From Anadara kagoshimensis (taxonomy: Eukaryota > Mollusca > Bivalvia > Arcoida > Arcidae): DNA of 64,000 nt. The translations under genes and the position numbers were made by a program. How positions within the stretch are numbered: the first letter of the stretch is position 1; every line of letters begins with the position of its first letter. Positions 1 through 64,000 of this stretch are shown here, in pieces. The DNA is taken from the NCBI GenBank assembly GCA_021292105.1, contig CM037874.1, positions 25,904,583 to 25,968,582 of the forward strand. Reading direction: 5' to 3'. The notes beneath the pieces were generated by a model, which was not told where the DNA came from, made no database searches, and saw only the letters and a program-made list of their open reading frames with translations.

Positions 1-58
1 TTTTTGAATCCTGAAATAAATTTAAAACATTGTCGTGTACGACATGCAATTTCAATTC
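1..58 (-). CDS. Lustrin-like gene exon 3 (partial)
   Basis: After the acceptor CTGTTCCAG the phase carried from exon 2 opens a frame reading IEIACRTRQCFKF, then SGFK, to the window edge. A diverged second copy of this exon at 60186-60289 keeps the acceptor, both cysteines and the frame, which supports it being a real coding exon. Confidence 0.6.
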
Positions 59-1993
59 CTGGAACAGCCTATCAATGACGTCACGGACAAAGGTGTCAGC
101 AAGAAATGAGTGACGTCACATTAGCAAATGTAATTATAGTCCTATAACTTCATTTGGTCTAAAACAGAGTTTAATACAATCAAACACCGTAAATGTAAAT
201 ATAATAGAATAACAGTAGTTATAAAAAGGAAATGTAAAGACTAACAAAGATGTCTTTATCATTGATACTCGTGAAACTTAATATGGACATTATTGCATTA
301 AAAATCGAACGCAAGTACTTAAATAGATAGCGGTATACATTTTTATCAAACGTAGACTGTAGGTCACCTATTTCATAAATTTAGCTTACCTTTGTAAAAC
401 CAGGGAAATTAGTCACAGACATAATATATGTAAATCTTATCCTTGTTGTCGTCAGTTTAGTTGAGTGTATTTTGTAGTTGTCATTGTCAAGCATATTGGC
501 GGGTTTTATTCATTTAACGTTGTATTATAACACTAAAAACGTCATTCTAGACAGAACGATGACGAAGTATTGCCGATACCTTTCCTTTATATCTGTATAG
601 TCAGCATATTAGAATTTAAAAAAGTAATACCCCAAACAGATGATTTAGATTCAGTTGCGATATTATGTTTTGACTGTGACTGTCAGTTTTCGTATCCTCC
701 TTTCCCCCAAACAGATGTTTTGCAGTTAGATTGTTATGTGTTTAGTGTGACTGAGTCACTATCATCAATCAAAATAAACATACTTATCCATGCCAGAATC
801 ACAATCCAGAAGTAAAGTAAAAACTTTGGAACTGACAAGTTAGGCAAAACAAGTGAACTCCCACCAAGGATAGTGAGGTCGGGTGCTCCGGAAGGGAATA
901 GCAGTGATATAAGGATAAGAATATATTTCTTCAAAACAAAATTATCAAAATACGAAAAATATCCAGACTTTGTCATTACTAATTAAATATACTACGGAAG
1001 GTGGTTACCATTCCGGAGCATCCGGGGTTTTTATTTCGACATAGAGGTGTAAGCTTGTGTTTGATAACACCAACATTTCAGAGAACCGAAAAACTGAGTG
1101 TACGACTTGTCTGATTTTACTTAAATGTCATAATGTAGGAAGAAGTTTATACTCACTTGAGTTGCAACACACAGCGAATCTGTCAGTTGAACTGATATGA
1201 CATTGATATCCATCGGGACATCTTACACCACCTCTTCCGCAATAAAGAACACTACCATCACTGCCTGTCAGTGGCCTCTCCAAACCTCCACAAGGAAGTG
1301 TACGGTCAAAGGCCATGCTAACGGCAACTGCAAGATAAATAACAAAGAGATGCAAATTAGTTCTGATATTACGATAAACAGCACCTTGAGATTGCTGACT
1401 AATTGGTTTTTGTCATGTTTAAGCTTTAAATTTACTATATGTATCTGTCAAATGATTAATGCATATCCTTTTTTAATCGATTTGAATGTTTATTATTTAT
1501 TTATTATGAGGTAACAAATATCACATATTTATCACATATACCTGTTCAGTACATCATTACACTATCCTTTTATGTGATACGGGGACTATTGGAATCTCTT
1601 AAATATCATGTTACTGAAAATCAGTGTTAAAATATAATTGTGACATTTCCATCTAAACAAAAGTTGTTTGTAAAATGTATTTCTGACTTTACATACATAT
1701 ATACTTAAAAATAAAATTACAATGTATGATGTTTGCAATGTACATGATATTCTGCTTAACGACTGTTTTGTCATATTTCTAAAAAGGAAAAAATAAAATG
1801 AGACATTATTGCAATTGTTAGTGTTATATTTTACAATCCTCGGAAATTTGTCGTTTATAATGTTTGCAAAAAATAAATAAATAAAAATAAAAATAGCATT
1901 AAAACATAAAAATGTGTCATGATTTTTGGTAATTTCTATCATATTGTACTTACAAATTGCCAATAAAAAGGTTGCTACAGCTAGAAATCTCAT
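1..1993 (-). CDS. Secreted cysteine-rich protein with Lustrin/WR1-type domain (3' end cut by window edge)
   Basis: Three minus-strand exons join in frame: 1954-1993, 1157-1327 and 1-58, the last running off the window. The protein starts MRFLAVATFLLAIFAVSMAF, a convincing signal peptide, and continues as a small secreted domain. Its cysteine order (PCGG, YCGRG, RCPDGYQC, then VCC) is the six-cysteine Lustrin_cystein/WR1 pattern with the typical CPxGYxC and CC elements; two more cysteines (ACRTRQC) lie in exon 3. Both complete introns are phase 1, so the domain exon is symmetric, and each junction has good GT-AG signals (GTAAGT, GTGAGT, TTGCAG, TTCCAG). Such domains occur in shell-matrix and other extracellular proteins of molluscs; the specific role here is unknown. 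Seen: splice sites, signal peptide, cysteine pattern. Inferred: secretion and family. Confidence 0.72.
771..900 (+). repeat. Family A dispersed repeat, left part
   Basis: Begins with the recurring AACATACT-type end and runs through CACAATCCAGAAG, GTAAAAACTTTGGAACTG and GTGCTCCGGAAGGG. These blocks recur in about 20 places in the window. A reversed scrap with TTCCGGAGCA follows at about 1010-1030. Confidence 0.75.
1157..1327 (-). CDS. Lustrin-like gene exon 2 (six-cysteine domain)
   Basis: 171 bases, phase 1 at both ends. The acceptor is TTATCTTGCAG and the donor GTGAGT. It carries the end of the signal peptide and all six domain cysteines, including RCPDGYQC and FAVCC. Confidence 0.75.
1954..1993 (-). 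CDS. Lustrin-like gene exon 1 (signal peptide)
   Basis: Forty bases from ATG (1991-1993) to the donor GTAAGT. It encodes MRFLAVATFLLAI plus one base of the next codon. Without this exon the domain exon begins at a less plausible internal methionine, so this start is preferred. Confidence 0.72.
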
Positions 1994-2032
1994 GTTTGAA
2001 AATTAAGGAAATGGTATGATAGACGATTCGGG

Positions 2033-2041
2033 CTTTAAATA
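2033..2041 (-). promoter_or_regulatory. Possible TATA-like box of the lustrin-like gene
   Basis: TATTTAAAG on the minus strand lies 40 to 50 bases upstream of the exon 1 ATG. The position suits a TATA element with a very short 5' UTR. It is a weak match in AT-rich DNA. Confidence 0.3.
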
Positions 2042-3152
2042 TTTGATCTCGAGTTCAAGTAACTGATAGTGCCAATTTTAGTATCAGAAATATGTAATAT
2101 GTCATGAACTGTCCTTGCCAGAAAGTCGAACAAATTAATATCGTGACATGTTTGCTTAGTACTTTTACATGTACTATTGCGTAATACCAAATACTGTAGA
2201 CATTTTGCGACATTAAATATTTTTGGTTTTGTTAACAAGCAAACGTATTTAGTTTATGATCGAAATACGTTTCAAGTTTCAGCCGATTTGCAAGAACAGT
2301 TTTCTCTTAATATTTTTCCTATTATCTCAACGAAAGTCCCGTAGGAAATTCATTTCACATATTTCAATCTATTCTTATGTATAGTTTGACATTTCCTAAA
2401 GTTAAAGGTCAATTTTATCTATAAAAAAGTAATGTCACTATTTTCAATCTGCATTTCGCTTTTTAAATCACAAACGTATTTCCCTTTTCCATATCTTGAT
2501 AGGCTTACAGTTGAGTATTATTTAGATTTCAAGAGTAGATATAAGTCACAAACTATATGTTCTGTTGCAATCAGATTCAGATAAAAACAAATAGTGACCG
2601 TATTATATACGTTTTATTGCAATGATTTTATTCCATATGACTCTGTTTAATATAGGATCAATGGGGTTCACTGAACGCGTTTCATGCCTTCGATGTCTAC
2701 TATAGATGCATGTATAACGCGAATTCAAAACCAGTCCATGTATCACGTCCTTTGCTGCCTAGCACGCGTTACTCCATTAATTATTCCATATATATTATAC
2801 ATTTATTGCCTTTGATCATGAGTGAGGGAGATATGAACATTTGTTCACCCGCAACTAGTCATATTTCCGAAATGCGAAAGAAAGATCACCATGAAAAAGA
2901 AAGTTGGATTTGTAATCGTTTAAAACAACTATAAATCTCTCTACCAGTCATTTTTCCTCCTATCGGAAATCATGGGAGTCAAACGTTAGAATGTTGAAAC
3001 CGATTCTCTATCGATGACGCCATATCATTGTGGCTTTATGGTGTGTTATGATGTTTTCAGAGGGATATCCCACTATGTTTTCTCCACACTGATCACATGA
3101 TCCAACAATCCAATCGAATTACAGATCGTCATATTTTAATGAGGCATAATTT

Positions 3153-3190
3153 ATCTCTCTCTTTCTTTTCTCTCTCTCTCTCTCTCTCTC

Positions 3191-3227
<37 letters not shown>
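3153..3227. repeat. Compound (CT)n-(TG)n microsatellite
   Basis: A CT tract with a few interruptions passes directly into a TG tract of about 16 units. Confidence 0.9.
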
Positions 3228-3230
<3 letters not shown>

Positions 3231-4530
3231 TACTGGGGCCAAATCCACAAACTAGACGCAATGTACCCCGGATAACTTCTACGCGTTCGTTTAATGGCTG
3301 TCACAATTCTAACGTATGATACTTAACGTCTTAATCGGCCCTTGATAAATAGGTGCATAGAGATGTGTAACTATAGAAATTATTTATATATACTTATGAT
3401 TTCATTATAATCAATCTTTCAAACAGAAATCATAATTTTCCTCTAATATTTCTACTGCTAACTGTTTTATGTTAAAATAGATATCCCAAAAATTGACCAA
3501 AAAATTAATAAATCGAAAAATATTAGTTTTTAAAAAAAATAAAAATAAAGAACAAACGCAAAAAAAATATTATTAAATTACAAGAACAATTCCGTCCGTA
3601 ATTTGGTCGATTCCAGTCTAACAGAATCAAATCATTATTTCGTTTAAAGTTTTAATTCTGATAACACGAATGTTTCTGTATTTCGTCGGCTTGAAAATTA
3701 ACATGTTATCTACAAAACGGAGATTTTTTATCAGTTTTGAGAGATATAGTTTAGTCTGTTATATTTCAATTAAAATAATTTCATGGTGTAAAGATCAATC
3801 AACAAATCTACAATCTTAAAACAATGTATTATTTCATAAGAATTCAAAAGTAGCACATGACAAGGCAGACATGGTCAAGTGGTAATGTCAGTTGCTTTAA
3901 AGTCAAGAGAGTTGATAGTTCGAATATAACTCCATTTTTTCCAAGTCGTAGCTTGAGTAGTAAATAACATGCACACTTACGCACGCGTGAGCAATTAATG
4001 CAATTTTGCAATGAACCTCTAACAATTTCCTTGACAAAGCGGTCGTTAATTCGATTGGTTTTATATTTATTTTTAAAATAAAAAGGCAGATAGATGCTCT
4101 TAGTTTTGATGAGTGAAACGTCCAATAATTTATATATTTTGAATTTGAAATCTAGTTGTCATATTTCATTATAATTGTTTTTTTTTAAATTATTTGTATA
4201 TGTGCTTAAGTTTGCCAAAAGAAAATATAAAAAATAATTGTTTAGACACATTGTTTTTTTTTTCACAGAATATCAAAATTTAATTCTGTATCTGTGACTA
4301 GTACAAACTTCTGGTCCAAAACATAAACACCCGTTTTGCTTTTATGTACTTGGTTACCAGTGGGGATCTGAATTCAGGACGGAATGTAAAAATTAATTAT
4401 TTATTCAAAGTTCAGTGTTAAACGGAGGTCAGTGTCGACTTTGTCAAACATCGTATTCTCTAGAGAGTTAGGGCCCTTTGTTAAGACGACATTGATAATT
4501 AACAATGACAGATAATACATAAAGATACAG

Positions 4531-4719
4531 TACAGACCTGTCAAAAGTTTAACACTGAGCTTTTTAAAAGGAGTCGAAGCTCGGCTATCGATTGATGTAG
4601 ATATGGATAGATAGTTACAACCAAGAGATATATTCTTACTGCCGAAAAGTTGTCGAAATATAAGTAATACGAAGCTCAAATTCGTCATAGCCTAGTGTTA
4701 AACTTTTTACAGGCCTGTA
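4531..4719. mobile_element. Family B MITE
   Basis: The left end TACAGACCTGTCAAAAGTTT and the right end AACTTTTTACAGGCCTGTA form terminal inverted repeats around a non-coding interior of about 190 bp. The TACAG termini suggest TA-targeted insertion of the Tc1/mariner kind. Other copies are listed below. Confidence 0.75.
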
Positions 4720-4920
4720 CTTTCTATGTTTGGATTTGAACGGTTATCTATATTTTCACTAACTCAACATTCTTCTGTTGCATTCAAGTTTAACAATGAA
4801 GTAGCATTTCTGAAAAAATGGAATGACATAATGACACTGCATTATTAAAAAGCAAAAACAGCTGTCAATTAACATCGAGGCACAATTAAAATGCAGTACA
4901 ATGTCAACCTGATCGAAACG

Positions 4921-4942
4921 TATATATATATATATATATAAT

Positions 4943-4977
<35 letters not shown>

Positions 4978-4978
4978 T
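4921..4978. repeat. (AT)n microsatellite
   Basis: About 58 bases of nearly pure TA dinucleotide with two AATA interruptions; it can fold on itself. Confidence 0.9.
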
Positions 4979-5433
4979 TCATCACATTTCGACATCAATC
5001 TATAGACAAGCATTTAGCAAATCGACAAATTAGTAAATGAAAAACACACCAATCCATGTCCAGAAGTATCTTTAAGTTTTTCCTTTATTCGAATATGGAA
5101 CCTTTTTTATGAGTGTGTCCTAAACCAGTGTCAATACACCATCATAATAAAATCATTTTACCAACATTACATAAATCATGGCTACTTGTAAATCAAAAAT
5201 TCAAATTCATTTTTTTTTTACTTCTCATAAGTAACAATATAGAGAACATATACAATATTACAATTCAATTACAATTCGGTTTACAATGTTGCATACATGA
5301 GCTGACATAATTTTTTATAATTGACCTGTAGGACTTACTCTCTCAAAAATAATTTTAATAAAATTACATATAATATTATTTAATATTGGCAGTTTCTTTG
5401 TAGTAAACAATGAATTGTATTTTTTGGATGTTT

Positions 5434-5625
5434 CTATAAAACAATGGTACATAGTTTTTTTTTACTTTCATTATCAAAATCTTTACAACATGATGTATAG
5501 TGGTATTCATCATCAATATCATCAAGACATAACGGGCATACTCTGTCTGACTTAGGTATATTACGCCAACGCCCTGTTTCTAAGTTAAGCTATGGTTACT
5601 AGACCTATACAACCACCGCGATAAC
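5434..5625 (-). pseudogene. LINE ORF2 C-terminal fragment
   Basis: The minus strand reads LETGRWRNIPKSDRVCPLC followed by DDEYHY and a terminal stop at 5434. The ETGRWRNIP...CPLC...DEYHY signature is typical of the C-terminal region of many non-LTR retrotransposon polyproteins. The upstream reading (RSSNHSL) joins only across a one-base frame break near 5590, so this is a decayed, 5'-truncated copy. The clade was not determined. Confidence 0.6.
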
Positions 5626-6218
5626 AAGAATAGATAATAAAATGCAACAAAGAACATTACATGCGCCATTTGTTGCAAAACGCCATTGCAATGGCTTTAA
5701 TTTTAACATGCAATTCTGTAATGTGTCTAAAGTGTTATATCTAAAATCATTATTTACTGCGCAATCCAATTATTTCAGAAAAGCCTTAATAGGAGCTAAA
5801 TCCTATATATTATTTCTCAAATGATCGTGACATTGACCTTATTCTCTGGTCTATTGCCATGAATCTTGTAAACATAAAAACTGATGATATCGAAGACAAA
5901 AATTGAAAACACATGTGCATGTTTATACATGTATTTACATCTGAATAAAAATTTATTATTTTTCAAAAAATTTGTTATCTAAATATTCGTAAGTATAACA
6001 TTTATCTTTACCGTTTCTCTGTTTTCTCACAAATTGTTGCTATAACTTTTACAGGAAAGAAGTTGGCAAGTCTTATCAATATGATGATAATAGAAATCGC
6101 TGTGGTTACACGCAACATATCACCATTAAAGACATACTTACATCCTTCTGCAATACAGAAATACCTGTTTATCTAGACAATCGTTCTGGTCGCGTAATCT
6201 TAATGCAAAAGATAATTT

Positions 6219-6540
6219 TTTAATATTAATTTATTTATTGTATATTTTTTCACTTTTTTTTAGTATAAAGTGAAGGTTGTTGCATATACTTGCTTATCTA
6301 CATGTAGATACCGTTCTGGTCTTTGTTTTTTTATGTCAAAATAAATACTCAAAAGATATTGCGTGAATTTTAATATTAATTTATTTATTGTATTTTTTTC
6401 ACTTCTATTTAGTATAAAGCGAAGGTAGATACCGACCTGGTCTTTATTTTTTATGTCAAAATAAATACTCAAAATATATTGCGTGAATTTTAATATTAAT
6501 TTATTTATTGTATATTTTCACTTGACTATCTATAAAGTGA
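6219..6540. repeat. Tandem repeat, about 2.5 units of 120-150 bp
   Basis: Each unit starts with TTAATATTAATTTATTTATT and includes TAGTATAAAG(C/T)GAAGG and TATGTCAAAATAAATACTC. Unit 1 is about 30 bp longer than unit 2; the third is truncated. The small minus-strand ORF here merely reads the repeat. Confidence 0.8.
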
Positions 6541-7389
6541 TTAAGTATAACGTAAAGATGGTTGCACATATACATGCTTAGACATTTAGTGCCGTTCAAT
6601 GGCTTTCTTGTATCAATATCAATATTAAAACTGCATATGTTGTGACGTTGCCATGGTCTAGGTCTTAATCAAACACTTTTATGCACTAATGTATCACAAT
6701 GCATTCTGTCTTCTGATGAGAAAAATTATCAGGTTGCTTCCTTGAGATTTGTAGTTTTTTGTGGTAATTTGGCTTCCTCTCCGCGATCAAAAACCAAAAA
6801 ATCGATATTAGTGAAGTTATTTTGACTTGGGCGTTAACACGATCACTCCCCTCTACCATTTTAAAACTGACTGTCTCGATAGAAAATCTTGACTGGGTCT
6901 GAAAACACCATTACTTCAGTCTACATACTAGAACTACTTCTAGGTGTCATGTACCATTCAGTTAAGCATTTTTCAAATGCATTTTATGATTAAATTAAAA
7001 AAAGGTATATAACATAGAAAAGAAAATACATATATATGCTGTTGAACTACCGAGGTTAGAATTAGAATTACGAGTTTTGCCAAAAAAAAAATAATGTTCA
7101 ATATTTGTCTACACAACACATATTCTTCGAGTGAAATAATATGTCAGATGTTCCAGACAATACTACCACAGTGTTTCAGGTCAGCCTAATTGTTTTGTCC
7201 GGTCTATAAGTAGAGTTCTATTACATTTAAACTTACATAAAAATACGACATTTAAAAATATTCATAGATTTTAGAAAATAACGTGAATGCCAATTTATTA
7301 AACTTGGCTAAATTTGGTAAAATATATTTTTGTCTTCTGTCCATCTTTTCAAAATCCTGAAACACATTTTGGTTTCACAATTTTAATCG

Positions 7390-7437
7390 AAACACTACTG
7401 GTGAGGAATTGTATTCCGAAACGACCGTCTAGTGTTT
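7390..7437 (+). ncRNA. Hammerhead ribozyme, type I, core-mutated copy
   Basis: Stem I arms AAACACTA and TAGTGTTT pair over 8 bp. Stem II (GGAAT-TGT-ATTCC), GAAA, the minimal stem III (AC-GACC-GT) and the cleavage-site C are all kept. The core reads CTGGTGA instead of CTGATGA, changing invariant A6 to G, so cleavage should be lost. About 90 bp upstream and 25 bp downstream are shared with the intact copy at 29842. Confidence 0.7.
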
Positions 7438-8210
7438 TAGAAATAAAACTGGTATAATATGTAACATATGTAGATAATGTACGTGTCTATGTAGGAATTA
7501 ACGAAATATCCAATTTATTTAGATGTTATTTGAAATAAAATGCTTTGAAAGCAAAGCATTCTACTATAGCAACAAAAGCTACATAGACTTATGATTAATA
7601 CTGATTCACTAGATCTGTGATAGCTTTCGAAAAATGGCGGGCAAAACTTTAGCAGAAGAAATAGAGTAAACCCTATATGCCCATCTTCGTTTAGGGGACT
7701 TACGAATGATTATGGAGAGAAGGGAAACATGCAGCATCAGAGTGGGACAACATACACATATGTTCCATTAAAAAACCCAAATAAAAATCAAGTACGTCAA
7801 AAAAACAACAATCATGTATTCACGATACAACATTGTAACTCAACCATATTACACGACCTAACTAATAACCAACGACAAGACGTCATTTTTACGTAATTCC
7901 AAAAAGTGATGATGAAAAACCAAGTGCAAAGTGCAAATAGAGCATTAGACCATGATATATGTATATGTTTGGAATAATTCAGTTTACAACGCTTCAAGCG
8001 CAACCTCCTTTGGTAATATGTCTGTGAAATTAACATAATTGTATAGAATTAACAAATTAATTATTTAAATGTTTATTATCATGTTAGTGATTATGGCGTT
8101 AAAGTAACAAAGGCAGGCTGACGGACACGTGGAGACTATTGTTGTTATGCTGTTAAATGCATCACATTAATTATTCATAAAAATTTAAAGGATTTTTCAA
8201 CCATTCACAG

Positions 8211-8407
8211 TACAGGCATATCGAAAGTTTAACACTGAGTCTAAGCTCGGCTACCAAGTTGAAGAGGTTTTTATAGCTAGTGAATACCGGGATAGATAAA
8301 TAGAAACAGACGAAAACTTGGGAAGATACAGGTAACGGGAGGGACAAGTTGAGTTGCCGATTCGTACCAATTCGTCAGCCCAGTGTTAAACTTTCGACAG
8401 GTCTGTA
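8211..8407. mobile_element. Family B MITE
   Basis: TACAGGCATATCGAAAGTTT at the left and AAACTTTCGACAGGTCTGTA at the right form terminal inverted repeats about 30 bp long. The 197-bp copy has no coding capacity and sits 330 bp upstream of the channel start codon. Confidence 0.8.
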
Positions 8408-8607
8408 TCATGTCCCTTATTGTATTAATTATCTAAGTCATCAGAATACTTACATACATACCAAGATAAAATCGTTATAAATCAATTATGATTATTTCAA
8501 TTCGTTTCTCACATATTCAATTTTACTTTTGTTCCAGCCATTGCGTTTCAATATAATGTTTTTATTTATAACACATTGACCTTATGACGGTGGATACATC
8601 TACATTG

Positions 8608-8618
8608 TATATATAAAA
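8608..8618 (+). promoter_or_regulatory. TATA box candidate, DEG/ENaC gene
   Basis: TATATATAAAA lies about 125 bases upstream of the start codon, with possible initiators near 8636-8645. This would give a 5' UTR of roughly 100 bases without an intron. Confidence 0.45.
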
Positions 8619-8740
8619 ACCATTTATCAGAAAATTCACACTGCAGTTCTTGCGTACCAAACTGACACACAGACAAACCATTTTAAAAATAGCAAAATCC
8701 GTGATCGATCAAGTCACTGCTAGTTAAATTACTCTTCAAA

Positions 8741-8919
8741 ATGACTAGGAAAGTTCGCGAAAAACTCCAGGATTTTTCGGGTTATACCTCTATTCATGGT
8801 ATAGGCAGGATTGGAGGTGTGAAATACTGGTTTATGAAAATATTCTGGACTTTGATTTTTATGGCTTCATTTGGGATGTGTATATTTCAAGTTTACAGAT
8901 TGGCGATTTTCTATATTTC
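8741..8919 (+). CDS. DEG/ENaC exon 1: N-terminus and TM1
   Basis: The start ATG is the first in frame and is followed by the basic MTRKVREKLQ segment, HG motif and TM1. The donor is GTACGT, ending in phase 2. The longer open frame beyond 8919 is intron read-through. Confidence 0.88.
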
Positions 8920-11900
8920 GTACGTATTTATTTATTTATTTTATTTTAAAATTTATGATCACTCATATATTTATTCAAACAATATTTTATATAATTTATA
9001 TTCGTCGTTTGCCTTTATTCATTTTTTATGTTATTTTTTTAAAGGAAATGCCCCTTTTAGGGGACGCAATTTCCATTCGAAAATACCTTGACATTATACT
9101 TTACGAGCAATATTAACATTTTTCAATAAAATCGAACTTTTAGGCATTATATAGCAATTCAGTATTGTAACAACCCCTAATGAAGTCCAACGTGTAATGA
9201 AGCCCAAATAGTAAGGCTCCAAACGAAAACTCTTTTTGGTATTAAAACATTAAGTTATTCTCAAAATTGAATGACTGCATTTTACTTCTCGTCTAAAGCC
9301 CCGATTTTTAACTTCATTAAACATGCATCGCAATTACCAATGCTTAATAAGGTCTGGACTTCCCTAGGCTTTGGGCTTCATTACCATTTGCTACATGTTT
9401 TGTATGGTCATCATGTAAAATAGTATTATGCCAAAAAGACAACAAAGTCAGATGAAAAAGAACGAAAAATTTAGCTGACTAAGAATAAATAGTATAAACA
9501 TCAAAACCAAACACAAAAAACAAAATAAAAACAAAACAACAAACTCAAAACAAATCTCTTATTAGATACAATTTGCGCTGTGATCTGTTAACGCTTCGAT
9601 TTAGATCACCTGGGCACCGAAATTCACTTTCTAAACGAAATTAGCAGGCAATGACGACGTTAAGTAGGTGTTATAAACAAACATACCAGTCCTTGTCTAA
9701 AAACCACAATCCCAAAGTAAAAACCTTGAGGCTGACAAATTTAGAGTAAACGCGTGAACTTCTACCAAGGAACTGAGACCGGGTGCTCTGGAAGGGTAAG
9801 TACAACCTGTTTACCTGGCTACTACGCATACCATGTATATAATCAGAATTGGTAACGGGAAGAAAATGGAACTATAGTACGTCAAATAAATCAAGGGTAA
9901 TTTGAATGCAGAAATCATACTTATCAATAATATTGTGAAGGCATTTAAAAACTGAGTGCCTTGATAATCTTAAGTCTGCAATATTCGCCAACAGAATTTA
10001 TATGCAGCTTGTTTTGTTGTATAAAGTTCCCGTACATTTGGTCGTTTTAGTCTTTTTACATCTATTACCAGTGTTCCTGTTACCACATTGGTGGAGACTG
10101 AAAATGATGTGATACAGTTTCCCGATATATCCATTTGTAATCAGTTTCCTTTGTTGTATAAAGTGCCCGTAAATGTGGTCTTTTTATATCTATTACTAGT
10201 GTTCCTGTTACCACATTGGTGGAGACTTAAAATGATGTGATACAGTTTCCCGATATATCCATTTGTAATCAGTTTCCTTTGTTGTATAAAGTGCCCGTAA
10301 ATGTGGTCTTTTTATATCTATTACTAGTGTTCCTGTTACCACATTGGTGGAGACTGAAAATGACGTGATACAGTTTCCCGATATATCCATTTGTAATCTT
10401 AATCCAATGAAGTACAAAGATGTCAAAAAACATCAGAGTTTATTCCAAGTCATTGAAGAAACTGCTAAAAGCTGGAACATAGATCTGTCATTGTTTGAAA
10501 AAAACGGGGTTTTTGTGGTGAGTAGAAAGATGGAAATCATTTGAAAAAAGAACTATGTAACAAAACCAAGTAAAACATGCCAGTTAAATATCAAAATATG
10601 ATATCGCAAAGGAAATTTGTGATGTTTTAGTAATGGGCTAATTTCTGGTACATCTAAACTGCCAAATTGTTTGTCAAGTACCGCATAGGTCCGAATCAAT
10701 CGGGCTGATTCATGTTTCAGGGTGTTTGTTCACCTTTTGAAGGCCAGGGTTTTTTCTCGGATACTCAACAACCGCGGAAATGACCGCTTCGGTGGGTCCA
10801 ATTGATTCGTCAGATTGTAGTATCAGATGTTGTTCGTCAGTTCGTCTACTGGTATTCTTCGAGCACTTCGGTTTCCTCCATTATCCCAGAAATGACCGCC
10901 TCGATAGAAGCAAAAGAAAAAGAGTTTTTGCACGCAAACGCCATTACTTCACCACTCAGCTTCACCGATTCAATCATTCAGCGGTTTACCGGTTCCTGTG
11001 CAAAGACCAGCCTCTAGAGTACAACTACATTGTTAAACACAAATATTTGGGGTGTATACTGTAACACAACTTTCGACAAATAATCTCGAAAGTGAATCGA
11101 CATGAATTTGTTTCCGAAAATGGTTTTATTTAGACCATTATTTAGATAAACTCCATATAGCGAATATTAATATCCGGGAATAAAAGACGGTATACAGTAT
11201 GCCCAGTGATAAAAGCCAGTCTTTAAGTACTCAATGTTTATTGGTCCAATGCATTAATCAATCGTTTTGTTATTAAATCCAATTTGTATTTTTTTCAGAA
11301 CCCGAACTACACTTACACCGACAAATGGGAGTATCACGGTAAGTATCTACCGGTCAATATCGCTTTTATACCGCCTTATCACTACCACAATATAGACCCG
11401 TCGAAAGTTTAACACTGAGCAAACGAAAAAAGGGGTCGAAACTAAGTTTTCGAGAGGCTGAGTTATGGATAGCAAGTTGTTGAAATCTTGCTTTAACATT
11501 CTGATTACAAAGGGCGGAAAAAGTTGATCTTATTTCTTTTTTGCATCACCTCTAAATACCGTCTGATTATAAAGGGCACTCAAATTGCGTTCTTATTATT
11601 TCCCATACCAATAATATACGAGTATAAGGCTTAAGTACGAATTGCTGTAAAATTCCATCTTATTTCTTATTCTACAACGAAGCAGGCTACTTGCAAATAA
11701 ATTGTTGACTCAGGGATATTGCAAGCCTAGGCTTATCAAGGCCCTTAAAAAGTTTTAAGGCGGTCATCACAGTATTTGTCTCTTCCAAAGTTTTTACTTT
11801 GCTTCTGGATCGTGATTCGGACATGAATAAGTATGTTTGTTTTTTATTATTTCTTATTTCTTATCGTCGTATCAATAATTGAAAAATACATATAACTTTG

Positions 11901-14900
11901 TAACAAATGTCTATTTGGTAATGTAAGCATAAAGAACATTGAGGACCTATAAATGTTAGACTTGTATGATGTTGGTTGTACTAAATATAGACCGCTTATT
12001 AACAAGGGGTGGAAAACTATGTATCACTGTTGTAGAAGATCACCTGAATGCAAATGGCGGTAAAACTTTATCGAAAATGATATTTTACCCCCCCCCCCTC
12101 CCATTTCCAGCAAACTTGTTTGAAGGGAGTAAATAGAAATCGTCTGTTGCTGTTTCATCATTCGAGTATGCTCAAACTAGGAACTTATGTACTACATACC
12201 AGTATGATCTCTGAAAAGTGCAAAAAGATCGTTAACGCAGTCGTTATAGGTTTGTCGTAGTCTTGAATCAATTATTGAATTTTTTAATCTTTTAATCTTT
12301 TTTTTTCCAGGCGAACTTGCAATCAACAATTTTTAAATAACCCTACTTATAGAACTTTTTATTTTTGCAGGGAATGACATGCTGACCTTAGCAAAGAGAG
12401 TGTTTCGGTTAAGACTTGGTGACTTTGATGATACTGCGTTTAAATCTAATTCGTTTTCGGACTTCTTCATTTCAAGAAAATTCTTCGGAATAGAATTACA
12501 TGAGGAGTATGTATTTTATAACGTCCATGTACTCTAAATTAATAAGCCCCATGCATTTATGCACATGTGTTGTAAAAGCTTATTTTTACCTAAAAAGCAC
12601 CATTTGATGGACTTTTTATACGCCATCTTACTAGTATTTTAACAAGCATTTAAAAACAATAATATGTTGCAATTACATAAGAATAAAATTGTATGACAGC
12701 AGATATATTTAGATAAATTTCAACATGGCAAACGAATAAGTAATAGGTTTTTATATTTTACGTCCAATCAAGAGTGTTTCACTTACATGTACATTGAGTC
12801 GGTTAGTTCGGGGATGGTTAAGGAAACCGGAGTACCAGGAAAAAACCACCGATCTTCGGCAAGCGAACTAACAAACTCCCTTTAATTAGAATGTACCGGT
12901 GTCGTAGTTAGATTCCAACCTATGTGATGAGTTGTGGCACTGGGATCCCCAAGCGCAGTTTAGACCACTCGCCTACAGAGACAACAGTAATGGAGTTCGC
13001 CGCTGTACCACGTGGTCAATACCTCTTTTACAAAACGTTTGTGCGGAACATTTTGGAAAACGTCAACGTCACAAATTCCCGGAATAACGTCGTTTTTACC
13101 GGAAAACGTCATATTGTCTGATTCCATGTCCATTGGAAACAAGCGTTTCGCAGACACGTTAGAAGGTATCACGTGGTGCAGCGGTGTACCCCATTTGATG
13201 TGGATTATACGATTATTTTATCAGTGCCAAAGAACAGAACTAATAGCAATAGAGCCATAAGTCACAAATCTAGTAGTTTTACGTCGAACCCTGTTTGGAA
13301 ATTATTTGATCATATAGTTTTTTGATGTATTGCAGCAATTTTACAAAAATAAGAGACGAAGAGTATGGACGATGTTACAAACTTAACATTGACAAGAAAT
13401 ACAAGATGGCCGAGGTAGCCGGACCACCTTTCGGTAAGTATTGACGATATTACATCATAAAAATTACAAGAGGGCAAAAGTAGCCAATGAGTATAGAACA
13501 GTTTAAACACTTCTGATTTGGAGTAAAAGTATGTTAAAGGGCTGTTCTTCGAAACAAAACCAAAGGTCGATTTCAGGTGCATATAACGCAAAACATGCTT
13601 TTGTATTAAGGTTGAGAACACTATCTAAAGATCAGGTTTTAGGCCCCCGTTCCAAAGCATTGATATTCACGCCTAAATCACGCCTGTACCATAGACCAAG
13701 AAATTTATCCACTTTCAAATGAGGTGACCCCATTGCCTTTTTCAACATAGAAATACTTAAAAACTTTCAAAGCTTCACATTTCACATCATCTCTTTCAAA
13801 GCTTCACATTTCACATCATCTCTTTCAAAGCTTCACATTTCACATCATCTATTTTAAAGCTTCACATTTCACATCATCTAGATTGGAGATATCTTCCCAT
13901 GTTTTAGTCTAAATAATTTTCAATAGCAAGGGTGAAAATAGTGATTTGCATTTCAATAGCTGACATTAGTTAAAACTTTTAATATATCTATATGGAGGTC
14001 ACCAAGAGAACATGCTACAGTCGATTTTTAAGTAAAAAGTGTAAGTTTTCTCTCTGTAGAATAATAACGAACAGAGTAAAAACAAAAATAACATAAATGC
14101 ACTTATTATTTTCAAAACTAACAAATAAATCTTACATTTCATATTTAAAAGGGTTTAAATCTGCTTAACGAAAACGGCTGTCTCAAAAATAGACAGACTA
14201 CAGTGGTAGTTTGGTCGATGCGTCTTTAAGAAGCATGATTCTAATGCTTGGTTCATCGGAGTGCAAAATAAAAAATGGAAAAACCATGCTGTGAAATTAG
14301 GAATCCGTTAAAATGATGATCCCTTTAAAAATAATTATATTAGGTTAATGTTGATTATAACTTGTAGATTGAATTGGAGGTAATCTTTTAACTCTTTGTT
14401 GTAATCATTCATTTTTTATCAGTTCATCCAATTGTTCGTAATAGTAATGACTTAATTCTTATTCCCTAATGCATTTAAGGAATGAATAAAAAATGGCAAA
14501 CAACTAATTGGAAAAAAAAGTGGAAATATAAAGTGTGAAAGCATCATGCATTTATTTATGACCTCGTACTTTTTGTCACAACAACCATCAAATTGAAAAT
14601 TAATCATTGACGGTTTGTATTTTCTGATGTTACCAATTTCGTCATTTAATTATTATTAATAATAATAATAATAATAATAATTTTTTATTGCATAACAACA
14701 TATGACAATGACAAATCATCATCTCACATTCTAACATATAAATAAATAATAATAATATACCTTTCTTTGAACAAAGTTAAAATGCTTTTTTTAAAAAAAA
14801 AAAAAAGCAATAATGCATTTCATATAGAATTAAAAAATATAGCAACTCCGTTTCGTTTAAAGCAAAACTGAGCAAAAATAAAAAAAAAAAAAAAAAAAAA

Positions 14901-17900
14901 AAACAACCTGGCGTATTTAAGTTTATTCTGAAAACTTCGGTCTAATAAACTAGTGCTCGCTCCGTATGTGGGAGGTCGGGGTTCGAAGCCCAGCCGGGCC
15001 AGAATGTAAGCATTTTTTGTGACGATGGAGTTCGCCAGTGTACAAAGTGATCAACACTTTAAACCGTTTGTGCAAATGTTTGGAAAACGTTTACGTCGAA
15101 ACTTCCTGGAGTAACGTCATATTTATCGGAAAAGTAAATTAAGGGATTTTACCTTCAGTGGGGAAAATATATTTCACAGGAACGTTATGGGGTATCACGT
15201 GTAACACTGGCGAACTCCATTGAAAAATAACGTCTTCAAAGAATGTTCATGCTCTCTTATAACCGCAAACTGACATGTATATATGCATTTAAACAACAAT
15301 TCTAATCTCGAATTTGGTATATTTATTTTTAATTTTGTATATCAAATATCTAATTATAATATATGCTTTAGTGAATACTGTCCATGTGAATCAATTACAC
15401 ATTTTGTTGAAAAGTTTCACCGTAATATTGCTTAATTTTTAATGTTGCTCGTGGAATTTACCCTTTTAAAAAGTAATAGATAACATACGATTACATTTGT
15501 ATAAAAATGATTAAAAGATTATAGGTAATCATGGTGTTTTTTGGTTGTTAGAATGTATTCAAATATCATAAGATATGTCATTATGTCTCTATTTTTCCAT
15601 TTAATTGATACAAACTTATACCTTGCTATTACAAAAATAATTTTAAAAATATGTTTTATCAAACAGTGCAATTAATATGGGCGGTTGCATTTCAAATTGC
15701 TTCACTTTATCTCCGCCTCTCTGTCTCTCTCTTCGACACGTGACCTCCCACCAGAGAAAAGTGAGACAAAGTTCCCCATAAGGGTAAGTATTGTACGTCC
15801 TGTCTTACTGCTACAGATATTTTAGTGAAGTATTTTATAATTATGAAACATTCCGACACGTGAACTTCCACCAGAGAACAGTGAGACGGGGTTCTCCATA
15901 AGGGTAAGTATTGTACCTCCTGTCTTACTGCTACAGATATTTTAGTGAAGTATTTTATAATTTTACAACAATCCGACACGTCAACTTCCACCAGAGAAAA
16001 GTGAGACGAAGTTCCCCATAAGGGTAAGTATTGTACCTCCTGTCTTACTGCTACAGATATTTTAGTGAAGTATTTTATAATTATGAAACATTCCGACACG
16101 TCAACTTCCACCAGAGAAAAGTGAGACGGGGTTCTCCATAAGGTTAAGTATTGTACCTCCTGTCTTACTGCTACAGATATTTAGTGAAGTATTTTATAAT
16201 TTCACAACAATCCGACACGTGAACTTCCACCAGAGAAAAGTGAGACGGGGTTCTCCATAAGGGTAAGTATTGTACCTCCTGTCTTACTGCTACAGATATT
16301 TTAGTGAAGTATTTTATAATTTTACAACAATCCGACGCGTGAACTTCCACCAAAGAAAAGTGAGACGGGGTTCTCCAGAAGGGTAAGTATTGTACCTCCT
16401 GTCTTACTGCTACAGATATTTTAAGTGAAATATTTTATAATTATGAAACATTCCGACACGTGAACTTCCACCAGAGAAAAGTGAGACGGGGTTCTCCATA
16501 AGGGTAAGTATTGTACCTCCTGTCTTACTGCTACAGATATTTTAGTGAAGTATTTTATAATTTTACAAGAATCCGACGCGTGAACTTCCACCAGAGAAAA
16601 GTGAGACGAAGTTCCCCATAAGGGTAAGTATTGTACCTCCTGTCTTACTGCTACAGATATTTTAGTGAAGCATTTTATAATTATGAAACATTCCGACACG
16701 TCAACTTCCACCAGAGAAAAGTGAGACGGGGTTCTCCAGAAGGGTAAGTATTGTACCTCCTGTCTTACTGCTACAGATATTTTAGTGAAGTATTTTATAA
16801 TTTTACAAGAATCCGACGCGTGAACTTCCACCAGAGAAAAGTGAGACGAAGTTCCCCATAAGGGTAAGTATTGTACCTCCTGTCTTACTGCTACAAATAT
16901 TTTATAATTATGAAACATTCCGACACGTGAACTTCCTTCAGAGAAAAGTGAGACGGGGTTCTCCAGAAGGGTAAGTACCTCCTGTCCAGAAAACTACAGA
17001 TATTTTATAATCAATGAGACGTTTTATTTGTTGTTCATTGTTGTGTTATATTTTTTACGTTCAGGTTTGGAATTGCTTTTAAATGTCGACCAGAGTGAAT
17101 ATGTGCCATTTGTCACAGAATCAGCAGGTGTGAGAATTGCCATTCATACACCTGGTTCTAAACCTATATTCTCCTCGGGAACATCTTTACCAACTGGATT
17201 CGAGACCAATCTTGGAATAACTGTGGTGAGTAACATTAAAAAAGAGAGGTTCGAAAATAGTATTTGACGGACCTCATTCGAATTTAGAGCTGGAAATTAA
17301 AATTAAACTAGGCTTTAATGCATATCAAGTTGTAATCGATTAAAAAAAACATTGCTGTAAGAGAAATGGATGTTAACGGACCATATAATAAGGAAAGGCA
17401 GTGCAATGTTTTTCGGTGTTTCTCCAGGAAGTCATCGCCTCCATTCCGTCCCAAAGTTCCATGTTCCTTTTATTCCCAATTTCGATTAAACACGTGGTGG
17501 GTGTAGATAGCTAATCTGCAAGTGCTTACACTTCCGGAGCACCAGACCTTACTTCCATGGCGAAGTTCACGTGTTTAACGTAGTTTGTCACCCTTCAAAG
17601 TAATGTCTTGCAAAGCGATTTGTTAACTTCCGTTTTGTTCGGAAATCTGCTGGGGTACAGAAACGCACGCGACGTTTAGCGGTAAAAGGAAAGTAGCTCG
17701 TACATCGTGGACATCTATTTACGGTAAACAAACATGGTGACAACGTACGCAAGTCGCACAAAATGGGAAATGAAAGTTGAAAAGATCAAACTAGTACGGG
17801 TTTGAAAGGTAACAAAAACGTTATACAGGGTTTGGGTAAGTTACAAGGCCCTAAGTATGCCGTCAAAGAGGAATGCAGCCTTCTCTTGTGGCTAAAACAT

Positions 17901-20900
17901 GTATGAGTTAAACATTGTTATATTTCACCAAGGAAGTGAGACCGGGTGCTCCATATTCACGATCTACTTGGATACAAAGATATCATACTTATCAACAATA
18001 TTGTGATGACGACCATACAATAACTGATTATTACTGCTTTTAAATAACTCACAAGTATGAATTGTGATGAATGAAAAGGTGGATGTCAGATACATTTAAT
18101 TTTATTATCTTTGTATAATTTATATGATGTATGTTTCAGGTTGATCATCAACGCATGTCTGGCCAGAGTGAAAAGTGTGACGCCAACAATACATTCAGTG
18201 ATATACAAGTAAGAATTCATAGAACCCATTGTATACTTCACTGCCATCATTTGTATAGGCAAACAACATTGACCTGTCCGCTTAACACTTAATTTAAATA
18301 GTTATTGTGGACCAATACATTAATGTTGAGGGAAGACAAGTTTGTTTTCGCCTACATCATGGAAAGCATGCATTATTTATGTATTAAATGTGAATTCTAA
18401 CACAACAAATGTTATATATTCCGTCAGCGATATTCTGGTAGAGTGTTTATAAACACAGACGAGTATATTATACACCAATAGGTATTAATACCGTTTTGTC
18501 GTATAGGTATATTCATGCCTTCATATGATCATTTTATATATCCCTACCGTAGGTTATATACATTAAATAGAATCTTCCGTGTTTATAAACACTCTGCCAC
18601 AATATCGCTGACGGACTTTTTATAGAGGAATACTTCAATATGAATAGTTTTAATGAAAGATCAAGCCGACAGGTCTATATATGTTCTTGATCTAAAGTTA
18701 TTGGGTACGAGGGAGAGTTTTTGTTCAAATATTCCTCGAGGGTTATGCATATAACGATTATTTGTTTCCCATCACAGTAACATTTCAGACGAAATCTAAG
18801 CACCAGATCGAAATAATTATCTACAAATCGACAAATGATCATTATCATGCAAAAGACGACAAGCAAATTTACAGTATAAACAAACAACTTTTTTCAGGAT
18901 TTAATACCTTAAAAATAAACAAATATGAAAAATAAAATTGTTCCGGGCACCGGGGTTTACCATTGATTGACAGGCTAGGTAAGACCAGTGTCGATTTTAT
19001 CCTTTGTCTCAATGTGTTTTTGTGTGTAATAGATGTTTCCCAAGTTTGTGTCTTTGCCACGAATTAATGTTGTTATTACATTTCCAAAATAAGGAGTACA
19101 TTTTAGGTATTGATAGATTGACGTATTTGTTGGTGAATTTACCCAATTCAATGGGCAAGCACCATTGACCTGTCGTCACCTTAAAATAGATATTTATGAT
19201 GAATCAATGTGTTTATGTGCATTTATGTACAATCCAACCTGCCTCACAGGTCACCTCAATATAAAGGCCACCTGCTTATAAAGAGTAGTAGAATTGTGTC
19301 CCAATTGTTCTTTATTCATGTTATTTAAACCTGTATATAAATGTAACATGCCCATAGCCCGAGATTCCTCTGGCCCCAAAGATTTTTTTTTTATCAGTTT
19401 CGGGCCAGAGATCGGGCTTCATTATTTCACATAACGTGATGCCGTTGAAATCCTACGGCCAGGTAAGATTTAATTTGGCGGATATGTTCACTTTATTTTC
19501 ACGGGCATCGGGTAATGAACCAGTCAGATCGCTTACCTGAACCTTTTTTCACAAGAATCCATCGAAAAAACTACGTGGCAACTCCGTTTTATATCCATTC
19601 CAGCCATATAAATCCAACACTCGTGTAAAATCCTTCATCATCTCGCCATTTTTTATGTTATGATATTCAAATAACGCGAGATCTCGCGGGTTAAAGTCTC
19701 CCTTTTCTGATTGGCTAATGTCAATTTCATATTTTCCATATAAGGATGACCCACTTTCCATATAAGGAAGTGCCACTACAATCAATATCCCATGAAAACA
19801 AGTGTGTAGAGAAGACTCACAGCATCATTTAAACAATTATGACTTAAAAAAAACATTGATCCAATCGATTTATATTACATATACAATTGTATTAATGTTT
19901 AATTCATTTAATAAATCAACTTGCTCATTGATTTTAACATATATATAATAATTATATATTTTTATTTTTTTATTTTTATTTTTTACTTTTATACTAATCA
20001 AAATTAGTAACATTTCCACATTCTTACTTTTTCAAGCCAAATTTTAAATACTTTTATTAAATATGTTGTTTTTTTCATAGGTACATGTTTATTTCATCAA
20101 ACATTATAGCCTGGCCTGTTAACAAACAGGCTGGTTAAATAAACTCCTGTCCAAGTTTTGGCAGATTGCCATAGACACACTACATCAAATGAGTGTTATA
20201 AGATAACTTACTGGTCAGTCTTGCAAGTAGCTGGTCCAGTGGTAAATCTTAGAAAAATAATGGATTCAAAAGTATCTCTTGAAGTTGTTGAAAGAATCTA
20301 TACAGAGATTAAAATTTCTCATAATTTTCATTTTTCTTTGAAAAAAGAACAAGTTGAAATTATACAAAATATTATAAATGGAAAGGATGTGTTCTGCTTG
20401 TTGAAGACTGGGTTTGGCAAGAGTCTATGTTTTATGCTTCCACCCCTGTTACTGGACAAGGTATGTATCTTATAAATCATATTTCATAGATTTAATATGT
20501 AATGCATGTTTTAATTTTGTTATCTTGTTTGCTTCAAGTTAATCCTTTTCAAGTGTAAATTTCTTTTATTTATTACCTGTAGGCAATTGAGATTTTTTTC
20601 AAAAGGATTACTTTGTTGATTAATTTGTTGGTTCAATTAAAAAGGGTAATTTATTAGTTTTCGAAAAATATGGTATTTTCATGGGTGATCACCCAGGAAT
20701 GCAATCAGAAAGCCACACAATTTGATTTCTTTTGGGGAATATTGATTTATTAAATGAATAAAATATATTTTTTTAAATTTTATTTTACCCCAGATCCAAA
20801 AGTGATGTCAGGGTTGGGGGCCCTGAGTTCACCACTGTACAACATAAATACACACACATATATTATTATATTTCTCTTCAGCCTTCCCTTAGTATTTATA

Positions 20901-23900
20901 AACACACACACACACACACACACACACCATCCACCCACCCACCCACACACATGCATCCCCTTGCATACATTCATTCCAAATGTTTTACCGAAGGGTGTAG
21001 ACGTTCATACAGAAAGCTTCAATTCTAATGTACATGTTGATTAAGCTCTTGCGAATCTATGTTTGGCTACACTATGTAAAAAGAGCCAAGAGACTGGGAG
21101 AAAGAAGTCCTTATTTATAACATAAACTAGCTATCTTTTTAACAGGTGAAAAAAAATCTAACCATATTAAACTGAAGTATTAAAATTTGACATAAAAAAA
21201 TAAAATAAAAATAAAAGAGAGTATCCAATAAAATAAAAGGATATAAAAATCAAAGAGCAAGTTGATTTATTATTAATGAATAAATATTAATACAATTGTA
21301 TATTATGTAATATAAATCGATTGGATCAATGTTTTTATTAAGTCATAATTGTTTAAATGATGCTGTGAGTCTTCTCTACACACTTGTTTTCATGGGATAT
21401 TGATTGTAGTAGCACTTCCTTATATGGAAAGTGGGTCATCCTTATATGGAAAATATGAAATTGACATTAGCCAATCAGAAAAGGGAGACTTTAACCCGCG
21501 AGATCTCGCGTTATTTGAATATCATAACATAAAAAATGGCGAGATGATGAAGGATTTTACACGAGTGTTGGATTTATATGGCTGGAATGGATATAAAACG
21601 GAGTTGCCACGTAGTTTATTCGATGGATTCTTGTGAAAAAAGGTTCAGGTAAGCGATCTGACTGGTTCATTACCCGATGCCCGTGAAAATAAAGTGAACA
21701 TATCCGCCAAATTAAATCTTACCTGGCCGTAGGATTTCAACGGCATCACGTTATGTGAAATAATGAAGCCCGATCTCTGGCCCGAAACTGATAAAAAAAA
21801 AATCTTTCGGGCCAGAGGAATCTCGGGATAACATGCCCATAAAGGTCACTTTTACTGGTTACCTTAGATAGCCTTTATAGACACGTTTGACTGCATAGGG
21901 AACACAGGTAAATATAAATTTTGCATGGGAACACATTTCAAGCAGATACCCTCATGTAGAATCAATGATTGAGGGTTTAAGACAGTAAGGAAACTTTAAT
22001 CTAAACTTAGGTGTTATAGATATAGATGCGTGCATTGTGTATGTAAAAACTGTCAATTCAATACTTATATATCGGATTGACGCTCCTAAATCAATATTCC
22101 TAATGAAAGGTTAAACGGAGATGTCAATGTCGCTTGCCTATACCATCAATTTATTTACTAGTATTACAGATCTAGGTGGTGGAGACTTACAATTTTAAAT
22201 CAACTGTTTATATTGGATTAGCAAGGATTAGTATGTTTGTTTTTGATTGTAAAAAAAAATTATCACCATGCGACTAGTTTCGAAAACCAAGTGTTTTAAG
22301 TCTAAGATTTTTTGAGTTTTTTTGTGTTCAGCAACTTGATCAATTTCTTAATTCCTTACCAAAGGCATTTAGACTACATGTACTTGTGAAAGTGTCATTT
22401 AACACATTTTGTCCTAAACTGATTTCAGGCATGTATCGAAGAATGTATTGGAAGAAGGATTGTATCGAGCTGCAACTGTGCACATCAGTTTTCTTTCTTT
22501 ACTAAAACGGTCCAGAAGATGTGCAAAACACAGACCGGTAAGTGGGTACAATAAAGGTATGCAAAGATCACAGTTTAACATGAATCAATGTTTACATAGT
22601 ATATGTATACTATTGACTACATTGCCTTCTTTTATCGGGTAAATAATCGCGGATCTAATATAACGTGTTATTTTTTTTTTTATTATGTTATTTTTAAATT
22701 TTTTTTATTTTGCTTTTCGTTGGTGTTATGTCAAATACGTGTTTATGTTCAACGTAAATTTCTGCGTTGACTTAAGGCAAAGTTGAGAGGACTGAATAAA
22801 GAGACTTGTAGACATCATTCAAGATTCTTTCACTCATTTCGATTCGAACAGTTTAGGGATGATATAGGAAAAGTGAGTACCCAGAAAAGAACCACCAACT
22901 GTTAGCTAGTGAACTGAGACACCGAGATAATTCGCTAATGTAATTGGTTATAATCTATAAGGCCCCGACTTAAGATCATTGCGCTGTCGATGCCATTATT
23001 TGAGATAAAGAATGTGATACGAAAAATCCAGTTTTTGATAAAGCGACCCCGCATTTGAAAAACCATATTGATTGATTGAATAGGGTTTACGTCAAATATA
23101 TTTCACTTATATCGGGACGTCACCAGGTATGGGTGAAGTGGCAGAAATATTGACACCTGTAGTGTGGTCAGGACAATGTGCAGGGAGGGTTCTTTATGCC
23201 ACGAGGCATAGGTTTTTAAGGTCTCTTCAGAGGGCCTCGTAACTTTTATTTCTGAAAGCCAAGTGCTTAGGGAATTAACAGCCACAACCCATTTTCAAGT
23301 CATGGACAGATCCGGCCAGGGTTAAACCCACGATTTCCCACAAACGTGTACTATATAAGCTCCCGTAGTGATCTAAAATTACTGAATAGAAAAATAGCCT
23401 GCAACGATGTGACTATTGATGAGTTTGTTTAATTTTAATGGAACACAGGAATGACATTCATTTGCAATCTTGAATAGTAAAAAATAATAACAAACGTCCA
23501 ATTCTAATATAATTTAATACTTTTTTTTTTAATTTCAGACTTGTCTTGCATCGATACAGCTATGTTATCAATACCTACAGCCTGTTCTGCATGTAAAGTA
23601 CCATGCAGGTAAGAATCAAATTCTGAAGCATACATTTTTTAAGTTTATCCTTACATTCGCATTTGTTTTAACATATCCAATGATGCGCGAGATGATAATC
23701 ATACTTGTATGGATTAAATAATTAACCTTCCGGCGCACCCAACCTCACTTTGGGACTGATATGTTTAAATGTTTGGTCAATTAAACATGTACATATTATA
23801 ACTTAACAATAATCAATTAATTTTATAAATCTATTGTGCAAGTCATGAACAAACAATTGTGGAAATTTTTGTACCTGAAGCAAAATAGTATTGTGAAAAT

Positions 23901-25254
23901 CTAAATAAAAATCGCAACAGCGATAACATTTTGTTTTTTGGCACTGTCCACAAATTTGCTCTTTTAGGTCACATTAATTGTTTTTATTTTCAAATTTTGT
24001 ACTTTAAGCGAGAGAACTTACAAGCAGTCTTTATCGATGACCAGGTGGCCCTCTGGAAATTATGAACCTATCCTGACATCCATTTTGCAAGAGTTTGGGT
24101 TAACGCTCAACACAGCAAGGTTTGTTTTAAAATTTTAGTGCAAGAAATATTTTATTCAATAAAGGTAGTGCAATACTATACAAAACCATACAATAATACA
24201 AAAAATTAATATAGAATTCTGAAACATTGGCCAATGCTTCAATACCAATTCATTTTCCTTTCTAATAGTTTAATAGAAATTAGTTTGTAACGTCCGAAAC
24301 TGCAGTTTTCCGGGTAATATGACAGAAACAATTATATTAAGTTCTTAATAATTAGAATATGACGATTGTCATATTCGTAATAGTTAACCGAATGTCGACC
24401 ATCTCCGGTTTGATTGGAGATGTTTATTTAATGGCCTACTGTGAAATTTTTTCCAATACTTTGCAAGCAACTTAATGTCCGTGAAAGATTAACATTAAAA
24501 TAGAGAACATCAGAAACTTAACGAACGAACGTAACTCAACGAAAGACCTGTTTAGGGAGACTTCATTATTTTATTATTTTAATGTCTTTAAAAACATGTG
24601 TTTAAAACCTACTTTGACTTTATATCACGAATATGTAATCAAATATATCATTTATTTTTTTAAATACGCGCAGCATGTTAAAATAACGGATATTTGAAAG
24701 TGATTGCATGTTTTTGCTTTCGTCAAACAAACGTAACTCCACGTATCTAACAAAGGTTCGTTGGTAAACCCGACGAATCAAACAATGATTCGTTCGTGTA
24801 CGAACGTATCTAACAATGGTTCGTTCGTCAAACGAACGTAAGAAACAATGGTTCACTCGTGAACTAAGTGCAGTGAAGCATGGTGAATCTTAATTCTGAT
24901 TGGGGTAACAATCGGGGTTTATTTAATTCGATCTATTTGTCATTTGAGGGTATCAATAATTCTGATGATTTTGGTGGTGGTGATGATGACGGAGATGAAT
25001 ACAGTAACATTCAAAATTTAAAAAAAGACATTAAATGATGATGACGACGACAGCTATAATGATGGATGGTGGTAGTGACGGTGATGAAGGCGCTACTATG
25101 ATGAAGGCGCTAAGATGATGAAAATGATGATGGTGGTGGTTATGAAGGTGACGATGATGAATGCAGAAATGTTAAAGACATTATTTTGAGATGATGATGA
25201 TGATGATGATGATGATAGTTGTGTAGGTGACGAGGATAAACGCAAAAATAAGGA

Positions 25255-25287
<33 letters not shown>

Positions 25288-28200
25288 AATTTAATGATAA
25301 TGATGATGACGATTGCTGTAACGATGATGATGAAATTTTTGGTATATGAAGAATCATAAAAAGTTTTACACTTAATTTTGATTTTTAATTTTTAATTTTT
25401 TAATGAGATTTTAAACTTTTTTCTTGCACAACTAACAAGCACACTGAATTTGTAATGTAAACATATACGTGAATATGTTAATATTGTAAATTCTCTAAAG
25501 TGTTCCCCAGTATTCTTATATATTTGATTGACATCTTCTCTAGACACTCATTTCAATTCATTTTTAATTACAATGAGCATTGAAGCGATATGTTAATCAT
25601 TTAAATGTTTCCTGTCAAATTGACATTGACAAGTTTATAAAGATATCTATTATAAATGGATTACGGAAAATCGCCGATATTGTGTGTGACCTATAACTCA
25701 TCAATTAATAATAAAAGTTGACTACTACTGAACAGACAATTCTAAAAAATATTTTTCCTCTATTATTTAATTGGTAAATAAAAAGGTATATTAGATTAAA
25801 ATAAAGAAGTTTTGGTTTTAAAACAAAATAAAGGTAGTAGAACGGTTGCCATTTTCCAAGTGTTATTTTAAAATCACAGTCCATTTAGGCACACGACCGC
25901 TACGGTAGCGCAGTGGTAGAGTGTTCGCTCCGTATGTAGGAGGTCGTTGGTTGGAACCCCAATCGGGTCTGACCCAAGACTTGAAAGTGGGAAGTGACAG
26001 TTCTTTCGACAAGCACTTGGTATCACGAAATGAGTCATGGTGGTTCTTTCGGAAAAAAATAAACTAGATCCTGTGTCACGGTAGGCGTGGTACGATCTAT
26101 AAAGAACCCCGTTGTATAATGCCATCAGCGCAACGCACAGGCAAAATTTCTGCCCCTTAGCCTATAGCTGGGGACATCTTGATATAATTGAAATACCGGT
26201 ATTCTTGACTAGGACGTTAAACGCCATTACTCGACTCATTTATGCAAACTGGTTAGAAATCTTCAGAATGTTGTCACACGTTGTCATGTAAGTAAGTCGT
26301 CGAATGAGTCAAATTAAAAAAATTCCAAAATCAGCACACGAAAATGTGCGTTTCAATTTGTGTACTTTTGCTTCATATTAAATTGCTGATGCCTCGATAC
26401 ATTTTTTAGAGTGTAAAACTCCATTTTGTGAGCACACATGTAACTTCTGAATTCATTTTACTTTTAAGAAATCGACTTGATAATACCCAGAAGACTATAA
26501 GTTTTCAAGTTGTACGTATGAGAAAAATGGGAACTTTCATTTGCATACATAGCAACACACTGATATCTTAGTTTCCAGTTTTTCAATTATTTATTAACAA
26601 ATGTTTTCCTTAATTTAAATCAAACAATTTTTTAATTAGAATAATTTTGTTGATTTTCAAGCTATTAAGGAATTAAGGTGCCAATTTTACAATTGGATCT
26701 GTATTCTATTTTTTTCCTCAGAAATCAAACTGCTTATATTGTTTTTAAAGACGTGTCATTTGCTAATTGTGAATTTCTATATAAAACGAGACTTTCAAAA
26801 CCAGCACACTACAACTATTCTGTTTATCATTTGAAAAGTGCACCGTCAAGTTATCCGATTGATAATTTCAGACAAAAATTTGGTTATTGTGGGAAAAACA
26901 CCACGGTATAAAGTATTTTGACCTTGCAAAATGACCTCGGATCCTATCATAACGAACTGTAGCGTTTTTCCTCTGAAGTTAAGCGTATGAACACAAAACC
27001 TCAAGAGGAATCGAGCACGGCTCGTGAGTAAGTCAATCCCTTAAGAAGTGTACTGTATGAGGGGGAAAATCTTGACCGAAGAGTGAATAGGGAAAATCAT
27101 GACTGAAGTTAAAACAAGTGAAAAAGGTGCAAGACTATAATGTATAAAATAACACTGTAACCGGCATGGAAGCGGCACAAGACAACAGTATATACTCGTA
27201 AATAAAATAAAATAAGTAAATCAAATTTAATGGATGGTTGTCAGCGTACGGCTTCCATACCAACAGTAAGTAGACCAAATGACAGAAATTTAATATTATA
27301 ATTTATTAAAGGACATAAATACATATAAGGGCAAGATAATATGGATTGCAATGCAAATTAAATGATGTGATATAAAACACCAGCAAACACAAATCAACCT
27401 AGCAACAATAAGCACTATCAGCAAAAACTATTGCCTTGAAAGTTGATATGAAAATATGTTCATCAAGTCAATTACAATGCTGAACAGAAGTATTCATAAC
27501 AATCGATAGCATAACTTTTTGCTCAGGAAATGTATATTGCCTAATAAACAATGGAACCCAATGAAAAATATGTAGGGTAAATAATCATAGAAATACCTAA
27601 GCTCAATTAACAGCTAAATTAGCTCAGCCCAAAACACGAGTCAATTACAACATGTAATGGTCTAGGACTATGAAAACGAGTACGATAATTACGACATTAT
27701 TAATGGATGACACACGTGTAAATCACGTGTATAAAAGGGCGGAACATTTAAAAATAAATGTCAAGTATGACTGGCCTGAAAAATATGCATGAGACAATCC
27801 TAATACTGAAAAATTAATAAACTGCCTATATAAAAAACATGGACAAAAATATATATAAATATCAATTCTGTACACTGCCGGCACTGTCCCAAATATAACC
27901 CCAAACTACCGCTAACCCCCCCCCCCTCCCGAACGCGACAAATTGAAAATAAAAGGAAACTAAACTAAACTAAATAAAAAAGGCAAACAGCGTACAGAAT
28001 CAATATAAGGACATTCTAGCCATACAATTATTTAAATACCTGAACTAGACACCACGGACACCACTTCACAGCACGGCAGACGACAAAAGAGAGCAGCGAA
28101 TCTCCCTATTTATAGCCACATAATGATGACACAGTCGTCGGAGCGTTTGCATGTAACCATAATTAACACATGCGTCTTACTAACCAAGACATGACACGTA

Positions 28201-31200
28201 CCCTAACCCAGTCGGACCATGCTGTCTACGATTAAAGTATTGCCCATGCAAATTACCCACGAAATATTAACAAGTCAATTTGCATAAGAATAACTAACAG
28301 ACGTGTGTTAAAAATGATGTTAAATTAAATATAGTAAAGGAGAGGCCAAAAAGGGGGCAAGTCCAGTCATTACCCAAGATAGAAGAAAAGGTAGAAAGAT
28401 TAAAAATAGAAAAATGAGGACTAGAGTGGGGTAATGACATGACCCACGTTACAGAACGCATCTTCCCTTATGAATGTATTTATTTAATTTACTTAATTCA
28501 ATGATTTTAAGTAAAAGGTATTGCTTGCTAAGCACTGGTACATGCGAATTTACGGCATGCTGCAACGAAATATCTGCCTAGCAATAAAAATTACAGGTGA
28601 TACGTCCAGGTTAAACCTGTCGAACAGATCTTAATCTGATAATGACCTCAGGTGATATAAGGTGTACAAATAATGACCGCTCCCTTTCGTCGAGTTACGT
28701 TCTTTCGTAGTTTTTCTGATGTTCTCTAATAGGCGAAACAATAAACGAATTATACCTGTTTTTAAACTGAACCGATTTGTAATAACCCATGTTTAAATCT
28801 CAATCCCAAACCAAAATTAAAACTTGTAAGCAAACATTTTAACTTTCACTAAGGAAATGAGACCGGATGCTAAGGAAGGGTAACCACCTTCTGTTTAGCT
28901 AGTTACATCCGCCAAGTGTGTAATCGATTGAATTATGTGATTTCAGATATATCCAAGTTAATTCCAGACATAGAAATAACATATTAATCAACAATATTGT
29001 GATAACGGTGATAATACTTTTAAGGGTCCTGATAAGTCTAGGCTTACAATATTCCTAGGTCAACAATTTATTTAATTTGTGAATAGCCTGCTTCGATATA
29101 TAAAGTTTCCATAGTTGGAACAAGCTCAATCATAACGTATTAATTGTTAAACAAATGCACCATAAAGCAGGTTTATTGCTGCATAAACCTTTTTAGTTAT
29201 AGAACTACAGTTACAATTCTAAAAAATGACTCGCAATATATAAATATTTTTCCAACACAGTTTGAAAGGGTCAAAGTCATTAGTTATTCTAATCTTCCTA
29301 ATATATTGATGTCTTTTATTGTCAACATTTTTTGTCCTGTTTTGTTCCGTGTTTTTTATTATGTTGTATGTTTATGTGTTTCAGTCAAAATGTCTTGTAT
29401 CTATTTCAATAATTGACTACCCCTTTTAGAATTCAGTATTAAGATTTATTATTAAACACATTATTAAACAGGGTTGCATCTAGAGAATTGGATGGCGGGA
29501 TTCCTGCAAAAGCATACTTTGCACCTCTAAGTCAACCTTAGCTGCGGGAAAATACACTCAAAATTGTCGATTTCAAACCTAAATCCCTCACACCAGTCAC
29601 TATAGTGATTAATCAAATTAACGCCATATTGTTTTGCTTCATTTTTATAGAGAGGATTGTGCTAGTACGTATTTTCTACTCGTCCTTGACCAAACAAACT
29701 ATCAAAGAAGAAGCAGCATATACGGTAAGTTAATTTGAACTGATCATAATAACAGGCTTAGGTAAATTTGGTATATTATATTTTGGTCCTTTGGGAATCC
29801 TTTCAACATTTGAAAACAATTTTGGTTTCATAATTTGGTCCAAGCACTACTGATGAGGAATTGTATTCCGAAACGACCGTCTAGTGCTTTAAAATGAAAA
29901 CTGATATAATATGTAACAATAGTACAGTTTTCAGTTTTAATGCATGGTGGAAGAGCTAGACATGTAGGAGATGCTTACGCGTCCGGAGCACCCGGGCACT
30001 CGGTATCATTTCCGTATCGGAAATTGACGTGTTTTACTTTATTTGTAATTTTTAAACTTTGTATTTTGCCTTATTGATTGGTGTTTTGACAGACGGAGAC
30101 TTAAATATTTGTATTTTTTATATTAAAATTAGACTGAAAATCTGAACTTCTAGGTATAGATTACTTTTGATATTTTATCGAACATTAAAGTCAAAAGTTA
30201 TTATAGCCATTGATTTCAGTATGGAGATATGTCGTTAAATCAAGAACAAACATACCAATCCACATATGACACAATGTGATCAATTTATTCATGAGCTAAC
30301 AATCACGTGACTGTGATTCAGTTGAAGCCAGTAACGCAAATTATCCATTTTTTAAATTTCCCAGGCCTAAAATTATGAAGTCTTAACATTAGAGGAACAT
30401 TGTGTTACGAATTTGCAGAAAAGGTAGATTTTAAATAAAATTTCCATGCAATTGTCTTATAATGAGAACTAAATTAAAACACGCTTCGGATTTTTTTTTT
30501 TTTTTTTTTGAAAAGATCTGTTTTCTAATTAAGCAAATTTATGTTGTTACCACCCTAACAATGAACAATGTCAAGCGGTGTACAATCAAATTATGTTTCA
30601 GCGAATTTTATCCTACTTGTCGAGAAAACATTAGCTATTTATCACCACTCACCTATGTAAATTTCTTTTTATTTTCAATCATATTGTTGAAATGACCCCT
30701 AAGCAAATTATCAAACAATGATTTTGACATGTAAATGTCCAAATCGCTTACCCAAAGCAAAGTAAAAAAAAAAACTCTTAAAAACTGACAAATAAGTCAC
30801 TTGAAGTTTAACTAGCGATTGGCTGCTAGGGTGGGTAAGTACCTTCTGTTTAGCTAACTACACCCGCCACATGTGTACTCTAAATCGGAAAGGAAAGGAA
30901 CTATGGGACGTCAAATATGACCGGGGTAATTTTTTTAATCACAGATATCATATTTGTCAACAATTTAGTGATGACGGCCATAAAGCTTTTTGTGGGCCTT
31001 AAAATACTCAGGCTTGCAATATCCTTTTCGCAACCATTTTTTTGTATGTATAAAGCTCCGGGAGTAGAAACAAGTTTTACCATAGCGTATAAATAATTAA
31101 ACAAATACACCATAAGCAGAAACAAGTATATTGCTGCTTAGAAAAGTTGACGATAGAAAAATGGAAGTCATAACGTTTATTATAAAGCTTCAAATACAGC

Positions 31201-32002
31201 CTTCTGTACATGAATTTCAGTTGTAAATGTCTTTCACCTAATTGCTATAATAGCCAAATAATGCTAAAGTTGTACTTAAACGTACTTAAAGATGGTTATT
31301 AAATGAATTTGTTTTCTTTCAAGACCTCATTTCAATATGTATTGTAAGAATATAACCAGATTACGACATGCATAATATTTAAAATAAAGTGTTGTAAAAT
31401 CATTGATTTTTATATCATCAAATCACAAAAGAATAGAATAAAATCTTCTCTACTTTGTACAACGAAGTAGGCTGCTTGCAAATAAATTGTTGACTCAGGG
31501 ATATTGCAAGCCTAGGCTTATCAAGGCCCTCAAAAAGTTTTGTGGCCGTCATCACAGTATTGTTGATAAGTTTAATTCCTTCCTGTCCAGGATTGCCCTG
31601 GATATATTTGAATTCTCATAGTTCCATGTTCTTCTCACACAATTTTGATTACACACGTGGCGGGTGTAGCTAGCTAAACAGGAGGTGCTTACCCTTCCGG
31701 AGCACCCGGCCTCACTTCCCTTGTGGAAGTTCACGTGTATAACCTAACTTGTCAGTTCCAAAGTTGTTACTTTGCTTCTGGATAGTGATTCCGATATAGA
31801 TTAGTATGTTTGTTTTTTATTACAACATATTTTGCAGGATGAAAATTTCGTGAGCGACATTGGAGGACAACTCGGACTATGGGCTGGTTTATCAGTATTG
31901 AGTATGGTTGAAATCGTTGAGCTATTGGTGTTTATAGGTGTAGCATTATGCTCCAGAAACAAAATAAACAGCAAAGCCGACGAAAAAGATTTTAGTTCAT
32001 AA
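8741..32002 (+). CDS. DEG/ENaC-superfamily sodium channel subunit, 12 exons, 465 aa
   Basis: Joining 8741-8919, 10328-10517, 11299-11338, 12371-12506, 13336-13433, 17065-17225, 18140-18208, 22429-22537, 23539-23608, 24009-24119, 29655-29724 and 31838-32002 gives one frame of 1398 bases. Every junction has GT-AG signals and matching phase. The protein has a cytosolic TSIHGIGRI segment with the HG gating motif (res. 19-20), TM1 (about 34-57), FPDISICNLNP (76-86), YGRCYKLN (192-199), a cysteine-rich region (C281, C293, C297, C306, C308 onward), RWPS (363-366), DIGGQLGLW (418-426), the G-L-S selectivity filter (428-430) and TM2 (about 428-452), with a short cytosolic tail. The family forms trimeric, amiloride-sensitive, peptide-, acid- or mechanically gated Na+ channels at the plasma membrane. 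The ligand cannot be read from sequence; FaNaC- and ASIC-like subfamilies are both possible. Length is at the short end of the family. Confidence 0.9.
9675..10045 (+). repeat. Family A repeat, near full length
   Basis: Runs from AAACAAACATACC through CCGGGTGCTCTGGAAGGGTA and ATCATACTTATCAATAATAT to the GTTGTATAAAG end. It lies in channel intron 1 and its right end abuts the triplicated acceptor units. Confidence 0.8.
10072..10327 (+). repeat. Two extra tandem copies of the exon 2 acceptor region (128-bp units)
   Basis: The segment spanning the exon 2 3' splice site and its first ~65 bases is present three times with exact 128-bp spacing (acceptors just before 10072, 10200 and 10328). Only the third copy continues into the complete exon with a donor. 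Copy 2 has an in-frame TAA, and 128 is not a multiple of 3, so use of either upstream acceptor shifts frame. The repeat unit also covers 55-60 bases upstream of the first acceptor. Confidence 0.9.
10328..10517 (+). CDS. DEG/ENaC exon 2: start of ectodomain
   Basis: The acceptor is ATTACTAG and the donor GTGAGT. It encodes VPVTTLVETENDVIQ, then FPDISICNLNP, a hallmark of the segment after TM1. Copy 3 of the triplicated acceptor is chosen because it alone gives an unbroken frame to the donor. Confidence 0.9.
11299..11338 (+). CDS. DEG/ENaC exon 3 (40-base exon)
   Basis: TTTTTTTCAG acceptor and GTAAGT donor bound NPNYTYTDKWEYH. The exon is unusually short but keeps phase (0 in, 1 out). Confidence 0.8.
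11393..11490. mobile_element. Family B MITE, left half
   Basis: CGTCGAAAGTTTAACACTGAG and the following purine-rich stretch match the left part of family B; no right terminus is present. Confidence 0.6.
11655..11850 (-). repeat. Family A repeat, internally deleted
   Basis: Has the far end (ACAACGAAGCAGGCTACTTG, ATTGCAAGCCTAGGCTTATC) joined directly to the near end (TTTTTACTTTGCTTCTGGAT), with the middle third missing. Confidence 0.8.
12371..12506 (+). CDS. DEG/ENaC exon 4
   Basis: Acceptor TTTTTGCAG, donor GTATGT. It encodes NDMLTLAKRVFRLRLGDFDD and the following part of the finger region, ending FFGIELHE. Phase 1 in, 2 out. Confidence 0.85.
12748..12965 (-). mobile_element. tRNA-derived SINE (V-SINE-like)
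   Basis: On the minus strand a tRNA-like head (GCGAGTGGTCTAAACTG, GGTTGGAATCT) is followed by the central block GGTACTCCGGTTTCC, widespread in molluscan SINEs, and an end with GGACGTAAAAT. It is in channel intron 4. Fragments with a similar central block occur near 22870 and 41760. Confidence 0.6.
12990..13194. mobile_element. Family G MITE, copy 1
   Basis: Left end ATGGAGTTCGCCGCTGTACC and a related inverted right end enclose blocks such as AACGTCGTTTTTACCGGAAAA that form a further imperfect palindrome. The second copy is at 15025. Confidence 0.65.
13336..13433 (+). CDS. DEG/ENaC exon 5
   Basis: Acceptor TATTGCAG, donor GTAAGT. It contains EYGRCYKLN, matching the conserved G-x-C-Y-x-x-N of the palm region. 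Phase 2 in, 1 out. Confidence 0.88.
13631..14160. repeat. Diverged duplicate of the IL-17 upstream region
   Basis: Aligns by eye in the same orientation with 53505-53945: GCATTGATATTCACGCC / ACATTGATATTTACGCC, TTTTCTCTCTGTAGAATAA / TTTTCTCTGTGTAGGAGAA, and ordered blocks between them. It lies in channel intron 5. Confidence 0.7.
13764..13879. repeat. 29-bp tandem repeat, 4 units
   Basis: CTTTCAAAGCTTCACATTTC plus ACATCATCT is repeated four times, the last unit with two changes. It is an expansion of a block present once, in altered form, in the duplicate near 53600. Confidence 0.9.
14647..14682. repeat. (AAT)n microsatellite
   Basis: About 36 bases of TAA/AAT repeats followed by T-rich DNA. 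Confidence 0.85.
14950..15022 (+). mobile_element. tRNA-derived SINE head fragment
   Basis: GCTCGCTCCGTATGTGGGAG and the B-box-like GGGTTCGAAGCCC match the head of the SINE at 25897. The remainder is missing, and a family G MITE starts at 15025. Confidence 0.6.
15025..15220. mobile_element. Family G MITE, copy 2
   Basis: ATGGAGTTCGCCAGTGTAC at the left and GTAACACTGGCGAACTCCAT at the right are terminal inverted repeats; the interior matches copy 1 at several blocks. Confidence 0.75.
15733..17009 (+). repeat. 120-bp satellite array, about 10.5 units
   Basis: Units of 119-120 bp repeat with GGGTAAGTATTGTACCTCCT recurring near 15783, 15902, 16022, 16261, 16381, 16502, 16622, 16742 and 16862 (16141 is a GGTTAAGT variant). 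Neighbouring units often alternate ATTATGAAACATT and ATTTTACAA at one spot, suggesting a 240-bp higher-order period. The core (ACGTGAACTTCCACCAGAG, AGTGAGAC, AGGGTAAGTA) is the middle of family A. It lies in channel intron 5. Confidence 0.92.
17065..17225 (+). CDS. DEG/ENaC exon 6
   Basis: Acceptor ACGTTCAG, donor GTGAGT. It encodes GLELLLNVDQSEYVPF, then AGVRIAIHTPGSKP and an LPTGFETNLGITV end. This is the family's conserved G-L-x-L-x-L ... aG-V-x-I-H segment. The acceptor lies only about 55 bases after a 120-bp satellite array. Confidence 0.9.
17435..17612 (-). repeat. Family A repeat fragment
   Basis: Contains AACACGTGGTGGGTGTAG, CTTCCGGAGCACCAG and GAAGTTCACGTGTTTAACG in reversed order, as expected of a minus-strand copy. 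Confidence 0.78.
17926..18035 (+). repeat. Family A repeat, rearranged
   Basis: AAGTGAGACCGGGTGCTCC is followed after a deletion by ATCATACTTATCAACAATAT and TGTGATGACG. Confidence 0.75.
18140..18208 (+). CDS. DEG/ENaC exon 7
   Basis: Acceptor ATGTTTCAG, donor GTAAGA. It encodes 23 whole codons including SEKCDANNTF with one ectodomain cysteine. Phase 0 at both ends. Confidence 0.8.
18254..18655. mobile_element. Family C MITE interrupted by another MITE
   Basis: GGCAAACAACATTGACCTG at the left and a partial inverted match (AGATCAAGCCGACAGGTC) at the right bound the element. A second palindromic element occupies 18421-18617. A more complete family C copy is at 39577-39804. Confidence 0.55.
18421..18617. 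mobile_element. Family D MITE nested in family C
   Basis: CCGTCAGCGATATTCTGGTA with AGTGTTTATAAACAC at the left is mirrored at the right by GTGTTTATAAACACTCTGCC and ATATCGCTGACGG, giving inverted repeats of about 38 bp. Confidence 0.75.
20260..20461 (+). pseudogene. RecQ-like SF2 helicase N-terminal exon
   Basis: From ATG at 20260 the frame reads MDSKVSLEVVERIYTEIKIS, then FSLKKEQVEIIQNIINGKDV and CLLKTGFGKSLCFMLPP, up to a donor GTATGT. The Q-motif-like F-x-x-x-Q and the Walker A motif TGFGKS followed by LCF-x-LP match RecQ-family helicases. No further helicase exons are visible, so the copy is a partial gene carried by the foldback element. The earlier in-frame stretch (20158) lacks an ATG. 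Confidence 0.6.
20901..20928. repeat. (CA)n microsatellite
   Basis: About 14 CA units followed by a CCA/CCCA-rich tract. Confidence 0.85.
22429..22537 (+). CDS. DEG/ENaC exon 8: cysteine-rich domain
   Basis: Acceptor GATTTCAG, donor GTAAGT. It encodes ACIEECIGRRIVSSCNCAH, the family's C-x3-C-x8-C-x-C pattern. Intron 7 before it is 4.2 kb and holds a nested foldback element. Confidence 0.9.
23070..23340 (-). mobile_element. tRNA-derived SINE, minus orientation
   Basis: The minus strand has a B-box-like GTGGGTTTAACCCTGGCC head and ends with GACGTAAACCCTATTCAATC. The GACGTAAAC end is shared with other V-SINE-like elements. It is in channel intron 8; its ORF is not coding. Confidence 0.55.
23539..23608 (+). 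CDS. DEG/ENaC exon 9: cysteine-rich domain
   Basis: Acceptor AATTTCAG, donor GTAAGA. It encodes LSCIDTAMLSIPTACSACK followed by VPC. Phase 1 in, 2 out. Confidence 0.88.
24009..24119 (+). CDS. DEG/ENaC exon 10: WPS motif
   Basis: Acceptor ACTTTAAG, donor GTTTGT. It reads ERTYKQSLSMTRWPSGNY, matching the conserved C-x-x-x-x-Y-x-x-x-x-S ... WPS stretch near the end of the ectodomain. Phase 2 at both ends. Confidence 0.88.
24700..24865. repeat. CGTTCG-rich minisatellite
   Basis: Variants of AACAATGGTTCGTTCGT and ACGAACGTATCTAACAA recur several times. The block lies near a GAACGTAACTC(A/G)ACGAAAG motif (24525) that is also found inverted near 28700. Confidence 0.65.
24971..25335. repeat. Degenerate (GAT)n/(ATG)n/(ATC)n microsatellite region
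   Basis: Trinucleotide repeats in both polarities, longest at 25191-25215 (GAT) and 25255-25287 (ATC). Poly-Met and poly-Ser frames here are repeat artefacts. Confidence 0.9.
25897..26237 (+). mobile_element. tRNA-derived SINE, full-length candidate
   Basis: The head has an A box (TAGCGCAGTGGTAGAG, near 25905) and a B box (GGTTGGAACCCC, near 25949) at pol III spacing. The body follows, and the end is ACTAGGACGTTAAACGCC. It lies in channel intron 10. The head is tRNA-like, but the continuing body shows it is a SINE and not a tRNA gene. Confidence 0.7.
26722..26911 (+). CDS. Possible alternative terminal exon of the DEG/ENaC gene
   Basis: A good acceptor (polypyrimidine tract then CCTCAG) is followed by a frame matching exon 10 phase: RNQTAYIVFKDVSFANCEF and on to a stop at 26909-26911. 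The first residues resemble the segment normally encoded by exon 11. Its use would give a subunit ending before TM2. A phase match by chance has odds of one in three, so this is tentative. Confidence 0.3.
27156..28453 (-). mobile_element. Probable solo LTR
   Basis: Termini TGTAAC...GTTACA bound 1.3 kb without coding frames. On the minus strand GGCTATAAATAGGGAG (28106-28121) followed by a CT-rich start region has the look of an LTR promoter with U3 to the right. No clear 5-bp target duplication was seen (AACAC and GAACG), which lowers confidence. It fills much of channel intron 10. Confidence 0.45.
28785..29115 (+). repeat. Family A repeat, near full length
   Basis: Matches the family over its whole length: CAATCCCAAACC, AAATGAGACCGGATGCTAAGG, CCTTCTGTTTAGCTAG, TCAACAATATTGTGATAACG, AAGTCTAGGCTTACAATATT. 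Confidence 0.82.
29655..29724 (+). CDS. DEG/ENaC exon 11
   Basis: Only the AG at 29653-29654 (…ATAGAG) fits the exon 10 phase; the nearer AGs do not. It reads RIVLVRIFYSSLTKQTIKEE and then AAYT, the classic strand leading to TM2. Donor GTAAGT. Confidence 0.87.
29842..29889 (+). ncRNA. Hammerhead ribozyme, type I, intact
   Basis: Stem I arms AAGCACTA (29842-29849) and TAGTGCTT (29882-29889) pair perfectly over 8 bp. Between them are CTGATGA (29850-29856), stem II GGAAT-TGT-ATTCC (29857-29869), GAAA (29870-29873), the rest of a two-pair stem III (A-C, GACC loop, G-T; 29873-29880) and C at 29881 as cleavage site. Every invariant core base is present. Type I hammerheads with so short a stem III are known from animal retrozymes, satellite RNAs and Penelope-like elements, and usually act as dimers. 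It lies sense in channel intron 11. The surrounding ~170 bp (about 29755-29925) recurs elsewhere in the window, so it is a dispersed element. Confidence 0.85.
29950..30075 (-). repeat. Family A repeat fragment
   Basis: Contains TCCGGAGCACCCGGGCACTC and AAATTGACGTGTTTTACTTT in minus orientation. Confidence 0.75.
30725..31090 (+). repeat. Family A repeat, near full length
   Basis: AAATGTCCAAATCGC through GGAACTATGGGACGTCAAAT and TGATGACGGCCATAAAGC. It faces the oppositely oriented full copy at 31443, so the intron transcript could form a long hairpin. Confidence 0.82.
31443..31828 (-). repeat. Family A repeat, full-length reference copy
   Basis: About 386 bp, reading on the minus strand from AAACAAACATACTAATC to the TTGTACAAAGTAG end. 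It includes CTCCGGAAGGGTAAGCACC and CTAGCTACACCCGCCACGTG. No ORF, no clear terminal inverted repeats. Its right edge lies about ten bases from the 3' splice site of the last channel exon. Confidence 0.85.
31838..32002 (+). CDS. DEG/ENaC exon 12: selectivity filter, TM2, C-terminus
   Basis: Acceptor ATTTTGCAG. It encodes DENFVSDIGGQLGLWAGLSV and the hydrophobic TM2 followed by a basic-acidic tail ending KDFSS and TAA. The last ~18 bases of intron are all that separate the exon from a family A repeat. Confidence 0.92.
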   Translation, partial: DENFVSDIGGQLGLWAGLSVLSMVEIVELLVFIGVALCSRNKINSKADEKDFSS

Positions 32003-32467
32003 AGAAGGACACAACTTTAGATAGCTCTGTTCTAAATTACAGCTTTACTAACAATGTAGTATATAAACCTGGAGCCAGCCAGTATTATTTTACGATAAAC
32101 GTTAGAATCATAAAATGTAAACGAACAAGGTAGTATATCATCCTAAAATGGACTAAATCTAAACATTAAACAAAGGTCTGCATGATATCAGTATCAAGTT
32201 GTGTAATCTGTAGAATTGTATCTGACATTTGAAAGTTGTACTTCGTATTTAGATTCACAAGCACAGCATTAACAACATCGTCTGTAGCAATACAATGTAA
32301 AGCCTTAATGTTCTACATATACTTTTATATGTAGGACAAATGTATGTTTTTTAACGATTTGTATTGTAAATATTTTTTAAAATGTCTTTGTTCATATTGG
32401 ATATTGTAACAAATCAACAAGAAAATGGCAATGAATGTACAAGAGAATGTAAGCCTTATATGGAAAA

Positions 32468-32470
<3 letters not shown>

Positions 32471-32505
<35 letters not shown>
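32471..32505. repeat. (GT)n microsatellite
   Basis: About 17 pure GT units in the probable channel 3' UTR. Confidence 0.9.
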
Positions 32506-32506
<1 letters not shown>

Positions 32507-32854
32507 CTTTTACATGCTTTTTTATCTTCTACAAGGGGTTGCAATATAAATATATCTTGGGTTAAGAATATGTTATCTATTAATGTATCAAACACTCAAC
32601 AAATATTTAAAGTGTATTGCAATGCATAAAAATTATATATATCGTTACTTCAGAGTACCCCATGTGTAGACACTTGATCGTTGTGCGGAATACTTTTCTG
32701 AAGATAAGGGGCTTTCAGATATCTTAAATTTAACACCTTGGTCAAAGGTGATTTTCCGTTCTAAAACTTCGAATTATTTAATAACACATCGGTATCAATC
32801 GATTTTTTTAAAATCAGTGACATAGGCTTTATTAGTAACATAACTTTTCACATC

Positions 32855-32856
<2 letters not shown>

Positions 32857-32901
<45 letters not shown>
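32857..32901. repeat. (CA)n microsatellite
   Basis: About 22 pure CA units. It lies 350 bases after the GT tract in the same probable 3' UTR, so the transcript could pair the two. Confidence 0.9.
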
Positions 32902-32906
<5 letters not shown>

Positions 32907-33147
32907 GCATGAATTTGATGCATTTCAACAATAACAGACACTATTGTGTTACTTGTATATATGCATCTTTTTATCACTTTTTGATTCGATTTAAACAGGC
33001 CACTCGTGAATAGAGGTTGCTCTTTAGTGTTCTAAAACTCGAGATAATCAAAATGTATCATGCCTATATCATTGTGTTCGTACGCTTTGTTGGATTGTTC
33101 AAATAGTTCTATTTTTATATTCATTTTATTCATTATTCACATTGTAT

Positions 33148-33153
33148 AATAAA
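33148..33153 (+). terminator. Possible polyadenylation signal, DEG/ENaC gene
   Basis: AATAAA 1.15 kb after the stop codon, with a T-rich stretch after it. Another AATAAA is at about 33249. Choice between them is not possible by eye. Confidence 0.3.
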
Positions 33154-33338
33154 CACACTTGATTTTCTGCTTAGTATTCGTAATTCTTAAAGTATTGACA
33201 CAACATTTGTATGTGCCTTTCTTTACAAAATCTAGATAAACGTTTGAAATAAATATGTGTTATTTTTTCCTGGTTTAACAAATAAGGATCTCCGGGACCT
33301 CAGTCATCGACGGACACTAAGAATCATGTTATATCGGT

Positions 33339-33451
33339 CATATACCACTTTTATAACTTAATCATAAAAATACATTCAAAAAGTGATATATGATATTGTC
33401 ATATACCACGTTTTGAATGTACTTTATGATTAAATTCAAAAAGTGGTATAT
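33339..33451. repeat. Hairpin-forming inverted repeat
   Basis: Two ~54-bp arms beginning CATATACCAC and ending GTG(A/G)TATATG are inverted copies of each other, and each arm has the same inverted ends itself. Probably a MITE remnant. Confidence 0.75.
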
Positions 33452-35989
33452 GGCAGATAAATTACAATTTGTGTACAATAGTGTTTTACCGTATATATTT
33501 TAATTTATGATATATGTTTCATGTAATATGCCATTTAAAAATATAGTATTCAATAAATTAAAAAATAGTGAATGGCAATAGCTATACAATAATGATATTA
33601 GACATAAGTGTTACAAACATTCATTAACTAAGATTCTCTTTATTTTAAACCTGGCTAATTTGAAATCATAATAGTTTTATTAGTTTTCGAGAAATCCATG
33701 GAATTAATGTGCCGTTGTGGAGGTCACTATGAGCTTATTACATACTAAGTATATATTTGTTGTTAAAATCTGTCATTTATATCATTTGACGTATACTGGT
33801 ACCTTCTATTTTCGCGTCATGCCTAACTTCGCGGTACACCGTTATCTCCCTTGTTTACGGGTTTCCGGTTGATTTGCCATAGAAGTCACATGATATCTTC
33901 TGAAGCCATATACAGAACTTTTGACAGCAGGCGGGGCATTTGATTTGATAATATGAAACGGCAAGAAATTTTGTTTAGAAACTACCACATACGGATCCTA
34001 TAAGGCCCGATAGACCCTTACATAAAAATTCAGATTTTGCATAAAAAAATAAAGATATCTAAATTTTCTAAATTCATACATGACCGTCTGCTTCTGATTT
34101 TTACTGGAAATGTGAAAAACGGACAGGAAAATGCATTAAAAGTACAATCATAGAATTCCCAACTTTACAAATTAATTAACATCATAATGAATAAAATTGA
34201 CGTTTTTTTCCAATGCATAACGTTAAGTGCGATTTTTTTCTTTTCCTTTTTAATAATAAATCAAGAATATTGGCTAAAAGACAAGAAAAGAAAACTCAGT
34301 TGAAAGAAAAAAAACAGCTCAATTAAAAATAAATCTACATGTAAAACTTTAATATCAACCCAGGAAAGAGAAAACAAGGATCAACTAGAACAAGTCGTCA
34401 AGATTTCTAAACAAGAACATGTCAAAAGAAAGATACTGTTCCTAGCACGTCGGGTTTGTGTAGAAACGGAGGTCCAATTCCAGTAGACAGTGAAACATAA
34501 GAATTTTCCGATTCCGACTCTGAATCCAGCAAAGAAAACTTTTGTAGATCTATCTGTAATAAGTTTACTCCATATGAAGTTAGAAGATATACCAGTATTA
34601 TTTTTACCAAATACAAGATGTGATTTTGTCCACATTGGACGCATAGATCAGTTTTTTGCTGTGACACTACAGTTATTCGGCGTGGGGATACATTCAGGTG
34701 CCCACACTGTCTTGCCAATTAATTCAAAATAACTTGAATTAATATTTATTCAACTTTATCATTTTAAAGTTGTTTACATGTTTTAAAGTTCGTTAATAAG
34801 CGTTTTGAATGTTGTATTGCCGCTATGTTCCGCGATTTGCCGACATGATTTATAGATTATTAGAAGCTTTATTATTTTTCTTATTTCATGGAAAATTATC
34901 AGTAATACATCAAATTATCAACATATGAACTCTTTTCCAGTGTATACGAATAATAAATATGACATTAACATTAATTTCAACTTAACTATACACACGTGTC
35001 AGACTTTCAAATTTACCACGAAAATAGGATTGCCTCCCTTTTTCTACACAAACTCACGTGACTTTGTTTTAAATGAGAGATTACAAACCCTGGATCGTTG
35101 GAAGTACAAGATGAAGTGGTCATCGGTAGACCCAGTCTCCGTATATTTTGTGTGAAAAAAAATTATCTGAAGGTAAGCATTGTGTTTGTATTATATTAAC
35201 TTTATCGTTAGTACCGTGAAGATAGAAGGGACCGGGCTAAAATAAGATATCGTCATAATTCGTCAGATTAAAGTTAAGGGAAATCTTAGTTAAGACTGGG
35301 GCCTTGAATCTAATGAAAGGCGATCCTGTTGTCTCGTTTCATAGCCTACTGTAACCATGCCACATGAACAGGACATTTAATCTCAATACCTGTACAAATG
35401 AGCGAGCTTTTTACTCAGGGGTCCCATTGTTTGTCTACTTTCATCAAAGCATTTGAAATTTACTCATCTAAAGTATGGAGTTTTATAATCAGTGTTCCCT
35501 TCGTTTGTCACTATAACCACATCCCTAGACTTTTACTGCAATACTCATCAAAGTCGTTATTTTTATAATCAGTAGTCCAAAACGTTTTATATATATTGCT
35601 GTTTATCATGTACGGGTATTGTTTCGTGGGTTGCGTTGGCTTCTATCAGGTTTTCACTTTCAATTTTTTACTTCCTTTTTATCTAAATTATTTTTTATTT
35701 AATGATGTAAAATTAAAATAGGACTGCTAAATAGCATGTACTTGAAACTGTCAAATAACTGGATACCCACGAACAGAACGGAATTAATTAACAGCATAAT
35801 CGTATTTTGAGCATTTTAAGGCCATTGTTAAATATTGGATTCTTACAACCAAGACATAATAGATTGCAAAAAGCCTTCGTAATTCAGTTATGCTTCTACA
35901 AAAACTAAACATAGATTATATAATGCCTTGAAATCGATTATATCTACTTCACAATCTCTCAATAGATTTACATTGTTTGACATGTACAG

Positions 35990-36196
35990 TACAGGTCTGT
36001 CGGAAGTTAATCACCGAACAAACAAACAATAGCCGAATCACGGTTGCCTAAAGTTCGAAATTTGGAGAGCTTGTGACTGAAACACTGCGAGAGATAAATA
36101 GCACATACCAAAAAGCTGAAGAGATAAAGGGACGAGATCAGTCGCCAAATCGATACTTATTTGTCAGCTTACTGTAAAATTTTTGACAGATCTGTA
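35990..36196. mobile_element. Family B MITE
   Basis: TACAGGTCTGTCGGAAGTTA at the left and AAAATTTTTGACAGATCTGTA at the right are inverted termini, flanking the usual ~200-bp interior. Upstream of the death-domain gene. Confidence 0.72.
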
Positions 36197-37450
36197 ATCA
36201 ATAAATGCTTATCAGTAATATACCTAAACCGTGATTAAAAAATCCCAAAATTATATGGAATAAACACACATTTGCTTTACTTCCTGGTGGTGGAAAATGC
36301 GTTTTAATTCAAAGAACTGTTAGTTAAAGAATGATTAACAAAGGTAAGATTTTTTTTAGTTTTGTCTTTTTACATTTTTAAAATAATGCTCTTAATATAT
36401 TCCCTTGGAATTTATAACAAAATGATTATGATTCGAGAATATATATGTAGTTTAAACAAATATATATAGTGTATAATATGTAATGTATATGTTCTCCGAG
36501 ATAAATTTAAACACACAGTTTAAATTTTACTCAGAATTTACCGAGGATTTGGCACTCTGAATGGCAAAGACGCCTTAACCTAGCTTCACGCTTAATAAGT
36601 TTATTTCTAAAAAAGGCTAACTAAAGCAACCAAAATAAAATAGCAAAACATTTCAAACTATGAAAAGAAATCCCACGACCTCTCTCTCTCTCTCTCTCTT
36701 CCTCTTGGGACACCCTCCCGAAAGCCATATTTGTCGGCATAAAAACCCTCCTACTGGAGGAAACAAACAAGCATTATCTTTGTTTCTCCCACTTTGTTTA
36801 CATCACCGTATCGATCCTAATTCCATATATAAATTTAATGCAACAGGTAAAAGATTAAAAGCAAACACAGTTGCCGTTGTTAGAAATTCCTTTCTGATAA
36901 CATTAAGTAATTAAAAACAGACAAGCAATCCAGGTTATTATAAATTGCGACAGAAGAAAGTTACAAAATCAATTTGTTGTTGCCATTAATATTTTCTGTT
37001 CGGAAATTTATTCATTTTACCAAATAATTAAAAAATACCAAACGAATACTCTTCGTTTTTATTTCCGTAACTATGCCTATGCAACCAAAAACATTGGAGT
37101 GTACCAAATCAGACCAATTACTATATATTTATATACACTAAATTGCCATAATCTCACTTGATGCATAACCATTTCTCCAGGTGACAGAAAGACACCTGTT
37201 TTGGCCTTATTACCAATAATATTTAGACGAGTACAATTGTGTCTATGGAATACATGCGCTTATTTCGGTGTCAAGACAACTCATACTCGGGTCAATTCGT
37301 ACTAATACCAATACATCTCGTGCACAGACATTTTGTACCCAAAGACAATTCGTAATCATGAGTTTTACATGGGTTTTACATGAGGGCATCTCCTATTTAA
37401 CCCAAGAAAAGTCATACGCAAGAAAACATTTAACGTTAAAATTAACGTAC

Positions 37451-37473
37451 TTTTTTTTTTTTTTTTTTTTTTT
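37451..37473. repeat. Poly-T tract
   Basis: About 23 consecutive T residues. Confidence 0.9.
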
Positions 37474-37871
37474 GTATTCTTGTTAAATTGTATTAGTATC
37501 AGTCACACGTGCCTGAGATATCAAAATATAAGAAAAAACTTAGTTAACATGAAAATAAAATAAATGGACGTTAATTTTCTGAAATTATTTTCTTGGGGTG
37601 AGAGTCCTCTTGGGATGGGTACGAATTGTCCACAAGTCATTATTTCGTCTACAAAATAGAAAAGTATTTGTTGTGCATGAATTGCAAACCCTAACACTAT
37701 TCCTGTATTGAGTGAATCGTCATGTATGAATATTCCTAATACAAGGTCAACCCCATAGGTCATATATAGTTGTTAACCTATGATTGTTGATTGATTGTTT
37801 TAAATGATTGTCCATTTTGTATTTACAGCTGATTGGATTGTTTTTGTATCGAGGTTAGGTAGAACAATGCA

Positions 37872-37927
37872 ATGAGGAGATCAAAGCCATCGGAATTTAA
37901 ATTAGAAATTGAGCCTGATGATTCCAG
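37872..37927 (+). CDS. Death-domain gene exon 1 coding part
   Basis: ATG opens MRRSKPSEFKLEIEPDDS. An upstream ATG at 37867 stops after two codons. The exon probably begins at 37830 after a TATTTACAG acceptor, implying a further 5' non-coding exon upstream. Donor GTAATG, phase 2. Confidence 0.68.
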
Positions 37928-40900
37928 GTAATGATGAATATGAAACTACATGTAATACATAAAGCTTTATATCTTTCTCATGTCATAATGTTTTTAATTT
38001 TGAAAAAATTACATCAAAACAATATTTGTCATGTCATATTTTTCGAAGAACATTTTTTTAATTTTGTTTATTAAAATATAAAAAATTTTTCAATTAACTA
38101 ATAAATAAATAAAAAGTCGACGATTTGGTCGATTGGAGTGACAACAAGTACATGATTGCTAACCACTTCGCCACTTTTATTTCATCTTTGCTCAGGGCAG
38201 ATCCTTACCATTGGTATAGATAATTTAGTGCCGGTTCTCTTCTGTTCCAAAACTTCCTCGATGCAGGTGAAATAACGGTGGCTTGGACATTAAACAAGAT
38301 TACAAGTATTACTGTTCACAATAATTCTGAAATGTAACAAAAATATTGTTCCAAATAGAAAATTTAAATTTTAATACCTTTTTATTTGTTTAACATGTAT
38401 CAGTTACATGATAAAATTTATGCTCTTAGAGGTAGAATGGATTGATAATATTCTTATTGGATAGACAGTTGTGATCAAAGTTTATTCCTTTTTAATGTAT
38501 ATTGTAGATAACCGATATTTATTACTGTCCTAAATAATGATATGACAAGAACAACGTACGTGTACTATGGCACAATTATATCCTTGTCATACTAGAGAAC
38601 TTAATCCAAACAAATGTGTATTGAATATAGATAATCTCCCTTTTTATCCATATGCTCTAACATGTTTCCGTTATCTTCAATTGGATAACTCGTGATCTTT
38701 TAATATTAAAACACTGAACCAGTGCTTTAGAAGCGCTGAAAATGTCCCTGAAGATCTTAATTTATCGTAAATTAAAATAGTGAGATAAAGTTATTAAAGC
38801 TATTTATAAATACGTACATGGCTCTTGAAATACCGAAAATTCTATGCTTCACTGATCTACTGGAAAATAAATCGAGATTTCAACTGGTAGTTTATTGTTT
38901 ATCGTGTGAGACAGGTATTATCTGCAACAAATAAGAGACGACTCAGTAAACACCACAATTTATTGATATCTAAAATATATATATATATAGCTGATGCCCT
39001 CGGTATATGGTATTTAAGTTTCTGGTTGATGCCCTCGGTATATGGTATTGAAGTTTCTGGTTGATTGCATACGTGATATGGATTCAATAATGTTTTATTC
39101 GCTATATCAAAGTCAAGAGATATGTAATGACAAATTATTAAATTGAAGATGGAGAATACCACTTTGATATTCCTTTTTATGCTTTTCCTCTGGTAAAATA
39201 ATACACACAGATTCAAATCTCCTCGTTGCAGTAGCCATCACAGACGAAATAATGAATAATATAGATGCCCATTTGTGCCATGGTTGTACAAAAATATTAG
39301 TTGACTTTGTTTATATAATGAAATGAGTTAAAAGCTATAAAAACGAAACCTGAATTTTGTTTTTAATTTGGGACCATTTTGAATTATGAATGCAATCATC
39401 TTGAAGTGAAGAATTATCAAAATGATTTGAAATCACATTGTTTGCTTTTAAATATTTTGTTTATTCAATGCGAGTAACTAAATAATCCAATTGTTGTTTT
39501 TCCCCATTAAGTAGCTTGTAATCAATTTTATTATTATCATACAGAATGATACGTATCATATGTTTATCTAATACGGTATAGGCAAACAACATTGACCTGT
39601 CCGTTTGACCTTTCATTAGGAATATTCATTTAGGAGAGTCCAACCAATACATGGGTAGCGCTAGCGTTATGATCCAAGTTAAAACATAGTCAATGCACAG
39701 GTTTACTCTATGAGGTGAGTATATCTCATGATGTATACAAAAATAAACACCTATGATGAAAAAAATGAAAGGTCAAGCGGACAGATCAAAGTTGTTTACC
39801 TATATGTGTTTATATCTGTTTTACTGATCAAACCATAGCCACTGTCACATTTAAAGAGATACAACTCTAGTAAAAGCACAGATTACTTTTTAGTTGTCTT
39901 GGGATTCTCTACTTAAAGTTATATTACTTTTTCCTTATCTTTTTATTTTATCATAAGTTCAATCCATATTGTTACCTTTTATGCATTGAAGAACGAGCCT
40001 TTAGTTTTGATTTATATGCATTAATAGTAATCAAAAACAAATAACAAATTATTATCTTTTTAAACATATAAAAAGGAAACAGGCAAATGCAGCAGTTGAA
40101 ATAAAGGGAGACTGGCAGATGTGTCTAGATGGAGAAGATACATTTATTGAAGAGGAAATAGAGGACACACTTGATGAGTGGGTTTAAATATTATACCTCC
40201 AACAAAATTCATTATAAACAATTTATACTTTAATAGCATGCCATTTCAAAAGTATACCACATTCAAACCCAACTGAGAAATCCATGTTTACCCAACAATC
40301 TGCATAATCAAAATACGAACGTCCGATTGCAAGTCTGCTCAACCAAAACATTGTCCATGTATAATTTTCGGAAAAGCGGGTGCTAATGCAGTGAACACTA
40401 TACGTCTAGACATGAGGTTTCTGAACACGGTTATGGTGATAATTTCAATGGCTTTGGAAGTTAGTATGTGTGCAAATGGGTTGAAACGTCCCTCAAAATT
40501 TTTTAGTTTCTGTAATGATCCAAGGTTATTGTTGTTGTCACATACCATAATTGTAAAAGTGTAACATGATTGATACCTAGAAAGTCCTTAATCCAAGGAT
40601 AATGTCTAAGTACACGCCTAAGTAGAGTTAAAATATATTTGGCTAATGGAGCGAACGTTAGAATTAAAACGACATATCAGTCCTTATCCAAAAAGAAAAA
40701 AACTTCATTAAACCAGAAGTATACAAAGGTGATAACTTAATATTAATGCTCTATATCACATTACCTAAATGACATATTCATCTTTAGTACAAATCTTTTA
40801 TAGAAAATGGAGAGATTTTGGTGAAGGAAATGAGACACACATGGATCATGAATTTTCTTTAGATGAACCAATACAGTAAGTCGTAATATATTGTAACATC

Positions 40901-43900
40901 AGACTTTTTGGGTTTAACAATTAAATCATGCATGTGTTTACATCAACACTGAATCTTGTTGTTTATTAATTCATAGGAATTTAAACCACTGAATTTATTG
41001 AATCTATCTTTCTACATTGATACATCCAACAATATCACATTTTCACATTTTCATCGTAACACATTAAAAGTGCAGTTTGTCATTCTTTATCCATCAGTAA
41101 AAACAAAAAAACAATGATTTGGAGGAAACAGGAGCTTTTCTGCATTGTACGTTTCATTTCGCTCTTTATATTTTTAATATTTACAAAAAAATATTTTGAA
41201 CATTTTGCCAGTTTTTTACACCTTAGATTCAACAACTACTGATCGATTGTTTTTTCTTACAACAGGTCTGACGACTCCGATACGAGTGATTCCAATATAG
41301 AATATGCAGGAAAGAGGTAATACAGATATGTAGAAATAATTATATCGGAGAGAATAAGTATGAGTTTGGATATGAGGACAGTTTGACTTTTTAAAGTCAA
41401 TTGCTATAATAGGTCTAGAGATAATATTGTAATAGAAAGTTTATAATGGTTGATAGTCAATGATTAAATAGCACCATACGATTTATTTTCACCAGATTAA
41501 TTGATATTTTCATCGAGTTAATTCATTGTGCACATAGGTTTATAGCATTGTAAGCAGAACATTAGTAACATTGTAATCATCTAGACACTTATAATCTTGT
41601 ATAATCGCCAGTATAAGATAACACCACAAGCTTTGCAATTATTCCTCCTGAAATATATACAGCCTACATGCTAGAGATAAATGCTTCAAGAAGAATGAGT
41701 GCGATGGTGTTGAGTGATGTATTTTACTTATACCGAGGTATTCAGTTCTGGGATCGTTAGGAAGACCGTGATACCCAGAGAAAAGCACCGAGTTTATGAA
41801 ATATTATATACAAGTACAATCACATGAAATTAATACAAACACTGTGTGCTAATGTTAAATCAATTATTTTTTATATAATAAAAGGGTTAAAATCTTTATT
41901 TTCATATTTCAGTATAAATGTAATAAGTCATGACCTTGGAGAGAGGATAAACTTGCAAATACCTTCACAGTTTTCACAAAAAATTATAAATATAAAAGCA
42001 AAACAACTAGATGTTATATCGAGGAATGAAGTCATTGGGAATATGTGTGTTGGTAATGAAGAAAAATATTGTTCAGACATATATGAACTGTTTGATTGCA
42101 TGAGGAAGACGAAAAAACTTGAATAACGGGAAAGTAGATGTCATTTCCGTTCCAAAACAGTTCCTTAAACACACCAAGATCAGTATACATATCGGCAGTT
42201 TAGAAAACATCGAATGTTACACTTTCTATGCATATGTTTATACAAAGGCAAAATGGGTGAAAATCGGTGGAGAAATGTCGCAAGTACTTTATCAGCAGGT
42301 AATTTAATCCGTTGCATTTTAAGAAATATTTTATTTTTGTTTATGTCATTGTCTATATAAATTCCCAAAATACATTTTTGAATCCACCAAAAGTACCTTA
42401 CTGCTGCATAACACTTGTCGTGAGTTTATCTTAATTCTTGTTAATATGCATGTATGCGTGTTTCTAATGTCATTCGTGGGTTGTATTGGCAATTAACAAA
42501 CACGCGCATGTCAGTTCGAAATAATTTATTTTACATAAATACAGAATATTGTTCATGAGTACATGTAGAAAAAAAGTTGGATCTTAAATCTTATAAAACG
42601 CCAGCTAGAAAAAATTTGTAGTTCAGCCAGTCGATTTATTATGTGTTCTACCAATCGCATTGTTTTCGTTTTTACGCGTTTATATTGCATATTATACAAG
42701 TTATAGTGTTACAGCAGTAGACGGTCGTTTCAATATACTATTTCAGTTTTTGTTTATAAGCATTTATCTCAGGTATTTCCTGTCTTTTGAAATATGATTA
42801 GTATTGTATATATTTTTTCTGTTCTTTTCACAGAACTCGAACGTTGTAACCTTTCATGCGAATACACTCAGCAAATTCTTTATCACATATTCGCCAAAAG
42901 TTGAAGAAGCAGTATTAAATCCCCATGAGGAGTATGAGTATGTATCCTGTCACGATTCAAGAACACGAGTTGTCTTCCCTCAGAAATGTGTAGAAAAGTC
43001 AGAAAAAGTCTACTTCATGGTAATTTTTTTTTACTTTGATAAGTACATAATAATATGAACACATTAAATTACATATTATACCAGTTTTAATTTTACAGCA
43101 CTAGGCGGGCGTTTTGAACTACATTTAAAACATATTAAAATAATATTTAGAATAGCCGTTCTTGATTAGACTTTGGGAGCAAAACATTTTATAAATTTAT
43201 CAAAACAAGATCGACCTATGTCCGAATCACAACTCCAAAGCAAATCAAAAACATTTAAAACTGACAAATTTATTTTAAAACATGAATCTCTACCAGGCAA
43301 GCAAGGCCGGGTGCTTTGAAAGGGTAAGTAACTCGTGTTAAGTCAGCTACAGCTGTCACGTGTGGAATGAAAGGAACATTAAAATACACCCAGGGTAATT
43401 TTAGACACAGAGAGATCATGCTAATTACATATTAAACCAGTTTAAACTAGACGGTCGTTTACTACACAATACTTTTGTGATGAAGCATAAAACACTTTGA
43501 GGACCTTGATAAGCCTAGGCTTATGAAACAATAACAGATACATGTATATCTGGGTTTTTTTTTTTTGTTTTTTGTTTGTTTTTGTTTCAAGATACGTTGT
43601 AATTGTGCTATATTATAATAAGTATAAATATATGTGTTAGATGTTGTTAGCAATATACGTTCACCGTCTTCTTTATCATTTTTTTACAATTTAAACACAT
43701 TGTATTAGGTAATTCCAGGTGATGTTCAGGGGATGTGTTGGAGACGAGAAAACAACCCAAAAGATTATAACGTTAGAGCCATTTCACATTGCTTATACGT
43801 AAAGCATGATGTTAGAAGATTCCTAAAGCAAGTCTCTTTATCTTTACCAATAAACGAGGAGCAGGATAACTGCGATCTTGTATTCTTTCGGAAGAAAGGG

Positions 43901-46900
43901 GATTCTATAGAGGTTATAGACTTGTCCAAAAATGACACAATATGCAAAAACGGAGACTGTGGTTCTATAGATGTGTCCGGATTTAGCAGGTAATAAATAG
44001 TTTTTCCTACATGGACCAATTCTGTGTTTTTTACCTTATGATGAAAGAAATGAAAACGTTTCGAAGGACTAGAACCTTACACGAACCGGTTTATCTAGAA
44101 ATAACATGTTATTATATCAATTAAAATCTTCGAATTACACAGTTTTCTTGCCGATCACGAAGAAAATACAGTAATACCTCGATTCATTGCCACCATTTGT
44201 TCAGTCAAAGTTTGGCGTTATAAAGGGGTTTGGCGATAAATCGGGGGAATCGAATAAAGAAAAACATAAACAAAATGGATTTTGGGACTTCAAAATATTG
44301 TGGCGATAAGCGAGGTTGCAAAGTAATCGAGGGATATTATCACGAGGTTTTACTGTAAATGCATTTTTGGATTGAATATGTGACCAAGAAACAAGTGAAA
44401 ACTGGAAACAATAACAATAAAAGTAAATGCATCCATACTGTAAAAAAACGATCTTTAGAAAAGTTAGTAGTCAATTAAACATTAATACCTATCACATTTC
44501 TACCATCCTGAATCGGCTTATAACACGCCACTATTTATTTATTTATATTTGAGATGAAAATCATTGGAGAAATAGAGAAAAAATGATTAAAAATTGAGTG
44601 CACCGTAGTAACAATTTTTTTATTGTAATTTTTCAAATATTATAATTCCGCCATACGCCTGTCGACAGTAACCAGTCGATTCATATTCAAATATCTCTCG
44701 TTTTAACACAAAATATTTTTGGGGATTTTTTAAACTCAAGAAAACAACAAACAATCAAGGTAGTATATTACCAGGTGTCATGAAACCATTCTATACGAAC
44801 ACCTGCCAATAGTGTCTGTTTAAAGGCATAACTGATAAACAAACTTTTCATTAAGGTGGACCAATAATAATCTTAAATTGTTGATAGGTGTCATTCGAGT
44901 GTCAATTTCACTCCTTCAAATGAATTTATGGAGAAATATTTAAATAATTTTCAGCTTGTTGAGTAAATAAGTAATGTAGGTAAATAGTATTCAGTGAGGC
45001 TTTGTGACGTCTTGGCATGGGATCCAAAAAGCGATCTTTTCGAATTGGATTAAAGGGAGGTGTATTAGAAAATCGCCGTATTTCCCTTATTTAAGCATGG
45101 ATTGTTATGAAATTTTCGCATCGAAACAGGTACTCTTGAAAGTCTAATACTAACGGAGGACACAAAGTCCAACCGTTCAGCTTAATTATTTTGCAATTTT
45201 TACCATTTGATGGTTTGTAACATGTTTCATGACACATCAGTATTTCACATTTAAAATTTAATTTGCCAGCATAAATGTTTGTGTAATATTAAAATTTTAT
45301 TCATTTTATGGATTAATTAATGTTTAAAGTTTATAATTTTGTTTATTGGCTTTTAACCGAGTTTTTCTGATATTATATTGTTTAAGTATACATTTATCAG
45401 GTTACAAGCTGCTCGTATTAAATCTGGATCAGCGTCACACGTATCTAACCTAGAGGTTGAATTAAGCATGGGATTAAAGAAAATATGTGCGATTCTGCTG
45501 TTCATGAAGAAAGACAAAGACAACTTTTTAACACTTTGGATTGAAATAACAACGAAAGAAAATGGACCTAAAGTTGCAGAAAAAAGAAAATCAATGGGAT
45601 TTTGTGAAGTTCATGATTGTCGATCTGGTGATATTTTCTTGAAAGATGCGTCACGAATACGTATTGACATAAAAGGATGTATAAAACCACTTAAGGGTTT
45701 TCCAAAAGCATTTTTCTTTCTGACGTTTCTTACACTATCTGAAGATAACCATTTATCTTTCCCAGTACAGCTTTATCAGCAACTATCGGATCATCCGTAT
45801 GCAATCATTTCTTTCACAGAAAGTGTTAAATCAAAAACTGTATTACATGTTGCAAGTTTTGTTCCTGCACCAAAATCTGTTCCAAAACTGAATTTGCCAC
45901 GCAAAGATAATCATATTAATACAAGGCCAAAACAAATTCAATCAAGTCGGATTGCGCGATCTCAGACCTTTGGTGGTTTCAATACGGAGACATTTTCACA
46001 AGATAAGACAAACGGTAAGTAGTATTTTTAATTATGTGATATAACTAATAAACTGTTCGGAAATAATGCTGATATTGCCACAACGTATATCGTACAGAAC
46101 AGACTACTGAAATAAAAGAATTGATAGTTTACGGTAATATCATCTTTCTAAGATTTTGTAAGCACAATAAAGTTAAAATATATCCACTGTAGCAATTTAC
46201 AAAAATTATGACATTTTCTTTTCTACTTGGACAATTTGGACTTTTGAGATTTTTAAATCGTAAAGGTAACCTCTATGTCTCGTATGCGAATTGCATGCTT
46301 TTAAATAGTAGTTGGTGCGATTCTGTTATTTTTTTGAAAAAGGATATGTATTAAGGTGCTTTCTAAATGCGTTCTGTATGATTTGATATCAAAACCTTAC
46401 TTTGTTTGTTCTAAATATGAATATTGTATATGTTTCCATCGGAAATGGATAAGTATGTTTGTTTTTGATATGTTGTATGCAATACATTTTTTCAATCCCT
46501 TAAAAAGTATAGTTTCACAACTTTGTTTCAAGCACTACTGATGAACAATCGTATACCAAAGCGGTTGCCTAGTGCTAAAAGAATTGTACAATGGTACAAT
46601 ATGTAATACGAATGTATAGTACATAGTACTATTTATATTAAAATTCGATTATTTATACCTGAGATTCTAGTAACTATTTTGTTTTGCACGATATATGAAT
46701 TTATACCACTATGAACAGTATTTGTATGCAGTTTAGTGTTTCCTATTATGAAACATTATTGTAATCTTCAAAGGAAAATTTTATTTCCCTTTTCCCCTAC
46801 GAAAAGTTTTTGTTTATTGTCGTCTTATGTACATTCATAAATATCTTACTTGGATATTGCCATGGATATATTTGACAACCCATAGTTCCATGTTACTACC

Positions 46901-49114
46901 TTTCCAGCCTTTGCCTTTACACGTGTCTATCAAGACAGAAAATGTTTCCCAGCCTCGCTTTCTTAGTAGAGGTACACAGTTTTAACAGGTTTGTCAGTTT
47001 TCAAAGTTTGATTCAGTTTTTAAGATTTTTACATAGACCAGCATGCTTGTGTTCGATTGTATAGAATTGTAGTTATCTTGTAGCAAGATGTATAACACGA
47101 TTTTAGGTATCAATTTTAAACAGTCGATTACACAATCTGCTTTAGTAAAAATCAAAAACAAACATACTAATCCATATCCGAATCACAATCCAGAAGCAAA
47201 GTAAAAACTTTGGAACTGACAAGTTGAAAGGAAACGCACTCGCTTATGTTGTTTCATGTTGATGAATTATAATATAAACCAAACAACGTATTTTCAGACT
47301 TGAAAGACAGTAAGGAGAAGCTACTGGTCAAAAAGAAGGCTTGGGTAGATTCAGCTCGAAAATCAAAACAGAAAACTCGATCCGTTGATGAAATATCGGA
47401 TGATGGTAATAACATAAGTGTCGGCTTTGGGCTCTTCGAACAGTATTTGCTACATAAAACTAGCATTTATATTTCACGACAACATATTCAATGCATATCC
47501 GATTTTGCACTAAATCAATTCATTTAACTATACTAAAATTGTAGAAATATAACGTGAAAATTTGTTGCTTACTAAACTATAATCATTACCGTAGAGGCGT
47601 TACAATCTATAATTTAACAAATAGACATATTAATGCAACGATATTTGATAAAGTCACACCGTTAAATTAAAAATTATTTTTGTGTTTCGATTGCTATCGA
47701 CAATCAGAATATACCTATGTCGTCTGAATGTACATATTAGTGACCTTTTTATTGATCGATTTGGTCTGTTTTCAGGAGACGATATTCAAATGAGTTCAGA
47801 AAGGAGTTTGTCTTGCTCTGGAACACCACAGAAAGGAATTTCGAAAAAAGCAAAATCTCGAAAGAAAGGTATTAATCGCATTTATGTTTTGATCTGAATT
47901 GAGACTTAAAAATTCAACAGATGGAATTTTATTATATTTTGAAGAGTTCTGTTTTCATCAAGAAGAGAATCGACAAAGCAAATACAAACATAGCATCTCA
48001 TTTTAAAAATAAAGCCGATAAATATTGAACACTTGCAAATTTAGTTGAACATTTAACTTCCAACATGGTTCTTGGTAAGGCTAGGTTCTTCCTGTTTAGA
48101 CAAATAAACACAAAAATATATGACCAAATATACACCCGATTAATATGATAACGGCAGATCATTGATTTTGCAAAAAATCATTTTCGCAAGAAGTATTATA
48201 TTGTGCATAATTTAAAGGTTCACTATTTAGTAATGTATTTTGTGTTATATTTTCAGGAAATTCTTCTTTGAGCAAAACTTGGTCCTCAAACTTTTTTCAC
48301 GACCAATATGGAGGAGATTCAAGTGAAGAAGATTCTTCCAGTAATGTAAACGATTATCCTACAGCAAAGACGGGTATAGAAGGTAAGAAACTAGGGGATT
48401 TGGTGTGATTCAAAGTTTTCATCTTTCTCGTTAATTTTTGGCGGTGAGGGGGTAATTTTCTTTTCATTCGATAAACAATACATTACTAGTGCAAAAACAC
48501 AACATACAATGTATATGAATGTTATAAGTGTGTGTGTGAAAGGGAGAGAAAGAGACAGAGTGGGGTGCCATTCCTTAAAATAAAACATTTAGTCCTCTAT
48601 CTTGTGAACCTATACATTTCTTAGCAATACATTTGCCGTAAGCAATCAGTGGCAAAACGTATCTGTGCTGTTTTGCAAAAAGTTACAATGTAAATTTATA
48701 TTTATAATTATTTCTTAAGATAAATGTTAATTTGATAATAACTGGAACGTTTTTTAAAACCCACTCACAATTTATAACTGACATATTTATTTTTTAGCTT
48801 TTTTCAGTGATAAAAGCATCGGAAAGCTGGCACAAAGACTTACTGCAGATGAATGTTACAAACTTGCAATAGAACTTGGACTCGACAGAACACAAATAGA
48901 CCATATAAAAGGATCAAGTCCAAACATTGTAGAAATAAACTTAAAAATGATCCAAAAAGGACTTTCACGGATAAACAGGAAAGAACGATTGGACAATTTG
49001 GTTGAAGCTCTTTATGAAATCGAAATGAGAAATTTAGCTCAAATCGTAGAGAAGGTTGCAAATGAAGGGAGGTGTCTAATGAATAATGATTTTGATAGAA
49101 GTATCGCTGATTAA
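37872..49114 (+). CDS. ZU5/UPA-like and death-domain protein, 12 exons, frame broken once
   Basis: Exons 37872-37927, 40076-40177, 40804-40875, 41266-41316, 41913-42298, 42834-43019, 43709-43989, 45401-46014, 47298-47405, 47776-47868, 48257-48382 and 48798-49114 join with matching phases. The only break is one extra base in the A6 run at 42112-42117, after which TAA (42124) would end the protein at 164 aa. Without it the product is about 796 aa: acidic N-terminus (1-93), ZU5-like region (about 94-240, with VTFHANTLSKFFITY resembling the end of ZU5), a UPA-like stretch (about 255-560), a basic/serine linker, and a death domain (about 697-780, IGKLAQRLTADECYKLAIEL onward). ZU5-UPA-DD order is known in UNC5, PIDD and ankyrin relatives; no leucine-rich, Ig or transmembrane segment is seen, so it is probably cytoplasmic. 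Partner unknown. Confidence 0.78.
38991..39064. repeat. 37-bp tandem duplication
   Basis: CTGATGCCCTCGGTATATGG and the following bases to TTCTGGTTG occur twice in a row with one difference. Confidence 0.85.
39577..39804. mobile_element. Family C MITE, complete copy
   Basis: TATAGGCAAACAACATTGAC and CTGTCCGTTTGACCTTTC at the left are mirrored by GAAAGGTCAAGCGGACAG and GTTGTTTACCTATA at the right, giving inverted repeats of about 40 bp. It lies in intron 1 of the death-domain gene. Confidence 0.8.
40076..40177 (+). CDS. Death-domain gene exon 2 (acidic)
   Basis: Acceptor ATAAAAAG (weak), donor GTGGGT. It encodes KQANAAVEIKGDWQMCLDGE and FIEEEIEDTLD. Phase 2 at both ends. Confidence 0.65.
40804..40875 (+). 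CDS. Death-domain gene exon 3 (acidic)
   Basis: Acceptor TTTTATAG, donor GTAAGT. It encodes KWRDFGEGNETHMDHEFSLD and EPI. Phase 2 at both ends. Confidence 0.7.
41266..41316 (+). CDS. Death-domain gene exon 4 (51 bases)
   Basis: Acceptor TTACAACAG, donor GTAATA. It encodes SDDSDTSDSNIEYAGK. Exons 2 to 4 are all phase 2-2, so any can be skipped without shifting frame. Confidence 0.7.
41913..42298 (+). CDS. Death-domain gene exon 5, ZU5-like, with frame break
   Basis: Acceptor CATATTTCAG, donor GTAATT. The first part reads INVISHDLGERINLQIPSQF to MRKTKK; the second part, one frame over, reads NNGKVDVISVPKQFLKHTKI to VLYQQ. Both halves look like one continuous domain, with the switch at A6 (42112-42117). 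Either an assembly/sequence indel, an allele-specific null, or a real pseudogenising change. Confidence 0.72.
42834..43019 (+). CDS. Death-domain gene exon 6
   Basis: Acceptor CTTTTCACAG, donor GTAATT, 62 whole codons. It contains VVTFHANTLSKFFITYSP and the next domain's start, SRTRVVFPQKCVEKSEKVYF. Confidence 0.8.
43195..43530 (+). repeat. Family A repeat, near full length
   Basis: CTATGTCCGAATCACAAC through GGCCGGGTGCTTTGAAAGGG, ACACCCAGGGTAATTTTAG, and CCTTGATAAGCCTAGGCTTA. It lies in intron 6 of the death-domain gene. Confidence 0.82.
43709..43989 (+). CDS. Death-domain gene exon 7 (UPA-like)
   Basis: Acceptor TGTATTAG, donor GTAATA. It encodes VIPGDVQGMCWRRENNPKDY and continues to DVSGFS. 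The join KVYFM-VIPGD across the intron makes a sensible strand. Confidence 0.8.
44168..44358. mobile_element. Pogo-like MITE (family J)
   Basis: TACAGTAATACCTCG at the left and CGAGGTTTTACTGTA at the right are terminal inverted repeats with TA ends. The interior has GGCGATAA motifs in both halves. A decayed relative is at 63182-63354. Confidence 0.75.
45401..46014 (+). CDS. Death-domain gene exon 8 (largest exon)
   Basis: Acceptor TTTATCAG, donor GTAAGT, 614 bases open throughout. It encodes a region starting LQAARIKSGSASHVSNLEVE, then a lysine-rich, proline-containing linker ending ETFSQDKTN. Confidence 0.85.
46529..46577 (+). ncRNA. Hammerhead ribozyme copy, decayed
   Basis: Stem I (AAGCACTA / TAGTGCT) and CTGATGA are retained. 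Stem II no longer pairs, the GAAA box reads CAAA, and the base before the cleavage site is C instead of T. Not expected to cleave. In intron 8 of the death-domain gene. Confidence 0.5.
46855..47090 (-). repeat. Family A repeat, diverged
   Basis: CATAGTTCCATGTTACTACC, TTACACGTGTCTATC and TTTGTCAGTTTTCAAAGTTT follow the minus-strand order of the family. Confidence 0.65.
47148..47228 (+). repeat. Family A repeat, left end only
   Basis: AAAACAAACATACTAATCC through GGAACTGACAAGTTG matches the left end closely and then stops, about 70 bases before exon 9 of the death-domain gene. Confidence 0.85.
47298..47405 (+). CDS. Death-domain gene exon 9 (basic linker)
   Basis: Acceptor GTATTTTCAG, donor GTAATA. 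It encodes DLKDSKEKLLVKKKAWVDSA and on to EISDD. Phase 1 at both ends. A family A fragment ends about 70 bases before it. Confidence 0.75.
47776..47868 (+). CDS. Death-domain gene exon 10 (Ser/Lys linker)
   Basis: Acceptor CTGTTTTCAG, donor GTATTA. It encodes GDDIQMSSERSLSCSGTPQK and a lysine-rich end. Phase 1-1, so a possible cassette exon. Confidence 0.75.
48257..48382 (+). CDS. Death-domain gene exon 11 (Ser/acidic linker)
   Basis: Acceptor ATATTTTCAG, donor GTAAGA. It encodes NSSLSKTWSSNFFHDQYGGD, then SSEEDSSSNVNDYPTAKTG. Phase 1-1. Confidence 0.78.
48798..49114 (+). CDS. Death-domain gene exon 12: death domain and stop
   Basis: Acceptor TATTTTTTAG. The frame carries IGKLAQRLTADECYKLAIEL, GLDRTQIDHIKGSSPNIVEI, then a basic helix region and RLDNLVEALYEIEMRNLAQI. 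The six-helix spacing of leucines and the LGLD-x-x-x-I-D step are death-domain features. TAA at 49112-49114. Confidence 0.85.
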
Positions 49115-49592
49115 TTGAAGCTCTTATATGTAGATAATTTAGCTCAATTCGTATGGATTCGTTTACATGAGGATGTATCATTAAGTAAGAACTGTTTTGA
49201 ACGAAGTTTGAACAAAATATGTTTGTATAACTGCGTGAAGTGGAGAATCATACAGTACTGGTGGCAATTGACAATTTATATAATATTACAGTTGTATAAG
49301 AATCCATTGGAACTGAATGATGTCAACCGTTACTGCAAAGTACATGACGAATGACTTAAAAATAATGAACTATATTAAACATTCCCTACACTATGACTGG
49401 CAAAAGACCTAGCAATATTCGAGCCATGAGGTTTTTAAGTGACTTCCTGTATATATATATGTTGAATATCAGAAAGCTAAAGCCTAAACTCTTTATCTTT
49501 GCTGCAAGTAGTTGTTTCTGACAATCAGAATAGTAGGACCAATCAGTATTTTATTTGACGGCAAGAGAACATATCTGATATCATTTTGAGAA

Positions 49593-49598
49593 AATAAA
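49593..49598 (+). terminator. Polyadenylation signal candidate, death-domain gene
   Basis: AATAAA about 480 bases after the stop codon, followed by T-rich sequence (ATTTTCTTAATAG). No better candidate lies between it and the stop. Confidence 0.5.
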
Positions 49599-49694
49599 AT
49601 TTTCTTAATAGTTTAGCATTGTTATTTATTATTTTGGATAATCGACTTAATTTCAGAATTGATAGAAAACAACTTTTCTATATTTTAACTTAAT

Positions 49695-49940
49695 AAAACC
49701 AAAGAAGATGCTTACAAATAAATTGTTGACAATGGAATATTACCAGCCTAGACTTACTAAGGCACTCGAAAAGTTTTATGGCCGTCATCACAGTATTGTT
49801 GACAAATTATGTCTATAGGATCTATTTTTCATTCTATAGTTCCATATTTCTTTCATTTGCATGGTAATTTTGGATACAGACACATCATACTTATTGTGTT
49901 GACGGCCATAAAACGTTCTGAAAGCCTTGTAAGCAATTTG
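49695..49940. repeat. Two family A fragments in inverted arrangement
   Basis: 49695-49860 is a minus-strand piece (GGCCGTCATCACAGTATTGT). 49860-49940 turns to plus orientation (GGTAATTTTGGATACAGACA, TGACGGCCATAAAACG). The junction makes an imperfect hairpin. Confidence 0.7.
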
Positions 49941-52150
49941 CTTTTTTTTAAGTCCCAACACTGGAAATTATAGTTATCCGAGGTATTCGAGATATCGAAG
50001 TTCTAATCTGTGATTACATGATGTGTTGTTGCTGAGGTGAAACTAGTAGTTATTTAATGTTGGATAGTAACTTAAAGGCACTTTGATTAGTCTGCTTTCT
50101 TTATCTTATCTTGAATAATATTTAGTTTCAAATTGATGTATCATAAACCTCAAAAACCTTATATCTGCAGATTGAATGACGATTGCCGTGTGGTAGGACG
50201 GTTGGACATCAATACTTACAAGTATATCTAATAACAACAAACTAATCTGTTAAGACCACGCACAGTAAACATGTGTTACCATTACTTTACATGTTAATAA
50301 CGTTGCCTATATTCCATTATGTTAACAATTCAAATCAAAGTATCTGTAGGAAACTATTTGACGAGTGATTCAGTCTATCACGGGATAGACCGAAAGCTTC
50401 ATGTGCAACCTTTCGTTTTCTGATGCCATGGTTTCTCACGTCGCCGGTAATGTATGAATACATTGATAACGGGACTAATTTACAAAGATGTAAACACAAA
50501 TACACGTGTCAAGTGTCATCCAGCTCTTTCCAGTCAGAATTACTTAACAATTCAACATTTAATAAATCTAGTGTAAATATTAATAATATTTGTAAAAACA
50601 GAGATAATTATTTAATAAAAAACATTGACAGATTTATCTGGTGTTGTCGTTTTTTTAAAAAAAAACGGGTGGGCGGAGCTAACCCAGTTTGACCCAATTA
50701 AAACCCGTACGATATTCATAAGGAATTTCCACGAAAAAAGAATAAAAATGAATTAATCACATTTCAAAAATTTGTAAGTTGTAGGCGACGGATTGTAAAT
50801 ATAAGCATAAAACTGTGTAATCGATCTATGATGGTTTAGATTGAATGGCTCTTGCGCTAATTTGAATAAACCCCAAAGCGGTTTATGACAAAATAGCGCG
50901 AGAGACATTGATCTAAACCATTATAGATCGATTGCAAACAAAGTTTAATGCTTAAGTGACACGAAGCACAAATGCATAGATAATTCGATAACCAGGTATC
51001 TTTGGTCATCAATTTTACATCAAAGCATGCAAGACTTTTCGAATTTACAAACCTTTGAGATAAAATGACAACGTTGAGTTTCGGAAAACGGCATTTGATT
51101 TATTTATTCTAATAAAATTGCAAATATGTGCTAAATATAAGAAACAAAATTATGTAAAAAGTAAAGATTTTTATTTCAAACAAATCTAGTATTGCCATAA
51201 AAGACAACCCATTCTTCGTGAAAGACATATTAAATACTATATACATTTGTACATTACAAAGACAATGAATAACTGATAAAAAGTAAAATTAATGACATGA
51301 AAAGCACGGAAACTTAATATTGCAGTTCTGTATAGTGTGTTTGATGAGATCTGATGACTGCAAAAAAGTTATTGCGAATTAATATATTGCATTTCCACAT
51401 TACAACATACTTTAACAGATGTATGGCGTTTCGATGTATTTTAAACACTGAAATTTCATCAAACCACATCATGTGTACCACAGTTTATCTAAATTGCTGT
51501 CGTTCAGTTATAAATTTACAATCTATATCCCTTATGACTTATTTGTACTTTAGGTCTCACACTTTACAGGCGCGGCAAAAACTGAATAAATTGTCGTCAC
51601 TTATTAGTCTTAAAATTTCTTCAAAATGAAAGCTATCCTTTTGAAAACATGATCAAAACCTGCTCTTTCTTTTTGTTTATAAGGACAATTCCAATATATT
51701 GACGAATAATATTAATTCACTTAAATATAACTGACGGAACATTTTTTCCATCTACGTAGTGTAAAATGTGCGTTATACATTTACTCGAACACGATTTGAT
51801 ATTGAGTTATATTTCTTATATCGTCTGTCCACGATCTGATAGCACAGTAAACAACGAGTCCAATCTATAACATAGGTGTGAAAGAATATTGAAATGAATT
51901 GTCTGCCTTTTTGGATATATCCATCCCAGTACAAAATAATTTTGCCCTGAACTTATTTGTACTAGTCAATTACCTATTTACAATAATAGACTGGTCGCAA
52001 AAATGTAAACACTCTGCCATCAAATCGTGGACGACGTATTGCAGTAATAATATGTCAGGCACAAAAACACAGGTAATTAAACAAAAAAATAAATAAACAA
52101 ATGAATAAGTTAATCTGTTAATAACAATTAAATATTTCAATGTTAGTCAT
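49940..52150. other. Spacer between death-domain gene and IL-17-like gene
   Basis: AT-rich DNA with one foldback element (50816-50938). Short open frames (50423-50692, 51354-51629) have no recognisable motif. The far part would hold the IL-17-like 3' UTR; no clear polyadenylation signal was picked. Confidence 0.5.
50816..50938. mobile_element. Foldback MITE (~123 bp)
   Basis: TGTAATCGATCTATGATGG and TTTAGATTGAATGGCTCTTG are mirrored by GCGAGAGACATTGATCTAAA and CCATTATAGATCGATTGCA, giving inverted arms of about 45-50 bp around a short centre. Confidence 0.78.
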
Positions 52151-52549
52151 TTATACATCGCATATGTTTACAGGAACACATGCCACTGCTATTTGTTCGT
52201 AATGACTGTAATATACACATGGATTAGGATACGTAGAACAGTTAGTTCGCTGTACTTGCATGGACCGATATACTGGCTGGCATGAATATTGATCCTTGTT
52301 GCTCAGTCGAGGTTTGTCACAAAGACAAACGGCTTCTGAAATTTTACTTGGTTTTCTTAATCTGTCATGGTTGATCCTCATTGAGAATGGACATAGAGAG
52401 GCCTGGCTTAGGCTTATATCATTGCAAAATGCTGGTGCCTCAGCTTCGCAATTTATGGAATACCGAATGTCTCTTCTGAATATACGTGAAGAACTTATTA
52501 CTAAACTGAGCGTACTTATAATTGTAAATGCTAGCAGTCCTGATATAAT
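52151..52549 (-). CDS. IL-17-like gene main exon
   Basis: The acceptor TTATTTTTCAG precedes a phase-0 frame of 132 codons and TAA at 52151-52153. The exon has no ATG before the conserved domain (the first is MRINHD, inside it), so an upstream exon must supply the start. Confidence 0.82.
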   Translation of the reverse strand: MISGLLAFTIISTLSLVISSSRIFRRDIRYSINCEAEAPAFCNDISLSQASLCPFSMRINHDRLRKPSKISEAVCLCDKPRLSNKDQYSCQPVYRSMQVQRTNCSTYPNPCVYYSHYEQIAVACVPVNICDV

Positions 52550-53507
52550 CTGAAAAATAAAAATAATAAAAAAAATAAAAAATACAAATTTGTTTTAGTA
52601 GTGGCAATATTAACATAAACAGGTTTCTGATTTCTACATTTATAGAGTACTGCTAGCTGAACGTTTATTCAACACTAAGCTAACGAATTGCTGGCCAAAT
52701 GGGCCAATCGACAGCTCATCTCGGCCCTTCGACATCTTTGATCTATTTTTTGTCACTATCCATATTCTGCCACTCAGCAGCCGAGTTTCAGATCCTTAGT
52801 AGTCCACTGTTAAACAAATCCGTTCATTACGGTAGAAATAGGACATTTATCGACTTACACCACTGGATCAATGGGTAAAATAAACAACAAACATATTAAT
52901 CCATGTCCAAATCACAATCCAGGAGAAAATTAAAAAACGTTGAAACTGACAAGTTAGATTAAACGTGACCTTCCACAAGAGAAGTGAGACCGGGTGCTCC
53001 GGAAAGGTAAGCACATGCTGTTAAAATGAATTATATATTACATAGGGTTTTAAATTTCTTCTATCTACAAAACGTTTTATCAATTTCAACTCTACAGTTA
53101 TCAAACATCAGTTATACCATTTACAAGAAATCATGAAAGTCTTACATCAAATGACAAAGTGAACAAAAAACATATAAACAAACAGATCATTTCAATTCTC
53201 TCTCTCTCTGTCTCTCTACCTCTCTTCTCTCTCTCTCTTCTGCATGTGTAAAAAGTGGGCTTTATCAATAACTGATTATTGTCCGTCTTTTATACTTAGA
53301 GACAGTCCTTAACTAAAATTGCTATATCATCATATGGATTCTCATAAAATGACCACAATATTTGTGTTTAAAAACAAAAATACTAACAAGGAAAAATACA
53401 TGAAAAATTGAAATCATAACATCAATTTCTGTATATAGAGAAAAAATCAGCAAATTTACAAATATCGTGAGTAGACCAAGAACTAAAACACCCGGTATGG
53501 ACCCCAT
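52151..53507 (-). CDS. IL-17-like cytokine
   Basis: The main exon (52151-52549, minus) encodes a hydrophobic leader (SGLLAFTIISTLSLVISSS), a short basic stretch and a mature domain. That domain has ASLCPFSMRINHDRLRKPS, KISEAVCLC, PVYRSMQVQRTNC and EQIAVACVPVNIC. The CP...N.D..R.P..I.EA.C.C order followed by PV...M.V.R..C and a C-terminal V-x-C is the cystine-knot signature of the IL-17 family; ten cysteines are present. The usual third cysteine after C-x-C is absent. IL-17s are secreted dimers that signal through IL-17 receptors and are expanded in bivalves, where they respond to infection. The first exon is less sure (see separate entry). Confidence 0.75.
52645..52830. mobile_element. Family B MITE, diverged
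   Basis: Keeps pieces of the family interior in reverse sense (CAGCCGAGTTTCAGATCCTT, GGCCCTTCGACATCTTTGAT) with decayed ends, within the putative IL-17 intron. Confidence 0.45.
52880..53030 (+). repeat. Family A repeat, left 150 bp
   Basis: AACAAACATATTAATCC, CAAATCACAATCCAGGAG, GTGAGACCGGGTGCTCCGG, GGTAAGCACATGCTG in order. Confidence 0.85.
53460..53507 (-). CDS. IL-17-like gene exon 1 candidate
   Basis: ATG opens MGSIPGVLVLGLLTIF and then a GTAAAT donor in phase 0, as the main exon needs. Joined, the leader would be unusually long (about 36 hydrophobic residues), so another short first exon may be the true one. A TATATGATA box is 45-55 bases upstream. Confidence 0.35.
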
Positions 53508-53945
53508 GATCTAAAACATTGATATTTACGCCTGAATCACGCATGTATCATATACTTAATCAGTTTGCCCACTTTCTAATAATGTGATCCTAATGCTTTT
53601 TACAAATCAAAATACTTAAAAAATTTCAAGACTACATACTTCACGTCATCTGGAATGGATATTTCTTCTCCATGATTTTGTCAAAACCGATGTCAATAAC
53701 TAGTGTGATATAAATGATTTACATTGTAATTGTTGACCTTAGTTGAACCTATTAAATATATGCAAATGGGCTAACCAAGGGAACATACTACAGCTGAATT
53801 TTAGAAAAAAAAAAAGTCAAATTTTCTCTGTGTAGGAGAATAACGGAAAAAGTAAAACTAAAACTAAAAATATTTTAAGATGTGCTTTTTCTTTTCAAAA
53901 CAAAATATGAATGTTAGGTTTCAAAAATTTAAAAGGTATAAAAGT
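53505..53945. repeat. Duplicate of channel intron 5 segment (IL-17 upstream side)
   Basis: Partner of 13631-14160. Similarity starts at the presumed IL-17 start codon and extends upstream of it, so the copied block would include the promoter if that start is right. Confidence 0.65.
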
Positions 53946-54775
53946 TATTTATGAAAACGTCTGTCTCTAAACATTTAAGACGTACAAGTGTCATTTCTCA
54001 TTATTTGTGTTCATATGGTATACGGATTTCAAATGTTTGAAATTATATCGATTGTTTAAATTCTCACAGATAAAGATGATTTTAAGTGCTCTTGAGATGT
54101 AAATACGACAGAGATAAATAACACTACAGGAAGCAAAATTTGATCCGTCAATAAAACGAAAGTCTTTGTAAAATAGGAATTAATTGGGCATTTTGATCAG
54201 TAGTTTTATACTATAATCCTATTGTTTTTCAATATATCAAAACCATGTTTTAATTATGCGGCACTAACAGGCCGTTACGGGGTAAAATTCCACCTCAATA
54301 GCGTTCGTATCAAAATTGTGGAAAACTGAATATTTTAAGGTGTTGAAATTAGGAAAATAGAACGACCAAATGTATTTTACCAAATTTACAAAAGGCAATA
54401 GTTATTACTTTAAAACATTCAGTAGCATTGTTTTTTATGAATTTCAAATTTTAAAAAGCAGATATTTTTATGAACAATGTGTATTTGACAATACTATGTA
54501 TTATCCCTGGGTAACGAATATCTTCGGAGATGCTAAAGCAACTTAAACGTAGTGGTATGTTAAAGATCTAACAAAAGTATTAAAAATCATTGCAATGACA
54601 CCTGTTCTGCATATATAAGTGTGGTCGAGACAACTCGGGTAATTGATTATTCAACTGAACCAATTTTATTTTTGAATTTGATGATATAGTTGGTTAATTT
54701 GGTTAAATATATGTTGGTCCTTTGGATATGTTTTCAACCTCTTGAAATAAAATGTGGCGTCAGTATTTTGGTCCA

Positions 54776-54812
54776 AGCATTACTGATGAGAAACAGTGTC
54801 TAGTACTGTAAA
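54776..54812 (+). ncRNA. Hammerhead ribozyme copy lacking stem II
   Basis: AGCATTA-CTGATGA passes directly into GAAAC-AGTGTC-TAGTACT. Stem II and the stem III loop are deleted while the flanks (TTGGTCCAAGC, upstream TGGTCCTTTGG) are kept. Inactive. Confidence 0.5.
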
Positions 54813-55388
54813 ATGTACATTGTATGTAATTGAAAAAGTTAATTGCAAATACATGCATGTATATATGGTTCTGATGTTTTGGATATATGTAAACTAATTT
54901 ATATAAAATAATTTACTAGTTCTTTTTGGTCATTTTTAATATGATATGCAAGACACGTGAAAAAAATATAAATAGACACACATTTAACAACTTACGGACA
55001 TATAGAACATGTATAATGATGTATATTTGCATATCAAATATATTACAAACTTTATGACATTCAGAATGGTCATAAATTCGGACCCACAAACCTGAGTATG
55101 TTTATTCTGGCAATTTCGTAAGGTCGGGAAAAATATATCATTGGTTTTACTACAAACAGATCTGTCAATGGATATTGAAAATTTTAATAGTAACTACTTC
55201 TTAGTCCAATTTATAATAGCTTAGTGTATAAACTTGGTCACGGCGGTGTTTAATAATGCAATTATTGGTTTTCAAAAATAAATGTATAAAAGGTTTTCTC
55301 TCTGTGTGTGATTCACATAACAACGTTCTTAGACTCGGATAAACCTGTTATAATTAAAAGTATTTAGTTTTTCACAATTTTTGTGCTA

Positions 55389-55436
55389 GCACTACAAATG
55401 AGGATTTTTTTCCGAAGTGACATTCTAGTGATGCAA
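55389..55436 (+). ncRNA. Hammerhead ribozyme copy, strongly decayed
   Basis: AGCACTA, GGATTTTTTTCC (stem II position), GAAG and TTC-TAGTGAT keep the spacing of the motif, but CTGATGA reads CAAATGA and other core bases are changed. Confidence 0.4.
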
Positions 55437-56189
55437 AATTAATACGGATTTAGTAATAATTATCTCTGAATATATGAATATAAATGATTAGGGTGGGAGC
55501 GGTTCAGTCAAATATATCTACTTACATGCATATTGTCACTGTTAGTAAAGTAAATATATAAATTGTTTTGTTCTCTTTGCTTATTGCAAATATGGCTTTG
55601 AATGATTTCTAAAGGAGTTTGGTTCTGTATTTATAGCTTATATCATCAGAAATTCCAAACTATAAGAACTTCCCCCCTAAAAATAAAACCTGGAAGACAT
55701 AATGTCCAAAAATCTTTAAATCTAATTGAATTTTGATTTGATTATTTTGATGTCTTAGGAAGGTTATTACGTCACAACGTCACAGCTTTGATGGATAAGT
55801 GATCGGATAAGATTACCAACCCAGAAGAGTTTTCTTAAATCACGACAATTGGCCTACCGTCTATTCTCTACATAAAACGGGTACCAAAAGTCATGATTAT
55901 TGGTTGTACTCAAATATTTCTGATAAATGTGTCGATAATGGAGGGTTTATCACTAAGGTATATTAAGATATCTTGAGCACTTGTGTCCATTAGGAAGTGA
56001 AAGACCTTACAGGTATAAATGCGTGCTTTAATGTCAACTGGTATCTTCATAGTGATAACAGGTGAAGTGTCTTATTACAAAGATATGATTTGTGTTTCGT
56101 AAAATAAAATAGAGAAATTTGTTACTGAAAAAATCTACTTGACAAAAAATCCAATTCAACCGAAAAATAATAACACTGGCACAATGCAT

Positions 56190-56320
56190 TAAAACAAACA
56201 TACCAATCCATGTCTAAATCACAATCGCAAACGCAAAGTAAAAACTGAGACCGGAGGCTCCAAAAGGTAGGCGCCTATGTTTATCTAGCTACAGACGCCA
56301 CGTTTATAATAAAATAGATT
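56190..56320 (+). repeat. Family A repeat, deleted internally
   Basis: AAACAAACATACCAATCC, AAGTAAAAACTGAGACCGG (internal deletion) and ATCTAGCTACAGACGCCACG. Confidence 0.78.
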
Positions 56321-56980
56321 AAAAAACAAACATACGCACCCATGTTTAAATCAAAATAAACAAAGTTATTTTGGAACAGAACAACTTGTTACTGAAAGAC
56401 ACTTTACTTGACAAAGTCTGAGGAAAAACGACATGAAATAAGTTAACTAAAATCTAGCGAACAAGAACATACAAAAATAATGCAAAAGCTATTTATAAAC
56501 TGATGATATGTATATTATGTATATAAACCTCAGGTACCAACTCCGATGGTTTGTGTGTAATGAAGAACTTAAACTAGAACTGTAGAGTATGAAAGAATCT
56601 CAAAACAGGTATTTTGTTAATATATTTTTTATTATGTACATATAAGTTAAACATCAGTGTAATATACGAATGATTATTTATTTATTTATCTATTTAATTC
56701 GCCGCATAAATTTATACATAAGAATTTTTATGTAAAATAAAAAGTAATAAAAGTTGTTTAAGTAATTATGATTAAAAATCTTGCATTGATTGTTGCGTGA
56801 TGTGGTGGGAAGATAAACAGCAATTAATTAAAACAGCCAACAGGTCAGTATCTTTTTCATATTCAAATCATGAACCATTCTGCAAATAAGTATTCTCTGG
56901 TGTAACTGCTATATGTAAAGGAAAGTAAAGATTGGCAGGAAAGGTGCTTCTGTAGCATATAGAGTGAATGAAACTATGGC

Positions 56981-56981
<1 letters not shown>

Positions 56982-57058
<77 letters not shown>

Positions 57059-57081
57059 GTGTGTGTGTGTGTGTGTGTATC
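56982..57081. repeat. (AT)n-(GT)n compound microsatellite
   Basis: About 28 TA units preceded by CACACACA and followed by GTGTGT, so the whole can form a cruciform. Confidence 0.92.
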
Positions 57082-57168
57082 AGCATTTTGTTAGAGTGGC
57101 TATAAAAGCAAAAGAACCAATACCTGCATCAAAATAGGATTTATAAGAAATATTCACATAATCTTCAG

Positions 57169-57363
57169 ATGTCATTATCCACAGTGATAAAGATTGTGTT
57201 ATGTAAAAGGGCCATTTCAGAAAGCAGTTGCTTCTGGTTTAGAAAATCTGGTGAGAATAGACTTTGTGAACCTAAACCAGGTGTTATTGTGATTGATAGT
57301 GCATCTTACCATAATACAAAAATGGATTCAAGCACATGCCAAATACGAATGCAAGAGAAATAA
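57169..57363 (+). pseudogene. Tc1/IS630-type DDE transposase fragment
   Basis: The frame contains PGVIVIDSASYHNTKMDSS, matching the VIVMDNASYHN block around the second catalytic aspartate of DDE_3-type transposases; here the conserved asparagine after D is serine. No other transposase motifs are readable around it, so the copy is a fragment. Confidence 0.55.
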
Positions 57364-58736
57364 AATGCAGGATTCGTTACACCGAAAACAATTTGTTTTT
57401 TCTAACTTGCTGATAAAGCCGCAACCTTATGAGATTATTAAGAGAAATAAGTCTCCCGTTTTTATAAAACTGATGAAAATGCTTACAATATGGATATTTT
57501 GTTTTGAGAACTAAAAATATATTACAAATAAAACGAGAAACGATAAGCATTTGAATTGAAGAAAAAATGGTTGATCTAAGATATTTCCAAAAACGGATAT
57601 GATAAGAAAAAAGGTCGATAAGATCAATAAGAAGCGATTTTCTGTCGACAGTATTTCCTTCAGGAATTGTCATATGTAAACTTTGCATCAATTTCTTGGA
57701 AGGCATTGTGTGGGTTAAATTATAATTTATACCAATCTTAGTCAAAAAGAAAATTAATGTCCATTCCGTAATTAGAAATTAATTTAAAGACAATGAGAAC
57801 ATCGTGGTTTGATGTATTACTTTTATATCAGATTTTATTACCATAGCGGTTTTCTGATCCATTAATCACTTATGATCAGACTGCGTGAACAATAGAATAT
57901 GTTAATGTAAAGACAACAGCGATTCCTTTGTAAAAATAAATTAGTCGTGATGATGGAATGACAAAAATCTATTTTACAAAAACGTCATTATAAAGGATGT
58001 ATATAAATCCTGTTGCAGGAATTAGTAAAATCAAGCAATAGATTTTAAATTGAGCAAAGAATTTCAGTTGTGTTAGTCCCCAATCAGCTGCGGTCCAATG
58101 TTTGTTTATAAACACCTGTGTTTCGAACTGTTACTCCATTTAGCGTTTAGTAGCTCCATAGACGAATTCGGTCATCTGTTAATTAGATCTAATTATTTCT
58201 ATTCAGAGGTTCATGTACCAGTTCCGTGAAATATAGATTGTATTTGATGGTTGGATTTATGGATACGGGCTGTCAAAAAGGACCTAAATACTTAAACACG
58301 TCACGTTAATGTTTACGTTGTAATAGTCCGTCATAAAACATCATTATTTCAATATACATTAATTATATATTTTTTCTACCGTAGATCCATATTTATTTCT
58401 CAACTTTGCCTTGTCTGCGTGGATAATTGGTAGTACATTACTTAATTATATACTTTTTTGCTTATAATTCCGTTTCCATGGCAAAGCAATGACCTTTCTG
58501 TTACATGGTAGTACTTTTGTTACCATTTAGAAACACTTTTTATATCTGAACTAGAAAACTATGCATTAATCTATGTAGTTACCTTATGTTGATAGACTTT
58601 TATACATACATTCATTTGGTCATAGTATGCTGATAACTTCACGAACACTATGTACAGTCACATAATATATTAGTGTGTCCTGAAAAAAATGTAAGAAATT
58701 GTTTAAATACAAAAAATAAATTCCTGTATCATATTG

Positions 58737-59212
58737 TACAAATCTATCGAAAGTGTAAAACTGATCAAACTAAAAAGGAGTCGAATTTCGGCTGACGAAT
58801 GGACAAGATATGGATAACAATTTGCAGAAAAGCTGCCGAAAGATAGATGGCAGCTGTCGAAATATGGCTGCCGAGTGGCCGAGAAACATGTAGCCGGGGT
58901 AGCTGTCGAAAGTTCAATATTGAGAAAAAGAAGTCTAATCGCAGCTGCCAAAATATAGATAGCTAATGGCCGAAAAACTGCCGGGAAATATATAGTACAT
59001 GCTGAAAAGCTGCCGGGGGAAATATATAGTACATGCTGAAAAGCTGCCGGGAAATATATAGTACATGCTGAAAAGCTGCCGGGAAATATATAGTACATGC
59101 TGAAAAGCTGCCAAATTATAGCTAAGGAGCGGTTGAGATGAGCACTAGTTAGACGGCACTAATTTAATATATAATCCGTTAGCATAATGTTAAAATTTCG
59201 ACATGTATGTAC
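58737..59212. mobile_element. Family B MITE with internal tandem expansion
   Basis: The ends GTACAAATCTATCGAAAGTG and AAATTTCGACATGTATGTAC are family B termini. Four ~32-bp units (TGAAAAGCTGCCGGGAAATA plus TATAGTACATGC) expand the interior at 58998-59105. The minus-strand open frame with repeated FPGSFSACTIY is an artefact of the array. Confidence 0.75.
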
Positions 59213-59478
59213 TGTGTATTTGTATATTCTAAGACACCATTATACAATGTATATCATAAACCAATAAATAAATCTGATGTGTACAAAAAACAGGAGGTAT
59301 TAACGCCTGGATAATGACAAAGGAAGTAAAAACTAAACATAACAAATCATGTACATTGTAAAAAAACAACATAGTTATGTGATGAAAGGTGAAAAAACCA
59401 GCGAAGTTGAGCTATATGTCATAGTTGTGTAACTTATCACAACATACAACAGTTGACACATGGACATAGGAAAACAGT

Positions 59479-59800
59479 ACAGGACTGTCGAAAGTTAAAC
59501 ACTAAGCTTAGAATTGGTACCGAATCGGCAACTCTTCGCGGTCTCGTAACCTACATATCTCAACAGCTTTTCGTCAGCCGCTATATAGATTACAGACCAT
59601 GGCCAGTCGAAAGTTTAATAATAACCTAACAAATTATTACTAAATCAGCGCTTTTAGAGTAGCATCTAATTAGCGTTTTGGTGCCTGTTATCTCGGCAGT
59701 TTTTCGGCTGCTAGATGCCCATATCTCTGCCGAACGGTAGCCGAGCTTTGACTCTAATTCTTTTCGTTACCTGTAGTGTTAAACTTTAGACAGGTATGTA
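59479..59800. mobile_element. Two abutting family B MITEs
   Basis: TACAGGACTGTCGAAAGTTA (59479) and GCCAGTCGAAAGTTTAATA (59604) are two left ends; TTAAACTTTAGACAGGTATG near 59780 is a right end, and a further right-end scrap (TTAATCTTTCGACAGGACAG) sits at 59856-59875. Confidence 0.65.
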
Positions 59801-60045
59801 CAGTATATATCGACCACTCAAGAACCTACCTTCCGAATTCTTTTCTTAAGCTCTGTGTTAATCTTTCGACAGGACAGTACTGTATGTGTGAGGTATGGTT
59901 ATAAAACGGGCTTTCCTTATTTATAAGATCTTTAATATTGAATATACTTAATCACATAAAATGGTAAACAAAATATATACAGTCAAACATGCCAATAAAA
60001 GACAGACAGAACTAGTAAAAAGTGACATATATTTAACCATTGAAC

Positions 60046-60187
60046 TGTCTACAATTGGCGTTTATAGTGCTGTAACTTCCATTGCCGTGCAAAACAAACC
60101 GAATAACGCGAGCTAGCGCGTTATGATTTGTTTGCTTTGTACTGCAATGGGAGTGTTAGCACTATAAACGCCAATTCTAGACAGGTT
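60046..60187. mobile_element. Palindromic MITE with CpG-rich centre
   Basis: ACTGTCTACAATTGGCGTTT plus ATAGTGCT is mirrored by AGCACTATAAACGCCAATTC plus TAGACAGGT. The centre AATAACGCGAGCTAGCGCGTTA-like stretch is itself nearly palindromic and unusually CpG-rich for this region. Confidence 0.78.
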
Positions 60188-60289
60188 AATTGTTATATTC
60201 ATATTTCGCATTTTTTGAAATCTTATTTTTGTTTTTAAATCCTAAAATAAATTTAAAACACTGCCGTACACGACATGCACTTTTAACTG
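60186..60289 (-). pseudogene. Orphan copy of lustrin-like gene exon 3
   Basis: After TGTTCCAG the minus strand reads VKSACRVRQCFKFILGFKNK to a stop at 60186-60188, paralogous to exon 3 at 1-58 (IEIACRTRQCFKFISGFK). Acceptor, length to the cysteines and phase are conserved. Flanking intron DNA is also similar (1-175 against 60232-60395). No matching domain or signal-peptide exon was found to its right, so it may be an orphan or belong to a gene whose other exons have diverged. Confidence 0.5.
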
Positions 60290-60419
60290 CTGGAACAACC
60301 AACCACGTGCATAGACATAACCAAGTGATGAGTGACGTCACATTAGCAAACGTAATTGTAGTCTTATAATTTCTTTTGGTCTCAAACAGAGTTATAAATG
60401 CCAGATGATTATCATACAC

Positions 60420-60525
60420 AGGTTCAAATAACATCTACGATAGAATTGTATTGGACTTTAATGGATATAGAAGTTCAAATATTATCTACGATAGAATTGT
60501 ATTGGACTTTAAAGGATATTGAAAT
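60420..60525. repeat. 48-bp tandem duplication
   Basis: GTTCAAATAACATCTACGAT / GTTCAAATATTATCTACGAT and AGAATTGTATTGGACTTTAA occur twice in succession. Confidence 0.85.
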
Positions 60526-61817
60526 GGTCTTTAAGGCAGGTTTGATTGTATTAAATATTTTTACACAGAATCTGAATTTTGAATAAAAAAATTCATCACA
60601 TGCACCTTATTTCCATTACAACACTCAATGCAAAATTAACAAATTATTTTATTAACGCCATATACACGGGTGTGTTGTCCACCAATTACTTTACAATGCA
60701 TGAACGTTTCCAGCCTCACACTAGAATCTACCCGAAACGGTTTTTACCATAGGAACCGACAGGCGCTGGAATCCGTAAACGAACAGTAATTACCACTAGA
60801 AAAATGACAAGAGTTAACAAAAGTTGTTTCAATAAAACATCTGTATGGTGCCTTAAATAATTTCGGTCGACATAAAATTATCTCGAGATGTTGACTTGAT
60901 ATATATCACGCCAATTCCAGATAATATGGTAGAAAGTTGCATCTATTCCTCTTTCTTAACCATATACATCGAAATTTTCAACTTCATAAAGACGTCAGAA
61001 ATTTAGTCGACTTTTTAGAAGGTATTCTAAGACTTAAGAATGTAATGTGAGCTCACCTCAATTTAAGACCCAGAAACAAATCCACCGATTAAAAAACTGT
61101 CAGCGTGTAAAACAATAAATGTCAACTCCTTAATGGGAAATAATACGTTACGCACACTGTTAGTAATACTGTCAAATAACCTGATGAGGTAATTAAATTA
61201 ATGCCCCAAATAAAATAGTCAAGTCATAGGTCTTTGTAAGTGAATTTTGTGAATATATAATATTCAATTAGTATTGATTTAGGAATCTGCCCTTTTCAAA
61301 TTTTTGTTTTTATGATATAAATCACGTTATCATTTTAAATTATAAAATGATTTGTAGTATGAATGTACATGTATATATTTATGAGACACTAAAATAGGGT
61401 TCTATCCAAAATTATGCCACTTATATCGAAACATCATAACAAAATGCGAAGGAACATTTTAGCGTCTGAAGTGACAAATGACATAAGATTGGAGTATTTA
61501 GATCAAAATTGGCATTTCCTACTATTAAGCATCATTTCTGAAATTAAACGTCAACCTAACAATCAATAACAAAACCTTAAGAAAAATGAGGGAAAAGCAA
61601 GATAAAATGACATAGAAGCGGGTTCAGGAAGAACAGAACATGTTTCAAGCATTATCTATAGTCTAAGAAAAATACTCGATATAATCTTAAAACGGACAAT
61701 AGGATGAGACAAGTGTAAAAATTATGACAAAGCAAGAAGTAAAAGTCCAACGAAATCAAGAAATAAATACGCCACAGAAAAACTTCGAATTCCAGTAATA
61801 CATGCGCACTGATTAAT

Positions 61818-61975
61818 CAAAAACAAACATACTAATCCATGTCCGAATCACAATTCAGAAGCAAAATAAAAACTTTGAAACTGACAAGTAAGGTTTAACA
61901 CGTGAACTTCCACCGTGGAAGTGAGGCCGGGTGCTCCGGAAGAGAAAGCAATTCCACCCGCCACAATGTGAGAAT
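61818..61975 (+). repeat. Family A repeat, left 150 bp
   Basis: AAAACAAACATACTAATCC, AACACGTGAACTTCCACCG, GTGAGGCCGGGTGCTCCGGA in order; one of the best-preserved left ends. Confidence 0.88.
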
Positions 61976-62547
61976 CTAATGTCCCTGCAAATTACAAAAA
62001 CATGTTGCAGTAATTTGTTTCAGTTAACAACGATGGGCCCAGGAATATCCGCATTTACAAACTTAAAACCAGACAGTTCAGAATGTTGTCTAAGTAATTC
62101 AGCACTTAAGCGTGTGCGTTGTCAATGGACAGTTTGTTCCTTAATACATGTTAATTAAAACACTTAGTATAATTTAACTAAATTACATGTATATGTAATA
62201 TGAATACACTAAGAATAAGAATTACATTATCTGACCATAATCGTTACACGTCTCATAAAACATGAAGGATTTAATACAACTACAGTCAAACCTGCCTTAA
62301 AGACACCTATATATAAGGCTAGTAATATTTTATCTAAATTGCTCTTTATTGATGTTATTTGAACCTGTTTATAAATGGCATCTGCTTATAGTTCTCTTTT
62401 GTGTGACCTTTGTAGACAGTTCTGACTGTACTGTCTCTTCTATCATTCTGACAGAGGCAACAACACTTCAAGTGCCACCAAAACAAACTTACCAATTCAA
62501 TAAAATAAAAAATGTAGTTCGCAGAAAATAATACATGGTTACCTATG

Positions 62548-62710
62548 AAATCAAACACAAACATGTCCAAACCGCAATGCGGAAAAGCAAAGTAGAAACT
62601 TTAGAATTACAATTAAAGTTTAAGACTTCCACCAGGTCTGTGAGACTTGGTGCTCTGGAAGGGTAAGCAACTTCTGTCTAGATAGCTAGATCCATTACGC
62701 GTGAAACGAA
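62548..62710 (+). repeat. Family A repeat fragment
   Basis: ACATGTCCAAACCGCAATGC, GACTTCCACCAGGTCTGTGA, GCTCTGGAAGGGTAAGCAAC in order. Confidence 0.8.
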
Positions 62711-62919
62711 AAGTGAGATTATCTGACTTTCTTGATAACAACTGGTTAAAGAATCACTGCTATATTTGTTGAACCTGTTGCCATATAGTAGTAAGAAAAG
62801 GACAAGTCTTCAATATTTTGCTGCTTAATTTACATACCTTATTCAACCTTTGCTATAGCCGGGGAAAATTAAACATCTCGAATAACTCCGTAATATTTCA
62901 ATTATAAGATAGTGCTATA

Positions 62920-63075
62920 TAAAACATACTAATCCATGTTCAAATCGTAATCCTAAACCAAAGTAAAAACTTGAAAGTGACAAGTTAGGTAACTTACACC
63001 AGAGAAGTGAGACCGGGTGCTCCAGAAAGTTACGCACCTCCCGATTAGCTAGCTAAACCCATCATGCGAATTGTG
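62920..63075 (+). repeat. Family A repeat fragment
   Basis: AACATACTAATCCATGTTC, AAGTGAGACCGGGTGCTCCA, TAGCTAGCTAAACCCATC in order. Confidence 0.85.
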
Positions 63076-63181
63076 TGAGACTGTTTGATTTGGTATAAAA
63101 ATATATATCTATACTGTTGCTTTTAATTGTTTCACTCACCCTGCAGTTTTTATACATAAGTGTTCAGAAAGTAATTAAGAC

Positions 63182-63354
63182 TTAAATACAGTTGAATCTG
63201 GATCCATTGTTTCCTTTTGTTCAGTCAGCTTTCGGCGTTAATAATGGGGGGGGGGGGAGCTCATAAACCAAAATACAATACTTTGCGACTTCAAAATACT
63301 GTGGCGATAAGTGAAGTTACAAAGCTATTTAGGCCATTCCAACGAGGTTTTACT
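63182..63354. mobile_element. Pogo-like MITE (family J), decayed
   Basis: TTTTGTTCAGTCAGCTTTCG, GACTTCAAAATACTGTGGCG and AACGAGGTTTTACT match the copy at 44168 in order. A run of 13 G at 63245-63257 interrupts it. Confidence 0.65.
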
Positions 63355-63684
63355 TATTTCTTCTTAAAATACTTATTCAATACTTGTCAATTTGTTAAAC
63401 TAAGGGCGTTTAACATTAGAGATTCCGATGAGACAGTCTAGAGGAACATCTCCAATCAAACCGGAGATTGGTAATGATACTAGTATTATTAGCTATGGTT
63501 CCGGCTTATAAGACCAGGGATGGTAGGTTATTTGGTTAATATCATAAGTTATTGTTCGCGTCTATCAAACATTTTCAGCATCTAACTTATTTTTATCCGC
63601 AGTTATAATTTGTAAAAAAAAAACCAACATGTTCTTCGCATTTATCACGACACACAAATACAAATGTAAAACAGCAATAAAAAA

Positions 63685-63810
63685 AACAAACATACCAATA
63701 CATGTCCAAACCACAATCCCAGCAAGCAAAGTAAAACTTTTGAAGCTGGCAAATACGGTTTAGCGTGTGAACATCCATCAGGAAAGTGAGATGGCGTACT
63801 TCAGAAGAGT
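63685..63810 (+). repeat. Family A repeat fragment
   Basis: AACAAACATACCAATACATG, CCACAATCCCAGCAAGCAAA, GTGTGAACATCCATCAGGAA in order, diverging towards the right. Confidence 0.75.
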
Positions 63811-64000
63811 ACGCAAACAATTTTTCAAGAAACGAGAATCAGGAACCAAGAAAACCATTTCGTTTGTCTTTAAGAACATGTATAACCACCGGTTACACGT
63901 GAGTTCACATTTTACATTGAATATTTTGGCATATGATCATTCATGTGCAGCCTTAATTTTTGTTCTCATTTATTTATATTCCACTTGCATATTTGATATT

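Follow-up and report, generated by a model that had tools for sequence, protein, structure and literature searches.

A probable 5'-truncated retrozyme copy with a minimal type I hammerhead motif in the last intron of a DEG/ENaC gene of Anadara kagoshimensis

In the present study, we analyzed a stretch of 64,000 nucleotides from the bivalve Anadara kagoshimensis, which is referred to as the window. Three open reading frames (ORFs) in the window, at 8705-9091 (E 3.8e-6), 16914-17267 (E 2e-8), and 31805-31999 (E 2.9e-9), matched PF00858, and the best solved relative of the last of these was the FMRFamide-gated channel FaNaC1. Joining the donor (gtaagt) at 29725 with the acceptor (ttgcag) that ends at 31837 places DENFVSDIGGQLGLW directly after ...IKEEAAYT with the reading frame kept, and the segment past the acceptor is the last coding exon because a stop codon (TAA) lies at 32000-32002. 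The 28-residue piece upstream of the donor showed no Pfam match of its own, and, thus, the exon before the donor rests on the splice sites and the frame. The first-pass annotation of this DNA had placed a hammerhead ribozyme in the sense orientation in the last intron of a DEG/ENaC gene, and this placement holds: the motif begins at the 118th base of the intron, on the sense strand, with the PF00858 match downstream.

29725-31837, forward strand: host intron (gtaagt ... ttgcag), 2113 nt, phase 0, from the sequence and the reading frame
31838-32002, forward strand: final coding exon of the DEG/ENaC gene, with the second membrane segment, from the PF00858 match of the ORF at 31805-31999

Other parts of the window are recorded here as separate observations. 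A 128-bp stretch is present in 2.7 repeats (97%) at 10050-10398, the reading of which we take to resemble a DEG/ENaC exon directly past the first membrane segment; an exon may have been multiplied in tandem. A 120-bp repeat occupies 15734-16977 in 10.5 copies, and its start resembles, by eye, the flank right after a retrozyme copy at another locus (L091). The ORF at 48782-49114 matched a death domain (E 9.4e-7), and that at 20143-20475 matched a part of a DEAD-box helicase (E 7.4e-7).

The core of a type I hammerhead consists of CUGAUGA, GAAA, and UH, in this order, within three helices, with the open end in helix I. Direct reading of 29842-29889 on the forward strand gives AAGCACTA CTGATGA GGAAT TGT ATTCC GAAA CGACCG TC TAGTGCTT, in which all of the core positions are present and in order.

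29842-29889, forward strand: type I hammerhead ribozyme, from the sequence and covariance model R1
29842-29849 with 29882-29889, forward strand: stem I, eight pairs, from the sequence
29850-29856, forward strand: core CTGATGA, from the sequence
29857-29861 with 29865-29869, forward strand: stem II, five pairs, TGT loop, from the sequence
29870-29873, forward strand: GAAA, from the sequence
between GAAA and GTC, forward strand: stem III, two pairs (A-U, C-G), GACC loop, from the sequence
29879-29881, forward strand: GTC, in which C17 is 29881, with cleavage predicted after 29881, from the sequence

An intact type I hammerhead with a minimal stem III and a predicted cleavage position after 29881 had been claimed from the letters of the sequence, and both points were borne out. 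The pattern CTGATGA-N6..20-GAAACGACC matched once in the window and in none of 100 dinucleotide shuffles, and, on sequence grounds, the motif at 29842-29889 is not a random match. An inverted repeat at 29888-29940 (16 nt, 88% complementary), which is composed of the tail of the repeat copy described below and its flank, could rival the ribozyme fold.

A covariance model of the hammerhead, R1, was built from 35 hand-picked, cleanly alignable phage type I motifs out of a pool of 105 distinct motifs preselected for pairing, which were drawn from phage hammerheads collected from viral contigs (29 loci, then at least 120 stretches). The covariance-model match that had been called for was obtained with R1, the best match of which in the window was 29844-29887 (40.0 bits, E 6.6e-12); with filters off, the window hammerhead reached E 5.2e-12 over 7000-57000, these E-values being rough according to the tool. 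A further match of 31.8 bits lay at 7392-7435. The Rfam search proposed in the first-pass annotation was negative: no hammerhead family was matched by Rfam 15 in the window at the gathering score, in the whole window and 261 bp at E<=10, or in 16 loci with further copies of the element at E<=10. Regarding controls, six of the 29 viral loci with CTGATGAGTC-N6-GACGAAACGC yielded no hammerhead at the gathering score, and two of the 29, which were searched at E<=10, reached RF00163 but scored below the cut-off of 34 (28.4 and 24.3 bits). Since textbook hammerheads of phages also fall under the cut-off, the negative Rfam result carries little weight, and Rfam was rejected as an arbiter because the control loci showed its model to be insensitive. 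For this retrozyme family, minimal hammerheads were missed by the Rfam type I model and found by the phage-built model. Separately, in each of seven viral contigs (L129, L131, L146, L167, L171, L180, and L201), there are two or three type I hammerheads that differ from one another and have differing stems.

The hammerhead had also been described as part of an intact element of approximately 170 bp with several other copies in the window. The copies stood, at eight matches to the repeat unit including the one under study, whereas the element itself did not: what lies in the intron is a 160-bp fragment of a 338-bp unit, truncated at its 5' end, which comprises unit positions 174-335 only and hence is not a complete unit. 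The ribozyme region is spanned by five of the eight matches, and its core is intact in 29757-29916 only.

29757-29916, forward strand: solitary, 5'-truncated copy of 160 bp, unit 174-335, 89.5% identity to the unit at L024
7303-7464, forward strand: copy with a broken hammerhead core (CTGGTGA), unit 174-335, 82.7%, includes the R1 match at 7392-7435
46512-46607, forward strand: decayed copy with a broken hammerhead, unit 243-336
55370-55462, forward strand: decayed copy with a broken hammerhead, unit 244-338
54694-54793, forward strand: partial copy, unit 180-279, with a weak R1 match (16 bits) at 54777-54806
54242-54454, reverse strand: decayed copy with a broken hammerhead, unit 119-324
43067-43126, reverse strand: 3' fragment without the first part of the ribozyme, unit 278-337
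42684-42742, reverse strand: 3' fragment without the first part of the ribozyme, unit 278-336

The exact core CTGATGA-N6..20-GAAACGACCGTC occurs at least 942 times (478 + 464) in the 1.115-Gb genome (36 contigs), and a reversed control pattern occurred 0 times. The genome-wide search for tandem copies that had been suggested found arrays: four ribozyme-bearing units lie head-to-tail at L024 with a period of approximately 338 bp and 96-99% identity, the first unit being partial, and further head-to-tail arrays are present at L016 (two units), L089, L070, and other loci. Among 132 non-overlapping matches, 14 exceed one unit in length. The unit is non-coding by inspection, has a G+C content of 34.6% (32.4% for the whole window), and is repeated in the arrays with nothing between units. 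The suggestion of a retrozyme-like element was thereby supported, in that 338-bp units with a type I hammerhead are arranged in tandem.

The ends of the copies were located with a query of three joined units, so that copies may run past the unit end, in a sample of 132 non-overlapping matches from the window and 89 loci, for which six loci overlapping later ones were dropped and a few near-duplicates were kept. The loci were picked for an intact GACC core, and copies starting past the cut lie outside the sample; the predicted cleavage falls after unit position 300, where the fetching pattern also stops, so ends at the cut were fetchable. The 3' ends fell at unit positions 330-338 or 1-3 in 51 of the 65 matches with at least 85% identity (88 of all 132), and this preferred end lies 35-38 nt past the cleavage site; none of the 132 ended at 295-305, the position of the cleavage site. 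The remaining 14 of the 65 well-kept matches end elsewhere, seven of them at 312-325, partly in a subfamily with a different tail. The 5' starts are spread across nearly the whole unit, and the lengths of the 65 matches range from 0.12 to 3.0 units, while the L024 array with its partial first unit spans approximately 3.6. The tail of the retrozyme reads CTGGTATAATATGTAAT; the terminal motif (A/G)TATAAT(A/T)(T/C)GTAA was found in 36 of the 132 matches; in 29 of 33 distinct flanks, the next base is T (at this place, TT stands in the unit itself), beyond which the DNA is A+T-rich (72% vs 68% in the loci). Target-site duplications are visible in some copies (TTAGTAT at L001, TTTTACTAA at L015), and the longest word shared by the two flanks had a mean length of 5.05 in 56 of 75 insertions, compared with 4.62 in shuffles (sd 0.12, maximum of 200 shuffles 4.91); at the window copy, no target-site duplication was evident.

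Because of the hammerhead, the tandem 338-bp units, the preferred 3' ends with variable 5' ends, and the high copy number, we consider it highly probable that this site holds a decaying copy, truncated at its 5' end, of a metazoan non-LTR retrozyme with a 338-nt non-coding unit and one type I hammerhead. Features by which such retrozymes are recognized were found in the family, namely a non-coding unit within approximately 150-450 bp, a type I hammerhead, head-to-tail tandem arrangement, and low G+C, while target-site duplications of more than 4 bp were clear in L001 and L015 and showed a weak overall excess over shuffles. As judged from its sequence, the family belongs to a kind that is already known from mussels and corals, and the window copy is a relic. 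Parts of the unit may resemble the mussel element; two mussel-like patterns found nothing in the viral contigs. In Mytilus galloprovincialis, the retrozyme has been described with approximately 5000 hammerheads and repeats of approximately 350-390 bp (PMC7229834), and a comparison by published architecture shows that both elements have a type I hammerhead, a small A+T-rich non-coding unit, a tandem arrangement, many copies, and a short helix III, the unit of the present family being 338 bp. Published retrozyme circles have been described as highly self-paired, whereas no unusual structure was found in the whole 338-nt unit (z -1.05).

In the cycle published for retrozymes, the element is transcribed, the RNA is cleaved and ligated into a circle, and a borrowed enzyme reverse-transcribes it, which is followed by insertion (PMC7229834; PMC7761336). 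By analogy with the mussel, coral, and axolotl retrozymes, tandem copies of the present family would be transcribed, the ribozymes would cut the RNA into monomers, some of them after pairing with a neighbor through a palindromic stem III, and a host ligase would close the monomers into circles. A borrowed reverse transcriptase (RT) would then begin at a single preferred position, which lies 35-38 nt beyond the cleavage site, and new sites would receive anything between part of a unit and several units; the window copy would be a by-product of this cycle. The cleavage site is crossed by those copies that extend from the core as far as the 3' end, and, at that point, their template would thus have been either a closed circle or a multimer that was not cut. 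For one Penelope-like element (PLE), reverse transcription has been shown to begin at internal sites, where its genomic insertions end (PMC11167929), and most of the retrozyme copies stop at a short, fixed distance beyond the hammerhead in a manner that resembles this internal start. We tentatively suggest, as a possibility that we regard as rather doubtful, that the retrozyme is copied in a PLE-like manner from a fixed internal start 35-38 nt past the hammerhead cut, with a closed circle (or a multimer that is still uncut) as the template, around which copying would proceed for part of a turn or for as many as several turns. If true, a PLE-like fixed internal start would identify the hitherto missing enzyme of animal retrozymes. 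PLEs have been named as a strong candidate partner of these elements (PMC7229834), and a 2020 review describes retrozyme repeats as lacking a conserved motif that points to a partner (PMC7761336); here, a PLE is a hypothetical partner. A fixed 3' end of animal retrozymes is not described in the available excerpts of four sources (PMC7229834; PMC7761336; PMC11167929; PMC6155905) and may be in print. The locus itself is an ordinary relic and the family is more informative: its copies favor one 3' end beyond the ribozyme, do not end at the cut, and have open-ended 5' ends, all of which bears on which RT mobilizes animal retrozymes and where it starts.

A closer relationship with PLEs, in which the site would be a piece of the pLTR of an autonomous PLE and not of a non-autonomous retrozyme, was also considered. 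PLEs and Terminons share the minimal type I hammerhead with a very short stem III, such hammerheads being known in PLE terminal repeats (PMC7761336; PMC6155905), and the present genome has PLEs with nearly identical copies. At L091, an open PLE-like frame of 714 aa lies 489 bp upstream of a retrozyme unit and matched RVT_1 (E 4.1e-15) and, below the cut-off of 22.6 bits, GIY-YIG (E 9e-4, 19.9 bits); this PLE had 68 matches in the genome, with 62 of 2921 candidates scored, three of which, including the query's own, are near full length at 97-100%. In 25 further 3' flanks of this PLE (6 + 19), for which the reference end stops at 247, 11 ended at 245-247, six at 217-222, and eight elsewhere, the true end at 245-247 being judged by eye from differing flanks. 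The two main ends are approximately 28 nt apart, like published PLE tails, and no retrozyme sequence was present at the PLE ends in those flanks. A motif scan of seven PLE 3' flanks and the start region of this one PLE family revealed no convincing hammerhead besides those of adjacent retrozyme copies. Hence, most copies of the single PLE family that was looked at terminate 217-247 bp past the stop, in sequence that belongs to the PLE, with a 3' end unrelated to that of the retrozyme, and the retrozyme arrays are 338-bp non-coding units with nothing between them, without the protein-coding part (RT and GIY-YIG) of a PLE. An origin from a PLE pLTR is, therefore, regarded as improbable.

A direct sequence link between the retrozyme and the PLE, for which the proximity at L091 and a unit abutting a PLE end on C9 had been taken as candidates, was rejected on account of the unrelated PLE ends in the 25 flanks. 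The arrangement on C9 is a nested insertion because a PLE pair lies within an older retrozyme with a duplication of approximately 12 bp, AAGGTATACTCC. At L251 and L253 (C9:57.26 Mb), opposed PLE ends, one short and one long, flank the insertion in the old retrozyme, and L261 and L272, too, seem to be retrozymes into which a PLE was inserted. A second RT element, with IGIPMGTNCAPLLADLF and YIDDV motifs, partly broken frames, and a common 3' endpoint, was observed at L092-L095; it lies inside a retrozyme unit in L092 and adjoins unit position 104 in L093. A derivation of the retrozyme from a PLE that lost its frame by deletion, as L092 had suggested, was rejected since positions 180 and 179 of the unit adjoin the insert on its two sides, which is what a nested insertion would give.

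With respect to constraint on the ribozyme, compensatory stem changes among the copies had been expected in the first-pass annotation. Among 127 covering rows, 89 were ungapped and 38 were dropped due to indels or partial cover, which left 62 distinct ungapped copies; in these, eight changes on both sides that preserved pairing were counted against a shuffle mean of 4.8, and 101 of 1000 shuffles gave eight or more. Broken pairs numbered 109, against 111 in shuffles, and only 19 of the 62 copies, which were mostly selected by core, retain five pairs of stem I together with a complete stem II. Covariation as proof of function was thus abandoned as being not above chance, which fits neutral decay after insertion, and the conservation of stems relative to flanks was used instead. 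In 52 core-selected copies, divergence was 7.4% in stem I and 8.1% in stem II against 11.5% in the flank (below the flank in 41 and 42 of the 52, respectively), and in 22 other copies, which exclude an intact GACC by definition, it was 4.0 and 3.7% against 11.9% (19 and 18 of the 22); subfamily differences may inflate the flank values. The better preservation of the stems than of the flanks fits a constrained source lineage with decaying offspring.

The loop of stem III differs among copies. In 41 rows outside the fetching pattern, 12 had an intact GAAAC-GGCC-GTC, five had GACC, four had GGTT or GGTC, and 20 had other loops, and the units with GGCC include some of those at L016, L024, and L089. 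With GGCC in place of GACC, ACGGCCGU becomes self-complementary. For two GGCC ribozymes, the minimum obtained with RNAcofold (-36.7 kcal/mol) was a double hammerhead in which stem III has eight pairs, whereas the minimum for two window ribozymes (-30.6) was another fold without a double hammerhead; in single-molecule folding, the hammerhead was not the energy minimum for either form, the energies of which omit core contacts. Tandem GGCC units are accordingly predicted by folding to pair as dimers through a palindromic stem III, a palindrome that is not general in the family and that is broken by GACC in the solitary window copy. The satellite hammerheads of the newt and axolotl share the weak helix III, and these amphibian ribozymes are weak alone and stronger as dimers (PMC7229834; PMC6155905); they differ from the present ones in host group and sequence, and stem III has two pairs here and one in HHR_Amex1 (PMC7229834), while the GGCC units here have the palindromic loop and the predicted dimeric fold.

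Cleavage in the monomeric state is reported for invertebrate hammerheads, which have two pairs and a tetraloop, with rates of approximately 0.8 per min in a coral and approximately 0.1 per min in a mussel (PMC7229834; PMC7761336). By analogy, the window ribozyme may still cleave to some degree, and cutting of the channel pre-mRNA is physically possible because published two-pair ribozymes cleave as monomers, although more weakly. The ribozyme might have been taken over by the host in order to cut the DEG/ENaC pre-mRNA near the 5' splice site and tune splicing or isoform choice, in the manner of amniote intronic hammerheads. Its sense orientation at the 118th base of the last intron, its intact core and stems, the monomeric cleavage described for invertebrate retrozyme hammerheads (PMC7229834; PMC7761336), and the published cases of conserved intronic hammerheads (PMC6155905) are in line with such a takeover. 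The amniote hammerheads in RECK, CTCL, and DTNB, which are likewise intronic, are conserved across species (PMC6155905), whereas the window copy is truncated, approximately 10% diverged, one of at least 942 exact cores of an abundant repeat, solitary, and devoid of the dimer-forming palindrome. A takeover by the host is, therefore, considered very unlikely, and a specific role in the DEG/ENaC gene is not indicated. A non-mobile satellite or MITE-like DNA transposon with a chance hammerhead-like motif and no ribozyme function, for which the many broken copies and covariation not beyond chance might speak, is hardly credible given the preferred 3' end and variable 5' ends that favor reverse transcription, the absence of terminal inverted repeats in the ends inspected by eye, the lower divergence of stems than of flanks, and the co-occurrence of all hammerhead parts (E 6.6e-12).

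Apart from the retrozyme family that is considered to have given rise to the window copy, another lineage was observed at L033 (C2:37716800-37721500), where five cores recur every 660-800 bp or so on the minus strand in a longer tandem repeat with its own hammerhead, and three of these five cores carry A instead of the C that closes stem II.
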